Shown here piece after piece: positions 1 through 57,348 of a stretch of 57,348 nucleotides of DNA. The number at the start of each line of letters is the position of its first letter. Positions within the stretch are counted from its first letter, which is position 1. Under the pieces are notes generated by a model. The model was not told the origin of the DNA, did no database searches, and saw nothing but the letters and a program-made list of their open reading frames with translations. Position numbers and translations under genes: made by a program. This stretch comes from an uncultured Clostridia bacterium (lineage in GTDB: Bacteria > Bacillota > Clostridia > Christensenellales > CAG-138): positions 1 through 57,348 of the forward strand of contig CAMVMM010000015.1 of assembly GCA_947168565.1 (NCBI GenBank), in the 5' to 3' direction.

Positions 1-86
1 CTCGCCTTCCGCGCGGCGAACGGCAGGGCTTGAAAAGGGTGAAACGGAGCGAAAAACGCGGGGAAACCGAAGAAATACGGAACATG

Positions 87-179
87 ATACTATCCTGCAT
101 CTAAAACACTGAGATTTGACGAATCAGATACAGCGGAAAAGATGCCGTCCGAATCAAGGTTTTAGACGTAGGATAGTAT
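87..179. repeat. Long inverted repeat, 21-nt arms
   Basis: The arm at 87-107 matches the reverse complement of 159-179 at 19 of 21 positions. One of the two differences is a possible G-U pair in RNA. The 51-nt interior has its own small hairpin: GATT at 111-115 region pairs with AATC after a TGACG loop. This could be a structured small RNA, a long terminator-like hairpin of an upstream unit, or a miniature mobile element. No T-tract directly follows the right arm. Confidence 0.55.
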
Positions 180-261
180 AAGTCTTTAGAAAAATGCAAT
201 ACTGCTTGCGTGTGCATTTTTGTTTCTTTTTGAGAAAAAAAGGTTGATTTTGTTAAATAAT

Positions 262-289
262 TTGAAACATTTTTAAACATGGTTATAAT
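262..289 (+). promoter_or_regulatory. Promoter-like sequence
   Basis: TTGAAA (262-267) and a perfect TATAAT (284-289) are separated by 16 bases. Transcription would start near 296 and run through the leader-like region at 300-430 towards the regulator gene at 505. Confidence 0.5.
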
Positions 290-323
290 TGGGAGTAACT
301 ACTCGAATCGGAGGCATGATACC

Positions 324-362
324 ATGACCACGCGTTATAAAAATCAGCAGCCGTTGAGTTGA
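324..362 (+). other. Possible 12-codon leader peptide
   Basis: An ATG at 324 opens a 12-residue frame (MTTRYKNQQPLS) ending in TGA at 360-362. CGGAGG at 309-314 could serve as ribosome-binding site with about 9 bases spacing. Bases 329-334 inside it (CACGCG) duplicate a sequence at 395-400; both copies can pair with CGCGTG at 416-421. Translation could therefore affect which hairpin forms. This is speculative and it may be chance. Confidence 0.25.
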
Positions 363-394
363 TGGCGAACCGGATAACACACGGCATATTTCGG

Positions 395-421
395 CACGCG
401 TAAAGATAATATATTCGCGTG
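395..421 (+). promoter_or_regulatory. Hairpin with alternative upstream partner
   Basis: CACGCG (395-400) pairs perfectly with CGCGTG (416-421) across a 15-nt AT-rich loop. An identical CACGCG lies at 329-334, giving two mutually exclusive pairings in one leader. There is no T-run after the hairpin, so simple attenuation is not evident. Confidence 0.3.
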
Positions 422-445
422 AGGTTTCTAACGGAAAGTGTATGT

Positions 446-475
446 TACGATTAGAAAACTTAGCTATGGTAAAAT
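446..475 (+). promoter_or_regulatory. Extended -10 promoter for the XRE regulator
   Basis: TAAAAT at 470-475 is preceded by TGG, an extended -10 arrangement. A weak -35 (TTACGA, 446-451) sits 18 bases upstream. The regulator ATG lies 29 bases downstream of the -10 box. Confidence 0.4.
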
Positions 476-504
476 GTTATTGATTCTTGAGGGGGAGTAT
501 AACT

Positions 505-792
505 ATGGAATATTTCTCAACACGATTAAGGCAATTAAGAAAAGACCGAAATTTAAAACAGGATCAGGTAGCAAGGCTGATAGGTGTAAACAAAAGCGCA
601 GTTTCAGCTTATGAAAATGATTTGAGAAGGCCGAGCTACAGTGTTCTTATAAAGCTGTCTAATCTATATGGGGTTAGCACGGACTACCTTTTGGGGAGAG
701 TCAATTCCAAAAGTGTGGATGTTTCCGGATTATCGGAGAGGGATATTAAAATCATTTGCGAGCTTATTGCCGAGATGGCAAACATTCTTTAA
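505..792 (+). CDS. XRE-family helix-turn-helix regulator
   Basis: A 95-residue DNA-binding protein. Residues about 6-62 form a classic HTH_XRE domain: RLRQLRKDRNLKQDQVARLIGV, then a recognition helix around NKSAVSAYENDLRRPS, then LxKLSNLYGVSTDYLLGR. The C-terminal 30 residues form one more predicted helix. The size and the 'DYLLG' motif are typical of single-domain chromosomal or phage-type repressors. The ATG at 505 is preferred because a strong GAGGGGGAG ribosome-binding site (489-497) precedes it; an upstream TTG at 487 overlaps that site. It lies ahead of the dockerin gene and the Tad operon, so it could regulate them, but no operator was identified. Confidence 0.9.
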   Translation: MEYFSTRLRQLRKDRNLKQDQVARLIGVNKSAVSAYENDLRRPSYSVLIKLSNLYGVSTDYLLGRVNSKSVDVSGLSERDIKIICELIAEMANIL

Positions 793-868
793 CCAATCAT
801 TTTCAAAATGAGAGATCGCAGATGCGGATTCTGCGAAAACAACATATTTTTTGCGCGAATTGGTGCAT

Positions 869-898
869 AAATACTTTTACACACAGAAGTGTTTTTTT
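869..898 (+). terminator. Candidate terminator after the XRE gene
   Basis: AAATACTT (869-876) pairs with AAGTGTTT (887-894, one U-G pair) across a 10-nt loop. A run of T follows to 898. The stem is AU-rich and therefore weak. Confidence 0.4.
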
Positions 899-993
899 GC
901 ATCCTGCAGAATATAGAAAAAACTGTCAAAAAAACAATAGAATTTCAAAACGCAAACCAAAGTTTACCAAATAAAAACTTTATTATGCTACAC

Positions 994-1038
994 TATAATT
1001 GGTTTGGGATATCCCCATGCTCTGGTTTCGAAGCATGG
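994..1038 (+). promoter_or_regulatory. -10 box and leader hairpin upstream of the dockerin repeat gene
   Basis: A perfect TATAAT lies at 994-999, but no good -35 is seen at the right distance, so an activator may be needed. The predicted transcript starts near 1006 and opens with a perfect 7-bp hairpin (1015-1021/1032-1038). The start codon is at 1128, giving a leader of about 120 nt. Confidence 0.35.
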
Positions 1039-1127
1039 CTTTTCCGGAAGCATTGTAGGCATAACGCATCCGCTCGGCGCTCCGTGCGAATGCTTTGCAA
1101 ATAAATCCAAAACAGGAGGAAAACCAA

Positions 1128-4100
1128 ATGAAAGTTTTTAAGAAGCTGGCGGCATTGACGCTGGCGGTACTGATGGCTGTTTCGGTGCTTCCGCTGGGTT
1201 CGGCGGCGAAAGCACTTGAAGCATATATCAGTGCAGAGGAAGATACGCCGCGCGTTGTTGATGATCCTGCGGTGCAGGCCGTTATCGATGCGATAGCCGC
1301 CTTGCCTGCACCCGCTGACATCACGCTTGAGCATGAGGAGCTTATCAACGGCGTTCAGGACATGTTTGCTGCGCTTACCGCGGAGCAGCAGGCACAGGTA
1401 TCGAATCACTTTATACTTGTTACCGCATTCGATGTTTTGGCTGCACGTCATGCTGAGCAGACGGTGAGCGATTATCTTGACGGCCTGGGTAATCCGATAG
1501 ATATTGACGCTACCGATGCGGTAAACGCTGCATACAACGTCTACCTTGCCCTTAGCGAAAGGCAGAAATCATTCTTCAATTCCGAGCTGCTTGAGCAGCT
1601 CGTATCGGCAAAGAATCAGATCGACGAAGGCTGGGCCGCGATTCATAATGTTGAATCCCTGATTGCAAATCTACCCAATCCTCCCAGTCCGGAGGACTTT
1701 GACGCCATTACTGCCGCACGAGATGCTTTCGAAAACTTGACAGAAGTTCAGCGGAACGAGATCTCTCCCGAAGCGCTGGCATACCTTGTTGCGCTTGAAG
1801 CAATGCGCGATGACATTATTGCCGCGCAGGATGTGATAGATTCAATAATCGAGCTTCCTTATGTAATTTATCCCACGGACGAGCCCGTTATTGAAGCTGC
1901 AAGAGCCGCTTACGAAGCGCTCACCGATGAGCAGAAGGCGCTTGTGACCAACTATGATTATCTGGTAGAGTCCGAGGCGGTCCTGGAAGTGGTTATGGGA
2001 ATTGATGCGGTTCTTGCCGAATACGAGCCCACCATCGCCAACCTTCCCTATTTCTATGATGCTCTTGCATCGTATGATGCTCTTGAGACCTATGTGAATA
2101 TCAACGGCGAAACAAAGGATGTTCGCGGCAGAGTCGGAAACTATCAGGAACTGAGAGATGTTATCGATGTGATAGAGGAAGATGAGGAGGAGGTTGACGA
2201 TCTTATCACCGAGATCGAGGTGATCCCCTATATCCTTCTTCCCGAGCATCAGTCCCTCGTTGAGGCCGCAAGAGCCGCCTACGATGCGATGAACGCAGAG
2301 CAGCAGGCGCTTGTGTCCAACTATGACTATCTCGTTGAGTCCGAGGCGGTCATGGAGGTCGTGCTCCTTATCGATGCTGTTCCCAAGCCCATCATGCCCG
2401 CGGATGAAGCTGCGATACTTGCTGCCCGTGCCGCTTACGATGAGCTGGATGCGCAGGTTCGCGTTGGCAACTATGAGCATCTTACCCTTGCGGAAGCGGC
2501 TCTGCCCGTTGTGCTTCATATTGATGCGCTTCCCGCTCCTTCGGATATCCTGCTTGAAAACACCGATCTTATAAACCAGGTTCAGGCCGAATATGATGCA
2601 CTTACTGCCGAAGAGAAGGAATATGTTGGCAATTACTCCGAGCTGCAGGCTGCTGTGGAAAGGATCAACGAGCTTTGGCAGCAGGTGAACGATGCGCTTG
2701 CGCTCCTTGAGCAGGTCTATGATAAGAGAAACGACCCTCTCTATCCTGAGGACAACGATCTGATAACTTCCGCGCGCGATGCGTTTAATGCGCTCAATAC
2801 CGATCAGCAGAGCTACATTGCCGCGAATTTCCCGCATCTTCTTGCGGAGCTTGAAAATGCCGAGGAGATCATGGTGGCCGTGCTTGCTGTGGACAGCATT
2901 CCCAAGCCCCTGATGCCTGAGGACGAGGCAGCATTGGATGCAGCGAATGCCGCTTACAATGCGCTCACTCCCGCGCAGCAGCAGAGGGTCGGCAATTATG
3001 AAAACCTTGAGGCTGCCAACGATGCTATGGTCGTTGTGCTCATGATCGCTGCGATCCCCAACGATCCAGTTATGATCGCCTATACCGAGCAGATAGAGGC
3101 GGCGCGCGAGGCATACGATGCGCTTTCCGACCTTGCCAAAGAATATGTTGGAAACTATAACGATCTTGTTGGCGCCGAGGGTGCGCTTGACGCGCTTTGG
3201 GATGCGATACAGCACGTTATAGATCTTATCGACGCGATTCCCTTCCCGCTCTACCTCCACGATGCTCCCGCTGTTGTGGAAGCTCGCGGCGCTTATGATG
3301 CGCTCACCCCCGAGCAGCAGCAGTATGTTTACAACTATTGGAAGCTCGTTTATGCAGAGCGCGATCTTGCAACGCTCTATGGTCAGGTTGCAATCGTTAT
3401 GACCTGCATCACCGCGCTGCCCACCCCTGTTACCCTTGATGACTATGATACCGTTGCCGCTATCCAGCGCGCCTACGATGCGCTCGATTCCGAGCAGCAG
3501 GCGGAGATCACCAATTATCCCAAGCTCCAGCAGGCCTGGGCGCAGCTTGAGGCTCTTATGGAGCAGATCGCGGCCGTTGAGGCTCTGATCGATGCTATAC
3601 CCAATCCCCTTACCGACGAGAATTACGATGAGTTTGCTGCTGCTGTTGCGGCTGCCCGCGAGGCATACGATGCGATCGCCAACCCTGCCGATGCCGCTCA
3701 TGTAAGCAACTACGATGAACTGCTCGCGGCGGAGGCTGCGCTCTATAACGAGGCACGCCTTGTTGAGCAAATGATCGATGCACTTCCCAACCCGGAGAAT
3801 ATTACTCTTGGAGATGCGGATCAGATCTCTGCGGCTCGTGAAGCTTATGACAATCTTGATGAAAGGCAGCAGGGGCACGTTGGCAACTACGACGACCTCG
3901 TTGCCGCTGAACAGGCGCTTGCCGCGCTGCTTCAGCAGATAATCGCGGTTGAGGAGCTTATTCTGGACATTCCATATCAGATCCATGCATCCGATGCGGC
4001 CCAGATCCAGCTTGCCCGCTCCCGTTATAATGCGCTCAGCGCAGAGCAGCAGGCGAGAGTCAGCAATTACGCCGAGCTTGAGATCGCGGAGGAGATTCTT

Positions 4101-4751
4101 GCGGTTGAAATGCTCATCGATGCCATTGGCATAGATAACAATGAAAACCTTGATCTTGTGGAGATCGAGGATAGGTTCAATGCCGCTCTTGATGCCTATA
4201 ATGCGCTTGATGACGAAGAGAAGGCGCGTGCGGCTGACGGCGAATGGCTGGAAGGTCTCGCGGTGTATTATGAGCAGTGCAATGGCTGGGATGACGGAGT
4301 TCCTTTCATTGATTGCATCATGAATGCGTTCGCTAACCCCAACAATGCAGAAATTGTAAATGCTGCGTATGCTGCGTTGTTCTCAAAGGGATATCTACAT
4401 TTCGGCGAACTGCAAGATAATCAGTCGGCGTATATAGTTTACTGTGTGCTTGCGGTATACAGGTATGATACATATTACATAGACTTTCTTGAAAACGAAG
4501 GTGACACGGGTAATGACAGAATGAATGTGCTGATGTACATTTCCTATCTGCATGCTAATTTGCCACCCGCTATCCCCGGCGACATCAATGGCGACGGCAT
4601 GATCACCGGCGCGGATGCGCTGCTTATCATGCGTATTGCGTTGGGCACTGAGCAGGCGCCGGCAAATGTAAATGCCGATTGCGACGGCAATGGCGTTGTA
4701 AACATTGCCGACAGCCTGCTGGCTCTCCGAATCAGCATGGGTATTGCCTGA
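1128..4751 (+). CDS. Secreted helical-repeat protein with C-terminal dockerin
   Basis: A 1,207-residue exported protein. A signal peptide covers about residues 1-30 (KKLA, hydrophobic core, then AKA). Residues about 42-1050 are a string of about 17 degenerate repeats of 50-65 residues, with the pattern 'IDAIPxP...AArxAYDALTxEQQxxVxNYxxLxxAE', predicted all-helical. About 100 residues without repeats follow, then a type-I-like dockerin: DINGDGMITGAD and DCDGNGVVNIAD calcium loops, each followed by a 'LxxxRIxxG' helix. The dockerin predicts non-covalent docking to a cohesin; the 12-module scaffold in this window is the obvious candidate partner. No catalytic domain is visible. ATG 1128 follows CAGGAGG. 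It precedes the Tad pilus operon by 111 bases on the same strand. Confidence 0.85.
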   Translation: MKVFKKLAALTLAVLMAVSVLPLGSAAKALEAYISAEEDTPRVVDDPAVQAVIDAIAALPAPADITLEHEELINGVQDMFAALTAEQQAQVSNHFILVTAFDVLAARHAEQTVSDYLDGLGNPIDIDATDAVNAAYNVYLALSERQKSFFNSELLEQLVSAKNQIDEGWAAIHNVESLIANLPNPPSPEDFDAITAARDAFENLTEVQRNEISPEALAYLVALEAMRDDIIAAQDVIDSIIELPYVIYPTDEPVIEAARAAYEALTDEQKALVTNYDYLVESEAVLEVVMGIDAVLAEYEPTIANLPYFYDALASYDALETYVNINGETKDVRGRVGNYQELRDVIDVIEEDEEEVDDLITEIEVIPYILLPEHQSLVEAARAAYDAMNAEQQALVSNYDYLVESEAVMEVVLLIDAVPKPIMPADEAAILAARAAYDELDAQVRVGNYEHLTLAEAALPVVLHIDALPAPSDILLENTDLINQVQAEYDALTAEEKEYVGNYSELQAAVERINELWQQVNDALALLEQVYDKRNDPLYPEDNDLITSARDAFNALNTDQQSYIAANFPHLLAELENAEEIMVAVLAVDSIPKPLMPEDEAALDAANAAYNALTPAQQQRVGNYENLEAANDAMVVVLMIAAIPNDPVMIAYTEQIEAAREAYDALSDLAKEYVGNYNDLVGAEGALDALWDAIQHVIDLIDAIPFPLYLHDAPAVVEARGAYDALTPEQQQYVYNYWKLVYAERDLATLYGQVAIVMTCITALPTPVTLDDYDTVAAIQRAYDALDSEQQAEITNYPKLQQAWAQLEALMEQIAAVEALIDAIPNPLTDENYDEFAAAVAAAREAYDAIANPADAAHVSNYDELLAAEAALYNEARLVEQMIDALPNPENITLGDADQISAAREAYDNLDERQQGHVGNYDDLVAAEQALAALLQQIIAVEELILDIPYQIHASDAAQIQLARSRYNALSAEQQARVSNYAELEIAEEILAVEMLIDAIGIDNNENLDLVEIEDRFNAALDAYNALDDEEKARAADGEWLEGLAVYYEQCNGWDDGVPFIDCIMNAFANPNNAEIVNAAYAALFSKGYLHFGELQDNQSAYIVYCVLAVYRYDTYYIDFLENEGDTGNDRMNVLMYISYLHANLPPAIPGDINGDGMITGADALLIMRIALGTEQAPANVNADCDGNGVVNIADSLLALRISMGIA
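1252..4275 (+). repeat. About 17 protein-level helical repeats
   Basis: Tandem repeats of 150-195 nt, diverged at DNA level but with a constant core: 'ARxAYDALT.EQQ..V.NY..L'. The best conserved copies lie in the middle and at the end (about 1880-3980). Copies 2, 3, 5 and 17 are degenerate. Similar helical repeats are common in large clostridial surface proteins, but I know no established function. Confidence 0.8.
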
Positions 4752-4767
4752 TCTATCATTAGGCAGC

Positions 4768-4828
4768 TGCTTATGAGAATAAGCAAGTAACGGTTTTAAA
4801 TGCGAGTGCGGCCATTGCCGCACTCGCA
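4768..4828 (+). promoter_or_regulatory. Two tandem hairpins between the dockerin gene and the Tad operon
   Basis: Hairpin 1: TGCTTAT (4768-4774) and ATAAGCA (4779-4785) close a GAGA tetraloop of the GNRA type. Hairpin 2: a perfect 12-bp stem (4801-4812 with 4817-4828) closes a CATT loop. No T-tract follows hairpin 2, so it is more likely an mRNA-stabilising, processing or partial-termination element than a plain terminator. TadZ starts 34 bases later and no good promoter lies between, which fits read-through from the dockerin gene. Confidence 0.55.
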
Positions 4829-4862
4829 AGGACCGGATCAAGAAAGATCGAGGAAGCAAATC

Positions 4863-5918
4863 ATGAAAATTATTGCAGCAATACTGGATAAGGACAGCAA
4901 TTACACAAAACGCTTGATGATGAAGTTTGCGGACAGTTATTCCGATAAGCTTGAATTGCATTCCTTCACGGACGAGGAGATGGCTCTGAAATTCGTGAAA
5001 AGCTCAAGAGTTCATGTGTTGCTTGCCAATTATGAGAGCAGCCTCGATCCCTCCGAGCTTCCTCAGACCTGCGGCTTTGCATATCTGGTCGATTCCGCCG
5101 ATATTTCCAGATATAAGGAGGAAAAGGCGGTAAGCAAATATCAAAAGGTCGATCTCATCTATAAAGAAATTCTATCTATATTTTATGAAAAAGTTCCCGG
5201 AGGGATGGAACTGCGTTCCTCCTCTGATGACGGAACTCAGATCATCGCATTCATGCCGTGCGCAGGCGGGGTTGGAAGCTCCACCGCCGCAGTCGCATGT
5301 GCAAAGTATCTTTCGGCGCACGGAAAAAAGGTGCTGTACCTGAATGCCGAAAGATTCGGCAATGCCGATATTTTCTTCAATGGCGAAGGCTCGGCAACCT
5401 TCAGCGATGTTATCGCTGCGCTAAAGATGAAGAAGAGCAATCTTGCCATTAAAATCGAAAGTGCGCTGAGGCTCGATCAATCGGGAGTCAGCTACTTTGC
5501 ATCACCGGCGCATGCACTGGATGTGCTTGAGTTCACCGGTGAAGATCTTGAGTCGCTTTGCGCAAACGCGCTTAAATTTGAGTATATCGTTATCGATTCC
5601 GATTTCGGCATCAGCGGCTTGCAGGAAAAGCTGATGCGAATCGCAAACAGGATCATCCTTGTAGGCGACGGTTCGGAAATCGCAAATTCGAAACTGCTGC
5701 GTATTATGGATACGCTTAATATATTGGAAGAACAGAAAAACTACGGTATCTATTCCAAGGTTTGTGTGCTTTATAACCGCTATGGTGGTAAATTCAGCAG
5801 TCAGCTGGAGCTGGACACGATACCAACCCTCGGAACAGTTCCCCAAACTCCAGGAGCGCCGTATGATTATTCGATCAATTCGGTGATGAAATCGAATGTT
5901 TTCGGCAAGTTGATGTAA
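4863..5918 (+). CDS. tadZ: TadZ/CpaE-like pilus assembly ATPase
   Basis: A 351-residue cytoplasmic protein. The N-terminal 110 residues resemble an atypical receiver domain (start KIIAAILDKDSNYTKRL). Residues about 120-340 form a ParA/MinD-type fold: 'CAGGVGSSTAAVACAKYL' at the P-loop, 'KVLYLNAE' and 'YIVIDSDFG' strands. The P-loop lacks both lysines of the deviant Walker A motif, a known trait of the TadZ/CpaE family, which places the Tad machine in the cell rather than acting as a strong ATPase. ATG 4863 follows GAGGAAGC; an in-frame ATG at 4800 would start inside the preceding hairpin and is rejected. It is the first gene of the Tad operon. Confidence 0.85.
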   Translation: MKIIAAILDKDSNYTKRLMMKFADSYSDKLELHSFTDEEMALKFVKSSRVHVLLANYESSLDPSELPQTCGFAYLVDSADISRYKEEKAVSKYQKVDLIYKEILSIFYEKVPGGMELRSSSDDGTQIIAFMPCAGGVGSSTAAVACAKYLSAHGKKVLYLNAERFGNADIFFNGEGSATFSDVIAALKMKKSNLAIKIESALRLDQSGVSYFASPAHALDVLEFTGEDLESLCANALKFEYIVIDSDFGISGLQEKLMRIANRIILVGDGSEIANSKLLRIMDTLNILEEQKNYGIYSKVCVLYNRYGGKFSSQLELDTIPTLGTVPQTPGAPYDYSINSVMKSNVFGKLM

Positions 5919-5931
5919 AGGAGCTGCATAA

Positions 5932-7170
5932 GTGACACAGGAACGCATCAAGGAAATAGTCGGTCAGGTCAAGGATTATATTTTTGCGAATCTTCCTCTC
6001 AGTCAGCTCACCGATGAGCAGCTTGATGAAGAAATTGAAAATATTACCCCGATGATACTTCGCTCGGAGTATTGCACGATCAATGAAAAGCTCTCGATAA
6101 ACAAGCAGGTTTTCAGCTCAATACGAGGTCTGGATATGCTTGACTCGATACTCGACGATGATACCATAACCGAGGTCATGATAAACGGGCCGGATAATGT
6201 ATTTATCGAACAAAACGGCAGGCTATTCAAGCTTGATAAAAAGTTTGAAAGTGAGCGGCGATTAGAGGACGTTATTCAGCGCATAGTCGCTCGTGCGGGA
6301 AGGGAGGTCAATCAAGCCAACCCAATCTGCGACACAAGGCTTGATGATGGCTCGCGCGTAAACGTTGTTTTGCCGCCCATCGCGCTCTGCGGCCCCACCT
6401 TGACCATAAGAAAATTCTCTAAAAACCCCATGACAGTGGAAAAGCTTATCCAGTATGGGTCTATAACCAAAGAAATTGCGGATAAGCTTCAGCTTCTTGT
6501 AAAGGCGAAATACAATATTTTTATCAGCGGAGGAACAGGCTCGGGTAAAACAACCTTCCTGAATGCTCTCTCAAACTTCATACCCAAGGATGAGCGAGTA
6601 ATCACGATCGAGGACTCCGCGGAGCTTCAGATAGCGGGTGTAGAAAACCTTGTAAGCCTTGAAACGCGAAACGCCAACGCGGCAGGAGCAGGGCGCATAA
6701 CGATTCGCGATCTTATAAAATCTTCCCTTCGTATGCGCCCCGAACGGATCGTTGTCGGCGAGGTTCGCGGTGAAGAAGCGTTGGACATGCTTCAGGCGAT
6801 GAACACGGGTCATGACGGCTCACTGTCCACGGGTCACGCCAACTCCACCGAGGATATGCTGAGCCGTCTTGAAACGATGGTGTTGCAAGGCTCAGCCGAT
6901 TTGCCGCTTGAGGCGATCAGGCAACAGATAGCATCCGCGCTTGATATTATTATCCACCTTTCAAGGCTCAGGGATCATTCAAGAAAGACAATGCAGATAA
7001 CCGAGGTCGTTGGTTTTGAAAATGGAAGGATAATTCTTAATCCTCTGTATGTTTTTGAAGAGGATGAAAACACAACGCTTGAGAAGGTGTCGGGCAGGCT
7101 GAAGCGAACCGATAACCCGATGCAGAAAACCTTTAAGCTTAGGCTTGCGGGAATCAATCAGCCGATATAA
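5932..7170 (+). CDS. tadA: TadA/CpaF secretion ATPase
   Basis: A 412-residue hexameric type II/IV secretion ATPase that powers Tad (type IVc) pilus assembly at the inner face of the membrane. Walker A 'SGGTGSGKTT' lies at about residues 198-207, Walker B with 'RIVVGEVRGEE' at about 269-279, and the His box 'MNTGHDGSLSTGHANS' follows. The N-terminal domain contains 'ITEVMINGPDNVFIEQNG', typical of CpaF. A GTG start at 5932 follows AAAGGAG; 13 bases separate it from tadZ. All catalytic motifs are intact. Confidence 0.95.
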   Translation: MTQERIKEIVGQVKDYIFANLPLSQLTDEQLDEEIENITPMILRSEYCTINEKLSINKQVFSSIRGLDMLDSILDDDTITEVMINGPDNVFIEQNGRLFKLDKKFESERRLEDVIQRIVARAGREVNQANPICDTRLDDGSRVNVVLPPIALCGPTLTIRKFSKNPMTVEKLIQYGSITKEIADKLQLLVKAKYNIFISGGTGSGKTTFLNALSNFIPKDERVITIEDSAELQIAGVENLVSLETRNANAAGAGRITIRDLIKSSLRMRPERIVVGEVRGEEALDMLQAMNTGHDGSLSTGHANSTEDMLSRLETMVLQGSADLPLEAIRQQIASALDIIIHLSRLRDHSRKTMQITEVVGFENGRIILNPLYVFEEDENTTLEKVSGRLKRTDNPMQKTFKLRLAGINQPI

Positions 7171-7181
7171 GGAGGGATTTC

Positions 7182-8033
7182 ATGAAGAAAAAAGCTGCGG
7201 AGCGTGAACCTGAATTTTTCTCGTCCGGCACCAATATTCCGACGCTGAATTATAATGTTTACTATATGAAGCCGCTTGAAAAGCTTGGTTACTTTCTGCT
7301 TGCTTTTGCCGTTGGTGCCGCTGTGGGATGGCTGTTTTACGGAGGTATCGGAAAGGATGCTTATGGGCAGCCGACGAATACCACGAGGATTCTGGATATA
7401 GTGATCCCGAGCATCGTGGGCTTGATTGCGGGAAAGCTATATATCCCTATGCGCACTCAATCCATAATAGAAAAGCGCAGATCCAAGCTCAAGCATCAGT
7501 TTAGGGATATGCTCGACAGCCTTACTGTTGCTGTTGGTGCCGGAGAAAATGTGTTAAATGCTTTTGTTACCGCAAAAAAAGAGCTCTCTATGCAGTATGA
7601 TGGAAACGCCTATATCCTTCAAGAGCTTGATGTCATAATTACCGATATGAATAACGCATTCAACGTTGAAGATATTCTAATGGATTTTGGCAACAGGAGC
7701 GGAATCGATGATATAAAAAGCTTCGCAAGCGTGTTTGCCGTCAGCTACCGCAAGGGCGGCAATATGAAAGATATTATCAGAAATACCCACAGCATTTTGA
7801 GCGACAAAATGGAGATCGGCGAGGATATCGAAACGCTTGTAACTTCCAATAAGATGGAACAGAATATCATGATCGTAATGCCGGTTATGCTTATTGGCAT
7901 GATAAAGCTTTCAAGCCCTGATTTTGCAGCAAATTTCGTTACCCCAACCGGCCTTATTTCAACCACCATCGCGCTTGCTATGTTTGTGGCCGCGTATTTT
8001 ATCGGCAAAAAGGTTCTTGCCATAAAGCTGTGA
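7182..8033 (+). CDS. tadB: TadB-like pilus inner-membrane protein
   Basis: A 283-residue protein with a T2SSF (GspF-like) core. A membrane segment lies at about residues 34-55, a second at about 83-90, a cytoplasmic helical domain in the middle ('FRDMLDSLTVAVGAGENVLNAF', 'SYRKGGNMKDII'), and a pair of membrane segments at the C-terminus. Together with the next gene it forms the membrane platform on which TadA acts. The ATG follows AAGGAGG, and the gene is spaced 11 bases from tadA and 13 from tadC. Confidence 0.85.
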   Translation: MKKKAAEREPEFFSSGTNIPTLNYNVYYMKPLEKLGYFLLAFAVGAAVGWLFYGGIGKDAYGQPTNTTRILDIVIPSIVGLIAGKLYIPMRTQSIIEKRRSKLKHQFRDMLDSLTVAVGAGENVLNAFVTAKKELSMQYDGNAYILQELDVIITDMNNAFNVEDILMDFGNRSGIDDIKSFASVFAVSYRKGGNMKDIIRNTHSILSDKMEIGEDIETLVTSNKMEQNIMIVMPVMLIGMIKLSSPDFAANFVTPTGLISTTIALAMFVAAYFIGKKVLAIKL

Positions 8034-8046
8034 GGAGGGAAATGCT

Positions 8047-8925
8047 GTGCCCGGTTTAACTTCATTAAATCTGATAATCATGGGTATCGGCGCGTTCCTG
8101 CTGCTGATATGGCTGATCTTCTATTTCAAGGGCCTGAAATACAACAAAATGTTTGAAGGACTTGACGAAAAGGAGTTTCGTTTTAAGGATATTTACGGCT
8201 TCGGATACGGCTTCCTTGAAACATTCAAGTATTCCTATAAGTCAAAGGGGGATAGGAAGCTTCGCCAGCCAATAACAGCGATCTATGGGGAAAAGTACTG
8301 CGAGTATTATCTCAGGGTGCTTCGCGCGCAGCAGGTGACGTTCACATCGTTGTTCATCCTGTTTGCCTTCATAATGTACGGCCTCAGCGGCGGAGAGCTT
8401 ATGCTGCTTGCGCTGCTGCTCGTCGTAGCCGCCATCATGCCGCTTGCGCTCAGCAATGCTTTGAAGAATAAGCTTGAGAAGCGCTCTGAAGAAATGCTGA
8501 GCGACTTTTCGGATGTTGTGTCTAAGCTCGCCCTGCTTACAAATGCCGGCATGAATCTGCATGAGGCATGGCACACGGTTGCCGATACCGGCGACAGCAC
8601 CATCTATAAGGAAATGAAAAATTCAATTCTTGAAATGGAAAACGGTGCTTCCGAGGTCGATGCGATCTATCATTTTGGACTTCGCTGTATGGTTCCCGAA
8701 ATAAAGAAATTCGCTTCCACCATCACAGCGGGTTTAACAAAGGGAAATGCTGAGCTTTCCTCAATGCTTCAGGCGCAAAGCAAGGAGAGCTGGGGCATGA
8801 AAAAGCAGCTTGTTCGTCGCGCCGGCGAAAAGGCGGCAAGCAAACTGCTTATTCCTATACTTATTATGTTCATCGGCATTCTGATTATGATCATGGTTCC
8901 GATAATGGGCAATATGGGTGTTTAA
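8047..8925 (+). CDS. tadC: TadC-like pilus inner-membrane protein
   Basis: A 292-residue T2SSF-domain protein, the second platform subunit. A first membrane helix lies at about residues 8-26, two more at about 98-137, then the cytoplasmic domain ('SDVVSKLALLTNAGMNLHEAWHTVA', an F-domain motif), and a C-terminal helix (LLIPILIMFIGILIMIMVPIMG). A GTG start at 8047 follows GAGGAGGG. Order and spacing match TadB-TadC in other Gram-positive Tad loci. Confidence 0.85.
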   Translation: MPGLTSLNLIIMGIGAFLLLIWLIFYFKGLKYNKMFEGLDEKEFRFKDIYGFGYGFLETFKYSYKSKGDRKLRQPITAIYGEKYCEYYLRVLRAQQVTFTSLFILFAFIMYGLSGGELMLLALLLVVAAIMPLALSNALKNKLEKRSEEMLSDFSDVVSKLALLTNAGMNLHEAWHTVADTGDSTIYKEMKNSILEMENGASEVDAIYHFGLRCMVPEIKKFASTITAGLTKGNAELSSMLQAQSKESWGMKKQLVRRAGEKAASKLLIPILIMFIGILIMIMVPIMGNMGV

Positions 8926-8982
8926 AGCGCTTTAGTCTGCGGAATTCAGATAAAGTAGAATGAGCGAAAGGAGGTGAAAACT

Positions 8983-9213
8983 ATGCTGAGAAACATCGGT
9001 TTTTATGCCTATATTCTTAAGAGCAGGGCCAAGGCTTTCTTCACCAAGGAGGATGGCGCCGTGGATATCGTTGCTGTCGTTATCCTTTCGGCTATCGCGA
9101 TCGGCGTTGGTCTTCTGTTTAAGGACGAAATCGCAGGGCTTATCCAGAATATCATCGGAAAGGCAAACCAGAGTGTAGATCCTCTTCCTAATAAGCCTCA
9201 ACCCGTCAACTAA
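8983..9213 (+). CDS. flp: Flp1-like pilin subunit
   Basis: A 76-residue small pilin, the likely main subunit of the pilus. A basic leader (about 27 residues) ends in 'KEDG', followed by the hydrophobic helix 'AVDIVAVVILSAIAIGVGLLF' and a short hydrophilic tail with PxPxKPQP. The prepilin peptidase would cut after the Gly. Position +5 of the mature protein is Val, not the usual Glu; an Asp sits at +3. ATG 8983 is chosen because a full AAGGAGGTGA precedes it; the in-frame GTG at 8974 overlaps that site. Gram-positive Tad loci usually encode this Flp1-like type. Confidence 0.75.
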   Translation: MLRNIGFYAYILKSRAKAFFTKEDGAVDIVAVVILSAIAIGVGLLFKDEIAGLIQNIIGKANQSVDPLPNKPQPVN

Positions 9214-9261
9214 TTTGAGTTCAGTTCAATGCGTTTCCAAGGTAGATTTGAAAGGAGCAAT

Positions 9262-9909
9262 ATGAAAGAAACCCTTACTGAAAGAATAAAGAATTCCCGC
9301 GGCGCGGTCATGGTTGAAGCTGCGTTTGTTTTTCCAATAACATTCTTCGTGCTGCTTGTGATGATTTTCCTTGGAAACGCCTACTATCAGCGCTCCCAGA
9401 TGGATGCGGTCATAACAAAGGCGGCGTACACAGGAGCGGCGAGATGCATGGATCCGTTTAATACTTATGTGGAGAGCACCGGAAGCATTCCGGCGCTCGG
9501 CAAGGTTCCTATCCAACCGTATAGATATATTTTCGGCGGCATGGGCGAGGTGGAAAGAGAGATCGAGGAATTGCTCGATCAGCAGCTCAGCAACACTACC
9601 ACAATGTTTGCCAGAATGACTCCAGTGTACAAGAATCGAAACGCAAAATACAATCGCGGCATAGCGGCATCAACCTTTTCTACCTCGGTAGAAATGGAAA
9701 TAGTATTTCCAATAAAGATTTTTTTCGGAGACTATATTCCTATTTATAAAACGAAGGCTCGTGCTGAGGTGCCGGTGAACGATGCTCCCGATCTTGTGCG
9801 CAACATTGATATGGTCGTGGACTATGTAAAAGAATTCGCCGGAGATAAAATTGCCGATAAATTCACAAAAATCAGAAACTTTTTCAGCGTGTTTGGCAGG
9901 CATGAATAA
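9262..9909 (+). CDS. tadE: TadE-like minor pseudopilin
   Basis: A 215-residue protein. The leader ends 'SRG', then 'AVMVEAAFVFPITFFVLLVMIF', with Glu at mature position +5 as expected for prepilin peptidase substrates of the TadE family. The C-terminal 170 residues are extracellular and mixed alpha/beta. ATG 9262 follows GAAAGGAG; an in-frame ATG at 9229 has no ribosome-binding site. It lies between the Flp-like gene and the large TadG-like gene, the usual minor-pilin position. Confidence 0.85.
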   Translation: MKETLTERIKNSRGAVMVEAAFVFPITFFVLLVMIFLGNAYYQRSQMDAVITKAAYTGAARCMDPFNTYVESTGSIPALGKVPIQPYRYIFGGMGEVEREIEELLDQQLSNTTTMFARMTPVYKNRNAKYNRGIAASTFSTSVEMEIVFPIKIFFGDYIPIYKTKARAEVPVNDAPDLVRNIDMVVDYVKEFAGDKIADKFTKIRNFFSVFGRHE

Positions 9910-9923
9910 GGAGGTAAAAACCA

Positions 9924-12900
9924 ATGAATTTTAAAAAGAGTGCGCAAGGCGCAATATCCGTTTTCCTTGTCGTCATCCTTGTTCCGATGATGGCGCTGTC
10001 GGCTCTTTTCGTTGATTTGAGCCGCATTAAGCTTGCCAAGGAAATGGCAGCTTCCGCAACTGAGCTGACATTGAATACAGCCTTGTCAGATTACGATACA
10101 AAGCTGAAGCAGCTTTATGGCATTTTAGCCACAGCTAAATCGCCGAGTGAAATGCAGGATGAGCTAAAGTCTTATTACAAATCCTGCATCACTTCTTCCG
10201 GTGTCAGCGGTCCGGATGCGGATGACTATGTCGGCAATCTGATGAATATGATCGGCCTTACTCCGGATGGAGACGGTGAGATTTCCGATTGGATGAACGT
10301 TCAGCTTGTTGATGACAGCTTCGGGCTGAGCCAGGTCGGAGCGAGCAGCACCAAGGGAGATGGCGATAAAGATCCCCTTGGATCGAGTATAGCAAACCCT
10401 GCGCTTCTCAAGCGCGAGATAGTAGAGTTCATGAAATTCCGCAGCCCCATCAATACAGGACTGAGGTTTGTTAATGCGCTGAAGAGCATATCTTCTCTTC
10501 AGGGACAGACGGATCTTGTGAATAAACGTCAGGAGTATTATGAGGAAGAGGAGGAGCTTGGCGACCTGCTTCAGACTGCTTGGGGCATGATACTTGAATA
10601 TAATCGCATCGAATTGGTGGCCAATAAAAAGTTTGACCGTCTTGTTGAAATATTTAATAGTGCCCACTGCACTAACAATTTAGTATATTACGATCTGCTG
10701 AAAGAGGCTCATAATGCATCCGTTTTGATGCTTTATAATTACCAGGGAAATACTGAGTTCAATACGCGCATCGGTTATAAGCAGATGAATGTGCCGAAAG
10801 AGACTGATGGAACGATGGAGATGCAGTACTGGTATACCTTTAAAACAGGCGATACTGTTTTGCCCACCGCTGCAGATGAATATAACAAGATTCCGGATAA
10901 TAAGGTCATAACCATGAAGGAAATGACTGATCTTATTACAGCGATTCAAAACGCCTTCCATACTTCGTCGATTTATAGCAGAGGCTTTAACGATCTATAT
11001 GATACAAATAAAGCCTTCTATGATAAAAGGGGTGCTGGTGATGCTATACAGCAGGAAAGACTTTTGATTCAGGCTATAAAGTATCATGATCTCAGAGAGG
11101 TAGCGGGTCTTGCAAAAACAATTTATGAAAAGTATCAAAAACTCAAAAGCTATTATTCGTGGATCAATGCGCATAAGGATAACGAGGCGTATACGAACAG
11201 CCAGGGCGTTTTCATAACCCAGCAAAAGGTGAATGGGACTCAAACACTGGAGAGCCTGTATCGTAACGCTGAAAATTTGTACAACAGAACTATCAATACA
11301 TCTAACGGCTTTCCTGATACTTGTAATGTATTTAGCGATTGGTCTCTGGAATACACGCCAATACTTCATAATATGGAAGGCGTGTTAAACAATCGTTTGA
11401 GTGCTTTGAGTTCAGAAGCAAGAAAGCTTTACCGTGACCTTGAGGAGGCTCATAAAAAAATCCAAAAAGCAAGGAAAAAGATGCAACAGGTTCCCGGGAA
11501 GCTTCAAGATTTAAAAAAGAAGCTTGCCGAATGGGAAAGAGCCGCTTCTTCCTCGGAGCTGTCGGAAACACCGCTCGGGAAACAGGATATGGCAGAGATT
11601 AAGGATATATGCGAGAAGGTGAAGGTTGAGGATGTTAATGAGCTTGTTAGTAGACTTAGCTTGATAGAAGGCCGCTTGAAGGGTTTGCTTCAGGAAAGCC
11701 AGCAGATTAAAAAATTTAGATATATGGGTAAATTCGTTGCCGATATAGCAAGCCTAAACGATCTCCAGAATGCTATGAGAAGCAAGATTGGCAGAGATCC
11801 GCTTGGAAAGGAGCTTTCGGTATATAAAACCGAACTTGAGCAAAACGCGGAAGCTTGGTACAACGACAATGTGACGCTTGTTTCTTTGGATACAGAGTGG
11901 TACCAACTGCCGAACACCTGCCCTTATCTTACCGGTACAAGTGAACCGGAGTTCTGCAAGTATCTTTCCGGCAAATTCGGCAATGTTGAACTGGGCTTTA
12001 TGGATATTCCTGTTTCCGATAAAGAGGATAAGTCCAATGGCAAAGATCTATATAAAAACATTAAAGATACGAGAGATAATACCACGGAGAAGGAGCTCAA
12101 GCCCGGCGACGGCATTATCCCTAATCCGCCCAACGACAGGGAAATAAATAAGGATGACACTAGACCTTCCAAGCTTGCGCAGATGGCTGCAGAGAACGAC
12201 AGCTCCTCATGCGAGACCAATGGCAAAACCACGAAAACAGCGAAAGCCTTGAAGCAGTACAACATATTCAGCCAGATTTTTAACGGCATGCGCGACAAGC
12301 TTTATGTTGCGGACTATGCGCTGAGCATGTTCAGCTATGATACCGTTAATGTGGAGCTTCAGAAGGTGAACAAGGAGAATGGAGGAAATCCAAACGAAAA
12401 GCCGAAAACCCTCACGCTTACCGAGATAAACGAAAAGAATAACTTTGCTTATGGACGCGAAGTAGAATATATTCTTTATGGCAACAGCAATTCCAAGAAT
12501 GTTGCCATCGCCTACGCAAGCATCTATGGAATTCGCCTTGGCTTCAACCTTATTTATGCATTCTCGGATTCAACAATTCGAGAAACTGCAATGATGATCG
12601 CCATTCCGATCTCCGCTGCAACCGCAGGCGTGATCCCCGCTCCGCTTATTCAGGCCGTAATAATTGTTGGCATTGCGTGCATTGAATCAACCATAGATAT
12701 TCTAACGCTCAAAAACGGAGAAAAGGTTCCGCTTTTCAAAACCAAGGAGACATGGGTCTGCTCACCTCAGGGCATAGTCAAAAAGGCTAAGGAAGCTGCT
12801 AAAGTGGTTGCGATTCAGGCTGTTAACCAGGTTGTTGATATGGGAAGGAATAAGCTCAATGAGCTGCTGGATTTGACCGACGAAAAGCTTCAAGAATGGC

Positions 12901-13823
12901 TGGATAAGGGGAAAGATGATCTTGGTTTGTTTTTAGACGAGGCAATTGATGACCATGTTATGAAGCATGCCGGTATTGCTATTCAAAAGCTGCTGACACT
13001 CTGCTGCGAGGGGGCCCAGAAGCTGGGAGCAAATCAGTTTGCCAACGAACAGGAAGCTTTTGAGTTCATACGCAGTGGACTGGATCATTGGGTTGAGAGT
13101 CTTAAAAATGCAAATCAGGTTGTGTATTTTGCTTCAAAGAAAGCTGTGGATCTGATCATGAACAGCTCCCAAAGGTATGTTGAAGAGGTGTTTAGAGAGG
13201 TGTATACGCTGATGAATACGGATAAGGAATCTCTCCAAAGTTTTATTGACGGCATATTGGGGGATGGAGCTTTGTATGCCGTTGGCGAGGAACATGATTT
13301 GCCGATTCTTACCGGCGCTGCAAAGAAGCTTGGTGGATTGCTCAAGGAGCTAAAGAGTCAGATTAAGCAAAAGATTATTGACCCAGCGTTCTCCGAGATA
13401 ATCACGGTGAAGAACGAGATCAAGGCCTCGTTGAGCGATAAGGTTTCGAGCGGAGCTGATAAATTGAAAGCCAATCTGGAAAGCAGCCTGGAAAAGGCCT
13501 TTGGAAGCAACGGGCCGATCAAGTCGGGAGATTCAACGGGGCTCGCCTCCATGCTTGATTTCCGATACAGCGATTATCTCAGGCTTTTCCTGATGGTCAA
13601 GCTGTATACAAACGAGGAGGGAGTTCTTTTAAGAATAGCCGACGTTATTCAGTCAAACACCAAGATAAATCTCAGCGATAGGGCTGCCTATGTTCAGCTC
13701 GATACGCAGCTTATGGTCAAGCCGATTCTATTTACTCTGCCGATTTTCGGCAATGTTATAGAAAACCCGGAAACGAATTCAAACTGGTATCTGATTGAAG
13801 AGAAAGGATTGAGAGGTTATTGA
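9924..13823 (+). CDS. Large TadG-like pilus-associated protein
   Basis: A 1,299-residue exported protein. The N-terminus 'SAQGAISVFLVVILVPMMALSALFVDLSR' is a pseudopilin/TadG-like helix, followed by a region very like clostridial DUF5702 proteins (family name from memory, not searched). The middle (about residues 370-680) is rich in coiled coil, with 'LEEAHKKIQKARKKMQ' as an example. Another hydrophobic stretch lies at about 870-930. Late segments are amphipathic. Possible roles are tip adhesin, assembly platform or surface-exposed scaffold. It is much larger than classical TadG. It overlaps nothing and ends one base before the next gene. Confidence 0.7.
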   Translation: MNFKKSAQGAISVFLVVILVPMMALSALFVDLSRIKLAKEMAASATELTLNTALSDYDTKLKQLYGILATAKSPSEMQDELKSYYKSCITSSGVSGPDADDYVGNLMNMIGLTPDGDGEISDWMNVQLVDDSFGLSQVGASSTKGDGDKDPLGSSIANPALLKREIVEFMKFRSPINTGLRFVNALKSISSLQGQTDLVNKRQEYYEEEEELGDLLQTAWGMILEYNRIELVANKKFDRLVEIFNSAHCTNNLVYYDLLKEAHNASVLMLYNYQGNTEFNTRIGYKQMNVPKETDGTMEMQYWYTFKTGDTVLPTAADEYNKIPDNKVITMKEMTDLITAIQNAFHTSSIYSRGFNDLYDTNKAFYDKRGAGDAIQQERLLIQAIKYHDLREVAGLAKTIYEKYQKLKSYYSWINAHKDNEAYTNSQGVFITQQKVNGTQTLESLYRNAENLYNRTINTSNGFPDTCNVFSDWSLEYTPILHNMEGVLNNRLSALSSEARKLYRDLEEAHKKIQKARKKMQQVPGKLQDLKKKLAEWERAASSSELSETPLGKQDMAEIKDICEKVKVEDVNELVSRLSLIEGRLKGLLQESQQIKKFRYMGKFVADIASLNDLQNAMRSKIGRDPLGKELSVYKTELEQNAEAWYNDNVTLVSLDTEWYQLPNTCPYLTGTSEPEFCKYLSGKFGNVELGFMDIPVSDKEDKSNGKDLYKNIKDTRDNTTEKELKPGDGIIPNPPNDREINKDDTRPSKLAQMAAENDSSSCETNGKTTKTAKALKQYNIFSQIFNGMRDKLYVADYALSMFSYDTVNVELQKVNKENGGNPNEKPKTLTLTEINEKNNFAYGREVEYILYGNSNSKNVAIAYASIYGIRLGFNLIYAFSDSTIRETAMMIAIPISAATAGVIPAPLIQAVIIVGIACIESTIDILTLKNGEKVPLFKTKETWVCSPQGIVKKAKEAAKVVAIQAVNQVVDMGRNKLNELLDLTDEKLQEWLDKGKDDLGLFLDEAIDDHVMKHAGIAIQKLLTLCCEGAQKLGANQFANEQEAFEFIRSGLDHWVESLKNANQVVYFASKKAVDLIMNSSQRYVEEVFREVYTLMNTDKESLQSFIDGILGDGALYAVGEEHDLPILTGAAKKLGGLLKELKSQIKQKIIDPAFSEIITVKNEIKASLSDKVSSGADKLKANLESSLEKAFGSNGPIKSGDSTGLASMLDFRYSDYLRLFLMVKLYTNEEGVLLRIADVIQSNTKINLSDRAAYVQLDTQLMVKPILFTLPIFGNVIENPETNSNWYLIEEKGLRGY

Positions 13824-13824
13824 T

Positions 13825-14481
13825 ATGAAAAAGAGTATAGTTGTTTTAATTGCCGCCCTGTTGCTCACCGCATGTGCGTGCGGCCAAAAGCCGAGCGGTG
13901 ATTCAAACGGTAAGACCACTGCATTACCGCTGCCGCCAGCCACGGCAGATGCCGGAAATACGGCTGAATTCACTCCTCCGGAGTCGGATTCTGTAGAACA
14001 CGAGCTTCTCGATGCTTATTATGAAGTGCCGCTGCACGAGATTTATATCGATGTGCCATCCACTTATAAGCACTATGATAATGCTATGACTGAGATATTT
14101 AGGGAAGAGAGTGTTAAATATCTGTCCATTACGCGAAATAGCGAGATTACACCCAACTCGAAAGAGGAGGCTTATTCTGGAGTTTTTGATGTATTCTGCT
14201 TGTGTACAAAAAAACTGAATCCGGTGCTTAATACCGAGTTTTCGGTCGATGAAAAAGTGTCAGTAAACGGAATCGAGGCACGACACTATGAAGGAAGACT
14301 TTTGTGCGGTACGGAAAGCGTTACGGGCGATCGCTTCATAGCAGGCTATTCATTCGTTATGGATGGCGTGGCGATCAATATTGCGGGAGTTACGATCGAG
14401 AAGTCCGACGATGAAACCGTAAACGCTGAGATCATCGAGCTTGTTGACGCTATGATGAGATCCGTTCGTACGCAGCCCTGA
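13825..14481 (+). CDS. Lipoprotein in the Tad operon
   Basis: A 218-residue protein with a lipoprotein signal: KK, hydrophobic core, then LTAC with Cys17 as lipid-attachment site. A Ser/Gly/Pro/Thr linker to about residue 55 precedes a compact domain of about 160 residues ('EVPLHEIYIDVPSTYKHYDN', 'RDIAG'-like strands). The fold resembles small mixed alpha/beta lipoproteins, but I do not recognise a family. It starts one base after the stop of the large protein, so the two are translationally coupled. It may be a pilus accessory factor on the outer membrane face. Confidence 0.75.
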   Translation: MKKSIVVLIAALLLTACACGQKPSGDSNGKTTALPLPPATADAGNTAEFTPPESDSVEHELLDAYYEVPLHEIYIDVPSTYKHYDNAMTEIFREESVKYLSITRNSEITPNSKEEAYSGVFDVFCLCTKKLNPVLNTEFSVDEKVSVNGIEARHYEGRLLCGTESVTGDRFIAGYSFVMDGVAINIAGVTIEKSDDETVNAEIIELVDAMMRSVRTQP

Positions 14482-14514
14482 GCAAGCCGCATCAAAAAAA
14501 GGAGGTGTTCAGCT

Positions 14515-15330
14515 ATGATTTTACACAGGCACGAGGAGGGCTCAGTTACGGTTGAAGCCGCTGTGGCGCTGCCGATATTCATGTTTGCGATCATCACGAT
14601 ACTTTCTTTGGTAAACGTCTGCATGGCGCAGGCAAGGATAACCGCTGCGGTGAATTCCACAGCCAAGGAAATATCACAGTATTCATATATGTATGCCTTG
14701 ACAGGCTTCAAGGAAACACATGAGAGCTGGGCAAACGGCGGTAATTCAACGGCAGGCCAGGTTAACAAGGTTGTTAAAACCGCAAACGATGTGTTTAACG
14801 CCATTGAAGGGCTGGCTGAAACCAATTTGCAGGGAGCGGACAATACCGATGCGTTGCTTCAGCAGATGCAGGGATTGATAGGCGATCCGCAGGCGCTTGC
14901 TTCGAACGCATCGCAGATCGCTTCTATTGTAAAGGGCTGGGCAAAGAATCCCAGGGATCTCATTTTCGGCATGGTTAAGCTTGTTGCCTCCAATGCGTTG
15001 GATGCGGGCGTTTCTCATTTTATTGCTGCGCCGCTTTCAAAGCACATGTGCGAAAAGCATCTTGTGAACGAGGAAAATGGGGATATTGAGCAGTACCTGA
15101 AGGCGCTTCAGATCGTTCCGGATGAAGTCACAGGACTATATCTTGACGGCCTTGACTTCAGCCAATCAACATTGTTTGCAGGTGGCGATGATCGTATTGT
15201 TATCACATGCAAATACAAGATAAAGATGCTTCAGCTTCTGCCAATCGATATCGAGCTAACCTTCAGGAGCACAGCAATCACCAAAATATGGCCTGCTGAT
15301 CAGACTTTAGGGCAAATATTCGGGAAATAG
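14515..15330 (+). CDS. Second TadE-like pseudopilin
   Basis: A 271-residue protein with leader 'HEEG' and then 'SVTVEAAVALPIFMFAII', Glu at +5 after the predicted Gly cleavage site. The single hydrophobic helix continues to about residue 38. The extracellular part is mostly helical with a C-terminal beta-rich section ('DRIVITCKYKIKMLQLLPIDIELTF'). It is longer than typical TadE and is probably a minor pilin or TadF-like subunit. Its ribosome-binding site AAAGGAGGTG precedes ATG 14515. Confidence 0.8.
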   Translation: MILHRHEEGSVTVEAAVALPIFMFAIITILSLVNVCMAQARITAAVNSTAKEISQYSYMYALTGFKETHESWANGGNSTAGQVNKVVKTANDVFNAIEGLAETNLQGADNTDALLQQMQGLIGDPQALASNASQIASIVKGWAKNPRDLIFGMVKLVASNALDAGVSHFIAAPLSKHMCEKHLVNEENGDIEQYLKALQIVPDEVTGLYLDGLDFSQSTLFAGGDDRIVITCKYKIKMLQLLPIDIELTFRSTAITKIWPADQTLGQIFGK

Positions 15331-15347
15331 CAAGGGAGATCACACTA

Positions 15348-16088
15348 TTGTTTTATCAAATCGCGCATGATATGGCTGAAACTCAGCCGCGGGCAGACCT
15401 GATGCCGGCACTGCCGGATCTTTTGCTCAGAATAGCATGGACCATTATCGTGTTGGCCGCAGGCTATTACGGCGTTTGCGCATATTTCGCTCAGCAGCGC
15501 AAGCAGAAACTGACACGGAATATGCTGCTTCCGCGCTGGAAAAACAAGCTGCTTTTTCTTCTTGGTTCAGTAATCGTGCTGACGGCGCTCAACGTTCTGT
15601 TTTCAACGATCTATGCCGGTCAGTATTTTTGGCATAAGCTTGAGCTGCTGTTTCTTGCAATGCTGGTCATTTGCACAGCGGCCACAGATCGCAGATTCCA
15701 TTTGATACCCAACAGCTTTATCATTATCGGGCTTGGCGTTAAAGCTGCAGGGTACTTGTATGAAGGATTTGCCATCGGTTGGGATCATGCGCTTCGCACC
15801 TGTTTAAACGGATTATTGGGCGCGATCATCGTATGTGTGTTCTTTGTAATTATTGCGCTTGTTTTCAAAAACAGCATTGGAATGGGCGATATTAAGCTGT
15901 TTGCGCTTATTTGCCTGTTCCAAGGCTTGGCGGCCGGTGTTACATCGATCTTTTTGTCGCTGTTAGCCGCCTTTGCAATCTCGGTTGGATTGTTGATAAT
16001 CAAGCGCAAGTCAAGAAAGGATTCAATCCCGCTTGCGCCAAGCATTATGATGGGAACGATAGCATGCATTATTCTGACCGGGATGTGA
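15348..16088 (+). CDS. tadV: Prepilin peptidase (A24 family, CpaA/TadV-like)
   Basis: A 246-residue polytopic membrane protease with about six helices. It would cleave the leaders of the Flp-like and TadE-like proteins encoded upstream. The two catalytic aspartates are present: one in 'TDRRFHLIPN' (about residue 113), one in 'GMGDIKL' (about residue 180). No cysteine-rich N-terminal methylase domain is present, which fits the short TadV/CpaA type. A TTG start at 15348 follows AAGGGAG. An N-terminal segment of about 20 residues before the first helix is unusual. Confidence 0.88.
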   Translation: MFYQIAHDMAETQPRADLMPALPDLLLRIAWTIIVLAAGYYGVCAYFAQQRKQKLTRNMLLPRWKNKLLFLLGSVIVLTALNVLFSTIYAGQYFWHKLELLFLAMLVICTAATDRRFHLIPNSFIIIGLGVKAAGYLYEGFAIGWDHALRTCLNGLLGAIIVCVFFVIIALVFKNSIGMGDIKLFALICLFQGLAAGVTSIFLSLLAAFAISVGLLIIKRKSRKDSIPLAPSIMMGTIACIILTGM

Positions 16089-16103
16089 TTGGAGGATTGA
16101 AAA

Positions 16104-17408
16104 ATGAAAAGAATACGGTTACTGCTGCCTATAATCCTGATCGTGATGATGCTTGCATCATTTTACAAACTGACTAATGACATGGGAGCTGCTGCTGCAG
16201 AATACAAAAAAACGTTGGAAACTGCCCGAGCATTTCGCGAAAACGGTTCGGTCAAATATGCTGAAGAAAACTATACTAAGGCTTTGGAAATGTATCCGAA
16301 CGCTGAGCTATTCTTTGAGGTTACCCAGTTTTACAAGGAAACATCACCGGAGAAAAGATATGTGGAGTGCTGCAACGAGTTCAAAGCTATATTCCCGGAA
16401 GAACCTCGCCCGTACGAGCTTCTGCTGGATTGCTACAATGAGCGCGGGAACTATTTATCTTGCTTTCGCATTATCAAGGAAGCAAAGGCGAGGGGAGTAG
16501 AATCTCAAAGGATAAACGAGATATATATACAAATCTGGGATTCATATGCGGTGGTTACGCCCGGCTTTACTGACGTTGGCCTTTATTCTGACGGCTACTG
16601 TAATGTGAAAACCAACGAGCTTTGGGGCACTGTTAATATGGCGGGAGAAACAGGTATCCCGGCCGCATTTGAGAGCATCGGCGGTTTCTCTTTGCATAAC
16701 AGCATGGCAATAGTTAAAAAACCCCAGGGGGATTTCATCTTTGTTGACTATGCAGGAGCAAAAGTCAAACCCGCTCCAGAGGGCTATGAAGCGTTCGGAG
16801 TATACAGCGAAGGCTTCGTTCCTGCGATGAAAAATAACGGCAAGTATGTTTATTTAGGCTCGGGCAGTAGCGAGCAAAGCTCCGAATTCGACTACGCCTC
16901 CACGATGATGAATAATGTTGCAGCTGTTCGTATAAACGACACATGGTCGATTATTGACCACAATATGAACACGATCGGAAGCGGATATTCTGAAATCCTT
17001 GTTGACGAGAATAACATCGCCAGCAGATCGGAGAGAATTTTTGCTCGAATAAACGATTCTGTTTTCATGCTTGATATTTCGGGAAATCAGGTGTCGAACA
17101 CCGCTTTTGAGGATGCGAGACCGTTTGGTGATGATGATACCGCGGCGGTAAAGCTTAACGGGAAGTGGGGCTTTGCAGACACCTCGGGCAATATCGTGAT
17201 CGAACCGACATATGAGGACGCCCGTTCATTCAGCAACGGCATGGCCGCTGTTTGCGTAAACTCGACTTGGGGGTTTATTGATAAAACCGGTGAAATGGTA
17301 ATTAAACCCGCATTTGACGGCGCAAAGGATTTTAATTCGGCAGGCGGCTGCTTTGTTCTTGAAGGAGAGTACTGGAGATTGCTTAGATTGTATAGATATA
17401 TGGTGTAA
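16104..17408 (+). CDS. Membrane-anchored TPR and WG-repeat protein
   Basis: A 434-residue protein with an N-terminal membrane anchor (residues 5-22). TPR-like helices follow at about 25-150 ('ARAFRENGSVKYAEENYTKALEMYPNAELFFE'). From about 150 on, WG repeats dominate: 'LWGTVNMAGETGIPAAFESIGGF', and near the end 'KWGFADTSGNIVIEPTYEDARSF' and 'TWGFIDKTGEMVIKPAFDGAKDF'. WG repeats are thought to mediate protein contacts outside the cell. It lies in the Tad operon before the phospho-signalling genes; the role is unknown. Confidence 0.8.
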   Translation: MKRIRLLLPIILIVMMLASFYKLTNDMGAAAAEYKKTLETARAFRENGSVKYAEENYTKALEMYPNAELFFEVTQFYKETSPEKRYVECCNEFKAIFPEEPRPYELLLDCYNERGNYLSCFRIIKEAKARGVESQRINEIYIQIWDSYAVVTPGFTDVGLYSDGYCNVKTNELWGTVNMAGETGIPAAFESIGGFSLHNSMAIVKKPQGDFIFVDYAGAKVKPAPEGYEAFGVYSEGFVPAMKNNGKYVYLGSGSSEQSSEFDYASTMMNNVAAVRINDTWSIIDHNMNTIGSGYSEILVDENNIASRSERIFARINDSVFMLDISGNQVSNTAFEDARPFGDDDTAAVKLNGKWGFADTSGNIVIEPTYEDARSFSNGMAAVCVNSTWGFIDKTGEMVIKPAFDGAKDFNSAGGCFVLEGEYWRLLRLYRYMV

Positions 17409-17431
17409 CAATCATGATCGAGAGGTAAAAT

Positions 17432-19042
17432 ATGTATTCTTTCAGCACAGAAAACTATGGTTCTAATGCGTTTCTTGTTCAGAAGCTTGATGCAGCCGAT
17501 GCATTGGACAGCACATGCCTTGGCATGCTTTCATCGAACGAAATCGATGGCGTTGCGAAGGTTATCTTTAACCAGGTGGATGGCGACAGGTATCTGAAAT
17601 ACAATGTTACTTCCAAAATACCGATGAAGCAGCTATTTGGGAGGCGCATAAATAAGTCGCAGCTGCTGAGCACGTTCATTGGAATCTGCGATGCGCTGCT
17701 TATTGCGGACGACTATATGCTCCCGCAATCATCGTTTTTGATCGACAGCGAGTACATATATGTTGATGTAAACAAAAAGAAGGTGATGCTTCTTTGTGTT
17801 CCGCTTGAATCACAAGACGTACAGCCTGATTTGAAGGCGTTTTTCAAGAACGAGCTCGTTGAGGCAAACACGGATCCGAATGAAAACGGAGACTATGTGG
17901 TGCGAATTTTGGATTATATCAAATCCGCCCCGCAGATTTCGCTTGCATCGTTCAGAAGCTTCTTGATCTCGCTGCGAGATAACAGCTCTTCAAATCCGGG
18001 GAAAAGCACACAATCACCGGGCCTCACAGATGATCACCATCGGAATGAACCGCACGAAACGCCGCTTACGCCGAAAAATCCGGTTTGGCCTGATGACAGG
18101 GAAAAGCCTGCCGGCAACAAACCGAATGCCGGAAACGGTCGCGGGGAAATCCCGTCTGCAGGAGGGCCACATTCCGGAGCAAAGAACTCGAAGGAGAAGG
18201 GGCAAAGCTCGGATACGCCGACAGCCGGCGACGACGCAAAGCCGATGTCCTTACTATACTTGCTTCAGCATTATTCTGCCGAAAACCTGGAGGCATACAA
18301 AGCCCAAAAGGGCAAAAAGGATTCAAGTGCCGAAAAAGCTAAGCCAAGCGATAAAAACAAAAATAAATCGTCCGCCGGAAGCGGCCTTGCCTCAAAGCTT
18401 GGCTTGAGCGGTTCAAAGAAGAATAAGGCAAGCAGCGGACAGAAGACGGCGGGCTTTGCGATTCCGGGAATGGATACTCCACCCGTTCTTCCGGATTCGC
18501 CGGGTGAAAGCAAACCGGGAAAGGGAAAATCTGCCGAGAAAGTACCATATGAATACAAGGCCCAACCCTCGGATAATGGAGCAAGGGTGGACGATGATAA
18601 ATCGCAAACTCGCCCAACGGTAAAGGCCAAGGAACCGTATTCCCAACAACAGCCTGTTGTTAAAACCACAATTTGGAATGACGACGACTTTGACGCTCCA
18701 ACGGAGGATGCGGACAGGGGATTGATGATGGCAGCTGCCGGGATCCCGTATCTACTCAGGCTGTCCAATCAGGAGAAGGTGTATATCACAAAACCGCAGT
18801 TCCGCATTGGGCGCGGTTCGCAGTATCCGGACTACAATATTTTTGACAACAGAGCGGTTGGGCATAGTCATGCAATAATCGTAAAGCGCGATTCAGGCTA
18901 TTACGTTATGGATACAAACTCTAAGAATCATACGTTTGTAGACGGTGATCCAACCCCTATTCCTCCAAACACGGAGGTAAAGCTTGAACACGGAATGAAG
19001 GTTCAGTTTGCCAACGAGGCATTTGAATTCAGAATGAGTTAA
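17432..19042 (+). CDS. FHA-like protein with N-terminal DUF6382-like domain
   Basis: A 536-residue cytoplasmic protein. Residues 1-170 look like the DUF6382 domain often found in clostridial Tad loci (name from memory). A disordered Ser/Pro/Lys-rich region spans about 190-430. Residues about 438-536 form an FHA fold: 'FRIGRGSQYPDYNI', 'HAIIVKRDSGYYVMDTNSKNHTFVDG'. FHA domains bind phosphothreonine, so the adjacent kinase and phosphatases are natural partners. Oddly the usual Ser-Arg of the 'SRxHA' motif reads Gly-His ('VGHSHA'), and the NGT turn is altered too, so classical phosphothreonine binding is uncertain. Confidence 0.8.
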   Translation: MYSFSTENYGSNAFLVQKLDAADALDSTCLGMLSSNEIDGVAKVIFNQVDGDRYLKYNVTSKIPMKQLFGRRINKSQLLSTFIGICDALLIADDYMLPQSSFLIDSEYIYVDVNKKKVMLLCVPLESQDVQPDLKAFFKNELVEANTDPNENGDYVVRILDYIKSAPQISLASFRSFLISLRDNSSSNPGKSTQSPGLTDDHHRNEPHETPLTPKNPVWPDDREKPAGNKPNAGNGRGEIPSAGGPHSGAKNSKEKGQSSDTPTAGDDAKPMSLLYLLQHYSAENLEAYKAQKGKKDSSAEKAKPSDKNKNKSSAGSGLASKLGLSGSKKNKASSGQKTAGFAIPGMDTPPVLPDSPGESKPGKGKSAEKVPYEYKAQPSDNGARVDDDKSQTRPTVKAKEPYSQQQPVVKTTIWNDDDFDAPTEDADRGLMMAAAGIPYLLRLSNQEKVYITKPQFRIGRGSQYPDYNIFDNRAVGHSHAIIVKRDSGYYVMDTNSKNHTFVDGDPTPIPPNTEVKLEHGMKVQFANEAFEFRMS

Positions 19043-19069
19043 GCTTGGATTGCATATAAAGGAGATGCC

Positions 19070-19843
19070 ATGTTCAGAATTGCCGGTGCAACAAATGTTG
19101 GCAATGTAAAAGAAGTCAATCAGGATGCCTATGCGGTTATGCGGCTTGAAACCTGCCTTGGCGAAGCGGCGTTTGCTGTGCTTTGTGATGGCATGGGAGG
19201 CCTTGACAGCGGCGAGGTGGCAAGCTGCACTGTCGTTTCCGCATATAAAAAATGGGCGCTTAACGATCTTGCCAGAGCCTGTTCATCAGGGCTTGACGAG
19301 AATGAGTTGAAGCGTGAATGGAGCTATATCGCGTCCATGTGCAATGAACGCCTTAGAGAATTCGCGGAAAAAAGGGATGCAAGGATAGGCACCACGGCCG
19401 TGGTGATGCTTATCATAGAATCTCGATGCTATGTTATGAATATCGGAGATTCAAGAGCCTATGAAATAGGTGAAACGGCGGCTCCCATTACAGTGGATCA
19501 CACATGGGAAAACCACATGGTTGAAAACGGATTTCTCTCCGCCGCCGCAGCCCACGCGGACAGGAGGCGCAATCAGCTTACTCGCTGCATTGGTCCGCTT
19601 GAAAGCGTTGTGCCGGATTTCTTTGTTCGGGATGTGTCTCCGGGAATGGTTTATTTGCTCTGCAGCGATGGTTTCAGGCACAAGGTGGCCCCTGCGGAGA
19701 TTGCCGCAATAATGAGGACGGGTGCAGAAGCAATGGAGCTTGAATCGTCCCTTGAGGAATTGATCCGGATAAATATGGATAGGCACGAGAAGGACAACCT
19801 TACGGGAGTGGCCATTGCGATGGCTCAACAGAATGAACCATGA
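19070..19843 (+). CDS. PP2C-family Ser/Thr phosphatase 1
   Basis: A 257-residue PPM/PP2C phosphatase. Metal-binding motifs are present: 'VNQDAY' (about 18-23), 'LCDGMGGLDSGEVAS' (about 39-53), 'NIGDSRAYE', 'LCSDGFRHKV' and 'EKDNLTGVAIAM'. This domain alone forms the protein, with no transmembrane segment. It should remove phosphate from proteins phosphorylated by the kinase at 21100. RBS AAGGAG precedes ATG 19070, 27 bases after the FHA gene. Confidence 0.92.
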   Translation: MFRIAGATNVGNVKEVNQDAYAVMRLETCLGEAAFAVLCDGMGGLDSGEVASCTVVSAYKKWALNDLARACSSGLDENELKREWSYIASMCNERLREFAEKRDARIGTTAVVMLIIESRCYVMNIGDSRAYEIGETAAPITVDHTWENHMVENGFLSAAAAHADRRRNQLTRCIGPLESVVPDFFVRDVSPGMVYLLCSDGFRHKVAPAEIAAIMRTGAEAMELESSLEELIRINMDRHEKDNLTGVAIAMAQQNEP

Positions 19844-19873
19844 CTTGCACAAATATTAATTGACGGGTGTATT

Positions 19874-20206
19874 ATGCAGGGATTGTACGATAAAACATTG
19901 TGGATACTTGCTCTTGCAGGTCTTATGGCTGCAGGGGTGATGGTGACAATGGCGGTAGTTCGCTTAAAAAATTATAAAAAGTCTGCCGCAAACACGACTA
20001 TGAGAAAAATGAGGGTCGAGAAGCGAACCAATTTGCCGTCCGGCCCCGATTTTGCGGACAGCTTTAATGAAGGCACGCTGGAGCAGGAAAAAACCCTGGA
20101 TCTGAATAGAAACAGAAAGCGTGAGGAGCTCACGTGGGATTCGATGAATTCGGTTGTTGTGCTCGAGGAGTATGGCTTTATGGCGACGGAATCGATACTT
20201 GATTAA
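19874..20206 (+). CDS. Small single-pass membrane protein
   Basis: A 110-residue protein with one membrane helix (about residues 9-30, 'ILALAGLMAAGVMVTMAVVRL') and a basic then acidic cytoplasmic tail. Thr and Ser residues in the tail could be phosphorylation sites, but that is guesswork. It is wedged between two PP2C genes in the operon. I do not recognise a family. Confidence 0.65.
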   Translation: MQGLYDKTLWILALAGLMAAGVMVTMAVVRLKNYKKSAANTTMRKMRVEKRTNLPSGPDFADSFNEGTLEQEKTLDLNRNRKREELTWDSMNSVVVLEEYGFMATESILD

Positions 20207-20227
20207 GAGCGGATCGAGGAAGGAATT

Positions 20228-21085
20228 ATGTACAGCTACAAATGTGCGGTTGTCAGCAAAACCAACAAAAGAAAGAATAATGAAGATAATTATTTGGTTG
20301 GCAGGGCATTTGCGGCGCTCGATCATGGAGATGAAACGTATTGTGCGGAGGGAGAGCTGTCGCAGCCAATCGTTTTTGCGGTGGCGGATGGAATGGGAGG
20401 AGAGGAATCAGGCGAGGTTGCATCGTTCACGGCTGTTGAAACTTTGAGCCGCGAGCTTGCCGACACCGGTGATGGCTTTGAACCTGAAATGCTGATAAAG
20501 GCGATAGAGAAAGCCCATGAATGCATTTGCGGAAAAAACGACCCTGAGCAATCGCGTTCCGGAATGGGGAGCACTATTGTTGCGGCAATGTTGTCAGAAA
20601 GCGAAATGGTTTACACAAGCATTGGCGACAGCAGGCTGTATCTCATGCAGCGAGGAAAAACAAAGCTGCTCACCATGGATCACACGGAAAGCCGTATGCT
20701 GATCGATTCCGGGCTTATGTCTGAAGAAGAGGCCGAAAAGCATCCGGGAGGCAACAGGCTAACCCGGTTCCTCGGCTTTTCTTTGGAGGGCATGGTGTTT
20801 GAAGTTCCGGAATGCACGCGGATAAAACTGAAAAACGGAGATGCTATCCTTCTTTGCAGCGATGGAGTCGGCGCCGTACTTGATTATCAGCAAATAGCTA
20901 ACCTTTTAAATGAGGACAAGACTCCGATGGAGATGGCGAAAACCATTGCCGATGCCGCAATAGATAAAGGCGGAACGGACAACACAACGGCGATGGTGGT
21001 AAAGATAGAGGGCGGACCGGATTCTAAAATCAAGGGCTTGTTAAATAGAATAAAAGCCCATTGGTGCATACCTGATAATTGCTGA
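20228..21085 (+). CDS. PP2C-family Ser/Thr phosphatase 2
   Basis: A 285-residue PPM/PP2C phosphatase with all key motifs: 'NNEDNYLVGR', 'VADGMGGEESGEVAS', 'SIGDSRLYL', 'LCSDGVGAVL' and 'GGTDNTTAMVV'. It is only distantly similar to phosphatase 1 (different loop lengths and N-terminus), so the pair is not a recent duplication. A small insertion follows the first metal motif (about residues 33-45). It ends 14 bases before the kinase start. Confidence 0.92.
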   Translation: MYSYKCAVVSKTNKRKNNEDNYLVGRAFAALDHGDETYCAEGELSQPIVFAVADGMGGEESGEVASFTAVETLSRELADTGDGFEPEMLIKAIEKAHECICGKNDPEQSRSGMGSTIVAAMLSESEMVYTSIGDSRLYLMQRGKTKLLTMDHTESRMLIDSGLMSEEEAEKHPGGNRLTRFLGFSLEGMVFEVPECTRIKLKNGDAILLCSDGVGAVLDYQQIANLLNEDKTPMEMAKTIADAAIDKGGTDNTTAMVVKIEGGPDSKIKGLLNRIKAHWCIPDNC

Positions 21086-21099
21086 TTTGGAGTGTAGAC

Positions 21100-23346
21100 A
21101 TGGCTGAGAACAACAAGGAGAGCGCGAAAACTATATTTGGCTGGACGATCGATAAAAAGCTCGGTGCCGGCACCTACGGCACGGTCTATCGCGTCTATAA
21201 AGAAGAGCATGAACAGAGGGTTTACTATGCTCTTAAACACATTACCATACCTAAGTCGGAGTTGGATGTTGAAGAGCTTAGAAGGACAATGGATGAAGAC
21301 GGCATACGCGAATACTATGCTAATCTTGCACGGCGCTTTGAAAACGAGATTGCTGCAATGGAAAAGCTCAGCGGATGCAAAAATGTTGTTCAGTTAGAGG
21401 AATCGAGGGTAATCAAGCTCGAGGATGGAATCGGATATGACATCTATATCCTGATGGAGCTCCTGAGCGATTCGCAGAAGTACATAAAAGCACATTGGAG
21501 TGAGGCGGAGGTAGTCAAGCTTGGAAAGGATGTTTGCAATGCCCTGATTGCCTGCAGCGCTGAGGGCATTATCCATCGCGATATTAAACCCGCAAATATT
21601 CTTGTTGATATAGACGGGGATGAGGCAGTTTATAAGCTGGCGGATTTCGGAATCGCCAAGCAGCTTTCAACGGCCACTGTCAGCATGACCGGCGGGATGG
21701 GAACGCCCGGGTACATGGCATATGAAGAATATTTGGGCAGCGGATATGGAGATCGCAGAACATTAGATATTTGCTCACTCGGACTTGTGTTGTACCAGCT
21801 TTTGAACAGCAACAGGCTGCCGTTCCTTCCAACAAGGGGAAACTATACTCCCGAGCAGCGTGAGCTGGCGATAAAGAAGCGCTTTGCCGGCTATCCCCTG
21901 GAAATGCCGTGCAATGCTTCGGTGGGACTTGCGAATGTTGTGCTGAAAGCCTGCGCATATAAACCCGAGGACAGGTATCAAAACGCGGAGGAGCTTTTGT
22001 ATGCTTTGGAGAATTACAGTGAGGACGGTGAGATAATTGAACCAACCCTCCCGATTGCTCCTTCGGTGATCGCTGCTCCGAAAAAAAGAAAGAAAGAGAA
22101 GAAGTCCTCTAACGCAAACGCAAAAGGCGATAAAAAGGATAAGAATGGCATAGTTCTCAACAAAAAGCCAATACTTATCGCCGCTGCTTCCGCTGTTGCT
22201 GTGGCGGCACTTGGCGGCGTTGTGTTGAGCGCGGCTTCAACCAACAAACCCGACGACTCAAGGCGTGATGTGTATGTTTCCGCGAGCCCTTCGACGTTAA
22301 CTATGGTGCCAATAGGATCGATACCTCCCATTATCAATACGCCAGCATCCAACACTCCGGATGGCATGCTGACCGATATTCCGGATTTTTCGGAACATCC
22401 TGTTATAACCAATGATCCTATTGCATACTCTCAGGGCCCGGGAGCAACACAGGTGCCGGTTGTTTCCGGCGATACAAGCACCGTAGACCCTATTGGATCG
22501 CCTGCATGGTCACCTGTCGGCACTCAGCCTCCGGTTGTTACACCCGGTTCGACGGGCGCACAAACCCCTCAGAACACGGGTTCGGCAGCAGGGGATACAC
22601 CGCCCCCCACACCGATAGGTACGGCTACACAAAAACCGACGAATACGCCCACGGCTAAGCCCACGAATTCGACAACCCCGAGACCGACGAATACACCTAC
22701 TCCGAAGCCGACAACCCCGAGGCCGACGAATACACCTACTCCGAAGCCGACAACCCCGAGGCCGACGAATACACCTACTCCGAAGCCGACAACCCCGAAA
22801 CCGACTGTAACGCCGACTCCGACGCCGAAGCCGACAACCCCGAAACCGACTGTAACGCCGACTCCGACTCCGATACCGACACCAACCACCGTGCCGGCAG
22901 TACACTTTAACAGCGCGGCTTTTGAAAATGCGCTCCGACGGAAGTACAATCTGAATGGAACCATAACCAACCAGATGCTGCTCAGCTTCACAGAGTTGGA
23001 TCTTAGAAATTGCGGACTGACCGATATAAGCGATGTTGCTAAATTCAAAAATATCACAAAGCTTATATTGATCGAGAATAATATAACGAGCATCAATGCG
23101 GTAGCAGGCTTGACGAAGCTGACGGTTTTGAGGCTTGGTAACAATAGGATTACCAATGTTTCCCCGCTTCAGAACATGACATGGCTTCAGAAACTGTATC
23201 TTGATTATAACAATATCTCCAACGTTGCCCCGCTTATGAGACTTGTTGGACTCAAGACGATTTGGCTGTATGGAAACCCAATTCCGCAGAATCAAATCGA
23301 TGCACTCCGCGCAGCGCTCGTGAACTGCACGGAATTTGGATGGTAA
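21100..23346 (+). CDS. Transmembrane Ser/Thr kinase with extracellular LRR domain
   Basis: A 748-residue protein. The kinase domain covers about residues 10-305: glycine loop 'LGAGTYGTVY', catalytic Lys at about 46 ('ALKHI'), 'HRDIKPANIL' (about 158-167), 'DFG' (about 182). The APE motif reads 'AYEE' in 'GYMAYEEYLG'. A Lys-rich segment, one membrane helix (about 357-380) and a Pro/Thr linker of about 220 residues with 13-residue repeats (PTTPRPTNTPTPK) follow. The extracellular end (about 625-748) has internalin-like LRRs of 22 residues ('LDLRNCGLTDISDVAKFKNI'). A PASTA domain is absent; the LRR likely senses protein or surface contact. ATG 21100 is preferred over a TTG at 21079 inside the previous gene. 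Confidence 0.9.
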   Translation: MAENNKESAKTIFGWTIDKKLGAGTYGTVYRVYKEEHEQRVYYALKHITIPKSELDVEELRRTMDEDGIREYYANLARRFENEIAAMEKLSGCKNVVQLEESRVIKLEDGIGYDIYILMELLSDSQKYIKAHWSEAEVVKLGKDVCNALIACSAEGIIHRDIKPANILVDIDGDEAVYKLADFGIAKQLSTATVSMTGGMGTPGYMAYEEYLGSGYGDRRTLDICSLGLVLYQLLNSNRLPFLPTRGNYTPEQRELAIKKRFAGYPLEMPCNASVGLANVVLKACAYKPEDRYQNAEELLYALENYSEDGEIIEPTLPIAPSVIAAPKKRKKEKKSSNANAKGDKKDKNGIVLNKKPILIAAASAVAVAALGGVVLSAASTNKPDDSRRDVYVSASPSTLTMVPIGSIPPIINTPASNTPDGMLTDIPDFSEHPVITNDPIAYSQGPGATQVPVVSGDTSTVDPIGSPAWSPVGTQPPVVTPGSTGAQTPQNTGSAAGDTPPPTPIGTATQKPTNTPTAKPTNSTTPRPTNTPTPKPTTPRPTNTPTPKPTTPRPTNTPTPKPTTPKPTVTPTPTPKPTTPKPTVTPTPTPIPTPTTVPAVHFNSAAFENALRRKYNLNGTITNQMLLSFTELDLRNCGLTDISDVAKFKNITKLILIENNITSINAVAGLTKLTVLRLGNNRITNVSPLQNMTWLQKLYLDYNNISNVAPLMRLVGLKTIWLYGNPIPQNQIDALRAALVNCTEFGW
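22620..22890 (+). repeat. 39-bp tandem repeat coding the Pro/Thr linker
   Basis: Three near-identical 39-bp units (13 residues, PTTPRPTNTPTPK) and two related units of slightly different length lie in the kinase linker. Such repeats can change copy number by replication slippage without breaking the frame, which would alter the distance between membrane and LRR domain. Confidence 0.8.
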
Positions 23347-23415
23347 CTTAGCCGGAACGGCAGGATGACTGAAGCACAATTGCTATATTATGAAGCTTAA
23401 GACTATCAAACAGGA

Positions 23416-24915
23416 ATGCTCCATGAACGGGATACTTTTGCCCAAAAGCTGTTTACTTTGCTTGTGGGCATACTTGTCGTATCAATAATTGTTTACTTAT
23501 TTGGAGAAGGAATCAATGGCAATGATTTTTGGTGGCATGTTAAGGTCGGAGAGTATGTAGCGCAAGCAGGAACTGTTCCAACACAGGATATTTTTTTCTG
23601 GATAGGAATAGAAAGGGGAATTCCCTGGACCGCTCATGAATGGCTGGCAGAAGTATTCTTTTATCATTTGTTTAGTAAAGGCGGCGAAATAGGCATTTTT
23701 CTCTTTTCGCTTGCTTCGGCATTGCTGCTCGTGTTTTTATTGTGGAATGAGGCAAGGGCAGACATCAAGAATAATCTGCCGCTTGGAGCGGTGTTCTTTA
23801 TACTGCTTGCACCGGTGGTTTATTCTTTCTTTTACGGCAGACCTCAGCTTTTTTCGTTTTTTTTCCTGTTTGCTGAGCTTAAAATTTTGTTTTCGTGGCA
23901 TGAAAAACGCGACAACAGGATTATTGTATTGCCATTTGTTTCGGCGCTGTGGAGTAATGTGCACGGAGGTTCATCATGCTTATCCTATGTCCTGTGCATC
24001 ATATTCCTGGTTTCAGGGGCTTTTGATGTGAAATTGGGCAAAATAACAAGCAATAAGCTTTCTAATAAAGATATGGCGAAGCTTATTGCGGTAACCGTGC
24101 TGACTGCACTGGCTATTCTTATCAATCCGATAGGACTAAAAGTATTCATATACCCTTTTCAAAATTTAAGCGACAAAATAAGCATGGCAACCATAAGCGA
24201 ATGGCAGCCGCCGGACGCGAAGGACCCGGGGATGCTGATTTTGCATTTTCTTCCAATTTTTATCATGCTTCTCGGGTTCTTCTCTTCGGAAAAAAGAATT
24301 GAGTTGATAGATTTTCTAATAATGGTGTTTTTTGTTTTTGCTTATTTAAGAAGTGTTAGATTCATAATGCTTTGGTATATTGCCGCAGTTTTTTGTGCAT
24401 TTAAATATGTTCCCCGGTGCGGTATTAAGCAGATCAAGAGAAAATGGGAGAGACTGCTGGTTTATTCAGCAATTCTCGCGGCGTTGATCTTCCTATCGGG
24501 TTCTTCGGTGCGCTTGGTTAAAAAGATTCATAGCGGCAAACTGATCAGAACTGTTTTGGGAGATGAAGCGATAGCTGTTATTAAAAAGGATGATCCAAAT
24601 AGAATGTATAATGATTATAATCTGGGAGAAGCGTTGATCTATAATGATATTCCGACATTTTTTGATGCAAGAGCTGATCTTTTTGTACACGATAACATTA
24701 TGCGTGACGGCATGTCACTATCGTTCTTAACATTTATCGGCAATGAAAAAGAAACTGATATGACAATTGAAGCACTAATATCAAAATATGATTTCGACTC
24801 GTTTGCTGTGTTGAAACAAAGACCATTGTTCGTTTACTTGTATAGTCACCCTGAAGGATACGGGTTGCTATATGAAGACGAAAGCATGGCGTATTTTATA
24901 AGGATCAAGAATTGA
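23416..24915 (+). CDS. Multi-pass membrane protein, GT-C-like family
   Basis: A 499-residue protein with about 10-12 membrane helices. The N-terminal motif 'GNDFWWHVKVGEYV' followed by 'WTAHEWLAEVFFYHL' matches a widespread uncharacterised family whose members carry 'D.WWH...G' in the first loop and look like GT-C glycosyltransferases. The C-terminal 100 residues form a soluble domain ('YNDYNLGEALIYNDIPTFFDARADLF'). Function is unknown; lipid-linked sugar transfer is a possibility only. It is AT-rich, and the start (ATG 23416, AGGA before it) is weakly supported. It follows the kinase gene by 69 bases. Confidence 0.75.
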   Translation: MLHERDTFAQKLFTLLVGILVVSIIVYLFGEGINGNDFWWHVKVGEYVAQAGTVPTQDIFFWIGIERGIPWTAHEWLAEVFFYHLFSKGGEIGIFLFSLASALLLVFLLWNEARADIKNNLPLGAVFFILLAPVVYSFFYGRPQLFSFFFLFAELKILFSWHEKRDNRIIVLPFVSALWSNVHGGSSCLSYVLCIIFLVSGAFDVKLGKITSNKLSNKDMAKLIAVTVLTALAILINPIGLKVFIYPFQNLSDKISMATISEWQPPDAKDPGMLILHFLPIFIMLLGFFSSEKRIELIDFLIMVFFVFAYLRSVRFIMLWYIAAVFCAFKYVPRCGIKQIKRKWERLLVYSAILAALIFLSGSSVRLVKKIHSGKLIRTVLGDEAIAVIKKDDPNRMYNDYNLGEALIYNDIPTFFDARADLFVHDNIMRDGMSLSFLTFIGNEKETDMTIEALISKYDFDSFAVLKQRPLFVYLYSHPEGYGLLYEDESMAYFIRIKN

Positions 24916-25236
24916 AACAATATTTTTTTCGGGCTGCTTTTAATGGCAGATGAGGTTCAGCACATCTGTAAGTGGACAAGCTCAGCACATAGGTTATCCG
25001 GTGGAAGTCCACTTCCGCTTTTCAAGGCGATGGACGGCACAGTTTTGGCAGCAAAGAAGAGCATAAGCTGTGCCATCACAACCACGTTGGCTGAATCGGT
25101 GAAACAATGGGAGAGCGGTTTTTTGAGAGACAGGGCCTACGCAAATGATCGACCTCATTTTAATTATAGTTCGTTGAGCGGATAGAAGCAACCCCAACGC
25201 AGCCGTTCACTTTACCATTGACATGCAGAAGCACTA

Positions 25237-25437
25237 TTGATCGTCCCGGGGGCTATCCTGTATTTCGGCAGCAAATGGGCGGGCATAGTCTCGATCATTC
25301 CCGGCGTCTTAGACGTTGATGTGCTCATTCCCGCGAAGCATTCCTCCGCATTCGCGATCGTCACCACAGGGCTTGTCACTGCTTCCGTAGTGCTAACTGC
25401 GATAGAATACAGACGAGCTTTGAAAAGTATAGACTGA
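25237..25437 (+). pseudogene. Remnant of a small membrane protein
   Basis: A 66-codon frame from a TTG with two hydrophobic segments ('GAILYFGSKWAGIVSIIPGV' and 'AFAIVTTGLVTASVVLTAI') and a basic end. An ATG at 25225 reads MQKHY and stops in another frame right where this one begins, as if a frameshift separated start and body. There is no good ribosome-binding site. I do not recognise the family. Confidence 0.3.
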
Positions 25438-25579
25438 CAAACGCTCGGTTCTTCCTCTTGACAAGCATACCCCGGCTACAGCGGGTCAAAGGTCGAAACC
25501 TTTACAAGGGTAGGTTGGGTATAAAAAGGCTATTCATGCACTCTCTTTAAGGAGAGTGGGAAAACGGGTGATCGGATTA

Positions 25580-25607
25580 CTTATAAAACACGAAGCTGTT
25601 TTATAAG
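25580..25607. other. Perfect 10-bp inverted repeat
   Basis: CTTATAAAAC (25580-25589) and GTTTTATAAG (25598-25607) flank an 8-base spacer. There is no T-tract on either side. It could be a hairpin in RNA or a dyad binding site for a protein. Confidence 0.5.
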
Positions 25608-25794
25608 AAGGATAGGACTGCTGTTTTATCATCAACAAGCCAACAACAGCTCCATGTACCAACGATGGCACAGAACAATTGTCGATCGTTTTTCATTATC
25701 GGTTTGCCACCTGTTACATAGTTTCTCTATGGAACGGTGCGCCTGCCGGCGGCGAATCAGCGCTGATGCGGCAGCTCCGTTTGCGCGAAATGCG

Positions 25795-25821
25795 AAGCCC
25801 GCCGCGATTTGAGGCGGGCTT
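25795..25821 (-). terminator. Candidate terminator of the cytidylate-kinase-like gene
   Basis: A perfect 9-bp stem (AAGCCCGCC 25795-25803 with GGCGGGCTT 25813-25821) closes a 9-base loop. Read on the minus strand it lies about 260 bases after the stop of the kinase-like gene, beyond the tandem repeats. The following sequence is only moderately T-rich, so it is a weak candidate. Confidence 0.35.
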
Positions 25822-25861
25822 GTATGCGGTATGAAGATCGAAAGTCCGATTGCAGCTCGGC

Positions 25862-26080
25862 ACGAAAAGCGACGGCTCGGGCGGCATTACGCGAAAAGCG
25901 GCGGCTCTGGCGGCATTGTGCGGGAAGCTTCGGCTCTGGCTGCATTACGCGAAAAGGAACTGTTCTGGCGGCATTGTGCGAAAAGCTTCGGCTCTGGCTG
26001 CATTACGCGAAAAGCTGCGGCTCCGGCGGCATTGCACGAAAAGCTGCGGCTCTGGCGGCATTACGCGAAAAGCGGCGGCT
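25862..26080. repeat. 29-bp direct tandem repeat, 7.5 copies
   Basis: Seven full units start at 25862, 25891, 25920, 25949, 25978, 26007 and 26036, and a partial unit runs 26065-26080. The core is GCGAAAAGC..CGGCTCTGGCGGCATTAC. Units follow each other directly without spacers. Even-numbered neighbours resemble each other, which hints at a 58-bp higher-order duplication. The array ends exactly at the stop codon of the minus-strand gene. Confidence 0.9.
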
Positions 26081-26697
26081 TACTCCGTTATGTTTTTATC
26101 AAACATCCTTGCGATAACGCTCACGATGAGCGAAATATCGGTATTGGTGGTGTTTATCATAAGGTCGTAATTCAGCTTGTCGCCCCATTTCCTGCCGGTG
26201 TAGAATTCGTAATACTTGGCGCGGTTCTTCTCCACCTTGGTGATCTGCTTGCGCAGCTCCTTCACCGTCAGATGTTCGTTTTCGGGCGCCTTGGTGCGGC
26301 AGCGCTCTATCTTGGAGCTCATATCGGCATACACGAAAAGGCGGAGCAGCCTCTTTTGGCGCAGGATATAGTCCCCGCAGCAGCCGACTATCACGCAGGG
26401 CGATTTTTCGCTCATCTCGGTGATGATGCGGGCCTGCTCCTGGTAGATATTCTGGCTCTGCTCCATAAGGGGGTGCTGAACGGGGTAGAAGCTGTGCCCT
26501 ATCGTGATGGGCATAAGCGTCACGGGGCGGTGCTCCACTATCTGCTGAACGTATTCCTCGCTGAGCTGGGTGCGCTTGGAGATCTCCGAGATTATCTCAT
26601 CGTCGTAATAGGCAAAGCCGAGCTCCTCGGCAAGCCTTCTGCCAAGCTCCCTGCCGCCGCTTCCGAACTGCCTTGAAATGGTGATAACGTTATACAT
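26080..26697 (-). CDS. Cytidylate-kinase-like protein
   Basis: A 205-residue nucleotide kinase-like protein. The N-terminus 'ITISRQFGSGGRELGRRLAEELGFAYYD' carries the P-loop (GSGGRELG) typical of the cytidylate kinase-like family of Firmicutes, followed by 'PCVIVGCCGDYIL' and an arginine-rich lid with 'NRAKYYEFYTGRKWGD'. The true substrate is not settled for this family; it is not classical Cmk. The gene is monocistronic, with its own strong promoter (26784-26812). The stop codon abuts a tandem repeat. Confidence 0.85.
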   Translation of the reverse strand: MYNVITISRQFGSGGRELGRRLAEELGFAYYDDEIISEISKRTQLSEEYVQQIVEHRPVTLMPITIGHSFYPVQHPLMEQSQNIYQEQARIITEMSEKSPCVIVGCCGDYILRQKRLLRLFVYADMSSKIERCRTKAPENEHLTVKELRKQITKVEKNRAKYYEFYTGRKWGDKLNYDLMINTTNTDISLIVSVIARMFDKNITE

Positions 26698-26783
26698 GGG
26701 TTTTCTCCTCTCTTCGGTTATTCTGAGGGCATCGCGCTCCGAGGCTTCGAAGAAACCGACCCGAATGCCCGTGCTTATAGTAT

Positions 26784-26812
26784 ATTATACCATGCCGTTC
26801 GACTTTTGACAA
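26784..26812 (-). promoter_or_regulatory. Promoter of the cytidylate-kinase-like gene
   Basis: On the minus strand TTGTCA (complement of 26807-26812) and a perfect TATAAT (complement of 26784-26789) are separated by exactly 17 bases. The start codon lies 87 bases downstream of the -10 box. Confidence 0.7.
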
Positions 26813-26852
26813 CGGCAAAGAAGGATATTTTTTGAAAATGCCGTGTTGCGCT

Positions 26853-26880
26853 TTGTTTTTTAAAAGAAATATGCTATAAT
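26853..26880 (+). promoter_or_regulatory. Promoter of the SurA-like lipoprotein gene
   Basis: A perfect TATAAT lies at 26875-26880; a poor -35 (TTGTTT, 26853-26858) sits 16 bases upstream in a T-rich stretch. The start codon is at 26986. Confidence 0.45.
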
Positions 26881-26985
26881 ACATCACTGCCGCGTGATTT
26901 TTCGGGGCCGATTTTTGAATTCAACCCGTTTCCCGCGGCGCAATAAAGGAGTCCCGATCAAAAAGAAAGGAACAATAAAGGAACC

Positions 26986-28479
26986 ATGAAAAATCTGTAT
27001 AAAGCCGCCGCCGTAAGCCTTGCGGCGCTCATGGCTGCCGCCGCGCTCGCTTCCTGCGGCAATAAGGAGCAGTCGAACTCAACCCCCGCGCCCACGGAGA
27101 ATGTGAGCGAGGCGCCCACGGAGAATGTGAGCGAGGCGCCCACGGGCGAGGTCTCCGCATCGCCGGAGCATACCCACGATCACGACGAGGATCCGCAGAA
27201 GATCTCCATCGGCAGGGTGGGCGTGAAGGAATTCACCATGGCGGATTATCTGAACGTATACCAAACGTACGCTCCCTACGCAATGTATATCCCGAACGTG
27301 GACGAGCTCGTGCGCAAGCAGCTTGTGGAGATGGGAGTGATCCTCACCCGCTGCGATAAGCTCGGCATCGCGCTTGACGAGCAGGATGAAAACGACGTGG
27401 AGCGCCAGTTTGAGGAGCATCTGGACGAGCTTTTCACCATGGCCGTTGAATACGGCATGGCGAGCGAGGCGGATAAGGACAATGCCGAGGCAAGGCTTTC
27501 GGCGATAGAAGCTCTGCTTGAGGAGTATGATTTCACCTTTGAATCGTACAGATCGAGCGTTATCGAGGATATGCGCAGCACGAAGCTCTATGAAAAGCTG
27601 AGGGCGATTACGGACGCCGAGGTGGAGTTTTCGGAGGCGCAGCTCAGGGAATATTACAATACCAATCTGCAAAAGGATAAGGAAAGCTATGAAAACAGCG
27701 CGGAGGCGTTTTCCTCCGCATACACCGCGTATATCACCGGCGAGGGACGCATCCCGCTTTACACCCCGAAGGACGTGTTTGCGGTGAAGCATCTGCTCGT
27801 TCAGTATGAAAATTTCGATGAGGTTTCGGAGGAGAACCCCGGCGTGTTCGGCGATGAGCAGAATAAAAAGCTGGACGAGATCCGCGCCGCGCTCGAGGCG
27901 GGGATCAGCCTTGAGGATTTTGTGAATAATTACGTTTCAAACAAGGCTTATAACGACGACACCGTGCTTACCGTAAGCGAGGACGGCGGGCAGGACGCAT
28001 TCTCCGAGGCGTACCGCAATCACGGCTACGTTATGCACGAAACGCTTGTGAGCAGGTATTTCGAGGGCTTCGGCGCGGCTGCCTGCGTGCTTTATTACGG
28101 CGAGGATTGGGAGCTTAAAACCGAGAGCCCCGTGGAGGGCGGCACGCCCGCGCCCGTTTCCGAAAACGCCGTGCAGAAATACGATATCAAGCTGCACACC
28201 ACCACCGACGGGCAGAAAATCGCCGAGGTGCGCTCAAACAGCATCGGCGGCGGCATCCACTTCATCTATATAAATGAAAGGCTGCCGGAGGGCGAGGCGA
28301 AGCTCGATATGGGCAGCGAAAGCGATCCCGTGTATTCCTCCGTTATGGAACACGGCAAAAAGGAAGCCGAGGATCAGCATTTCTCGGAATGCCTGGTGGA
28401 GTGGGAAAAGGAAACGAGCGTTGAGCTTGACGACGAGCTGATAGCGCATTATATGAGCGAGGATCTCGGCGTGGGCTGA
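26986..28479 (+). CDS. SurA/PrsA-like lipoprotein
   Basis: A 497-residue lipoprotein: signal peptide ending LASC, Cys24. An Ala/Pro/Thr/Glu linker holds three 8-residue repeats (APTENVSE). A SurA-N-like helical chaperone domain follows ('YRSSVIEDMRSTKLYEKLRA...', 'DAEVEFSEAQLREYYNTN'), then a parvulin-like part ('VFAVKHLLVQYENFDE', 'SLEDFVNNY') and a C-terminal helical part. In the family such proteins assist folding of exported proteins outside the membrane. The parvulin region looks partly degenerate, so isomerase activity is uncertain. It is the first gene of a two-gene unit. Confidence 0.75.
   Translation: MKNLYKAAAVSLAALMAAAALASCGNKEQSNSTPAPTENVSEAPTENVSEAPTGEVSASPEHTHDHDEDPQKISIGRVGVKEFTMADYLNVYQTYAPYAMYIPNVDELVRKQLVEMGVILTRCDKLGIALDEQDENDVERQFEEHLDELFTMAVEYGMASEADKDNAEARLSAIEALLEEYDFTFESYRSSVIEDMRSTKLYEKLRAITDAEVEFSEAQLREYYNTNLQKDKESYENSAEAFSSAYTAYITGEGRIPLYTPKDVFAVKHLLVQYENFDEVSEENPGVFGDEQNKKLDEIRAALEAGISLEDFVNNYVSNKAYNDDTVLTVSEDGGQDAFSEAYRNHGYVMHETLVSRYFEGFGAAACVLYYGEDWELKTESPVEGGTPAPVSENAVQKYDIKLHTTTDGQKIAEVRSNSIGGGIHFIYINERLPEGEAKLDMGSESDPVYSSVMEHGKKEAEDQHFSECLVEWEKETSVELDDELIAHYMSEDLGVG
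27094..27150 (+). repeat. 24-bp tandem repeat in the lipoprotein linker
   Basis: Two identical and one diverged 24-bp unit code for APTENVSE, APTENVSE and APTGEVSA just after the lipidated cysteine. Copy-number change would keep the reading frame and only change tether length. Confidence 0.85.
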
Positions 28480-28523
28480 TACCCATCAAAGCCTTGTGAA
28501 GCATAATTCGGAAGGAAGAGCGG

Positions 28524-29297
28524 ATGAAAAGGTTTCCCAAAACTATGGCGTTGGCGCTTGCTTTGCTGGCAACCGCCGCCGGCCCCGTTTCCTGCTTATG
28601 GGAGAGAAGCCCGCAGCAGGCGCAGGAGCCAGCGGCACTGATCACTGCGGCGCCGACCGAAGCGCCGACGGAAGCGCCGGTTGACGCGCCGACCGATCCT
28701 CCCTCCGGTATGCCCTCGCAGAGCGCCGAAAGGATCGTCGGCACTTGGGAAGCCTCGGTGGATCTTGCGGAGCGGGTCAGGGCTGTTGCCCTAAAGGATC
28801 AAACGGGCATCCTTGGGAGCATCGATTTTTCGGAAGCCTTTTTCGATATAAGAGCGGTTTTCAATGAGGACGGCACCTATGAATCGCAGATAGACGCGCA
28901 GAGCTACCGCGCCGCCTGCGCCTCCGTATCCGCGCAGATCGCCCCCGCCATGAAGGAATATATGCTCCTGCTTGCCTCCGACGGCTATTTTGCCGAGCAG
29001 GGCGCGGATGAGCAAACCATACTCAAGGAGCTTGGCATCTCAAGCTGGGACGAGCTGGGCGATAAAATGCTTGCCGAAATGGTAAACACCGCATGGGAGG
29101 CGGAGCGCGGCGGCGAGTATGGGCTTGCGGGAAGCAGGCTCCGCCTGCTTGAGAGGAATGAGGAGAGCCGTCATACGGAAAGCTATATCACAGTCGGCTT
29201 CAGCGGCGATATAATGCGCTTTGAATCCGCGCAGGGCGGCGAAGCCGGCGCATTTGGCGCGGCGCTCCTCCCGCTTGAATTCCATAGGGCAGGATGA
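28524..29297 (+). CDS. Putative lipoprotein
   Basis: A 257-residue exported protein. The signal peptide ends in GPVSC, a weak lipobox with Cys24. An Ala/Pro/Thr linker (APTEAPTEAPVDAPTDPP) follows to about residue 68. The body ('IVGTWEASVDLAERVRAV', 'FNEDGTYESQIDAQSYR', 'FSGDIMRFESAQGG') has the look of a lipocalin-like 'GTWE...F..DGTY' beta domain with a helical insertion. It lies 44 bases after the SurA-like gene and is probably co-transcribed. Function unknown. Confidence 0.7.
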   Translation: MKRFPKTMALALALLATAAGPVSCLWERSPQQAQEPAALITAAPTEAPTEAPVDAPTDPPSGMPSQSAERIVGTWEASVDLAERVRAVALKDQTGILGSIDFSEAFFDIRAVFNEDGTYESQIDAQSYRAACASVSAQIAPAMKEYMLLLASDGYFAEQGADEQTILKELGISSWDELGDKMLAEMVNTAWEAERGGEYGLAGSRLRLLERNEESRHTESYITVGFSGDIMRFESAQGGEAGAFGAALLPLEFHRAG

Positions 29298-29356
29298 TCC
29301 AATTGGCTATCCCGCGCCGTCCATCCCGGGCAAGAAAAAACAGTATAAGCAAAAGT

Positions 29357-29392
29357 CAAGCCCCGATCGAGCTTTTCGGTCGGGGCCTTTGC
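29357..29392 (+). terminator. Candidate terminator after the lipoprotein pair
   Basis: GCCCCGAUCG (29360-29369) pairs with CGGUCGGGGC (29377-29386, one G-U pair) over a 7-base loop, followed by CCTTTGC. The stem is strong but the T-tract is short. It lies between convergent genes and could serve both. Confidence 0.5.
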
Positions 29393-29481
29393 TGCGCTGA
29401 AAACCGGCGCAAAAGCAGTTAATATTTCGGGTTGATCATTTAATTCAATACTTCCGGCTTAAAGGTTTGGCTGAAGCTTTT

Positions 29482-30537
29482 TTATCGAAACACGCCCATG
29501 GTTCTGCGCATTATAAGCAGCGCGTCTATGGAGTTTACCATTCCGTCGCCGTTCACATCCGCGCCCGCGCCGGACTGCATGGGCAGTATGCCCATGGATA
29601 TGCGCATCACCTTGAGCGCGTCCGCAAGGGTCACGCTGCCGTCGCCGTCCGCATCGCCGGGATATGCGCCGTAGCGGGAGAAGCGCGCCACAAAGCGCCT
29701 GCCCAGCTCCTCATCGGGGGTGAAAACCGTGTAATCGGTTATGAATCTGCCGTCCTCGGTATACCAGCCGTCGTAGGTGGTGCAGCCGTCCGCACAGTCC
29801 GCGCTGATGAAGAAAAGGTTTTCGTTGCTGTATTCGCTGTTTTGCGAAATGTAGCAGGAAACGAATTTGTTCCCGCCGTCCACCATGCGCAGAAAATCAA
29901 TGCCCAGCAGCGGATTCGCGGTCAGATCCAGCGTTTTCATGCGGTTGTCGGTGCAGATAAGCACGGAAAGCTCCGGGCAGGAGGAAAGCTCCAGATTAGG
30001 TATCTGATTCCATCTGCACTCCAAAAAGCGCAGCGCGGCGCAGCCGGAAACGCTGAAGGAGGCTATGGAGTTGGCGGCGCAGTTCACAAGATACAGCGCG
30101 GTGCAGCCGGAAAGATCGAGCCCCGTAAGCGCGTTGCCGTTGATCACAACGCTTTCAAGCGCGGTGCAGCCGGAAAGCTCGAGCGCGCCGCAAAGCCCGC
30201 CGCCGACTATGTTTGCCGCGCTGATGCTCTGAAGGCGCAGCTTGCCGCCCTGCTCCGTCCAGCGGAAGCGGGGCTCGCCGTTTGCCGCCGTGCCCCAGGT
30301 TTCGGGATCGAGCACGTCGTAGGAGGAGGAGAGCTTGCTGCCGTTCTTCCGGCCCGAGCCGTCCGTAATCTCAAGGAAGGCCGCAAGCTTTGCATAATCG
30401 CCCTCGTCGTATGCCTCAAGCCCTTTTGCGGGGGCTTCGGGCGCTGCCTCCATCATGCCGAGCGGCGCGATGAGGATGCCGAGCGCGAAAACGGCGGCAA
30501 GCAGCAGCGCGATGGGCTTGATTCGATTCTGTTTCAT
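29482..30537 (-). CDS. Secreted LRR-like protein with C-terminal dockerin
   Basis: A 351-residue exported protein. A signal peptide covers residues 1-32. Residues about 90-215 contain leucine-rich-like repeats of about 21 residues with a 'LDLSGCTALxxLxCxxN' pattern ('LTGLDLSGCTALYLVNCAAN'), as in the bacterial LRR type common in gut Clostridia. The C-terminal 60 residues form a dockerin: loops DADGDGSVTLAD and DVNGDGMVNSID, each followed by 'ALxxMRxxMG'. Residues 10-11 of the loops are LA and SI. No enzyme domain is present. It has its own strong promoter (30604-30632). A cohesin on the scaffold at 49233 is a possible docking site. Confidence 0.85.
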   Translation of the reverse strand: MKQNRIKPIALLLAAVFALGILIAPLGMMEAAPEAPAKGLEAYDEGDYAKLAAFLEITDGSGRKNGSKLSSSYDVLDPETWGTAANGEPRFRWTEQGGKLRLQSISAANIVGGGLCGALELSGCTALESVVINGNALTGLDLSGCTALYLVNCAANSIASFSVSGCAALRFLECRWNQIPNLELSSCPELSVLICTDNRMKTLDLTANPLLGIDFLRMVDGGNKFVSCYISQNSEYSNENLFFISADCADGCTTYDGWYTEDGRFITDYTVFTPDEELGRRFVARFSRYGAYPGDADGDGSVTLADALKVMRISMGILPMQSGAGADVNGDGMVNSIDALLIMRRTMGVFR

Positions 30538-30603
30538 TGGTTTTCCACCTTTCGGGTTTAGTTTTTTTGCTTGTGCCGATTCAGCACTGTTAACTCAGTT
30601 TAT

Positions 30604-30632
30604 ATAATATCATCCGCCGATGGCCCTGTCAA
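30604..30632 (-). promoter_or_regulatory. Promoter of the LRR-dockerin gene
   Basis: A perfect TTGACA (complement of 30627-30632) and TATTAT (complement of 30604-30609) are 17 bases apart on the minus strand. This is among the best promoters in the window, with a leader of about 60 bases. Confidence 0.75.
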
Positions 30633-30654
30633 TAAAAAATGAGAGAGAAGGGCG

Positions 30655-30785
30655 AAAAGTGAATGGAGAAAACCGAAAAGTGAATAGAGAAAACCGAAAA
30701 GTGAAGCGGGAAAAGAGAAAAAGGAAAAGAGAAGGGGAAAAAGGAAAAGAAAAGGGAAAAAAGAAAAAAAGGAAAATAAAAAGGG
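30655..30785. repeat. 21-bp repeat and purine tract
   Basis: Three 21-bp units (AAAAGTGAATGGAGAAAACCG and variants) start at 30655, 30676 and 30697. They merge into a purine-only-like tract of GGAAAAG type words to about 30785. On one strand it is almost entirely A and G, so it may adopt unusual structure. It lies between the end of the NlpC/P60 gene and the promoter of the LRR-dockerin gene. Confidence 0.85.
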
Positions 30786-30815
30786 AGCCGTGCGGCTCCC
30801 TTGGGGGGGTGTGCG

Positions 30816-32681
30816 TCAGTTGAAAATATGGAATGAGCAGATAAAATTCCTGTGCCAGTACGGGCTGTTGAAGGTGCGCTCAACCACCTTGCCGTTGGAC
30901 TGGGAGGCGTCTATCTGAGTCCACGTGTCGCTGCAGATGGCAACGTGTCCGTAGTAAACTATAACGTCGCCCTTTTTCACGTTGTAGATGCTGTTGTTGC
31001 GCGGATAGCGCGTGCAGCTTCTCCACATATAGCTGGTCATATAGCTCTGGTTTATGCCCGCCCTGTTCATGCACCAGTACACGAAGCCGGAGCAGTCAAA
31101 CACGCTTGGGCCCTTGCCGCCGCGCACGTACCTGCTGCCCATCTTGCTTCTGGCGATGGAAAGGAAGTTGTTTATGCGGGCGCTGATCGTGCTGCCGGAA
31201 TTACCCGAATTGCCGGAATTACCCGAATTGCCGGAATTGCCGGAATTACCCGAGCTGCCGGAGCCGCCGCTCTGGGGAACCACGGGGGAGGAGGCGCGCA
31301 CCGCGCTCTGGCTCATGAGCTTATTCATGGTGAATCGGCCCACCTTGCCGTCCGCGTCCAGGCCGTTGTTTCGCTGGAAAAGCTTCACCGCCTGCTCGGT
31401 TATGGAGGTGTAATAGCCGCTCACGTCCTGCGCGCGCAGATAGTTCAGCTCGTACAATCGGGCCTGAACGTTTGCAACGTCCGAGCCGTGCATCGCGTAG
31501 GAAAGCACGTTGCCCGAAACCTCCTCGCTCTCAAGCATGGCGCAGGTGCTCGGCCCAAGGTGGCCGTCCACGACCAGACCGTTCTGCGCCTGGAAGCGGG
31601 TCACCGCCATGCGGGTGTCCGTGCCGTACATGCCGTCCGGCTCGGTGGTGAGATAGCCAAGCTCCTTGAGGCGAAGCTGATAGAAAAGCACGCGCTCGCC
31701 GTAGTCGCCGTATTCAAGCTGCATCGCCTTCGCGTCCGGCGAATAGAGCGCTTCCTTCGTGTTTCTGCCCACCTTGCCGTCCACGTCAAGGTCGTTGAGC
31801 TGCTGAAATTCCTTCACGGCGTCGAGCGTCGCGTCGTCAAATTCGCCGGAGCGCTCTTTAAGATAGCCCAGCTCGTAAAGCCTGTCCTGAATGTATTCCA
31901 CGTCCGAGCCGGTGTCGCCAAAGGAGCAAAGGTAGCTTTTTGCATCGTTGCTGAAAAGCGTGTTGTAGGTGCGTGAGGTCAGCCTGCCGTCCACCGGCAG
32001 ATCGTTTCGGCGCTGAAACGCTTCGATGGCGCCGGTGGTGACTCTGCCCAGATAATCGGTGGGCTCATCCTGATCCATGTACCAGAGGATCATCAGCCTT
32101 TCCTGCACGGCGGGGATAAAGGAATTATGCTCGCCGTAGTTCGCTATGATGCGCGAATCGCTGGAATGAATGCCGGGGGTGATCTGCGGCACCTCGGTCA
32201 CGGGTATCTCGTAGCGCTCCGGCGCGGGGAGCGGCGGAAGGGAGGGCCGGGGCTCGTTTTCACCCGGCACGGGCTCAACGGTGTGGATCACGGGCAGATC
32301 GCGCATCAGAACGATATGCGGTTCAAACGAAGCGTAGGCCTCGCTCTGCTCGGGTATGGGCTCCGCAGTTTTTGAAGCGGAGGGGGGCGGGGTGAGCAGG
32401 GGATCGCCCGTCTGCCCGCCTGCGGGAGCAAGCGCGCTTCTTTGCGATAAAGCATCGGTGGAAGCGGGCGCGCTGCCCGAAACCAGGATGCCGAGCACCG
32501 CCGCGCCGAGCACGGCGACCATGATGCAGGAGATAACGAAACGGTTGTCACGGATACTCTCGATAAGCCTCCGTGCGGGGCTTGCCTTGGCGCGCCCGCG
32601 CTTAGCTGAAGCGCTTGCCGCCCTCTCGTTTGCCGCGCTGAAGCTTGCCTGCGCGGAACGGGTGCTGAACAGTTTTTTCAT
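30816..32681 (-). CDS. NlpC/P60 cell-wall hydrolase with peptidoglycan-binding repeats
   Basis: A 621-residue enzyme. A basic cytoplasmic tail is followed by a membrane helix (about residues 52-71). Four to five PG_binding_1-type repeats lie at about 180-465 ('VEYIQDRLYELGYLKERSGEFDDATLDAVKEFQQLNDLDVDGKVG'-type units). A Gly/Asn/Ser linker with repeated GNS triplets follows, then an NlpC/P60 domain at about 505-621 with catalytic Cys530 ('DCSGFVYWC') and His579 ('YYGHVAI'). It should cut gamma-D-Glu-type peptide bonds in peptidoglycan stems. Its promoter is at 32986-33014, giving a leader of about 300 nt. Confidence 0.92.
   Translation of the reverse strand: MKKLFSTRSAQASFSAANERAASASAKRGRAKASPARRLIESIRDNRFVISCIMVAVLGAAVLGILVSGSAPASTDALSQRSALAPAGGQTGDPLLTPPPSASKTAEPIPEQSEAYASFEPHIVLMRDLPVIHTVEPVPGENEPRPSLPPLPAPERYEIPVTEVPQITPGIHSSDSRIIANYGEHNSFIPAVQERLMILWYMDQDEPTDYLGRVTTGAIEAFQRRNDLPVDGRLTSRTYNTLFSNDAKSYLCSFGDTGSDVEYIQDRLYELGYLKERSGEFDDATLDAVKEFQQLNDLDVDGKVGRNTKEALYSPDAKAMQLEYGDYGERVLFYQLRLKELGYLTTEPDGMYGTDTRMAVTRFQAQNGLVVDGHLGPSTCAMLESEEVSGNVLSYAMHGSDVANVQARLYELNYLRAQDVSGYYTSITEQAVKLFQRNNGLDADGKVGRFTMNKLMSQSAVRASSPVVPQSGGSGSSGNSGNSGNSGNSGNSGNSGSTISARINNFLSIARSKMGSRYVRGGKGPSVFDCSGFVYWCMNRAGINQSYMTSYMWRSCTRYPRNNSIYNVKKGDVIVYYGHVAICSDTWTQIDASQSNGKVVERTFNSPYWHRNFICSFHIFN
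31192..31262. repeat. 9/18-bp repeat coding the GNS linker
   Basis: Short tandem units (complement of GGAATTACC and CGAATTGCC) code for repeated Gly-Asn-Ser in the linker between the PG-binding repeats and the NlpC/P60 domain. Length variation would change only the flexible tether. Confidence 0.85.
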
Positions 32682-32985
32682 ACTGCCTCCTTCTGATTTT
32701 GAAGCAGTGCGGCCGTGCCCGCTCTCCCAAGCGAACAGATCCTTTTGCCTTGCCGCCCATCACGATTCGCGGATGAGCGCGGCGCGGCGCCGCAAAGCCT
32801 CCTTCTCATTCTGCGAAAACGGCGGGCAAAAATGGAACTGATTCCCGCATCGATCGCCTGCGGGCGCGGCGGAGCGGTATTACGCCGCCGCACGGTGCCG
32901 TTTCGCATGGATTTTGGTTTCCGACGGGCCCTGTTTTCGGGAGGAAAACCCACCTGCGGCGAAAACAAAACTCATCGGAGTTTGT

Positions 32986-33014
32986 ATTGTAACATACTAT
33001 TCAAAGAAATGCAA
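32986..33014 (-). promoter_or_regulatory. Promoter of the NlpC/P60 gene
   Basis: TTGCAT (complement of 33009-33014) and TACAAT (complement of 32986-32991) are 17 bases apart on the minus strand. The start codon is about 300 bases downstream, an unusually long leader that is GC-rich and able to fold. Confidence 0.6.
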
Positions 33015-33227
33015 ATAAATGCTTGAAAAATTCGATTTTTCAGTACAAAAAAATGTCAAAAGCACTCAAAAAACACCTGATTTCACTATATTTTTCACAG
33101 CAAATATATAATGCCGAAAAAACGGGCTTTTTTGCCGCGGCGGGCGCATTTCAAAAAGTGAATTGCGGATTGTACTTTTTTGAAAAGAGGGGGAAGGAAT
33201 GTGCGAAAAAATGTACTTTAAAGCCGG

Positions 33228-33400
33228 AGTGTGAAGTGAAAAGGGTGAAGGGTGACGTGCGAAGTGTGGAGAGTGAAGGGCGACGAGAGAAGGGTGAAGT
33301 GTGAAGTGTGAAGGGCGAAGGGCGAAGGGTGAAGAGTGAAGGGCGAAGGGTGAAGTGTGAAGGGCGAAGGGTGAAGAGTGGAGAGAAAAGTGTGAAGTTT
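33228..33400. repeat. Heptamer tandem repeat GAAGNGY
   Basis: About 20 contiguous 7-bp units of the type GAAGTGT, GAAGGGC, GAAGGGT and GAAGAGT. The cleanest part runs from about 33296 to 33380. The tract lies downstream of glgA (minus strand) and upstream of the NlpC/P60 promoter. The length is not a multiple of three, which supports a non-coding nature. Confidence 0.9.
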
Positions 33401-33491
33401 GGAGATAGAAAAGGGAAAAGGGAAAAAAGAAAAGAGAAGGGCGGGCGTCCGAGGCGCGAGCCCTTCGTTAAAAGCCGGTAAGCTTTGCCGC

Positions 33492-34934
33492 TCAGCGCGC
33501 TTCGGCAAGCTGCTTATAAAGCTCCATATATTTCTTTGCGCTCTCGTCCCAGCCGAGATCGGCAGCCATGCCGCGCTCCACAAGGCGCTTCCATGCCGCG
33601 CGGTTTTCGCGGTAAAGCTCCACGGCGGCGGTGCAGGCCTCAAGAAATTCGCCGGCGGTGTACCCGCGGAAAACGAAGCCGTTGCCCGTGTCCGCCGCGG
33701 CATCGCAGTTCTGCACGGAGTCCGCAAGCCCGCCCGTTTCGCGCACTATCGGCACGCAGCCGTAGCGCAGGGCAAGCATCTGCGAAAGCCCGCAGGGCTC
33801 GAAGGCGGAGGGCATCAAAAACATATCCGCGCCCGCGTAAAACCTTCTTGCAAGCGCATCGTTCATCTCGCAGCGGAAGGCTATGCGTCCCTTGCCGAGA
33901 TCGGAGGAGGCAAGCATACCGAAGCGCTCCTCAAGCGCGCGCTCGCCCATGCCCAGCACCGCAAGCTGCACGCCCGCCTCCATGAGCGCGGGCAGCGCGG
34001 CAAGGATCAGGTCGATCCCCTTCTGGTTCGTAAGGCGGGAGATGACGGCGGCAAGCGGCGCGTTTTCATCCTCGCAAAGCCCAAGCTCCTTTTGGAGCGC
34101 CGCCTTGCATTTTGCCTTGCCGGAAAGGGAATTTTTGGAGAATCTGCACTCAAGCGCCTTGTCCGTCCAGGGGTTGTAGCTCCTGCGGTCTATGCCGTTC
34201 AGTATGCCTAAAATGCCGTCCTTCCGGCTTGAGAGCAGCCCGTCCAGCGTTTCGCCGTACATGGGCGTGGTGATCTCGCGCGCATAGGTGGGGCTCACGG
34301 TGGTCACCGCGTCCGCATACACTATGCCCGCCTTCAGCGCGTTCACGTTGGAATAGTATTCAACGTTTGAAAGCGCGCGCTCGCCGATGGAAAGCAGCTC
34401 GTTTGTGAACTGCGGATTCATAAGCCCCTGATAGCGCAGGTTGTGGATGGTGAAAACCGTTTTCACGCGCTCAAATTCCGGGCAAATGCGGTACTGCTCG
34501 CTCAAAAGCAGCGCGATAAGCCCGGTTTGCCAGTCGTTTAAATGTATCACGTCCGGCACAAGGTCCAGCATCAGCATCATCTCAAGCGCCGCCCTGCAAA
34601 AATAGCAGAAGCGCTCCGTTTCAAAATCGCCGCTTGAATAAACGTATTCCTGCTTGAAATAGTATTCGTTGTCTATAAAATACCATTTCACGCCGTTTTC
34701 CTCTATAAGCTCAACGCCGACGTACTGCGTGCGCCAGCCGAGGTGAACGTAGAAATGCGCAAGGTGCTTCATGCTTTTTCTGTACTGCTCGCCTATCATG
34801 CTGTACTTCGGCAGCAGCACGCTCACCTCCGCGCCCTGCTTTTTCAGCGCAAGGGGGAGCGCACCCGCAACGTCCGCAAGGCCGCCTGTTTTAATGAAGG
34901 GAGCGCATTCGCTCGCAATAAGCATAATTTTCAT
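33492..34934 (-). CDS. glgA: Glycogen synthase
   Basis: A 480-residue GT5 enzyme that extends glycogen from ADP-glucose. The N-terminus carries 'KTGGLADVAGALP' (residues 15-27), the ADP-glucose-binding signature. Other GlgA features are 'DVIHLNDWQTGLIALLL', 'TVFTIHNLRYQG', 'TTVSPTYAREI', 'GILNGID' and 'MPSAFEPCGLSQMLALRYG'. It has full family length. The ribosome-binding site CAGGAGC precedes the ATG. No other glycogen gene (glgB, glgC, glgP) is present in the window, so it stands alone here. Confidence 0.97.
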   Translation of the reverse strand: MKIMLIASECAPFIKTGGLADVAGALPLALKKQGAEVSVLLPKYSMIGEQYRKSMKHLAHFYVHLGWRTQYVGVELIEENGVKWYFIDNEYYFKQEYVYSSGDFETERFCYFCRAALEMMLMLDLVPDVIHLNDWQTGLIALLLSEQYRICPEFERVKTVFTIHNLRYQGLMNPQFTNELLSIGERALSNVEYYSNVNALKAGIVYADAVTTVSPTYAREITTPMYGETLDGLLSSRKDGILGILNGIDRRSYNPWTDKALECRFSKNSLSGKAKCKAALQKELGLCEDENAPLAAVISRLTNQKGIDLILAALPALMEAGVQLAVLGMGERALEERFGMLASSDLGKGRIAFRCEMNDALARRFYAGADMFLMPSAFEPCGLSQMLALRYGCVPIVRETGGLADSVQNCDAAADTGNGFVFRGYTAGEFLEACTAAVELYRENRAAWKRLVERGMAADLGWDESAKKYMELYKQLAEAR

Positions 34935-35033
34935 GTGGATCAGCTCCTGTGTTTTTATAATTCACGATAAGTATTCGCTTCGATCCCATCGGTTCAATGC
35001 AAAGTAAGCGCCAATAGCCGACCGCGCCTCCGC

Positions 35034-36485
35034 TCACCTGAACGCCGCGCGGTTGCGCCATGTGCTTGGCGCGAACAGCAGCAGCATGGGCCAAACCTCA
35101 AGCCTGCCTATGAGCATATCCAGCGCGAGCACTATCTTGCTCAGCGCGCTCATGTGGGCAAAGTTTTCCACGGGGCCGACGGCGCCAAAGCCGGGGCCGA
35201 CGTTGAATATGCAGGCAAAAACGGAGGAAACGGTGCTTTCAACGCTGTACCCGTCGATGGACACGAGCAGTATTGAAAGGAAGGTGAGCGCCATTATCGC
35301 CGTGAAATAAACCAGCACGGAGCGCACCACCGGCTCCGAAACGGGCTTATCGTCTATGCGCAGGGTGCGAACGTATTTCGGGTGCGCAAGCCTGCGAAGC
35401 TCGTTCCAGCCGTTTTTCACAAGTATCATCACGCGGGAGGTCTTGATGCCGCCCGCCGTGGAGCCCGCGCAGCCGCCAAGCAGCATCAAAAGCAGCAGCA
35501 CGCATTTTGAAAGCGTGGGCCATTTGTCGAAATCCACGGAGGCAAAGCCCGTGGTGCTGTAAATGGAGGCGGCGTTGAAGGCGGAGTGGTGCAGCGCCTC
35601 GCCAAAGCTTGAAAACCGGGGCAGCACGTTTACGGTGATTATCGCCACCGCCCCCGCGTAGATAAGCAGAAACCAGCGCAGCTCCTCGTTTTTCACGGCA
35701 ACGCCGAATTTCTTTAAAATAATGTAGAAATACAGGTTGAAGTTCACCGCAAAGAGCATCATAAACACGCCCGCCACCACCTGAAGATAGGTGGACTGCC
35801 CTATGTAGCCCGCATCCGTGACCATGAAGCCGCCCGTGCCGGCCGTGCTCATCGCGGTGGTGAAGGCGGTGTAGGGGCTCATGCCGCCTATCATCAGCAG
35901 CACCGCCTCGATTATCATCAGCACGAAATAAATCGCGTAGAGTATCAGCGCGGAATCCTTGGATTTGGCAACCAGCTTGCTGACGCTCGGCCCCGGCACC
36001 TCGGCGCGCATTATGTGCATGGAGCGCTCCTTGGAAAGCGGAAGCACCGCCATCACGAACACAAGCACGCCCATGCCGCCGATGAATATGATGAGGCAGC
36101 GCCAAAAGCCGATGCCGTGCGGGATCCGTTCGATAGCGCCGCAGACCGTGGCGCCCGTGGTGGTGAAGCCGGAGGCGGTTTCAAACACGGCGTCGATATA
36201 GCTTGTGAACACGCCGCCGAGCAGGAAGGGCAGCGCGCCTAAAAGCGACATCAGGATCCACGAAAGCGCCACCACAGCAAAGCCCTCCTTCGCGTAAAAG
36301 GAGGCCTTGGTGGGGCGTATCATAAGCAGCCCAACGCCTATCACGGCGATTATAACGTCCGAAAGCACGAGGGCCACAAGGTCCCTGCCTCCGGTGAACA
36401 CGGAGATGATGACGCATATCACCATCAGCGCCGCCATGCTGAGCAGTATTTTGCCCAGCATATTGAAAACCATTCTATAATTCAA
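35034..36485 (-). CDS. trkH: TrkH-type potassium transporter subunit
   Basis: A 483-residue integral membrane protein of the TrkH/KtrB family with four pore-like repeats. Selectivity-loop sequences are visible: 'TTTGATVCG', 'AMSTAGTGGF', 'STTGFASVDF', 'NVGPGFGAVG'. The C-terminus 'MLIGRLEVWPMLLLFAPSTW' is a family hallmark. A TTG start at 36485 is chosen because GGAG lies 8 bases before it; an internal ATG at residue 5 has no such site. It lies downstream of trkA with 110 bases between, forming one transporter unit. Confidence 0.95.
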   Translation of the reverse strand: MNYRMVFNMLGKILLSMAALMVICVIISVFTGGRDLVALVLSDVIIAVIGVGLLMIRPTKASFYAKEGFAVVALSWILMSLLGALPFLLGGVFTSYIDAVFETASGFTTTGATVCGAIERIPHGIGFWRCLIIFIGGMGVLVFVMAVLPLSKERSMHIMRAEVPGPSVSKLVAKSKDSALILYAIYFVLMIIEAVLLMIGGMSPYTAFTTAMSTAGTGGFMVTDAGYIGQSTYLQVVAGVFMMLFAVNFNLYFYIILKKFGVAVKNEELRWFLLIYAGAVAIITVNVLPRFSSFGEALHHSAFNAASIYSTTGFASVDFDKWPTLSKCVLLLLMLLGGCAGSTAGGIKTSRVMILVKNGWNELRRLAHPKYVRTLRIDDKPVSEPVVRSVLVYFTAIMALTFLSILLVSIDGYSVESTVSSVFACIFNVGPGFGAVGPVENFAHMSALSKIVLALDMLIGRLEVWPMLLLFAPSTWRNRAAFR

Positions 36486-36595
36486 TTTCCGCGCTCCAGA
36501 TTCTTCCTTCTATTTTCAATGCTTCCCATTTAAAACTTATTGCGGGTGCTTCCCGTTCCATGCCCCCTGCGCCCCGCCTCGGTAAAGGCGGCGCT

Positions 36596-37975
36596 TCAGC
36601 GGATCGGGCCGGTTAGAATATCGGCAAGGTCGTTGAACATCTTTTTCTTGGTAACTATTATCACGCTGTCGCCGGACTGAATGCAGTCGTCGCCGCCGGG
36701 GATTATGGTTACGCCGTTTCGCACTATGCAGGCTATGAGCAGCTCGCGGTGCAGATAGCGGTTCAGTTCGCGCAGAGGCATTCCGTACATCGGGTGGCTG
36801 CCCTTCGCCGCGAACTCAAGCGCCTCTATGCGCCCTCCCACCAGCTCATGCACGGTTTCAACGTTGCTTTCGTCCGGACTGCAGCTCAGCGCGCGAACGA
36901 AGGTTAGAATTTTGTTTGCCGTGATCTGCTTGGGGGAGATTATGGAATCTATCGCGCCCTCCGGCAGCACGGCGGTCAGGTTTTCGTTGTTTACCTTCAC
37001 TATAACCGTGCCGGCGCCCTGCCATTTGGCGGAAAGCCCGCTGATAAGGTTCGTTTCATCCATGCCGGTCAGCGCCACGAATGCGTCCGCGCTGTCCAGC
37101 CCCTCCTCCATCAGCAGGTCGTGATCGGTATTGTCGCCCAGAATAACAAGGGCATTTTTCAGCTCCGCCGCAAGAAAATCCGCGCGCTCGGGGTTGCTTT
37201 CGATTATTTTAAGCTGTATATCCGCCTTCTCCACCTCGTGCGCAAGGTAGTAGGCTATCCTGCTGCCGCCCACCACAAGGCAGTTGCGGATCTTTTTCTG
37301 CTTATCGGGGTAAACCATGCGCAGAAATTTCGCAAGCTCCTCCGGCGCGGCGGCTATATGCAGCTTGTCCCCCTCCTCAAGCACGAAATCGCCCTTGGGA
37401 ATATAGCAGCTCTCGCCGCGCTGCACCGCGCAGATAAGCACCTTGATATGGAATTTTTTGTGAAAATCCAGCAGCGAAAGCCCGCGAAGCTCGTTTTGAT
37501 CCTTTATGCGAACGCCCACAAGCTCCACCTTGCCCTTGGCAAAGGTTTCAACGTTCAGCGCGCTCGGAATGCGCAGCAGCCTTGAAATCTCCTCCGCGGC
37601 GGCAAGATCGGGGTTCACCGCCATGGAAAGCCCCAGCTCGTCGCTCAAATAATGGAGCTGCGCCGCGTTCGCGGGGTCTCGCACGCGGGCAATGGTGCGG
37701 AAAGCGCCCAGCTTGTGCGCAATAAGGCAGCAGAGCATATTCACCTCGTCGTGCGCGGTGGCCGCTATCAGCACGTCCGCATCGGCCACCCCCGCCTCGC
37801 TCTGCACGCGGTAGTCCGCGCCGTTGCCCTCCATGCAGATCGCGTCCATCTCGTTCGCGGCGCGGTCGAGCACCTCCTTGTCGTCGTCTATAACCACGAT
37901 GTCGTGACCCTCGAGGCTGAGCTTTTTGGCAATAGTTCTTCCAACCTTGCCCGCGCCAACCACCACGATTCTCAT
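36596..37975 (-). CDS. trkA: TrkA potassium-uptake regulator
   Basis: A 459-residue cytoplasmic protein with two RCK units: Rossmann domain (GAGKVGRTIAKKL) plus TrkA-C, then a second Rossmann domain ('VVGGSRIAYYLAHEVEKA') plus TrkA-C. It binds NAD(H) or other nucleotides and gates the TrkH channel. AAGGAG precedes the ATG. It is transcribed together with trkH. No c-di-AMP signature was noted in the upstream 115 bases, which hold instead only an AT-rich stretch. Confidence 0.95.
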   Translation of the reverse strand: MRIVVVGAGKVGRTIAKKLSLEGHDIVVIDDDKEVLDRAANEMDAICMEGNGADYRVQSEAGVADADVLIAATAHDEVNMLCCLIAHKLGAFRTIARVRDPANAAQLHYLSDELGLSMAVNPDLAAAEEISRLLRIPSALNVETFAKGKVELVGVRIKDQNELRGLSLLDFHKKFHIKVLICAVQRGESCYIPKGDFVLEEGDKLHIAAAPEELAKFLRMVYPDKQKKIRNCLVVGGSRIAYYLAHEVEKADIQLKIIESNPERADFLAAELKNALVILGDNTDHDLLMEEGLDSADAFVALTGMDETNLISGLSAKWQGAGTVIVKVNNENLTAVLPEGAIDSIISPKQITANKILTFVRALSCSPDESNVETVHELVGGRIEALEFAAKGSHPMYGMPLRELNRYLHRELLIACIVRNGVTIIPGGDDCIQSGDSVIIVTKKKMFNDLADILTGPIR

Positions 37976-38090
37976 AATTCTTACTCCTTAAACAAGTGAA
38001 AAAGCTGTTTTATTGCTGCATTATTGCTGCACTATTGCCGCTTTAGTTCCGTTTTTATTATAAAAAGGGAATGCCCGAAGCCATCGCGGC

Positions 38091-41000
38091 TTATTTGAAC
38101 ACGCCGCCGTTCGCGGCGTTAATTGCGTCCGCCTCCGCCTCAAGCGAGGCCCAGTCCGCCTCGGTGAGGTGCATAACGTACATTATGTTTTGCTTGCAGA
38201 GCTGCGGGCGGTCAAGCAGGTTTTGGCGCAGCTTGGCTATCTCGTCGCGCCAATGCTCCATGCTGAGGGGATGCCCCCATTTTGCTATCTGCCTGTCAAG
38301 CTCCGGCTCTATCTCCGCCGCCATGCTCTCAAGCAGGGGGATCAGGCGGTCGTTATTCAGGTAATATTTTGAAACGTAGATATAGCGAACGAGGAAGTCG
38401 TGCCGCCATTTTTCGTTTGATTCAAGCCCGCAGAAAAGATCCATCTGGCTCAAAGAACCGTTTGCACTCGGCACGCCCTTGGGGTCGAAATAGCAGTGCA
38501 GCACGTCGCCCATCGCGCTTGTGAGGGCGAAATCGGAATCAAAGAATATCGCTCTCCAGCGGATATTGTAGTCCGTGGTGCGCCAGTATTTCTGGTTAAA
38601 CATATCCGCGTCCGTAAGGTACTGCCTTGCAATAAGGTAGTCCATTATGCTCTCCGCGTCCACCCATTTTATAAATTCATTATACCTTGCGTCCGTCATG
38701 GGTATGACCTGATCGTTTTGCACGGCGTAGCCGCGAACGCGCAGAAACTCGGTGTTCGAGCCCTCCAGCTCAAGCGTGTTGCGCTTGATGATGTTCGCCG
38801 TGTCGGGATCCACGCCGTAATGCGTTTCAAGGTAGTCCTCGTTCATGTTTTCCTTTAAATCATAAAGGCCCCAGTATTCGCCGTTTACGTATACAACGCA
38901 GAACCTTGAAGCGGATGCGTCCAGATTCATGTCCAGCACCGCCGTGCTTGCAAAGGAATCGCGTATGCGGGCGTTGGACCAGTCCTGACCCGCGTTGCGC
39001 AGCACCAGGCTGCCGAAATGCGTGAAGTAATCGCTGCCGAAGAAGGGGTAGGAAACGCTCGATCTGCCGTAGCCGCTTCTGAAATAGATGCCCAGCGATT
39101 TTTGGGGGTATTTTCTGGTGGAGGCGCCCGAAACGCGCACTCCCGCGTGGGATTCTATGCCAAGAGAGCCGTCCTTTTCATAGAAGCCGATATGGCATTC
39201 GCGCTCCACCACCGGCACGAAGGGCTCGCTTATCGCGTACATTTCTTTGAAATCGCCCTTGTCCATGGCAAGCGTCACCACGGGCAGCGTGTGCTTCTGC
39301 TCAAAAAGATAGGTCGCCGTTGCGTCGTCGCTGATAAGCGCGCCCGGAGCTATGCTTGCGGCGCGCAGCACCGTGTTTGAATTTATGCTGATGGGGGCGG
39401 TATAAACGGGGCTTGTCTCGGTGGGTTTGCTGCCGTCGAGCGTGTAGTGGATCACGGCGTTTTCACCCGCGCTCAATTCAACCGTGAAGGGCGCGGTGCG
39501 GTAAAGCTCCGTGTCCGAAAAGGCGGGAACGGGGGAATAGGCGGCAAAGCCCGAATCCGGGTTTCTCGTGCCCTTGGTGGCGGTGGTGAAGAAAACGCGC
39601 GCGCCGTCCTGAGAGCCGGGAGCCCTTCCGCTGGTTATACCGCTGCGCTGCGCTCCGGTGCTGAAATAATCCGCCATGCCGCCCTCCGCATCGGTAAGAT
39701 AGATGGTTTCACCGGAGGGGGAAACGGAGAAATGCGCGGGATTCGCCCAATCCTTATTGATTTTCGACGTGCAGTTTATGGCGATATAGCCGCCCGCCGG
39801 GATCCAAAGCGCGGAGAGATCGTGCTTGAAAAGGTCGTTTGTGCTGTCCGAAAGGTGCCAGCCGGAGAGGGAAACGGCCTCGGCGGTGGGGTTGTGCAGC
39901 TCCACCCAGTCGAGCTCGCCGCTTCTCGGAGCGGACACGGCGCATACCTCGCTGATATAAACAGAAGAGGGGTTGAAGCCTCCAACCCCCATATGCTCGG
40001 TAAAACCGGCGGTAGTGTTCGCCTTGCCCGGAGTGGGCTTTGCGTAGTAAAGGATGCCGCCGTCCTCGCCCCTGCCGATGGAAACGTTCGGGTTCAGACC
40101 CTCGGGCACGGTGAAGCCGTCCCTCCTCATGCCGTTGTAGTTGAAAAGAAACAGCCCGTCGTCCGTGGAGGAAAGCTTGAAGGAGGCGTGGATCTCATCG
40201 CCCTCGGAAATATCCTTGCCTGAGAGGAAGATCAGCGCGTATTCGTGCGCGCCCAGCGTGATGCTCGGCACCGCCCACTTGGTGGGGTTCGAGGTGCTGT
40301 CCGAAAGGTAGTAGCCGGAAAGGGAAACGGGCGCGTCGGTGGCGTTGTAAAGCTCCACCCAATCCGAGCGGTCGCCGTCCTTATCAATAATGTCGTACTC
40401 GTTGCTCGGCAGCAGCTCGTTTATGCGGATGGGGTCGGATGCGTCCATATCGTGCCACACGAACTCGTTGAACGCCGCGCCGTCCGCATTTTTGCCGCCG
40501 GGAGTGGGTATGCCTGTGTAGGCAACGCCCGTGCCGTAGCGGATGGCGCAAACGGGCTCCGGCATTTCGGCGGGTATCGCCATGCTTGAAACCGGATTGC
40601 CGCCGCGAGCGAAAAGATACGCGCCGCTCTCAAGGGAGCTGATTTTAAAGGAGGCGTTGAAGCAGGGGTAGTCGCGGCCGGGTTCAACCGCTTCGCCGAC
40701 GAAGCCGGAGCCGCGCAGCAGCACCACGGCATAGCCGCCGGGGGCAAGCTCGGTCTGCGGGAAGCGCCATTTATCGCCCTTTTCGGGATCGTCCGAAAGG
40801 AAGTAGGAGCCAAGATCCACGGTTTTGCCGGAATTGTTGAGTATCTCCACAAAGCCGTCGTCGCCGCGCTTGACCTCGTTTATCACAAGCTCGTTCGGCG
40901 TTTCCACGGCGGGGGGAACCGTTGCGGGCGCACCGCTCGCGTCCGCGCTGTGGGTGGGACTCGCCGTGTTCTGCGAGCCCGAGGGATCGCCGCCCCGGCG

Positions 41001-41120
41001 CGTGCGGTCGTACCACAGAAGCGCGAAAACCGCGCCCGCAAGCAGCACCAGCACGAGCAGCACTATCAGCACCGTTGTGAGAGCCGAACCCCGTGAATTT
41101 CTGTTTCCGGTATTATGCAT
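38091..41120 (-). CDS. Lamin-tail-domain and CotH-kinase-domain surface protein
   Basis: A 1,009-residue protein anchored by an N-terminal membrane helix (about residues 15-36). Three lamin-tail-like domains follow at about 75-190, 225-370 and 385-525 ('INEVKRGDDGFVEILNNSG', 'INELLPSN...DWVELYN', 'ISEVCAVSAPRSGELDWVELHN'). A chitobiase-C-like beta domain lies at about 540-600 ('YTLDGSKPTETSPVY'). A CotH-kinase-like domain fills about 610-1000 with 'VYVNGEYWGLYDLKENMNEDYL' and 'IFFDSDFAL'. In the family CotH proteins phosphorylate surface proteins in spore coats, and lamin-tail domains occur in many surface proteins. Here it could modify surface proteins, but the substrate is unknown. Confidence 0.85.
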   Translation of the reverse strand: MHNTGNRNSRGSALTTVLIVLLVLVLLAGAVFALLWYDRTRRGGDPSGSQNTASPTHSADASGAPATVPPAVETPNELVINEVKRGDDGFVEILNNSGKTVDLGSYFLSDDPEKGDKWRFPQTELAPGGYAVVLLRGSGFVGEAVEPGRDYPCFNASFKISSLESGAYLFARGGNPVSSMAIPAEMPEPVCAIRYGTGVAYTGIPTPGGKNADGAAFNEFVWHDMDASDPIRINELLPSNEYDIIDKDGDRSDWVELYNATDAPVSLSGYYLSDSTSNPTKWAVPSITLGAHEYALIFLSGKDISEGDEIHASFKLSSTDDGLFLFNYNGMRRDGFTVPEGLNPNVSIGRGEDGGILYYAKPTPGKANTTAGFTEHMGVGGFNPSSVYISEVCAVSAPRSGELDWVELHNPTAEAVSLSGWHLSDSTNDLFKHDLSALWIPAGGYIAINCTSKINKDWANPAHFSVSPSGETIYLTDAEGGMADYFSTGAQRSGITSGRAPGSQDGARVFFTTATKGTRNPDSGFAAYSPVPAFSDTELYRTAPFTVELSAGENAVIHYTLDGSKPTETSPVYTAPISINSNTVLRAASIAPGALISDDATATYLFEQKHTLPVVTLAMDKGDFKEMYAISEPFVPVVERECHIGFYEKDGSLGIESHAGVRVSGASTRKYPQKSLGIYFRSGYGRSSVSYPFFGSDYFTHFGSLVLRNAGQDWSNARIRDSFASTAVLDMNLDASASRFCVVYVNGEYWGLYDLKENMNEDYLETHYGVDPDTANIIKRNTLELEGSNTEFLRVRGYAVQNDQVIPMTDARYNEFIKWVDAESIMDYLIARQYLTDADMFNQKYWRTTDYNIRWRAIFFDSDFALTSAMGDVLHCYFDPKGVPSANGSLSQMDLFCGLESNEKWRHDFLVRYIYVSKYYLNNDRLIPLLESMAAEIEPELDRQIAKWGHPLSMEHWRDEIAKLRQNLLDRPQLCKQNIMYVMHLTEADWASLEAEADAINAANGGVFK

Positions 41121-41445
41121 AAAATATAAACTCCTTCTTTCGATTTCGCGCGCGGCGTGAGGAAGGGCAGCTCAAGCCCTCCGTCACTCCTCGCCGGTTT
41201 GCGAACCGCGCGAAAATTACAAGCATATTATACACCGCAAACGCGCAAAATAAAAGGGCGCTTTTATTAAAAAAAGCGGCTTTATGAATGGAATGTGGCA
41301 GATTGGCCCCTTTTTCGGATAAATTTTTTTCCGCAGCATAAAGTGTTAGGGGAAGGGCGCGGCGATCCTGCGCCGAAAGGGGGCGCGAAACCGCAAAAGT
41401 ATTTTATATTGTAAAAATAAATTCAACCATGGAGGAGGAGCTGAA
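41121..41445. other. Divergent intergenic region
   Basis: No gene is supported. On the minus strand a TATAAT (complement of 41227-41232) could serve the CotH-domain gene, with no clear -35. On the plus strand an AT-rich stretch (41397-41425) lies before the YlxY-like gene, whose ribosome-binding site GGAGGAGG is strong. Both genes start away from this region. Confidence 0.4.
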
Positions 41446-42228
41446 ATGAGGTCGAAAAGGGCTGTGTTTTCGGGAGCGGGTGAAAAGGAAAGGGATAAGG
41501 CGGTGCGGGGAAGGCTGCGCGGTGTATTGAGCGCCGTGGGGGCGAACGCGCTGCTTTTTGCAATAGCGCTCGCGCTGTTTTTCGCGCTCGGGCTGCGGGA
41601 AGGCGGCTCGGTGCGGGCGGGGGCAAGCCCGCTCGGCTTCGCCTCGGGGCGCGGCGGCAATTCGGCGGTGTATCGCGGCAGAAGCAGCGGAAGGGCGGCG
41701 CTGCTCATTCCCGTGAGCTGGGAAAGCTCCGCGCTGACGGATATTTTGGCTGCGCTTGAGGGCGCAAATGCGCGGGCAACCTTCGCGCTGAGCGGCAGCT
41801 TTGCCGAAAAAAACGCCGTATTCATTAAAAAAATTGCGGATATGGGGCATGAGATAGCACTGATGGCGGAGCAGGGCGCGGATGAGCTTGCGTTTGCGGA
41901 GCTGAAAAGCGGCCTTCAAAGCACGCTCCTGCTGATAGAGAATATCCTCGGCAAAAGGCCGGAGGTGATGTTCACCGGAAGAAGCGAGCGAAGCATACGC
42001 GCCGCCGCCGCGCTCTCGCTTACTGCGGTGGAGGGTTCGCTTGATCTTGTGTGCGAAAGGGGGGACGCGGGGCAGCTTCTTTCGCGTGCGCGGGGCAATA
42101 TTTCGCAGGGGGATATAGTTATCTGCGCCCCAACTGCGGCGTTTGCCGAAGCTGCGGCGGGCATTCTGAATTATTTTTCCGATTCGGGCTTGACGGCGGC
42201 AACTGTAAGCGGTACAATGTATGATTGA
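41446..42228 (+). CDS. Degenerate polysaccharide-deacetylase-like protein (YlxY-like)
   Basis: A 260-residue protein with an N-terminal membrane anchor (about residues 31-48). The remainder follows the NodB-type deacetylase pattern ('ALLIPVSWESSALTDILAALEGANARATFALSGSF', 'IADMGHEIALM', 'ILGKRPEVMFTG'). The catalytic 'TFDDG' is replaced by 'IPVSW', and the HxxxH metal site is reduced to one His, so hydrolysis is unlikely. It sits directly before an M16 peptidase gene, as ylxY precedes mlpA in Bacillus subtilis. That synteny, recalled from memory, is the best clue. Confidence 0.75.
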   Translation: MRSKRAVFSGAGEKERDKAVRGRLRGVLSAVGANALLFAIALALFFALGLREGGSVRAGASPLGFASGRGGNSAVYRGRSSGRAALLIPVSWESSALTDILAALEGANARATFALSGSFAEKNAVFIKKIADMGHEIALMAEQGADELAFAELKSGLQSTLLLIENILGKRPEVMFTGRSERSIRAAAALSLTAVEGSLDLVCERGDAGQLLSRARGNISQGDIVICAPTAAFAEAAAGILNYFSDSGLTAATVSGTMYD

Positions 42229-42254
42229 GGAGATATACTCCGTAATAATAGGAA

Positions 42255-43586
42255 ATGCAAAGGAAAAGAAACTTGATATATAAAAAAACTCTGCCGAACG
42301 GCCTGCGGGTCATCGGCGAAAAGCTGGAAAACTACCGCTCGGTTTCCATCGGCTGCTGGGTCGGGGCGGGCTCCATACTGGAAATGCACGCGCTTGAGAG
42401 CGGGGAGACCCTCGCCGCCGGCACGGAATGCGGCATCTCCCATTTCATAGAGCACATGCTCTTCAAGGGCACCGAAAAGCACTCCGCCGAGGAGCTTGCG
42501 GAGCTTATGGATCTGCTTGGCGGCAATATGAACGCCTTCACAAGCAAGGACTGCACCTGCTTCTATGCCAAGGTAACGGAGGACAGCGTGAGCGAGGCGC
42601 TGGAGCTTATTTCGGAGATAGTTTGCACCTCCAAGCTGGACGAAGCGGATATAGAGCGCGAAAAGGGCGTTGTGCTTGAGGAGATCGCCATGAATAACGA
42701 TACTCCGGAGGATCTTGTGCATGAAGCGCTCTGCACCCTCTATTACGGCAGCGATCCGCTCGCCTTTCCCGTGCTCGGCTCGGAGCAGAGCGTGAGCGCC
42801 CTCACAAGGAGCATGATCCGCTCATATATGGCGCGCACCTATCGGCCGGAGAATATAGTCATAGCGGCGGCGGGGAATCTGGATTTTGAAAGGCTCTGCA
42901 GCTGCGCTGAAAGGGCGTTTGATTTTTCCCTTATCGCCGACGGAGCGAGGGAGCCGGGCGCAAAGGCGGGAGCGGCGGGCGAAGCGGGGGAAGACAGCGA
43001 GCGCTTCAGGCTTATTGAAAAGGACGTGGAGCAAACGCATTTAGCGCTGGCGTTCCCGGGCTTTTCTTACGATTCGCCAAGCTATTATCCCATGCTTGTG
43101 CTTAATAATATCATTGGCGGCAGCGTCAGCTCCAGGCTGTTTCAAAGCATACGCGAGCGCAGCGGAATGGCGTATTCCGTGTATTCCGCGCCCTCGTCGT
43201 TTTCCACAAGCGGCTATTTCACCCTCTATGCCGGCACGGGCGAAAAGCAGGCGGCGAAGGTGCTTGAAATGATGCTCGATGAGTATGAAAGCCTGCTTCA
43301 AGGCGGCATCACCGAGGCGGAGCTTGAGCGCAGCAAGCGCCAGATACGCACGGGCTTCATTCTGGGCAGGGAGAATTCCTCCTCCCGCGCCTCCTCGCTC
43401 GGCAGGCGTGAGCTGCTCGGGCTTGCGCATCGCTCGGAGGATGAGATACTTTCGCTCATCGCCTCGGTCAGCCTTGACGACGTGCATTCCATCCTTCCCA
43501 CTATGTGCTCAAGGGAATCCATGAGGGCGGCGATAGTGGGCAGGCTTTCCCGGAGTGCGGAGGCGCTTAAAAGGCTGCTTCAATAA
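42255..43586 (+). CDS. M16-family zinc peptidase (MlpA/YmxG-like)
   Basis: A 443-residue inverzincin-type peptidase. The inverted zinc motif HFIEH lies at about residues 63-67, and the downstream helix with 'EKGVVLEEIAMNNDTPEDLVHEAL' supplies the third ligand. The second M16 domain has 'YPMLVLNNIIGGSVSSRLFQSIRE' and 'YSAPSSFSTSGYF', both family typical. ATG 42255 is used; a TTG at 42273 with AAAGGA before it is an alternative start. It forms a two-gene unit with the YlxY-like gene (26 bases between). Confidence 0.93.
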   Translation: MQRKRNLIYKKTLPNGLRVIGEKLENYRSVSIGCWVGAGSILEMHALESGETLAAGTECGISHFIEHMLFKGTEKHSAEELAELMDLLGGNMNAFTSKDCTCFYAKVTEDSVSEALELISEIVCTSKLDEADIEREKGVVLEEIAMNNDTPEDLVHEALCTLYYGSDPLAFPVLGSEQSVSALTRSMIRSYMARTYRPENIVIAAAGNLDFERLCSCAERAFDFSLIADGAREPGAKAGAAGEAGEDSERFRLIEKDVEQTHLALAFPGFSYDSPSYYPMLVLNNIIGGSVSSRLFQSIRERSGMAYSVYSAPSSFSTSGYFTLYAGTGEKQAAKVLEMMLDEYESLLQGGITEAELERSKRQIRTGFILGRENSSSRASSLGRRELLGLAHRSEDEILSLIASVSLDDVHSILPTMCSRESMRAAIVGRLSRSAEALKRLLQ

Positions 43587-43604
43587 TAAAAAACGCGCTG
43601 CAAA

Positions 43605-43634
43605 AAAGCCCTGCGCACAAAAGGCGCGGGCTTT
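43605..43634 (+). terminator. Hairpin after the M16 peptidase gene
   Basis: AAAGCCC (43605-43611) and GGGCTTT (43628-43634) with an inner GCGC/GCGC pair form an 11-bp stem with one bulged T and a 7-base loop. No real T-tract follows, so termination may be partial. Confidence 0.4.
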
Positions 43635-43673
43635 GAAAGCGGACACAAAATAATATTTAAAACGGTGTAAGCT

Positions 43674-44117
43674 ATGGACAAGCTGGATAGAATCTTTGAA
43701 ATGCAGAATATGCTGGATACCGATATCCGCACGCGCAGAAATCTTGATTTTTCCCAAGAGGAATGGATGCAGAAGGAGGTGCTCGCCATGCTGAGCGAGC
43801 TTTCCGAGGTGCTGGACGAGGTGAATTTCAAATGGTGGAAAAACGCCAAGCCCGTGGATACCGAGGCGCTTCAGGGCGAGCTGGTGGATATTCTGCATTT
43901 TTTCGTCAGCATGTGCCTGCATTCGGGTATGGACGCGGAAACGCTTTATAATAAATACGTTTTGAAAAATAAAGAGAATTTCGACAGGCAGTACGGCAGA
44001 AGCGAAAAGAAGGGCTACGAGGTGCTGCCGGACGGCGAAAACGGCGAAATCCGCTGCGAAAACCGCGAAAACAGCGAAAACCGCTGCGAAAACGGCGAGG
44101 GCGGCGAAAATCGGTGA
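43674..44117 (+). CDS. Dimeric dUTPase-like / MazG-superfamily protein
   Basis: A 147-residue all-alpha NTP pyrophosphatase. Residues about 1-115 show the dimeric dUTPase pattern: 'IFEMQNMLD', 'EVLAMLSELSEVLDEVNFKWWKN', 'GELVDILHFFVSMCLHSGMDAETLYNKYVLKNKENFDRQ'. The acidic residues that bind magnesium (ExxE and ExxD) are present. The C-terminal 25 residues are encoded by 9-bp tandem repeats and are a low-complexity Glu/Asn/Arg tail without counterpart in the family, probably an expansion. Likely role: hydrolysis of dUTP to dUMP. Confidence 0.85.
   Translation: MDKLDRIFEMQNMLDTDIRTRRNLDFSQEEWMQKEVLAMLSELSEVLDEVNFKWWKNAKPVDTEALQGELVDILHFFVSMCLHSGMDAETLYNKYVLKNKENFDRQYGRSEKKGYEVLPDGENGEIRCENRENSENRCENGEGGENR
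44034..44112 (+). repeat. 9-bp tandem repeat extending the dUTPase-like gene
   Basis: Units of the type GGCGAAAAC, CGCGAAAAC and AGCGAAAAC, two with a CGCTGCGAAAAC variant, code for repeated Glu-Asn/Arg at the C-terminus. Because the unit is 9 bp, changes keep the frame. It is close in sequence to the non-coding 8-bp repeat at 48009. Confidence 0.85.
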
Positions 44118-44153
44118 AAAAGGCCCGACCGCTGCCCATTCGGAGGATAAATA

Positions 44154-45383
44154 TTGGAAGTTTTATATATTAAAAAGAAAAAACGCAGGCGCGTCAAAAA
44201 ATCCGTGCTGCTCGTGGTGGCGCTCGTGCTGCTTGCGACGCTTATCCTGACCCTTGTGCTCACCTATTTCGGCGGCAGCGTCGGCACGGCGCGATACGGC
44301 GCGGTGGAGGCGTCGCAGCGCGTGAAGGCGGTCGTGGTGCGCTCGGAAACGGTGGTTTCCGGCGGCGAATTTGAGGTTGCGGAGCGCTTTTTGAGCGAGG
44401 GGCAGCAGGTTTCGGCGGGCGAGCGCGTGATGGACGTTTACAAGCTCGGCTACAGCCGCGAGATCACCATGTCCCTTTGGCGCACAAGGCAGGATATTTA
44501 TAAGGCACAGCTTGAGGTTTTGGGCGAGGCGCGCGATGTGGAGCTGCGCAATTACGACAACGAGGTCGAAGCGCTCAGGCACGGGCTTTCGGGCGCGGTG
44601 CTTTCGGGAAACACGCAGCGCGTGCTTAAAATGAAGGACGAGCTGACCTCCCTGCTTGCGGACAGGAGCGAGTATTTAAGATCCACCGTTCAGGAAACGG
44701 AAACGCTGCGCGCGCTGTATAAGCTTCAGCAGGAGCGCGAAACCGCCGTTTCGGATGCACGGCTTTCGCTTATTGCCGAAAAAAGCGGCATTGTAAGCTA
44801 TTTTTTCGATGATTATTCGATCGCGCTCAGCGCGGATAAGCTCTCCACGGTCACTGCCGAGCTTTTGGACAGGATAGTTAAAAACACCGAAAAATCGCTG
44901 AAATGGCCCCGCACCGCGAACACGGGCGCATACCGGATAGTGGATGGCGGCGAATGGTATCTGCTTTTCAACACGCCCTCCTCGCAGGGCATGAGGGTGG
45001 TGCCGGGCGAAGCCTATCCCATAAAGCTCACCGGCTACGGCGAATTTCAGGGCGTGGCGCACTCAAGCTTTGTGAGCGGCGGCAGCGTGGTAAATATTTT
45101 AAAGGTAAATTCCGCCGTGGGCGCGCTTTTGAATGCGCGCGTGGTGAGCGCGGAGATAGATTATTCCTTTGAGGGCATCCGCGTTGAAAAGCGCGCCGTG
45201 CAGTTTGAAAACGGCGAGCCCTTCGTGGAATTGATGATGGACGGCAAGCGAACCGGCGTTTACGTGAACGTGTTTGCGGAGGACGGCGGCTCCGCCATAG
45301 TCAGCGCGAAAAACACTTCAAGCGCGCATCTTGAGGAGGGTGTAAAGTATTGGATACCGAAAAAACGAGTTTTCAAAAAATAA
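44154..45383 (+). CDS. HlyD-like membrane protein at the ylm cluster
   Basis: A 409-residue protein with one N-terminal membrane helix (about residues 17-40), then a beta-lipoyl-like region ('VVVRSETVVSGGEFEVAERFLSEGQQVSAGERVMDVY'), a coiled-coil hairpin (about 105-225) and a beta-rich C-terminal half. This is the architecture of the HlyD-like adaptor proteins that precede YggS and SepF in many Clostridia. A TTG start at 44154 follows GGAGGATAAATA. Its end overlaps the next gene by 34 bases. No ABC transporter is near, so a cell-envelope or division role is plausible but unproven. Confidence 0.8.
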   Translation: MEVLYIKKKKRRRVKKSVLLVVALVLLATLILTLVLTYFGGSVGTARYGAVEASQRVKAVVVRSETVVSGGEFEVAERFLSEGQQVSAGERVMDVYKLGYSREITMSLWRTRQDIYKAQLEVLGEARDVELRNYDNEVEALRHGLSGAVLSGNTQRVLKMKDELTSLLADRSEYLRSTVQETETLRALYKLQQERETAVSDARLSLIAEKSGIVSYFFDDYSIALSADKLSTVTAELLDRIVKNTEKSLKWPRTANTGAYRIVDGGEWYLLFNTPSSQGMRVVPGEAYPIKLTGYGEFQGVAHSSFVSGGSVVNILKVNSAVGALLNARVVSAEIDYSFEGIRVEKRAVQFENGEPFVELMMDGKRTGVYVNVFAEDGGSAIVSAKNTSSAHLEEGVKYWIPKKRVFKK

Positions 45384-46066
45384 CCGAGGGCATAGCGGAG
45401 GCCTGCTATAAAGCGGGCAGAAGCGCCGCCGAGGTGCGCCTTGTGGGCGCGACTAAATTCAAAACGGCGGAGCAGATCCGCCCCGTTATAGAGGCGGGGC
45501 TTGCCGAGGCAGGCGAAAACCGCGCCCAGGAATTCAATGAAAAATACGATTTTTTCATGGAGTGCGGCGTAAAGGCGCATTTCATAGGGGCGCTGCAAAC
45601 CAATAAGGTGAAATACCTTGTGGGCAGAGCCGCGCTCATTCAATCGGTGGACAGGCTTGAGCTTGCCGCCGAGGTAAACAGGCTTGCGGCGCGGAAAAAG
45701 CTTGTGCAGCCGATACTCATCGAGGTGAATATCGGCGGCGAGGAGCAGAAATCCGGCGCCGACCCGAAGGAGCTTCGGGAACTTTTAAAGCTGATTTCCG
45801 ATATGCCCGCCGTTCGGGTGGAGGGGCTTATGTGCGTGCCTCCCGCTGTATGCGAGGAGGAGGCAAGGGGCTACTTTGCGCGGATGAGGGAGCTGTTTTT
45901 GAGCATTGGGGAGGAGAAGCTTCCGAATGTTTTCATGAATGAGCTGTCCATGGGCATGAGCGGGGATTATAAAGCCGCCATTCTTGAAGGCTCGACCATG
46001 GTGCGGATCGGCTCCGCCCTGTTCGGCGCAAGATACGCGGCAGGATCGCAGGGCGCACACAGATAG
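45350..46066 (+). CDS. ylmE: PLP-binding protein, YggS/YlmE family
   Basis: A 238-residue single-domain PLP protein with a TIM-barrel fold similar to alanine racemase. The PLP lysine lies in 'VRLVGATKFK' (about residue 36). Other family motifs are 'GENRAQEFNEKYD', 'HFIGALQTNKVKYL', 'VNIGGEEQKSG' and 'ELSMGMSGDYKAAILEGSTMVRIGSALFG'. It acts in vitamin B6 homeostasis and in Gram-positives lies next to sepF. A TTG start at 45350 uses GAGGAGG inside the previous gene; the overlap implies translational coupling. Confidence 0.95.
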   Translation: MDTEKTSFQKITEGIAEACYKAGRSAAEVRLVGATKFKTAEQIRPVIEAGLAEAGENRAQEFNEKYDFFMECGVKAHFIGALQTNKVKYLVGRAALIQSVDRLELAAEVNRLAARKKLVQPILIEVNIGGEEQKSGADPKELRELLKLISDMPAVRVEGLMCVPPAVCEEEARGYFARMRELFLSIGEEKLPNVFMNELSMGMSGDYKAAILEGSTMVRIGSALFGARYAAGSQGAHR

Positions 46067-46143
46067 CGCTTTGCGAAGGGCGGGCTGCCACCGCCGATTT
46101 TTTCTCCAAGCGCCAACAGATTTTTATAGGAGGAAAGATTGCT

Positions 46144-46590
46144 ATGGCAAACATATTGAAAAAGCTTATCGATAATATCATGGAGGTGGACGACGAGCCT
46201 GAGCTTGAGTACACCGACAGCGTTACCGATGAAGGCTATGACGAGGGCGAGTTAGAAGCCGAGCGCAGGCAGCCGGTTTCAAGAAGGAACGTTTCCGCCG
46301 GAGTTACCAACCTGCCCGGCTCGAACCTTGCGAACCTCTCCAAGCTTGTGGTGTTTATGCCCGTGAGCTATGAGGACACGCAGAATGTTATAGACAACCT
46401 CAAGGGTCACAAGCCCATCATCCTGAATCTGGAGCAGATCGAGGTGGACGTGGCGCAGCGCGTGCTGGATTTTATCTCCGGCGCATGCTACGCGCTGAAC
46501 GGGAAAATGCAGAAGATATCCGCAAGGGTGTTTATCGTTGCCCCGGCAAGCGTTGCCATCGTATCCAGCTCCGGCAATCCGCGGGACTGA
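46144..46590 (+). CDS. sepF: SepF cell-division protein
   Basis: A 148-residue protein that polymerises into rings and bundles FtsZ at the septum. The N-terminal amphipathic helix ('MANILKKLIDNIM') binds membrane. An acidic linker spans about 15-45. The SepF domain follows ('LVVFMPVSYEDTQNVIDNLKGHKPIILNL', 'AQRVLDFISGACYALNGKMQKIS'). Length and order are canonical. A strong AGGAGG precedes ATG 46144. Confidence 0.96.
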   Translation: MANILKKLIDNIMEVDDEPELEYTDSVTDEGYDEGELEAERRQPVSRRNVSAGVTNLPGSNLANLSKLVVFMPVSYEDTQNVIDNLKGHKPIILNLEQIEVDVAQRVLDFISGACYALNGKMQKISARVFIVAPASVAIVSSSGNPRD

Positions 46591-46736
46591 GTAAAGCCAG
46601 CTTCCGCCGGGATTGACGGGTGCCGAAACACATGAAACAGGCGGGGGCGGGGCAGCCGACGGGCCAGGCCCGCCCGCCTCCGCACACACCGCGCTCCGGC
46701 GATGGGGCGCAGAAAAATCAGAAAGGGAATCACCCA

Positions 46737-47129
46737 ATGAACAGGCAGGATATTATAAAAAGAAAGTTTTCGCATTCCTTCTTCGGCTACGACGTGGAGG
46801 ATGTGGATCTGTTTCTGGATGAGATAATTCGTGAGTTCGACAGAATACATAACGAGCTGGATATTGCCGAGCTGAAGGCGGAGGGCGCACGGCAGCGGGA
46901 GGAAAAGATGCGCAGGCGCGCGGAGGCATACGCCGCCAGGCTTTGCGAGCTGGGCATAGCTCCGGAGGAGCTTGAGCCGGCGGACGAGCTATTGCGGACG
47001 GAGGAGCCCTACGCGGAGCCGGAGCCGAATGAAACCGAAAGCGTCGATACCGAATACCCCCATTCCGCGGAAGCGGAGCGGGAGCAGGCCGATGAAGCGT
47101 ATGCGGATGACGGCGCAGAGGATCGGTAA
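46737..47129 (+). CDS. DivIVA-domain protein
   Basis: A 130-residue protein. The N-terminus 'DIIKRKFSHSFFGYDVEDVDLFLDEIIREFDRIHNE' is a DivIVA membrane-curvature-binding head, followed by a short coiled coil and an acidic tail of about 55 residues rich in Glu, Pro and Ala. It is shorter than typical DivIVA and lacks a long coiled coil, so it may be a relative such as a GpsB-type scaffold. ATG 46737 follows AAAGGGA; an earlier in-frame GTG at 46620 would add 39 low-complexity residues and is rejected. The ylmG and ylmH genes usually found in this cluster are absent. Confidence 0.85.
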   Translation: MNRQDIIKRKFSHSFFGYDVEDVDLFLDEIIREFDRIHNELDIAELKAEGARQREEKMRRRAEAYAARLCELGIAPEELEPADELLRTEEPYAEPEPNETESVDTEYPHSAEAEREQADEAYADDGAEDR

Positions 47130-47197
47130 TTATCAGCGGCTTGACGGAGGGCGGTCCACCGCCTGACAGAGCGGCTCCACGGAGCGCGGAGGACTGT

Positions 47198-47989
47198 ATT
47201 ATCAATAGGAAGCTTTTTTGTAAAAACCGATCGAACGGGATCGGGCGGCTCCCTCGCGCGGCCGCCGCTTTTCTGCTTGCCTTGCTTGCGCTGATGCCCG
47301 CCTGCGCCGAAAACAGCATTGATAAGGACGCGGCCACGCATGAGCCGAGAGCGTTTGAGGAGCGGGCGGCTGAGGAGGGCAGGCCGAATAAGCCGACCTC
47401 GTCAAGGCCGCCGCTGGAAACGGAATACAGAATGCCGGAGGGCATGGAGGAAAAGTATTCTCTGCACACGCTCACCGTGCCCGCCGGCTCGGCGGGGCTG
47501 CACCCTTCCGGTGTGGAGCGGTTTGAAATAAGCTTCATCCTGCCGAACGGATGGACGGTCGGCGGCGCGGATACGCAGGTCACGGGCTCGTTTCAGCATA
47601 TCGCGGGCGAGGGCAAGCCCCTCTATCAATGCGCCTGCTTTATGGATGAGGAGGGCAGGGTGGCGGCGGCGCTCAGCTTTGCGCCCTACGACGTGCGCTC
47701 CGCTGCGGATGCCGAGAGCGGCTATGAAAGGATCTACGAGGTGCTGACGCACGGCGACTACCAATTCTTAATAGATAAGCTCTATCTTCCATTTTATAAC
47801 GGCACTGCAAGCAACCTTACCGCCGTTTCCAAAACAAGATACCTCAGGCCGGACGGCGCGGTGCAGTATAATCCGGCGGTGCTTTCGGCCGATCCCGAAA
47901 GGGGCGTTTTCATAGCGGCTGAGTTTGCGATAGGCAGAATAAACGCGCTGCAATTCATGGATTTTGCCGAAAGCCTGTGCATCTATTAG
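47198..47989 (+). CDS. Putative lipoprotein, possibly starting at ATT
   Basis: A protein of about 263 residues. After a basic segment (RKLFCKNR, GRLPR) comes a hydrophobic core and 'LMPAC', a lipobox with Cys at residue 36 of this frame. The mature protein has an acidic linker and a domain with 'FEISFILPNGWTVGGAD', 'LYQCACFMDEEGRVAAALSFAPYD' and 'FIAAEFAIGRINALQF', unrecognised. No ATG, GTG or TTG with a ribosome-binding site opens this frame. A TTG at 47141 has none before it; an ATT at 47198 has GCGGAGG six bases upstream. I use ATT tentatively; a sequencing error is the alternative. Confidence 0.6.
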   Translation: MINRKLFCKNRSNGIGRLPRAAAAFLLALLALMPACAENSIDKDAATHEPRAFEERAAEEGRPNKPTSSRPPLETEYRMPEGMEEKYSLHTLTVPAGSAGLHPSGVERFEISFILPNGWTVGGADTQVTGSFQHIAGEGKPLYQCACFMDEEGRVAAALSFAPYDVRSAADAESGYERIYEVLTHGDYQFLIDKLYLPFYNGTASNLTAVSKTRYLRPDGAVQYNPAVLSADPERGVFIAAEFAIGRINALQFMDFAESLCIY

Positions 47990-48008
47990 CGCGGCAGGAT
48001 GGGGCGGA

Positions 48009-48115
48009 TCGCAAAACCGCAAAACCGCGAAACCTCAAAACCGCAAAAACCGCAAACCCGCGAAACCGCGAAACCGCAAAACCGCAAAACCGCGAAACCG
48101 CATAAACCGCGAAAG
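48009..48115. repeat. 8-bp tandem repeat CGCRAAAC, about 13 copies
   Basis: CGCAAAAC and CGCGAAAC units alternate from 48009 to 48115, two of them 9 bp long. The repeat lies between the lipoprotein stop (47989) and the metallopeptidase start (48124). Its core GCGAAAAC also occurs in the 9-bp repeats of the dUTPase-like gene and resembles part of the 29-bp repeat. Confidence 0.92.
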
Positions 48116-48123
48116 CAAACAGA

Positions 48124-48957
48124 ATGAACACTGAAAAAACCAAAACCGAGGCGGCAAAAAGCCGCGCAGAGGAAATAAAAAATGCCATCACGGGGATGGG
48201 GGAGACCACCCTGAGCGGCATCCTTGCTTCCGCACGCGCCTTTAAAGCGGGGCTTGGCGCGAATGCGTTGAACGATGCGGCCGAAGCCGGCGCCGCTTCG
48301 GGCGAAAGCCGAAGTGCGCCGTCAAGCCCGGAAGCGCAAAACCCGCGCGGCGAAGCGAATGCAAGGGCGGAAGGCGACGGCTTTGCCGTTGAAACGGTGG
48401 AGTACCGCGCGCCGGTTGTGATAAATATCGTGGAAGCGCCGCAGACCGATGCCGTGCGGCAGAGCGCTCAAAAGCAAAGCGGGCAGGCGCGGGCCGCTTC
48501 GGCGCGGAGCGCCTCCGGACTGCGCGGAAAGAGCCGCGCGGAGCAGATGGAGCTTATCAGAAGGCTGGCGGACGAGGCGGCGGAGGAGCTGCCCGCGCCA
48601 TTTTTTGAAAAGCTGAGCGGCGGCATCGCGCTGAGCGAGGCAAAAAAGCACCACCCCAAATCAAGGAGCGAGCGCCCGCTTCTGGTGCTTGGCGAATACA
48701 GAAACGACCCGCGCTTCGGCAGAAGCATCATGCTTTACGGCGGCTCCATCATAGAAACCTTCCCGCGGCTCAGCGAGAGTGCGCTCAAGGCCGAGATACG
48801 CAGAATCGTGCGCCATGAATTTACCCATCATATAGAATCGCTCTGCGGCGAAAGAGGGCTTGAAATAGAGGATGAGATAAGCCTTGCGCAGTATGAGCTG
48901 GGCTTTTCGGGCAAAAACGGCTCCCACGACGGCGGCGGCGATCCGGATTCGAGATGA
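48124..48957 (+). CDS. Zincin-type metallopeptidase with long N-terminal extension
   Basis: A 277-residue protein. Residues about 140-265 form a small metallopeptidase domain with 'RHEFTHHIESLCGERGLEIEDEI', zinc motif HEFTH at about 230-234. It matches the short (about 120-residue) clostridial family: 'LADEAAEELPAPFFEKLSGGI' and 'VLGEYRNDPRFGRSIMLYGGS'. The first 140 residues are a low-complexity Ala/Ser/Arg-rich extension not normal for the family. The start is ATG 48124, directly after the octamer repeats and without a clear ribosome-binding site; the true start may be downstream. Confidence 0.82.
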   Translation: MNTEKTKTEAAKSRAEEIKNAITGMGETTLSGILASARAFKAGLGANALNDAAEAGAASGESRSAPSSPEAQNPRGEANARAEGDGFAVETVEYRAPVVINIVEAPQTDAVRQSAQKQSGQARAASARSASGLRGKSRAEQMELIRRLADEAAEELPAPFFEKLSGGIALSEAKKHHPKSRSERPLLVLGEYRNDPRFGRSIMLYGGSIIETFPRLSESALKAEIRRIVRHEFTHHIESLCGERGLEIEDEISLAQYELGFSGKNGSHDGGGDPDSR

Positions 48958-49056
48958 ACCGCAAACAAAGAATAAAATATTCGAACAGGCCGCGCGCGCA
49001 AATGAAGCGTTCGCGGTTTTTTTGAAAAATAAATATATGGAAACACGGAATAGGGC

Positions 49057-49085
49057 TTGCATTCGCGCCAAAAGATTGATATAAT
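49057..49085 (+). promoter_or_regulatory. Promoter of the scaffold gene
   Basis: TTGCAT (49057-49062) and a perfect TATAAT (49080-49085) are 17 bases apart. The start codon is 148 bases downstream of the -10 box, so a leader of about 140 nt precedes the scaffold gene. Confidence 0.7.
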
Positions 49086-49105
49086 GTAACAGACTAAGAT
49101 TGTGT

Positions 49106-49154
49106 CAGCCTGCATAAGGCTGCCAGGTCGCGGTCCCGCTGCGCGTCTTTTTTC
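49106..49154 (+). promoter_or_regulatory. Leader hairpins with a T-tract
   Basis: CAGCC (49106-49110) pairs with GGCTG (49118-49122). A second GC-rich segment (about 49128-49145) can fold into a 5-bp hairpin just before TCTTTTTT (49147-49154). This is the arrangement of a leader terminator, so expression of the scaffold may be controlled by attenuation. A further stem-like pair lies at about 49171-49208. Confidence 0.4.
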
Positions 49155-49232
49155 CGGCGCGGAGCAGAAAATCTAAGCTACAGCCTACCTTTCCGGCGGG
49201 CTTTAGACTTAAAGTTTTGGAAGGAGAAACAC

Positions 49233-52200
49233 ATGAAAAGATTTCTTGCAGCACTGCTTGCGGTAATGTTGACGTTTTCACTCGTCTCCATTCCCGTCCG
49301 AGCAGAGGGCGAGGTAGTCTTCACGGTCCCGACCATACAGGCCGAACCCGGTGATACGGTGGACGTTACCGTTATGATCGACTGTGCAGACCATGAAATG
49401 CATGTATTGAATTCGTACCTGCAGTTCGACCCGGAAGCCCTGACCGTGAATTCGATAACTCCGGGCAGCGGCATGAGCGCCAACGGCGGATTCGTTCTTC
49501 CCGATTTTGCCAGCGAGTCCGGCAAAGCCAAGATCGGTGCGATGTATCCCACCACCGGCTTCACCGGCAGCGGCGTTCTTATGACCGTGAACTTCACCGT
49601 CAGCGATGATGCCGCCGGCAGCATCCCGCTCACCATGGTCGTCACGGAGATCCGCAACTATCCCGTTGGCGGTACCGCCGTCGATCTGCCCTACGTCGCA
49701 AATGACGGCGCGGTCGTGGTTGCGGGTGCCGATCCCACGCAGGCTCCTGCCACCGATGCGCCCGCAGCGGATTTCAACGCTGCGGCGAACATTGAGGGCG
49801 GCGAACTTGTTTTTGACAATAACGTTTCCGATTATCCCTGGGAAGTCGTTACCGAAAGGGACGGCAGGACCTACGTCCGCAGCACCAACCAGGGCCAGCG
49901 CAGCACCGATTCCACGTTTGCTCTCACCGTAAACGCCGCCGAAGGCGACGTGCTCAATTTTGAGTATCAGGCATGGGGCGAGGTCAGCTCCTACAGCGGC
50001 AACGTGTGGGACGGTCTCCGCGTTGCGATCGACGGCGATTATGCAGACAGGTACTGGGGAAATGCTCAGCAGTGGACTCCCTTCTCCCTTGAGCTTCCCG
50101 CAGGCGAGCACACCGTCACCTTCACCTTCCATAAGGACAGCAGCACCGATGGCACCGGCGACTTTGCCGCCATCGACAACGTTGAGTACGTGCCCGCGGC
50201 CGATCAGCCCACGCCCGTGCCCGCAACTCCCGCACCCGGCACCGCCACCTTCGTGGTCGAGCCCGACTATCAGCAGATAGAGGCGGGTGACACCTTCGAG
50301 CTCACCGTCAGCGTGGACGGCGATTTCGAGGCGCACATGCTCAACTTCCAGCTCAATTACGACGACTCTGTCTTCGAGTTCGTTTCCGCTCAGAACGGCG
50401 CGGTCCTCAATTCGGCCGCTCAGCTTGAAGGCATGGTCGTGCTTGACGGCACCACCATCCCCGGCAGCGTGCGCCTCGGCGTGCTCATGCCCATCGAGCC
50501 CATGACCGAGACCGGCGAGCTGTTCACCGTCACCTTCAGGGCGAAGGACAATGCCGAGGTCGGCGTTTACGACTTCACCCCCGTTGTGACCACCTTCTCG
50601 AACGCGCCTCTTGACGGCAACAACAACCCCGTTGAGACCCCCATCGAGAACACCGCGACCGGCGCTCAGGTGGAGATCGCTGCTCCCGTTACCGAGCCTC
50701 CCGTAACCGAGCCTCCCGTAACCGAGCCCCCCGAGACCGAGATTCCCGTTACCGCGCCTCCCAGCGAAGTTCTTATCTTCGTGAATCCCGAGGAGCAGGA
50801 TGCTCAGCCCGGCGACACCATCACCTTTAACGTTAAGCTTCTTGCGGTGATCGGCGAGTTTGAAGCACACACCTTCAATCTCCAGCTCAACTACGATTCC
50901 GATATCTTCACCGTTACGAACGTTGAGTTCGGCGAGGTTTGCGACCAGATCCTTGCTCTTGAGGGCTTCCCGGTCTGCGATTATGAAACCATACCCGGCT
51001 CCATCCGCTTCGGCGCTCTGATGCCCACCGAGGGCTTCACTGCCGACGGCACCATCTTCACCGTTACCGCGGTGGTGAGCGACAATGCTCCCGTTGGAGA
51101 TTATGACCTCACTCCGCTCACCGTTGAGTTCGATCATGCTCCCGTAGGCGAGGAGCCCACTCCCATCGAGCATCTGGACGTGCCCGGTGTCGTTCACATC
51201 ACCGAGCCTCCGGTAACCCCCGTTCCCGGCACCGCGATGTTCTATGTGGAGCCCGATTACACCCTCACCGAGGCGGGCGAGCTCGTTTCCGTTGATATCA
51301 TGGTCAGCGGCGACTACGAGGCGCACGCGCTCAACCTCTGGGTGGATTACGACAGCGACAACTTCGAGTTCGTTTCCTGCGAGTCCGGCGACGTGCTTGC
51401 GGACGCGGTTGACAACGGCGGCACCTTCGTTCTTGACGGCGAGACCATCCTCGGCTCCGTGCGCCTCGGCGTGCTCATGCCCCAGGATCCCATGACCGGC
51501 GAAGGCACCCTGTACACCCTTACCCTCAGGGCCAAGGAAACCGCTCAGCCCGGCGTCTACCCCGTTGGCATCGAGGCGATCGAGTTCATCAACTATCCCG
51601 CGATCGACGGCGTTGAGACCCCCATCGAGCATGAGGACATCCCCGGCGAGATCGAGATCACCGTTCCCGTGACTCCGACTCCCGAGCCTGTTACTCCGAC
51701 TCCCGAGCCTGTGACCCCCACTCCCGAGCCTGTGACCCCCACTCCCGAGCCCATAACTCCTGTTCCCGGCGAGGTCACCATCTATGTCGATCCCCAGCAT
51801 ACCGAGATCGAGCATAACGACGAGTTCACCTTCGATGTTAAGATAATGGGCGAGTACGAGGCTCACGCGGTGAACCTCCAGCTCAACTATGACAGCAACT
51901 ACTTCGAGTTTGTTTCCGCCGCCAACGGCGATGTCGTGATCGACGCTCTTGCGGACGATGCGGCGGTCGTGCTGGACGGCAGCACCATTCCCGGCAGCGT
52001 GCGCCTCGGCGTGCTCATGCCCGATTATCCCATGACCGGCGAAGGCACCCTCTTCAGCGTGACCCTCCGTGAGAAGGGCAACGCTCAGGAGAACGTTCCT
52101 TATCCGCTCACTCCCGTTTGCATCGAGCTGGTGAACTACCCCGTTGAAGGCGAGTCCACCCCCATCGAGCATACCGAGATCCCCGGCGACGTTGAGATAA

Positions 52201-55200
52201 TCGTTACCGAAACCCCGACTCCCGAGCCGGTCACCCCGACTCCCGAGCCCCCGACCCCCACTCCGGTTCCCGTAACCGAGCCGCCTATCCCGACTCCGGT
52301 TCCCGGCACCGCCGTGTTCAAGGTACTTCCCGAGACTCAGAACGCCATGCCCGGCGACACCATCACCTTCGACGTAACCCTTGAAGGCGAGTTCGAGGCC
52401 CACGTTCTCAATCTCCAGCTCAACTACGATCCCAACGTATTCGAGATCCTGTCCACCGCCCGCGGCGAGGTTATCAACCAGATCATCGACCTCGGCGGCA
52501 CCCAGATCCTCGATCATACCACCGTCCCCGGCAGCATCCGTCTCGGCGCTATGATGCCGACCGCAGGCTTCGATGCAAACGGCGTTATCTTCACCGTTAC
52601 CGCCCGCATCAAGGATGCCAAGGATCCCGCTCCCGAGGGCTACCATGAGCTGACCCCCGTTGTTACCGAGTTCACCAACTATCCCATTGGCGGTGAAAAC
52701 ACCCCGATCGAGCATACCGACATCCCCGGCTACGTGTACGTCGGCAGCATCGTGACCCCCAGCCCCGTTCCGGTAACTCCGGCTCCCGGCGAGGTCACCA
52801 TCTACGTCGATCCCCAGCATACTCAGATCGATCATAACGACGAGTTCGTGTTCGCCGTTAAGATCATGGGCGAGTACGAGGCTCACGGCATGAACCTCCA
52901 GCTCAACTTCGACAGCGAGCACTTCGAGTTCGTCAACGCCATTAACGGCGACGTTATCATCGCGGCCCTCAACAACGGTGCGACCGTTGTGGCGGACGGC
53001 GACACCGTTCCCGGCAGCATCCGCCTCGGCGTGCTCATGCCCGAGGAGCCCATGACCGGCGAGGGCACTCTGCTCAACATCACCCTCCGCGAGAAGGGCA
53101 CCGCCGCTGAGAACGTGCCTTACCCGCTCACCCCCGTGTGCGTTGATCTCGTGAACTACCCGATCGATGGCGTATCCACTCCCATCGAGCACACCGAAAT
53201 TCCCGGCGACGTTACCATAATCCCCGGCAGCACGCCGATGAACGCTGTGTTCTACGTTCTGCCCAACTACACTGTTGTGAATGCGGGCGAGACCTTCACC
53301 GTTGACGTTAAGGTCGACGGCAGCTTCGAGGCGCACGGTCTGAACCATCAGTTCAACTACGACGCCAACAACTTCGAGTTCGTATCCGTTGCCGAGGCCG
53401 AGGTAATCGAGCATATCACCTCCCTGAACGGCACCTACGTGCTTGACGGCACCACCATCCCCGGCAGCGTACGCCTCGGCGTGCTCATGCCCGAGGAAGG
53501 CTTCACCATGACCGGCACGTTCTACAGCGTGACCCTCAGGGCGAAGACCACCGCCGCCGTTGGCGTTTACGATCTCGGTCTTGTTGTGGACAGCTTCGTG
53601 AACTATCCTCTTGAGGGCGAGTCCGAGGACATCTTCAACTACGTGATCCCCGGTGAGGTTGAGATCATCAACGACGTCACCCCCACCCCCATCGTAACCG
53701 TTCCCCCGCAGCCCACTCCGGTGCCCGGCATGGCGAACTTCATCGTCGACGCCGAGCCCAACTACCTTGAGCCCGGTCAGGAGTTCCAGGTATCCGTGCG
53801 CATCGAGGGTGAATACGGCGAGGCCCATACCCTCAACCATCAGCTCAACTACGATGCGAACGTATTCGAGTTCGTATCCTATGAGCGCGGCCCCGTTGCG
53901 ATGCAAATCATCGACCTCGGCGGCACCCAGATCATCGACGGCACCACCATCCCCGGCAGCGTTCGCTACGGCGTGATGATGCCCACCGATGGCTTCACCG
54001 AGCAGGGCATCTTCTACACCGCCACCTTCCGCGTGAAGGACAGCGCGCAGAACGGCACCTATCCCTTCGATCAGGTTGTTTCCGAGTTTGCGAACTTCCC
54101 GCTTGGCGGCGTTGAGACCCCCATCGAGCATAACATCATCAACGACAACGTCGTTATCACCACCCCCGACGTGACCCCCACTCCCGCTCCGATAACCCCC
54201 GAACCCGGCGTGGTGTTCATCTACGCGGAGCCCGACCCCGATGTAGTCGTTCCCGGTCAGGAATTCGTTGTGAACGTTCGCATCGAGGGCGAGTACGAGG
54301 CTCACGGCATGAACCTCCAGCTCAACTACGACACGGAGAACTTCGAGTTCATCCATGCCGAGGAGATCGGAAACGTTCTCGTTGACGCTCTTGACAAGAA
54401 CGCCACCATCCTTCTCGACGGCGACACCGTTCCCGGCAGCGTGCGCCTCGGCGTGCTCATGCCCGATGAGCCCATGGATCAGGAGGGCATCCTGTTCACC
54501 GCACACTTCCGTGCAAAGGAGACCGCGCCCGTTGGCGAATATCCCTTCACCCCCGTGGCGGTCGATCTTGTGAACTTCCCCATCGGCGGCGTATCCACTC
54601 CGATCGAGCATTACGACTTTGAGGGCTACGTCGAGATCCTCCCCGGCGATACCGTGATCTTCCGCGCTATCCCCGATCCCACCGAGCTCATCCCCGAGCA
54701 GATCTTCACCGTTCAGGCAACCGTTCAGAACCCCTACGAGGCTCACGGCCTGAACTTCCAGCTCAACTACGATGCGAACACCTTCGAGGTCGTCAGCATC
54801 GCGGACGGCACCGTGGTCAACCAGGCAAGGCAGCTTGGCGGCACCGTCGTTCTTGACGGCGAAACCGTTCCCGGCAGCATCCGTCTCGGTATCCTCATGC
54901 CGCAGGAGGCGCTCACCGCCGAAGGCGACATGTTCACCGTAACCTTCCGCGTGAAGGCTTCCGCTCAGACCGGCGATTACGACTTCGTGCCCAATGCGGT
55001 CGAATTCGTAAACTACCCGCTCGACGGCGTTTCCACCCCGATCCCGCACGTTGACATTCCCGGCACCGTACATATCGGCGAAACCGAGGGCGTCATCTTC
55101 CGTGCGATCCCGGATCCCACCGTTGTGGAGCCCGGCGACACCTTCACCGTTGACGTAACCGTTGAGAATCCCTATGAGGCTCACGGTCTGAATCTCCAGC

Positions 55201-55997
55201 TCAACTACAACCCCGCTTACTTCGAGTTCGTATCCGCTGTGAACGGCGCAGTTCTTGCAGATGCGATCGCAAACGGCGGCACCGTTGTGCTTGAGGGCAG
55301 CCAGATCCCCGGCAGCGTACGCCTCGGCGTGCTCATGCCCACCGATCCCATGGATCAGGAGGGCGTGCTGTACACCGCAACCTTCCGCGTGAAGGACGGC
55401 GCACCGGTCGGCATCTATGACTTCACTCCTGTGGCAGTCGATTTCGTCAACTTCCCGCTTGGCGGAGTTTCCACTCCCATCGAGCACGTTGACATCCCCG
55501 GTCAGGTCGAGATCATCGGCGGCGTAACCCCGACTCCCGAGCCTCCCACCCCGACTCCCGAGCCTCCCACTCCGACTCCCGAGCCGCCTACTCCGACTCC
55601 CGAGCCGCCCACTCCGACTCCCGAGCCGCCTACCCCGACTCCCGAGCCGCCCACCCCGACTCCTGTGCCTCCCACCGAGCCTCCGGTAGAGCCCACTCCG
55701 GTGCCTCCCACTGAGCCTCCGGTAGAGCCCACCGAGCCTCCGGTAGAGCCCACTGAGCCTCCGGTTGAGCCCACCGAGCCTCCGGTTGAGCCCACCGAAC
55801 CTCCGGTAGAGCCCACTGAGCCTCCGGTTGAGCCCACCGAACCTCCGGTAGAGCCCACTGAGCCTCCCGTGGAGCCCACTCCCGAGCCCACCACCCCGCC
55901 CGCACCTCCCACCGGCACCATTGCGCTGGTTGGCGTTGGTATCGCGGCGCTGGTAGCCGGCGCAGGCATCATCCTCTTCAGGAGGAAGGAAGACTGA
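49233..55997 (+). CDS. Giant scaffoldin-like protein with 12 cohesin-like modules
   Basis: A 2,254-residue exported protein. A signal peptide covers residues 1-24 (ends VRAEG). Twelve modules of about 140-145 residues follow the cohesin pattern: 'PGDTxxVxV', 'LQLNYDxxxFEFVS', 'PGSVRLGVLMP', 'GxLFTVTFRxKxxAxxGxY'. Module 1 is the most divergent and is followed by one beta-sandwich domain of another type (about 178-322). Pro/Thr/Glu linkers join modules. A long linker then precedes 'PPTG', a hydrophobic helix and RRKED, a sortase-like wall signal. In the family cohesins bind dockerins with high affinity in the presence of calcium. No enzyme or carbohydrate-binding module is present. Three dockerin genes lie in this window. 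RBS GGAAGGAG; C-ending codons dominate, suggesting strong expression. Confidence 0.82.
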   Translation: MKRFLAALLAVMLTFSLVSIPVRAEGEVVFTVPTIQAEPGDTVDVTVMIDCADHEMHVLNSYLQFDPEALTVNSITPGSGMSANGGFVLPDFASESGKAKIGAMYPTTGFTGSGVLMTVNFTVSDDAAGSIPLTMVVTEIRNYPVGGTAVDLPYVANDGAVVVAGADPTQAPATDAPAADFNAAANIEGGELVFDNNVSDYPWEVVTERDGRTYVRSTNQGQRSTDSTFALTVNAAEGDVLNFEYQAWGEVSSYSGNVWDGLRVAIDGDYADRYWGNAQQWTPFSLELPAGEHTVTFTFHKDSSTDGTGDFAAIDNVEYVPAADQPTPVPATPAPGTATFVVEPDYQQIEAGDTFELTVSVDGDFEAHMLNFQLNYDDSVFEFVSAQNGAVLNSAAQLEGMVVLDGTTIPGSVRLGVLMPIEPMTETGELFTVTFRAKDNAEVGVYDFTPVVTTFSNAPLDGNNNPVETPIENTATGAQVEIAAPVTEPPVTEPPVTEPPETEIPVTAPPSEVLIFVNPEEQDAQPGDTITFNVKLLAVIGEFEAHTFNLQLNYDSDIFTVTNVEFGEVCDQILALEGFPVCDYETIPGSIRFGALMPTEGFTADGTIFTVTAVVSDNAPVGDYDLTPLTVEFDHAPVGEEPTPIEHLDVPGVVHITEPPVTPVPGTAMFYVEPDYTLTEAGELVSVDIMVSGDYEAHALNLWVDYDSDNFEFVSCESGDVLADAVDNGGTFVLDGETILGSVRLGVLMPQDPMTGEGTLYTLTLRAKETAQPGVYPVGIEAIEFINYPAIDGVETPIEHEDIPGEIEITVPVTPTPEPVTPTPEPVTPTPEPVTPTPEPITPVPGEVTIYVDPQHTEIEHNDEFTFDVKIMGEYEAHAVNLQLNYDSNYFEFVSAANGDVVIDALADDAAVVLDGSTIPGSVRLGVLMPDYPMTGEGTLFSVTLREKGNAQENVPYPLTPVCIELVNYPVEGESTPIEHTEIPGDVEIIVTETPTPEPVTPTPEPPTPTPVPVTEPPIPTPVPGTAVFKVLPETQNAMPGDTITFDVTLEGEFEAHVLNLQLNYDPNVFEILSTARGEVINQIIDLGGTQILDHTTVPGSIRLGAMMPTAGFDANGVIFTVTARIKDAKDPAPEGYHELTPVVTEFTNYPIGGENTPIEHTDIPGYVYVGSIVTPSPVPVTPAPGEVTIYVDPQHTQIDHNDEFVFAVKIMGEYEAHGMNLQLNFDSEHFEFVNAINGDVIIAALNNGATVVADGDTVPGSIRLGVLMPEEPMTGEGTLLNITLREKGTAAENVPYPLTPVCVDLVNYPIDGVSTPIEHTEIPGDVTIIPGSTPMNAVFYVLPNYTVVNAGETFTVDVKVDGSFEAHGLNHQFNYDANNFEFVSVAEAEVIEHITSLNGTYVLDGTTIPGSVRLGVLMPEEGFTMTGTFYSVTLRAKTTAAVGVYDLGLVVDSFVNYPLEGESEDIFNYVIPGEVEIINDVTPTPIVTVPPQPTPVPGMANFIVDAEPNYLEPGQEFQVSVRIEGEYGEAHTLNHQLNYDANVFEFVSYERGPVAMQIIDLGGTQIIDGTTIPGSVRYGVMMPTDGFTEQGIFYTATFRVKDSAQNGTYPFDQVVSEFANFPLGGVETPIEHNIINDNVVITTPDVTPTPAPITPEPGVVFIYAEPDPDVVVPGQEFVVNVRIEGEYEAHGMNLQLNYDTENFEFIHAEEIGNVLVDALDKNATILLDGDTVPGSVRLGVLMPDEPMDQEGILFTAHFRAKETAPVGEYPFTPVAVDLVNFPIGGVSTPIEHYDFEGYVEILPGDTVIFRAIPDPTELIPEQIFTVQATVQNPYEAHGLNFQLNYDANTFEVVSIADGTVVNQARQLGGTVVLDGETVPGSIRLGILMPQEALTAEGDMFTVTFRVKASAQTGDYDFVPNAVEFVNYPLDGVSTPIPHVDIPGTVHIGETEGVIFRAIPDPTVVEPGDTFTVDVTVENPYEAHGLNLQLNYNPAYFEFVSAVNGAVLADAIANGGTVVLEGSQIPGSVRLGVLMPTDPMDQEGVLYTATFRVKDGAPVGIYDFTPVAVDFVNFPLGGVSTPIEHVDIPGQVEIIGGVTPTPEPPTPTPEPPTPTPEPPTPTPEPPTPTPEPPTPTPEPPTPTPVPPTEPPVEPTPVPPTEPPVEPTEPPVEPTEPPVEPTEPPVEPTEPPVEPTEPPVEPTEPPVEPTEPPVEPTPEPTTPPAPPTGTIALVGVGIAALVAGAGIILFRRKED
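49311..55523 (+). repeat. Twelve cohesin-like modules
   Basis: Approximate module spans: 1, 49311-49727; 2, 50241-50679; 3, 50766-51200; 4, 51231-51665; 5, 51771-52205; 6, 52308-52754; 7, 52791-53228; 8, 53244-53675; 9, 53730-54164; 10, 54210-54647; 11, 54648-55085; 12, 55086-55523. Modules 2-12 share the motif EAHxxNxxxNYD and PGS[VI]R. Modules 10, 11 and 12 follow each other with no linker. Modules 5 and 7 are closest relatives, as are 11 and 12, pointing to tandem duplication. Confidence 0.85.
49765..50199 (+). other. Beta-sandwich domain inserted between modules 1 and 2
   Basis: Residues about 178-322 of the scaffold differ from the cohesin-like modules. Signature parts are 'LNFEYQAWGEVSSYSGNVWDGLRVAIDG', 'PFSLELPAGEHTVTFTFHKD' and 'DFAAIDNVEYVP'. 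This resembles the MAM/laminin-G-like or choice-of-anchor beta-sandwiches of secreted bacterial proteins. It might bind a ligand or host glycan, but no binding residues can be assigned. Confidence 0.6.
55524..55905 (+). repeat. Long Pro/Thr/Glu linker with short repeats
   Basis: First part: 'TPTPEPP' units (21 bp), about eight copies. Second part: 'TEPPVEP' units (21 bp), about ten copies. Together they span about 125 residues between the last cohesin-like module and the wall signal, long enough to cross a thick wall layer. Both unit lengths are multiples of three, so length may vary without frame loss. Confidence 0.9.
55908..55994 (+). other. C-terminal wall-sorting-like signal
   Basis: The protein ends with PPTG, then GTIALVGVGIAALVAGAGII, then LFRRKED. 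This matches the order of a sortase signal: short motif with TG, membrane span, basic tail. The motif is PPTG rather than LPxTG, so a non-classical sortase or simple membrane anchoring is possible. No sortase gene is in the window. Confidence 0.65.
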
Positions 55998-56042
55998 TCT
56001 TGTAGGCGGAAATAATATCCAAAATTCCGCTGAGTAACAAAA

Positions 56043-56078
56043 CAAGGCCCCCGCCTGATACGCGGGGGTCTTGTCTAT
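56043..56078 (+). terminator. Terminator of the scaffold gene
   Basis: A 12-bp stem (56043-56054 with 56062-56073, one G-U pair) with seven consecutive GC pairs closes a 7-base loop and is followed by TCTATTACTT. It lies 46 bases behind the stop codon. The strong stem makes this the best terminator in the window. Confidence 0.75.
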
Positions 56079-56112
56079 TACTTCGATAACTCTCTAATAT
56101 ATCAAAAAACTA

Positions 56113-56142
56113 TTGAAAAGAATAAATAAATCATGATAGAAT
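56113..56142 (+). promoter_or_regulatory. Promoter of the propeller-dockerin gene
   Basis: TTGAAA (56113-56118) and TAGAAT (56137-56142) are 18 bases apart. TGA before the -10 box forms an extended -10. It starts a leader of about 90 nt before ATG 56239. The separate promoter shows that scaffold and dockerin gene are distinct units. Confidence 0.55.
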
Positions 56143-56238
56143 AGCGAGGCAGTCGATTGAATTGCGGTTCCGCGTGCTTTCGAAGGGCGGCGTTTGAGCC
56201 CCGGTTCTTCGCTGTAATAATCTAAGGAGCTTTCAATA

Positions 56239-57267
56239 ATGAAAACACTCAAAAAGGCATTCTCCATTCTGCTCGTATGTTCGCTTCTTTTGACGGCGAT
56301 CCCTGCGTTTGCGGAAAGCACGCTTCCCGAAAAGGGCGGAGTTATGTTCGGCGGCTATGCCGTGCACGATTTTGCCGAGAACGACTACAATAAGTTCATC
56401 ACCTTCTCCGGCGATCAGCCCGGCCAGATCGAGGTGCAGTCCTTCTGCCTCACCACCTATGCCGCTGCCTACTACAACGGCGTGGTTTACGGCTATCTCT
56501 ACGGCTACGATCAGGAAGGCACACTTCACGATGAGTTTTACACCATGAATACCCTCACCGGCTATATGATCGACTTCCCCGGCGGAAACGCGGGCGGCGA
56601 ATTCGTTTATGCCATGGCATACAACTATGCGGATGATACCATGTATGCCCTCTGCGATGAGGATCATCCGTATATCGCATCCGTTGATCTTGCCACCGGC
56701 GAGCTTACCCGCTTTGTGGATATCAACCTCGGCAGCTTCCTCGGCCTTCGCGGTATGGCTATCAATGCGGACGGCGTGTTCTATCTGCTCACCATGTCCG
56801 CTGTGAACTCCCGCCTTCTCACCCTCAATATGGAAACCGGCGCACTCACCGAGATCGGCGCCACCGGCAAGCCCGCCTACTACGCGCAGTCCATGACCTG
56901 CGATCCTGCCACCGGCAGGCTCTACTGGGCGCAGCTCGAAACCTACACCAACAACGGTCTTTTTGAGATCGATCCCGCCACCGCGGCATGCACCTCCATG
57001 GGTAAGATCGGCGTTGAGGGCATGGAGATCACCGGCCTCTACGTTGTGTTCGATCAGGATGAGCCCGATTACCTTCTTGGCGATATAAACGATAACGGCG
57101 AGATCGATATGCAGGATGCGCTCATGGCGCTGCGTGCCTCCATGCAGCTTGTCGAGCTTACCGAGCGTCAGACCCTTGCCGGCGACGTGAATCTTGACGG
57201 CAGCGTCACCACCACGGATGCGCTCAGGATCATGCGCCTTGTGATGGGCCTTATCGACGAGCTTTGA
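56239..57267 (+). CDS. Secreted propeller-like protein with C-terminal dockerin
   Basis: A 342-residue exported protein. A signal peptide covers residues 1-25 (ends AFAES). Residues about 35-270 contain repeated 'Y.MN..TG...' and 'D..TGELTRF', 'NMETGALTEIG', 'DPATGRLYWAQ', 'IDPATAACTSMG' units, a beta-propeller-like pattern. The C-terminal 65 residues form a dockerin with loops DINDNGEIDMQD and DVNLDGSVTTTD and following helices. Loop positions 10-11 are MQ and TT. It lies 241 bases behind the scaffold, the nearest possible binding partner. No catalytic residues are seen. GGAGC precedes the ATG. Confidence 0.85.
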   Translation: MKTLKKAFSILLVCSLLLTAIPAFAESTLPEKGGVMFGGYAVHDFAENDYNKFITFSGDQPGQIEVQSFCLTTYAAAYYNGVVYGYLYGYDQEGTLHDEFYTMNTLTGYMIDFPGGNAGGEFVYAMAYNYADDTMYALCDEDHPYIASVDLATGELTRFVDINLGSFLGLRGMAINADGVFYLLTMSAVNSRLLTLNMETGALTEIGATGKPAYYAQSMTCDPATGRLYWAQLETYTNNGLFEIDPATAACTSMGKIGVEGMEITGLYVVFDQDEPDYLLGDINDNGEIDMQDALMALRASMQLVELTERQTLAGDVNLDGSVTTTDALRIMRLVMGLIDEL

Positions 57268-57293
57268 TCCCAACGAATTTGCCCCGCGGGTCC

Positions 57294-57348
57294 TGATCTG
57301 AACCCCAAAAGTTAGACAAAAGAATTAAATCAGGCAGCATCGAGGGCT
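57294..57348. mobile_element. Partial IS3-family element end
   Basis: The string ending AACCCCAAAAGTTAGAC (57294-57317) looks like the terminal inverted repeat of IS3-family elements, many of which end in '...GACCCCAAAAAGTTAGAC'. Read on the minus strand, codons ALDAA and a stop (57347-57330) precede it, compatible with the end of an OrfB transposase. The element continues beyond the window. It sits 27 bases behind the stop of the dockerin gene. Confidence 0.55.

Follow-up and report, generated by a model that had tools for sequence, protein, structure and literature searches.

Organization of the scaffoldin gene

The window, by which the whole analysed stretch of 57,348 nucleotides is meant, carries the scaffoldin gene D43 (49233..55997, + strand), which according to the ORF list, its translation and hmmscan encodes a protein of 2,254 amino acids with 12 cohesins. 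The initial annotation had proposed 12 cohesin-like modules in this exported protein, and the profile search bears this out, with 12 stretches matching PF00963 at a whole-protein E-value of 2.6e-97 and a score of 322.9 bits, the cut-off being 24.1 (hmmscan). A signal peptide was read from the translation at approximately residues 1-24 (49233..49304, + strand), and by a home-made heuristic a signal-like N-terminus is present in 65 of the 69 ORFs of the cohesin-dockerin system. Cohesin 1 (49308..49730) is followed, after an intervening domain designated A3, by cohesins 2 (50241..50663), 3 (50775..51197), 4 (51231..51653), 5 (51771..52193), 6 (52308..52730), 7 (52791..53213), 8 (53241..53663), 9 (53733..54155), 10 (54210..54632), 11 (54651..55073) and 12 (55089..55511), all on the + strand and all except cohesin 7 located by hmmscan, the genome-level cohesin scan and module comparison. 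The genome-level scan recovers 11 of the 12 modules, with cohesin 5 below the single-place cut-off; cohesin 7 is not among them, the number of stretches being given by hmmscan and the position of this module by its motif.

Pairwise identities among the D43 modules range from 24 to 74%, the highest value being that between cohesins 5 and 7, and cohesin 1 is divergent, with 24-37% identity to the others. When the profile of all 12 modules is compared with solved structures, the nearest cohesins are 1g1k, 2vn5 and 1aoh (E 2e-5 to 2e-4) and other cohesins match more weakly; one module alone gives no match at E<=0.01. The three structures are, we assume, type I cohesins of classical cellulosomes, and judged by these closest solved relatives the D43 cohesins are probably of type I as well.

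The cohesins are followed by a Pro/Thr/Glu-rich repeat linker (55512..55904, + strand, from the translation), presumed to be the wall-crossing segment, and by a sorting-signal-like end (55905..55994, + strand, from the sequence) in which a PPTG motif precedes a hydrophobic stretch and the basic RRKED, so that the C-terminus reads ...PPTGTIALVGVGIAALVAGAGIILFRRKED. The wall-sorting-like end of the initial annotation is thereby recognized, albeit in a PPTG variant that is non-canonical with respect to LPXTG; the genome encodes four sortases, and the end is nearly invariant in five scaffoldins of congeners. Between D43 and the downstream gene D44, the hairpin search finds a terminator-like hairpin of 13 pairs (56042..56074, + strand), which has the longest stem among the 13 such hairpins of the region, compared with a mean of 8.9 in shuffled sequences.

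The A3 domain

A feature absent from the initial annotation is a non-cohesin domain inside the scaffoldin, A3, of about 145 amino acids (residues 178-332 of D43; 49764..50228, + strand; sequence comparison). The domain is shared by D43, three of the six subtilases, one of the four metallopeptidase-like proteins and the CotH protein described below, all of which except D43 bear dockerins, and it is placed alike, after cohesin 1, in five congener scaffoldins. The A3 of D43 has no Pfam match at E<=1, and against the cohesin profile it gives only a match of 21 columns at 16%. A relationship to Cleaved_Adhesin (PF07675) was rejected, as hhalign assigned a probability of 0.5% against seven Cleaved_Adhesin domains of the same genome. 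Matches to solved structures are marginal only (best, endosome/lysosome-associated regulator 1, E 0.007; VesC serine protease, 0.015; an agarase module, 0.12) and were set aside. A3 appears to be an undescribed domain and a candidate for a new family.

Dockerin proteins of the window

Directly behind the scaffoldin gene, as the initial annotation had it, lies the gene of a secreted dockerin protein, D44 (56239..57267, + strand; translation, hmmscan), whose 342 amino acids comprise a signal peptide, a propeller-like region with DUF6923 and DUF4394 matches, both below cut-off, and a C-terminal type I dockerin. Dockerin_1 matches at residues 280-334 with an E-value of 4.3e-9 (hmmscan), and the dockerin (57076..57240, + strand) has two intact calcium loops according to the profile scan, loop inspection and a structure-database match. 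It matches the xylanase dockerins 2ccl_B/1ohz_B, which we take to belong to classical type I cellulosome systems.

The two further dockerin proteins expected in the window were also found, and both dockerins have two calcium loops. D41 (1095..4751, + strand) is a protein of 1,218 amino acids with an N-terminal signal, a long run of similar helical-looking repeats and a C-terminal dockerin, and has no match in the PDB; D42 (29482..30537, - strand), of 351 amino acids, contains leucine-rich repeats (below cut-off) and a C-terminal dockerin. None of the four proteins has an enzyme domain or carbohydrate-binding module in Pfam (E<=1 for D43 and D44, E<=0.01 for D41 and D42), in agreement with the initial annotation.

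Cohesins and dockerins in the genome

The source genome, which is 92% complete, contains six cohesin ORFs and 64 dockerin ORFs. Four of the cohesin ORFs are multi-cohesin, with 12, five or more, three and two cohesins, and four of the six have an anchor-like (hydrophobic, basic) end. Of the 23 cohesin places in the genome, 22 exceed the curated cut-off, one of these only together with its neighbours, while the 66 dockerin places have two calcium loops in 62 cases and one loop in four, of which one overlaps another place. The cohesin tree consists of 24 rows representing 23 different modules (module 8 twice, module 7 not included) with bootstrap values that are not settled, and is used for two statements only. 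First, cohesin 1 of D43 lies on a long branch and groups with the single-cohesin anchors. Second, the cohesins of D08, an adaptor scaffoldin with C-type lectin domains, stand apart from the other cohesins of the genome.

Cargo of the dockerin proteins

The proteins carried by dockerins fall into several kinds. First, six of them are S8 subtilases (E 8e-37 to 6e-43), with the DTG, HGTHV and GTSM(A/S) motifs intact in all six. The genome search located six S8 places, each of them within a dockerin ORF; in congener G001 this holds for six of seven. Two of the docked S8 genes stand directly behind a single-cohesin anchor gene, with gaps of 77 and 260 bp in the order anchor-S8-S8. Next, there are four HEYQH metallopeptidase-like proteins, assigned by the motif and sub-threshold profile matches, five WCGPC redoxins of the thioredoxin fold, one CHAP and one CotH protein. 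The view of a system without visible enzymes consequently does not hold beyond the window, since all of these are encoded elsewhere in the genome. Finally, leucine-rich repeats occur in 11 dockerin ORFs (six above the LRR_4 cut-off) and Cleaved_Adhesin or DUF2436 in 12, and D67 strongly matches Cthe_2159, a carbohydrate-binding family. No domain can be named in 14 of the 64 cargo proteins, and in five more (D00, D22, D30, D44 and D52) only A3, Big_2 or propeller-like regions are found, domains to which no function is assigned.

The peptidases (six S8 and four putative) are a minority of the 64 cargo proteins and are outnumbered by adhesion-type cargo, which would be compatible with a protease role confined to the processing of surface proteins. 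The system could, in line with the initial view, be a surface-organizing or adhesion complex in which the cohesins present adhesins that mediate attachment or biofilm formation, and the few peptidases merely mature, prune or release surface proteins. The numbers of leucine-rich-repeat and Cleaved_Adhesin/DUF2436 ORFs given above speak for such a complex, as do the presence of LRR_4 in 13 of the 52 dockerin ORFs of G001, long stalk-like proteins such as D41, and the processing or nitrogen-recycling role proposed for cellulosomal S8 proteases in the portion of the source drawn on here (PMC12484212). However, every S8 place found is docked, two of them in a unit with their own anchor that recurs in congener G006, and ten peptidase-like together with five redoxin proteins exceed the obvious need of a pruning role. 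We consider this explanation rather unlikely. The initial proposal of adhesion or display rather than digestion stands as regards the abundance of leucine-rich repeats, Cleaved_Adhesin/DUF2436 and C-type lectin domains, but is incomplete because proteases, namely the subtilases and metallopeptidase-like proteins encoded elsewhere in the genome, are docked as well.

Search for carbohydrate-active enzymes

In none of the 64 dockerin ORFs, 14 of which remain unnamed, did Pfam recognize a catalytic family of glycoside hydrolases, lyases or esterases (E<=0.01), nor were mucin glycosidases or amylases seen at the same threshold. Likewise, no catalytic family of these classes occurs among the matches listed for the 52 dockerin ORFs of G001 (25 of 36 families, and 11 of the 52 ORFs singly). 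Two GH13 genes, possibly intracellular, are located outside the dockerin ORFs, GH13 being the sole glycosidase family sought genome-wide; as undocked genes they weakly support a reading free of sugar enzymes. CBM3 is usual on primary scaffoldins, with exceptions, and D43 is without any CBM at E<=1.

Several candidate sugar enzymes were rejected. The NCBIfam CelK matches span the dockerin stretch only, LRR_EndoS is a repeat domain, and CBM_35_2 in D59 (E 0.007) is below cut-off. HL_N-beta, the N-terminal domain of hyaluronate lyase, is non-catalytic and below cut-off in D30 (E 0.0021), and in a congener protein it is non-catalytic though above cut-off; CHB_HEX_C_1 in a congener is likewise non-catalytic.

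These matches bear on whether the system is a disguised, mucinolysome-like one that targets glycans, with new carbohydrate-active enzymes among the unnamed cargo and peptidases that trim the glycoprotein core. Such enzymes could be hidden among the 14 unnamed and five poorly defined proteins, sugars may be bound given the Cthe_2159 match of D67 and the C-type lectin domains of D08, the sugar-named matches in D59, D30 and the congener point the same way, and the Limousia mucinolysome has dockerin peptidases beside its glycosidases in the account cited (PMC12997984). Nevertheless, glycosidases are recognizable in the known mucinolysomes, amylosomes and cellulosomes, whereas none was found here in the 64 ORFs or among the G001 matches, and we regard this explanation as improbable. 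An ordinary cellulosome, to which the initial annotation would have conceded had most dockerin proteins of the genome been glycosidases, is rejected because of the cargo, in which no sugar-enzyme family was found at E<=0.01 in any of the 64 dockerin ORFs, 14 of them unnamed; the genome-wide dockerin count thus agrees with the initial view of a cohesin-dockerin system distinct from a cellulosome.

Conservation among related genomes

The scaffoldin/dockerin gene pair of the D43-D44 type is found with adjoining orthologues in five of ten congeners, a pair of an anchor and a redoxin-like gene in the source genome and seven of the ten, and the anchor-S8-S8 order in the source genome and one congener, G006. 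Cohesins occur in 80 of 103 genomes of the family, often only 1-4 per genome, a distribution that would suit a remnant of an ancestral cellulosome, drifting after the loss of its sugar enzymes. This reading is disfavoured and appears highly improbable, as the scaffoldin frames are open (1,444-2,254 amino acids) and the anchor ends conserved in six genomes of the genus, the source genome included, the calcium loops and catalytic motifs are intact, and the gene pairs are conserved.

Proposed model of the complex

Judging by a cargo that includes proteases, redox proteins and adhesins, the cellulosome plan appears to have been re-used for protein handling. From sequence evidence we lean, by a modest measure, towards a wall-anchored multi-scaffoldin cohesin-dockerin complex for holding and cutting protein-rich material that follows the cellulosome plan without the sugar enzymes. 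A more specific version is held tentatively, as somewhat short of an even chance: an extracellular "proteolysome" dedicated to protein breakdown, in which practically the whole subtilase set of the cell, the metallopeptidases and disulfide-active thioredoxins are gathered on sortase-anchored scaffoldins, A3, as a new domain family present on scaffoldin and enzymes alike, binds the substrate in a CBM3-like role, and a genus of the ruminant gut has conserved this design.

In the proposed complex, the scaffoldins would be exported and then linked to the wall by sortase, and the exported dockerin proteins would plug into the cohesins with calcium. The substrate would be bound by adhesin, leucine-rich, lectin and A3 domains, with the scaffoldin A3 as the counterpart of the cellulose-binding module that classical scaffoldins have. 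The WCGPC proteins would open disulfides and the peptidases would cut, after which the peptides would be taken up. Feed protein, mucin or another host glycoprotein, and other microbes are candidate substrates. If the model is true, the cohesin-dockerin plan would be a general way of building surface enzyme complexes, and the system would be a candidate for the machinery by which protein is broken down in the ruminant gut, possibly relevant to nitrogen loss in livestock. It would further enlarge the set of cohesin-dockerin pairs, contribute A3 as a new domain family, and make the role of non-cellulosomal dockerins directly testable.

Comparison with known systems

The classical cellulosomes, presumably typified by Acetivibrio thermocellus CipA and Ruminiclostridium cellulolyticum CipC with type I cohesin-dockerin interactions, provide the closest solved cohesins and dockerins, and their multi-cohesin scaffoldin likewise has a non-cohesin domain. 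Several cohesins per scaffoldin are common to both; in contrast, neither dockerin-borne carbohydrate-active enzymes nor CBM3 were found here, and the main scaffoldin has a wall-sorting-like end.

Other systems share individual traits, as far as the excerpts of the cited reports describe them. Ruminococcus flavefaciens FD-1 has many dockerin proteins (222), among them peptidases and leucine-rich-repeat proteins (PMC2930009, PMC5301203), and sortase-type anchoring (PMC11557425); it resembles the present system in the former traits and, if the sorting-signal-like ends here are functional, would do so in the latter, but it has many glycosidases and lyases, 22 esterase modules and 63 CBMs versus 16 peptidase modules (PMC2930009, PMC5301203), while no sugar enzymes were found on the dockerin proteins here. 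The Limousia mucinolysome of a gut member of the Bacillota has five scaffoldins, an LPxTG anchor and six dockerin peptidases (PMC12997984), yet mucin glycosidases, none of which were found here, are central to it. In Candidatus Stygibacter, for which four enzymes are named along with a single further dockerin protein, dockerins are borne by S8 and gingipain-like C25 peptidases next to a large scaffoldin; it differs in its phylum, Cloacimonadota, in having GH18 and GH57, and in a scaffoldin with CBM2/CBM3 (PMC8542988). Lachnoclostridium sp. MSJ-17, with 39 dockerin proteins and only one dockerin-borne lignocellulose enzyme, is similar in its many dockerins and few such enzymes, but its largest scaffoldin has two cohesins (PMC11557425).

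The same source, in the part used here, surveys 305,693 genomes, takes as cellulosome bacteria those with a minimum of one multi-cohesin protein plus one dockerin glycosidase, and finds that genomes with more dockerins also have more lignocellulose glycosidases borne by them (R2 0.81) (PMC11557425). The present genome, in which 64 dockerin ORFs and a 12-cohesin scaffoldin occur without any recognizable dockerin sugar enzyme, breaks this rule, and since no dockerin glycosidase was recognized, it would be missed by a search for the two together. Among the literature matches listed (titles and abstract starts), none describes a cohesin-dockerin system that has such cargo and lacks dockerin sugar enzymes.

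A docked protease is also described from C. thermocellum, where, in the text available, the double dockerin of dDoc_0689 puts a subtilisin-like protease on a scaffoldin (PMC12484212), although as an accessory of the cellulosome and not as the principal kind of enzyme in a complex. The D44 dockerin also matches the PDB entries 8x39/8x3a, named "Serine protease", which probably correspond to dDoc_0689.

Scaffoldin and adjoining dockerin protein

The scaffoldin gene D43 (49233-55997, forward strand) and the dockerin gene D44 behind it (56239-57267, forward strand) lie where the initial annotation had placed them, and its reading of the two as a cohesin-dockerin pair is upheld by Pfam: the 2,254-aa scaffoldin matches the cohesin profile in 12 stretches (E 2.6e-97), and the 342-aa D44 matches Dockerin_1 at residues 280-334 (E 4.3e-9); at the level of sequence profiles, the cohesin-dockerin identity of the system is established. 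Against solved structures, a profile of the 12 modules retrieves, with modest E-values, the cellulosomal cohesins 1g1k, 2vn5 and 1aoh, which we take to be type I cohesins, and one module alone gives no match. The D44 dockerin matches the xylanase dockerins 2ccl and 1ohz and, slightly more weakly, 8x39 and 8x3a, both entries titled serine protease. Since the scaffoldin modules share 24-74% pairwise identity, with cohesin 1 as the outlier, most of them do not stem from a recent tandem expansion. The protein ends in PPTG, a hydrophobic stretch and RRKED, near-identical across five congener scaffoldins, and the source genome holds four sortases.

The scaffoldin-D44 pair recurs in the congeners G004, G005, G006, G007 and G010; in G001, G002 and G003 a scaffoldin-like ORF continues past the contig end, and the stretches examined of G008 and G009 hold no such pair. 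By the profile of the window modules, the congener scaffoldins carry 4 (G004, G007), 10 (G005, G010) or 11 (G006) cohesins, and their length varies accordingly. Co-transcription of scaffoldin and D44 is doubtful because a terminator-like hairpin stands between them.

An antisense open frame of 2,255 aa (49278-56045, reverse strand) spans almost the entire scaffoldin gene; in all likelihood it is no gene and arises from the repeats and the codon bias. Directly upstream of the scaffoldin lies a small protein with a HEFTHH motif (48124-48957, forward strand) and farther upstream an M16-like peptidase (42255-43586, forward strand), both family names being given by sequence reading.

Cohesin and dockerin proteins of the genome

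Among the matches listed for the source genome (2.36 Mb in 54 contigs, completeness 91.7%, contamination 0.5%) are 23 cohesin places, spread over 6 ORFs, and 67 for dockerin. One dockerin place, in a 35-codon open frame with an internal stop codon, was discarded, and the remaining 66 fall into 64 ORFs; 62 of the 66 have two calcium loops and four have one. D07, D29 and D64 stay below the curated dockerin cut-off, which D02 and D19 reach only together with neighbours.

Besides the 12-cohesin scaffoldin of the window, D33 has five cohesins and is truncated at a contig end. The ends of contigs C10 (end of L076, inside D33) and C8 (end of L092, inside the dockerin ORF D25) carry an identical repeat stretch, at which the assembly probably broke, and D33 is therefore probably incomplete. 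The scaffoldin D49 combines three cohesins with DUF2436 and one Cleaved_Adhesin domain and ends almost as D43 does. D08 (L079:3473-7252, contig C3) is an adaptor scaffoldin with two dockerins, two C-type lectin stretches and two cohesins that are distant from all others in the cohesin tree, and D17 and D60 each pair a single cohesin with a hydrophobic, basic end.

Cargo of the dockerin proteins

The absence of visible sugar enzymes noted by the initial annotation for four proteins extends to the dockerin ORFs of the whole genome: in a Pfam scan of all 64 (E<=0.01; D44, E<=1), 0 of 64 match any catalytic family of glycoside hydrolases, polysaccharide lyases or carbohydrate esterases at E<=0.01, and by this measure the system has no recognisable dockerin-borne sugar enzyme. 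Sub-threshold matches to non-catalytic sugar-related domains are CBM_35_2 in D59 and HL_N-beta in D30.

Peptidase_S8 (subtilase) domains are found in D01, D28, D36, D45, D58 and D59, all six with the catalytic Asp, His and Ser motifs. The metallopeptidase-like HEYQH motif occurs in D07, D12, D24 and D37; three of these four also hit a putative metalloprotease model, with scores far under its cut-off. D09, D10, D11, D29 and D63 are WCGPC redoxins, and in the redoxin-like D18 (L084:6458-7435) the first Cys of the active site is replaced by Ser in the source-genome copy. Cleaved_Adhesin, described in gingipain-type proteins of Porphyromonas in part of a 2008 survey (PMC2605481), or DUF2436 is present in 12 dockerin ORFs, two of them also S8. 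Leucine-rich repeats occur in 11 (6 above cut-off), VWA in D23 and, under cut-off, D46, and CHAP (D03), CAP (D04), CotH (D32) and GLUG (D65) in one each. D67 and, under cut-off, D61 match the carbohydrate-binding family Cthe_2159; the adaptor D08 with its lectin stretches is likewise counted among the cargo.

Fourteen of the 64 ORFs are without a nameable domain (D06, D14, D19, D25, D27, D31, D39, D40, D41, D47, D48, D61, D62 and D64; D40 has Big_2 only, and D25 and D62 are truncated at contig ends), and five more (D00, D22, D30, D44, D52) show only A3, Big_2 or propeller-like regions. An NCBIfam scan of 20 poorly annotated dockerin proteins, 12 of the 14 among them, adds no enzyme beyond the metalloprotease hint. 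D41 (1095-4751, forward strand) consists of many similar helical-looking repeats, matches nothing in Pfam, NCBIfam or PDB outside its dockerin, and may be a stalk.

Peptidase routing and gene order

All six S8 places listed in the source genome lie inside dockerin ORFs, as do six of seven in G001, the seventh (C43) having no dockerin listed at E<=0.001; this comparison covers these two genomes, and the S8 scan by itself also took in the nine remaining congeners. Neither of the source genome's two GH13 genes (three listed places) is inside a dockerin ORF, which lends weak support to selective routing, as their products may be intracellular.

The single-cohesin anchor D60 is followed by the subtilases D59 and D58 (gaps 77 and 260 bp), a trio also present in G006, as seen in these two genomes. 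The anchor D17 adjoins D18 (gap 82 bp), and the pair is very conserved, being found also in G001, G003, G005, G006, G007, G008 and G009, thus in eight genus genomes (D18 orthologues in L192, L195, L196, L197, L199, L201 and L204); it is absent from the stretches examined in G002, G004 and G010, which hold other cohesin ORFs. Five dockerin genes in a row, D54-D50, precede D49 (the whole cluster at L082/L083, C22:6484-23360), have A3, Big_2 and propeller-like domains in common, partly with Cleaved_Adhesin/DUF2436, and look like a tandem-duplicated cargo cluster.

The A3 domain

The scaffoldin also contains a non-cohesin domain, A3 (residues 178-332, window 49764-50228), which has no Pfam match even at E<=1. 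Comparison among the cohesin and dockerin proteins of the source genome and G001 gives 39 copies. They fall in 16 proteins of the source genome, namely the scaffoldin plus 15 that bear dockerins, and in 16 of G001; a profile made from these adds one and three proteins, respectively. Carriers include three of the six docked subtilases (D01, D45, D59), the metallopeptidase-like D12, the CotH protein D32 and other dockerin proteins along with the scaffoldin. Its position behind cohesin 1 is kept in five congener scaffoldins, one with a second copy, and across the family 33 of 103 genomes contain A3. A3 may bind a common substrate, since a substrate-binding module would be expected on scaffold and enzymes alike. 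Profile comparison ruled out that A3 is Cleaved_Adhesin.

Proposed function and relation to known systems

The cargo, the selective routing and the conserved gene order suggest a complex that would assemble, sit on the cell wall, and bind and cut protein. Against this reading count that peptidases are fewer than adhesion-type cargo, that 14 to 19 of the 64 are undefined, and that a carbohydrate-binding family and lectins are among the cargo.

Passages of published accounts describe dockerin-borne peptidases and leucine-rich-repeat proteins in R. flavefaciens, where they are minor cargo (PMC2930009, PMC5301203), and dockerin-borne peptidases also in C. thermocellum (PMC12484212), the Limousia mucinolysome (PMC12997984) and Ca. 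Stygibacter (PMC8542988). The portion of the 2008 survey concerned has subtilases bearing dockerin or Cleaved_Adhesin on record (PMC2605481), and low-level transcription of Christensenellales dockerins in cockroach gut is reported, in the relevant passage without cargo analysis (PMC10266427). Extracts from Hungate1000 group the Clostridiales of the rumen by how many dockerins and cohesins they have, high numbers of both being read as true cellulosomal (PMC6118326), and in excerpts from a survey of 305,693 genomes a dockerin glycosidase is part of the definition (PMC11557425).

Spread in genus and family

Cohesins and dockerins are present in all 11 genus genomes examined, with 9 to 77 dockerin places each (E<=1e-4), and cohesins in 80 of 103 family genomes and 21 of 26 genera. 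In G001, 52 listed dockerin places (E<=0.001) fall into 52 ORFs, whose Pfam tally (E<=1e-6) gives LRR_4 13, Cleaved_Adhesin 7, S8 6, DUF2436 6, CotH 2, RCC1 2, CHAP 1 and Redoxin 1; no glycosidase appears in the 11 of 52 inspected singly, and the tally, covering 25 of 36 families, leaves room for single ones. Relatives of the scaffoldin modules with a named source, 10 loci in all, belong to MAGs from sheep omasum, goat abomasum and elsewhere that bear the labels Clostridia, Clostridiales, Bacillota or Christensenella. The source organism would be a ruminant-gut member of Clostridia.
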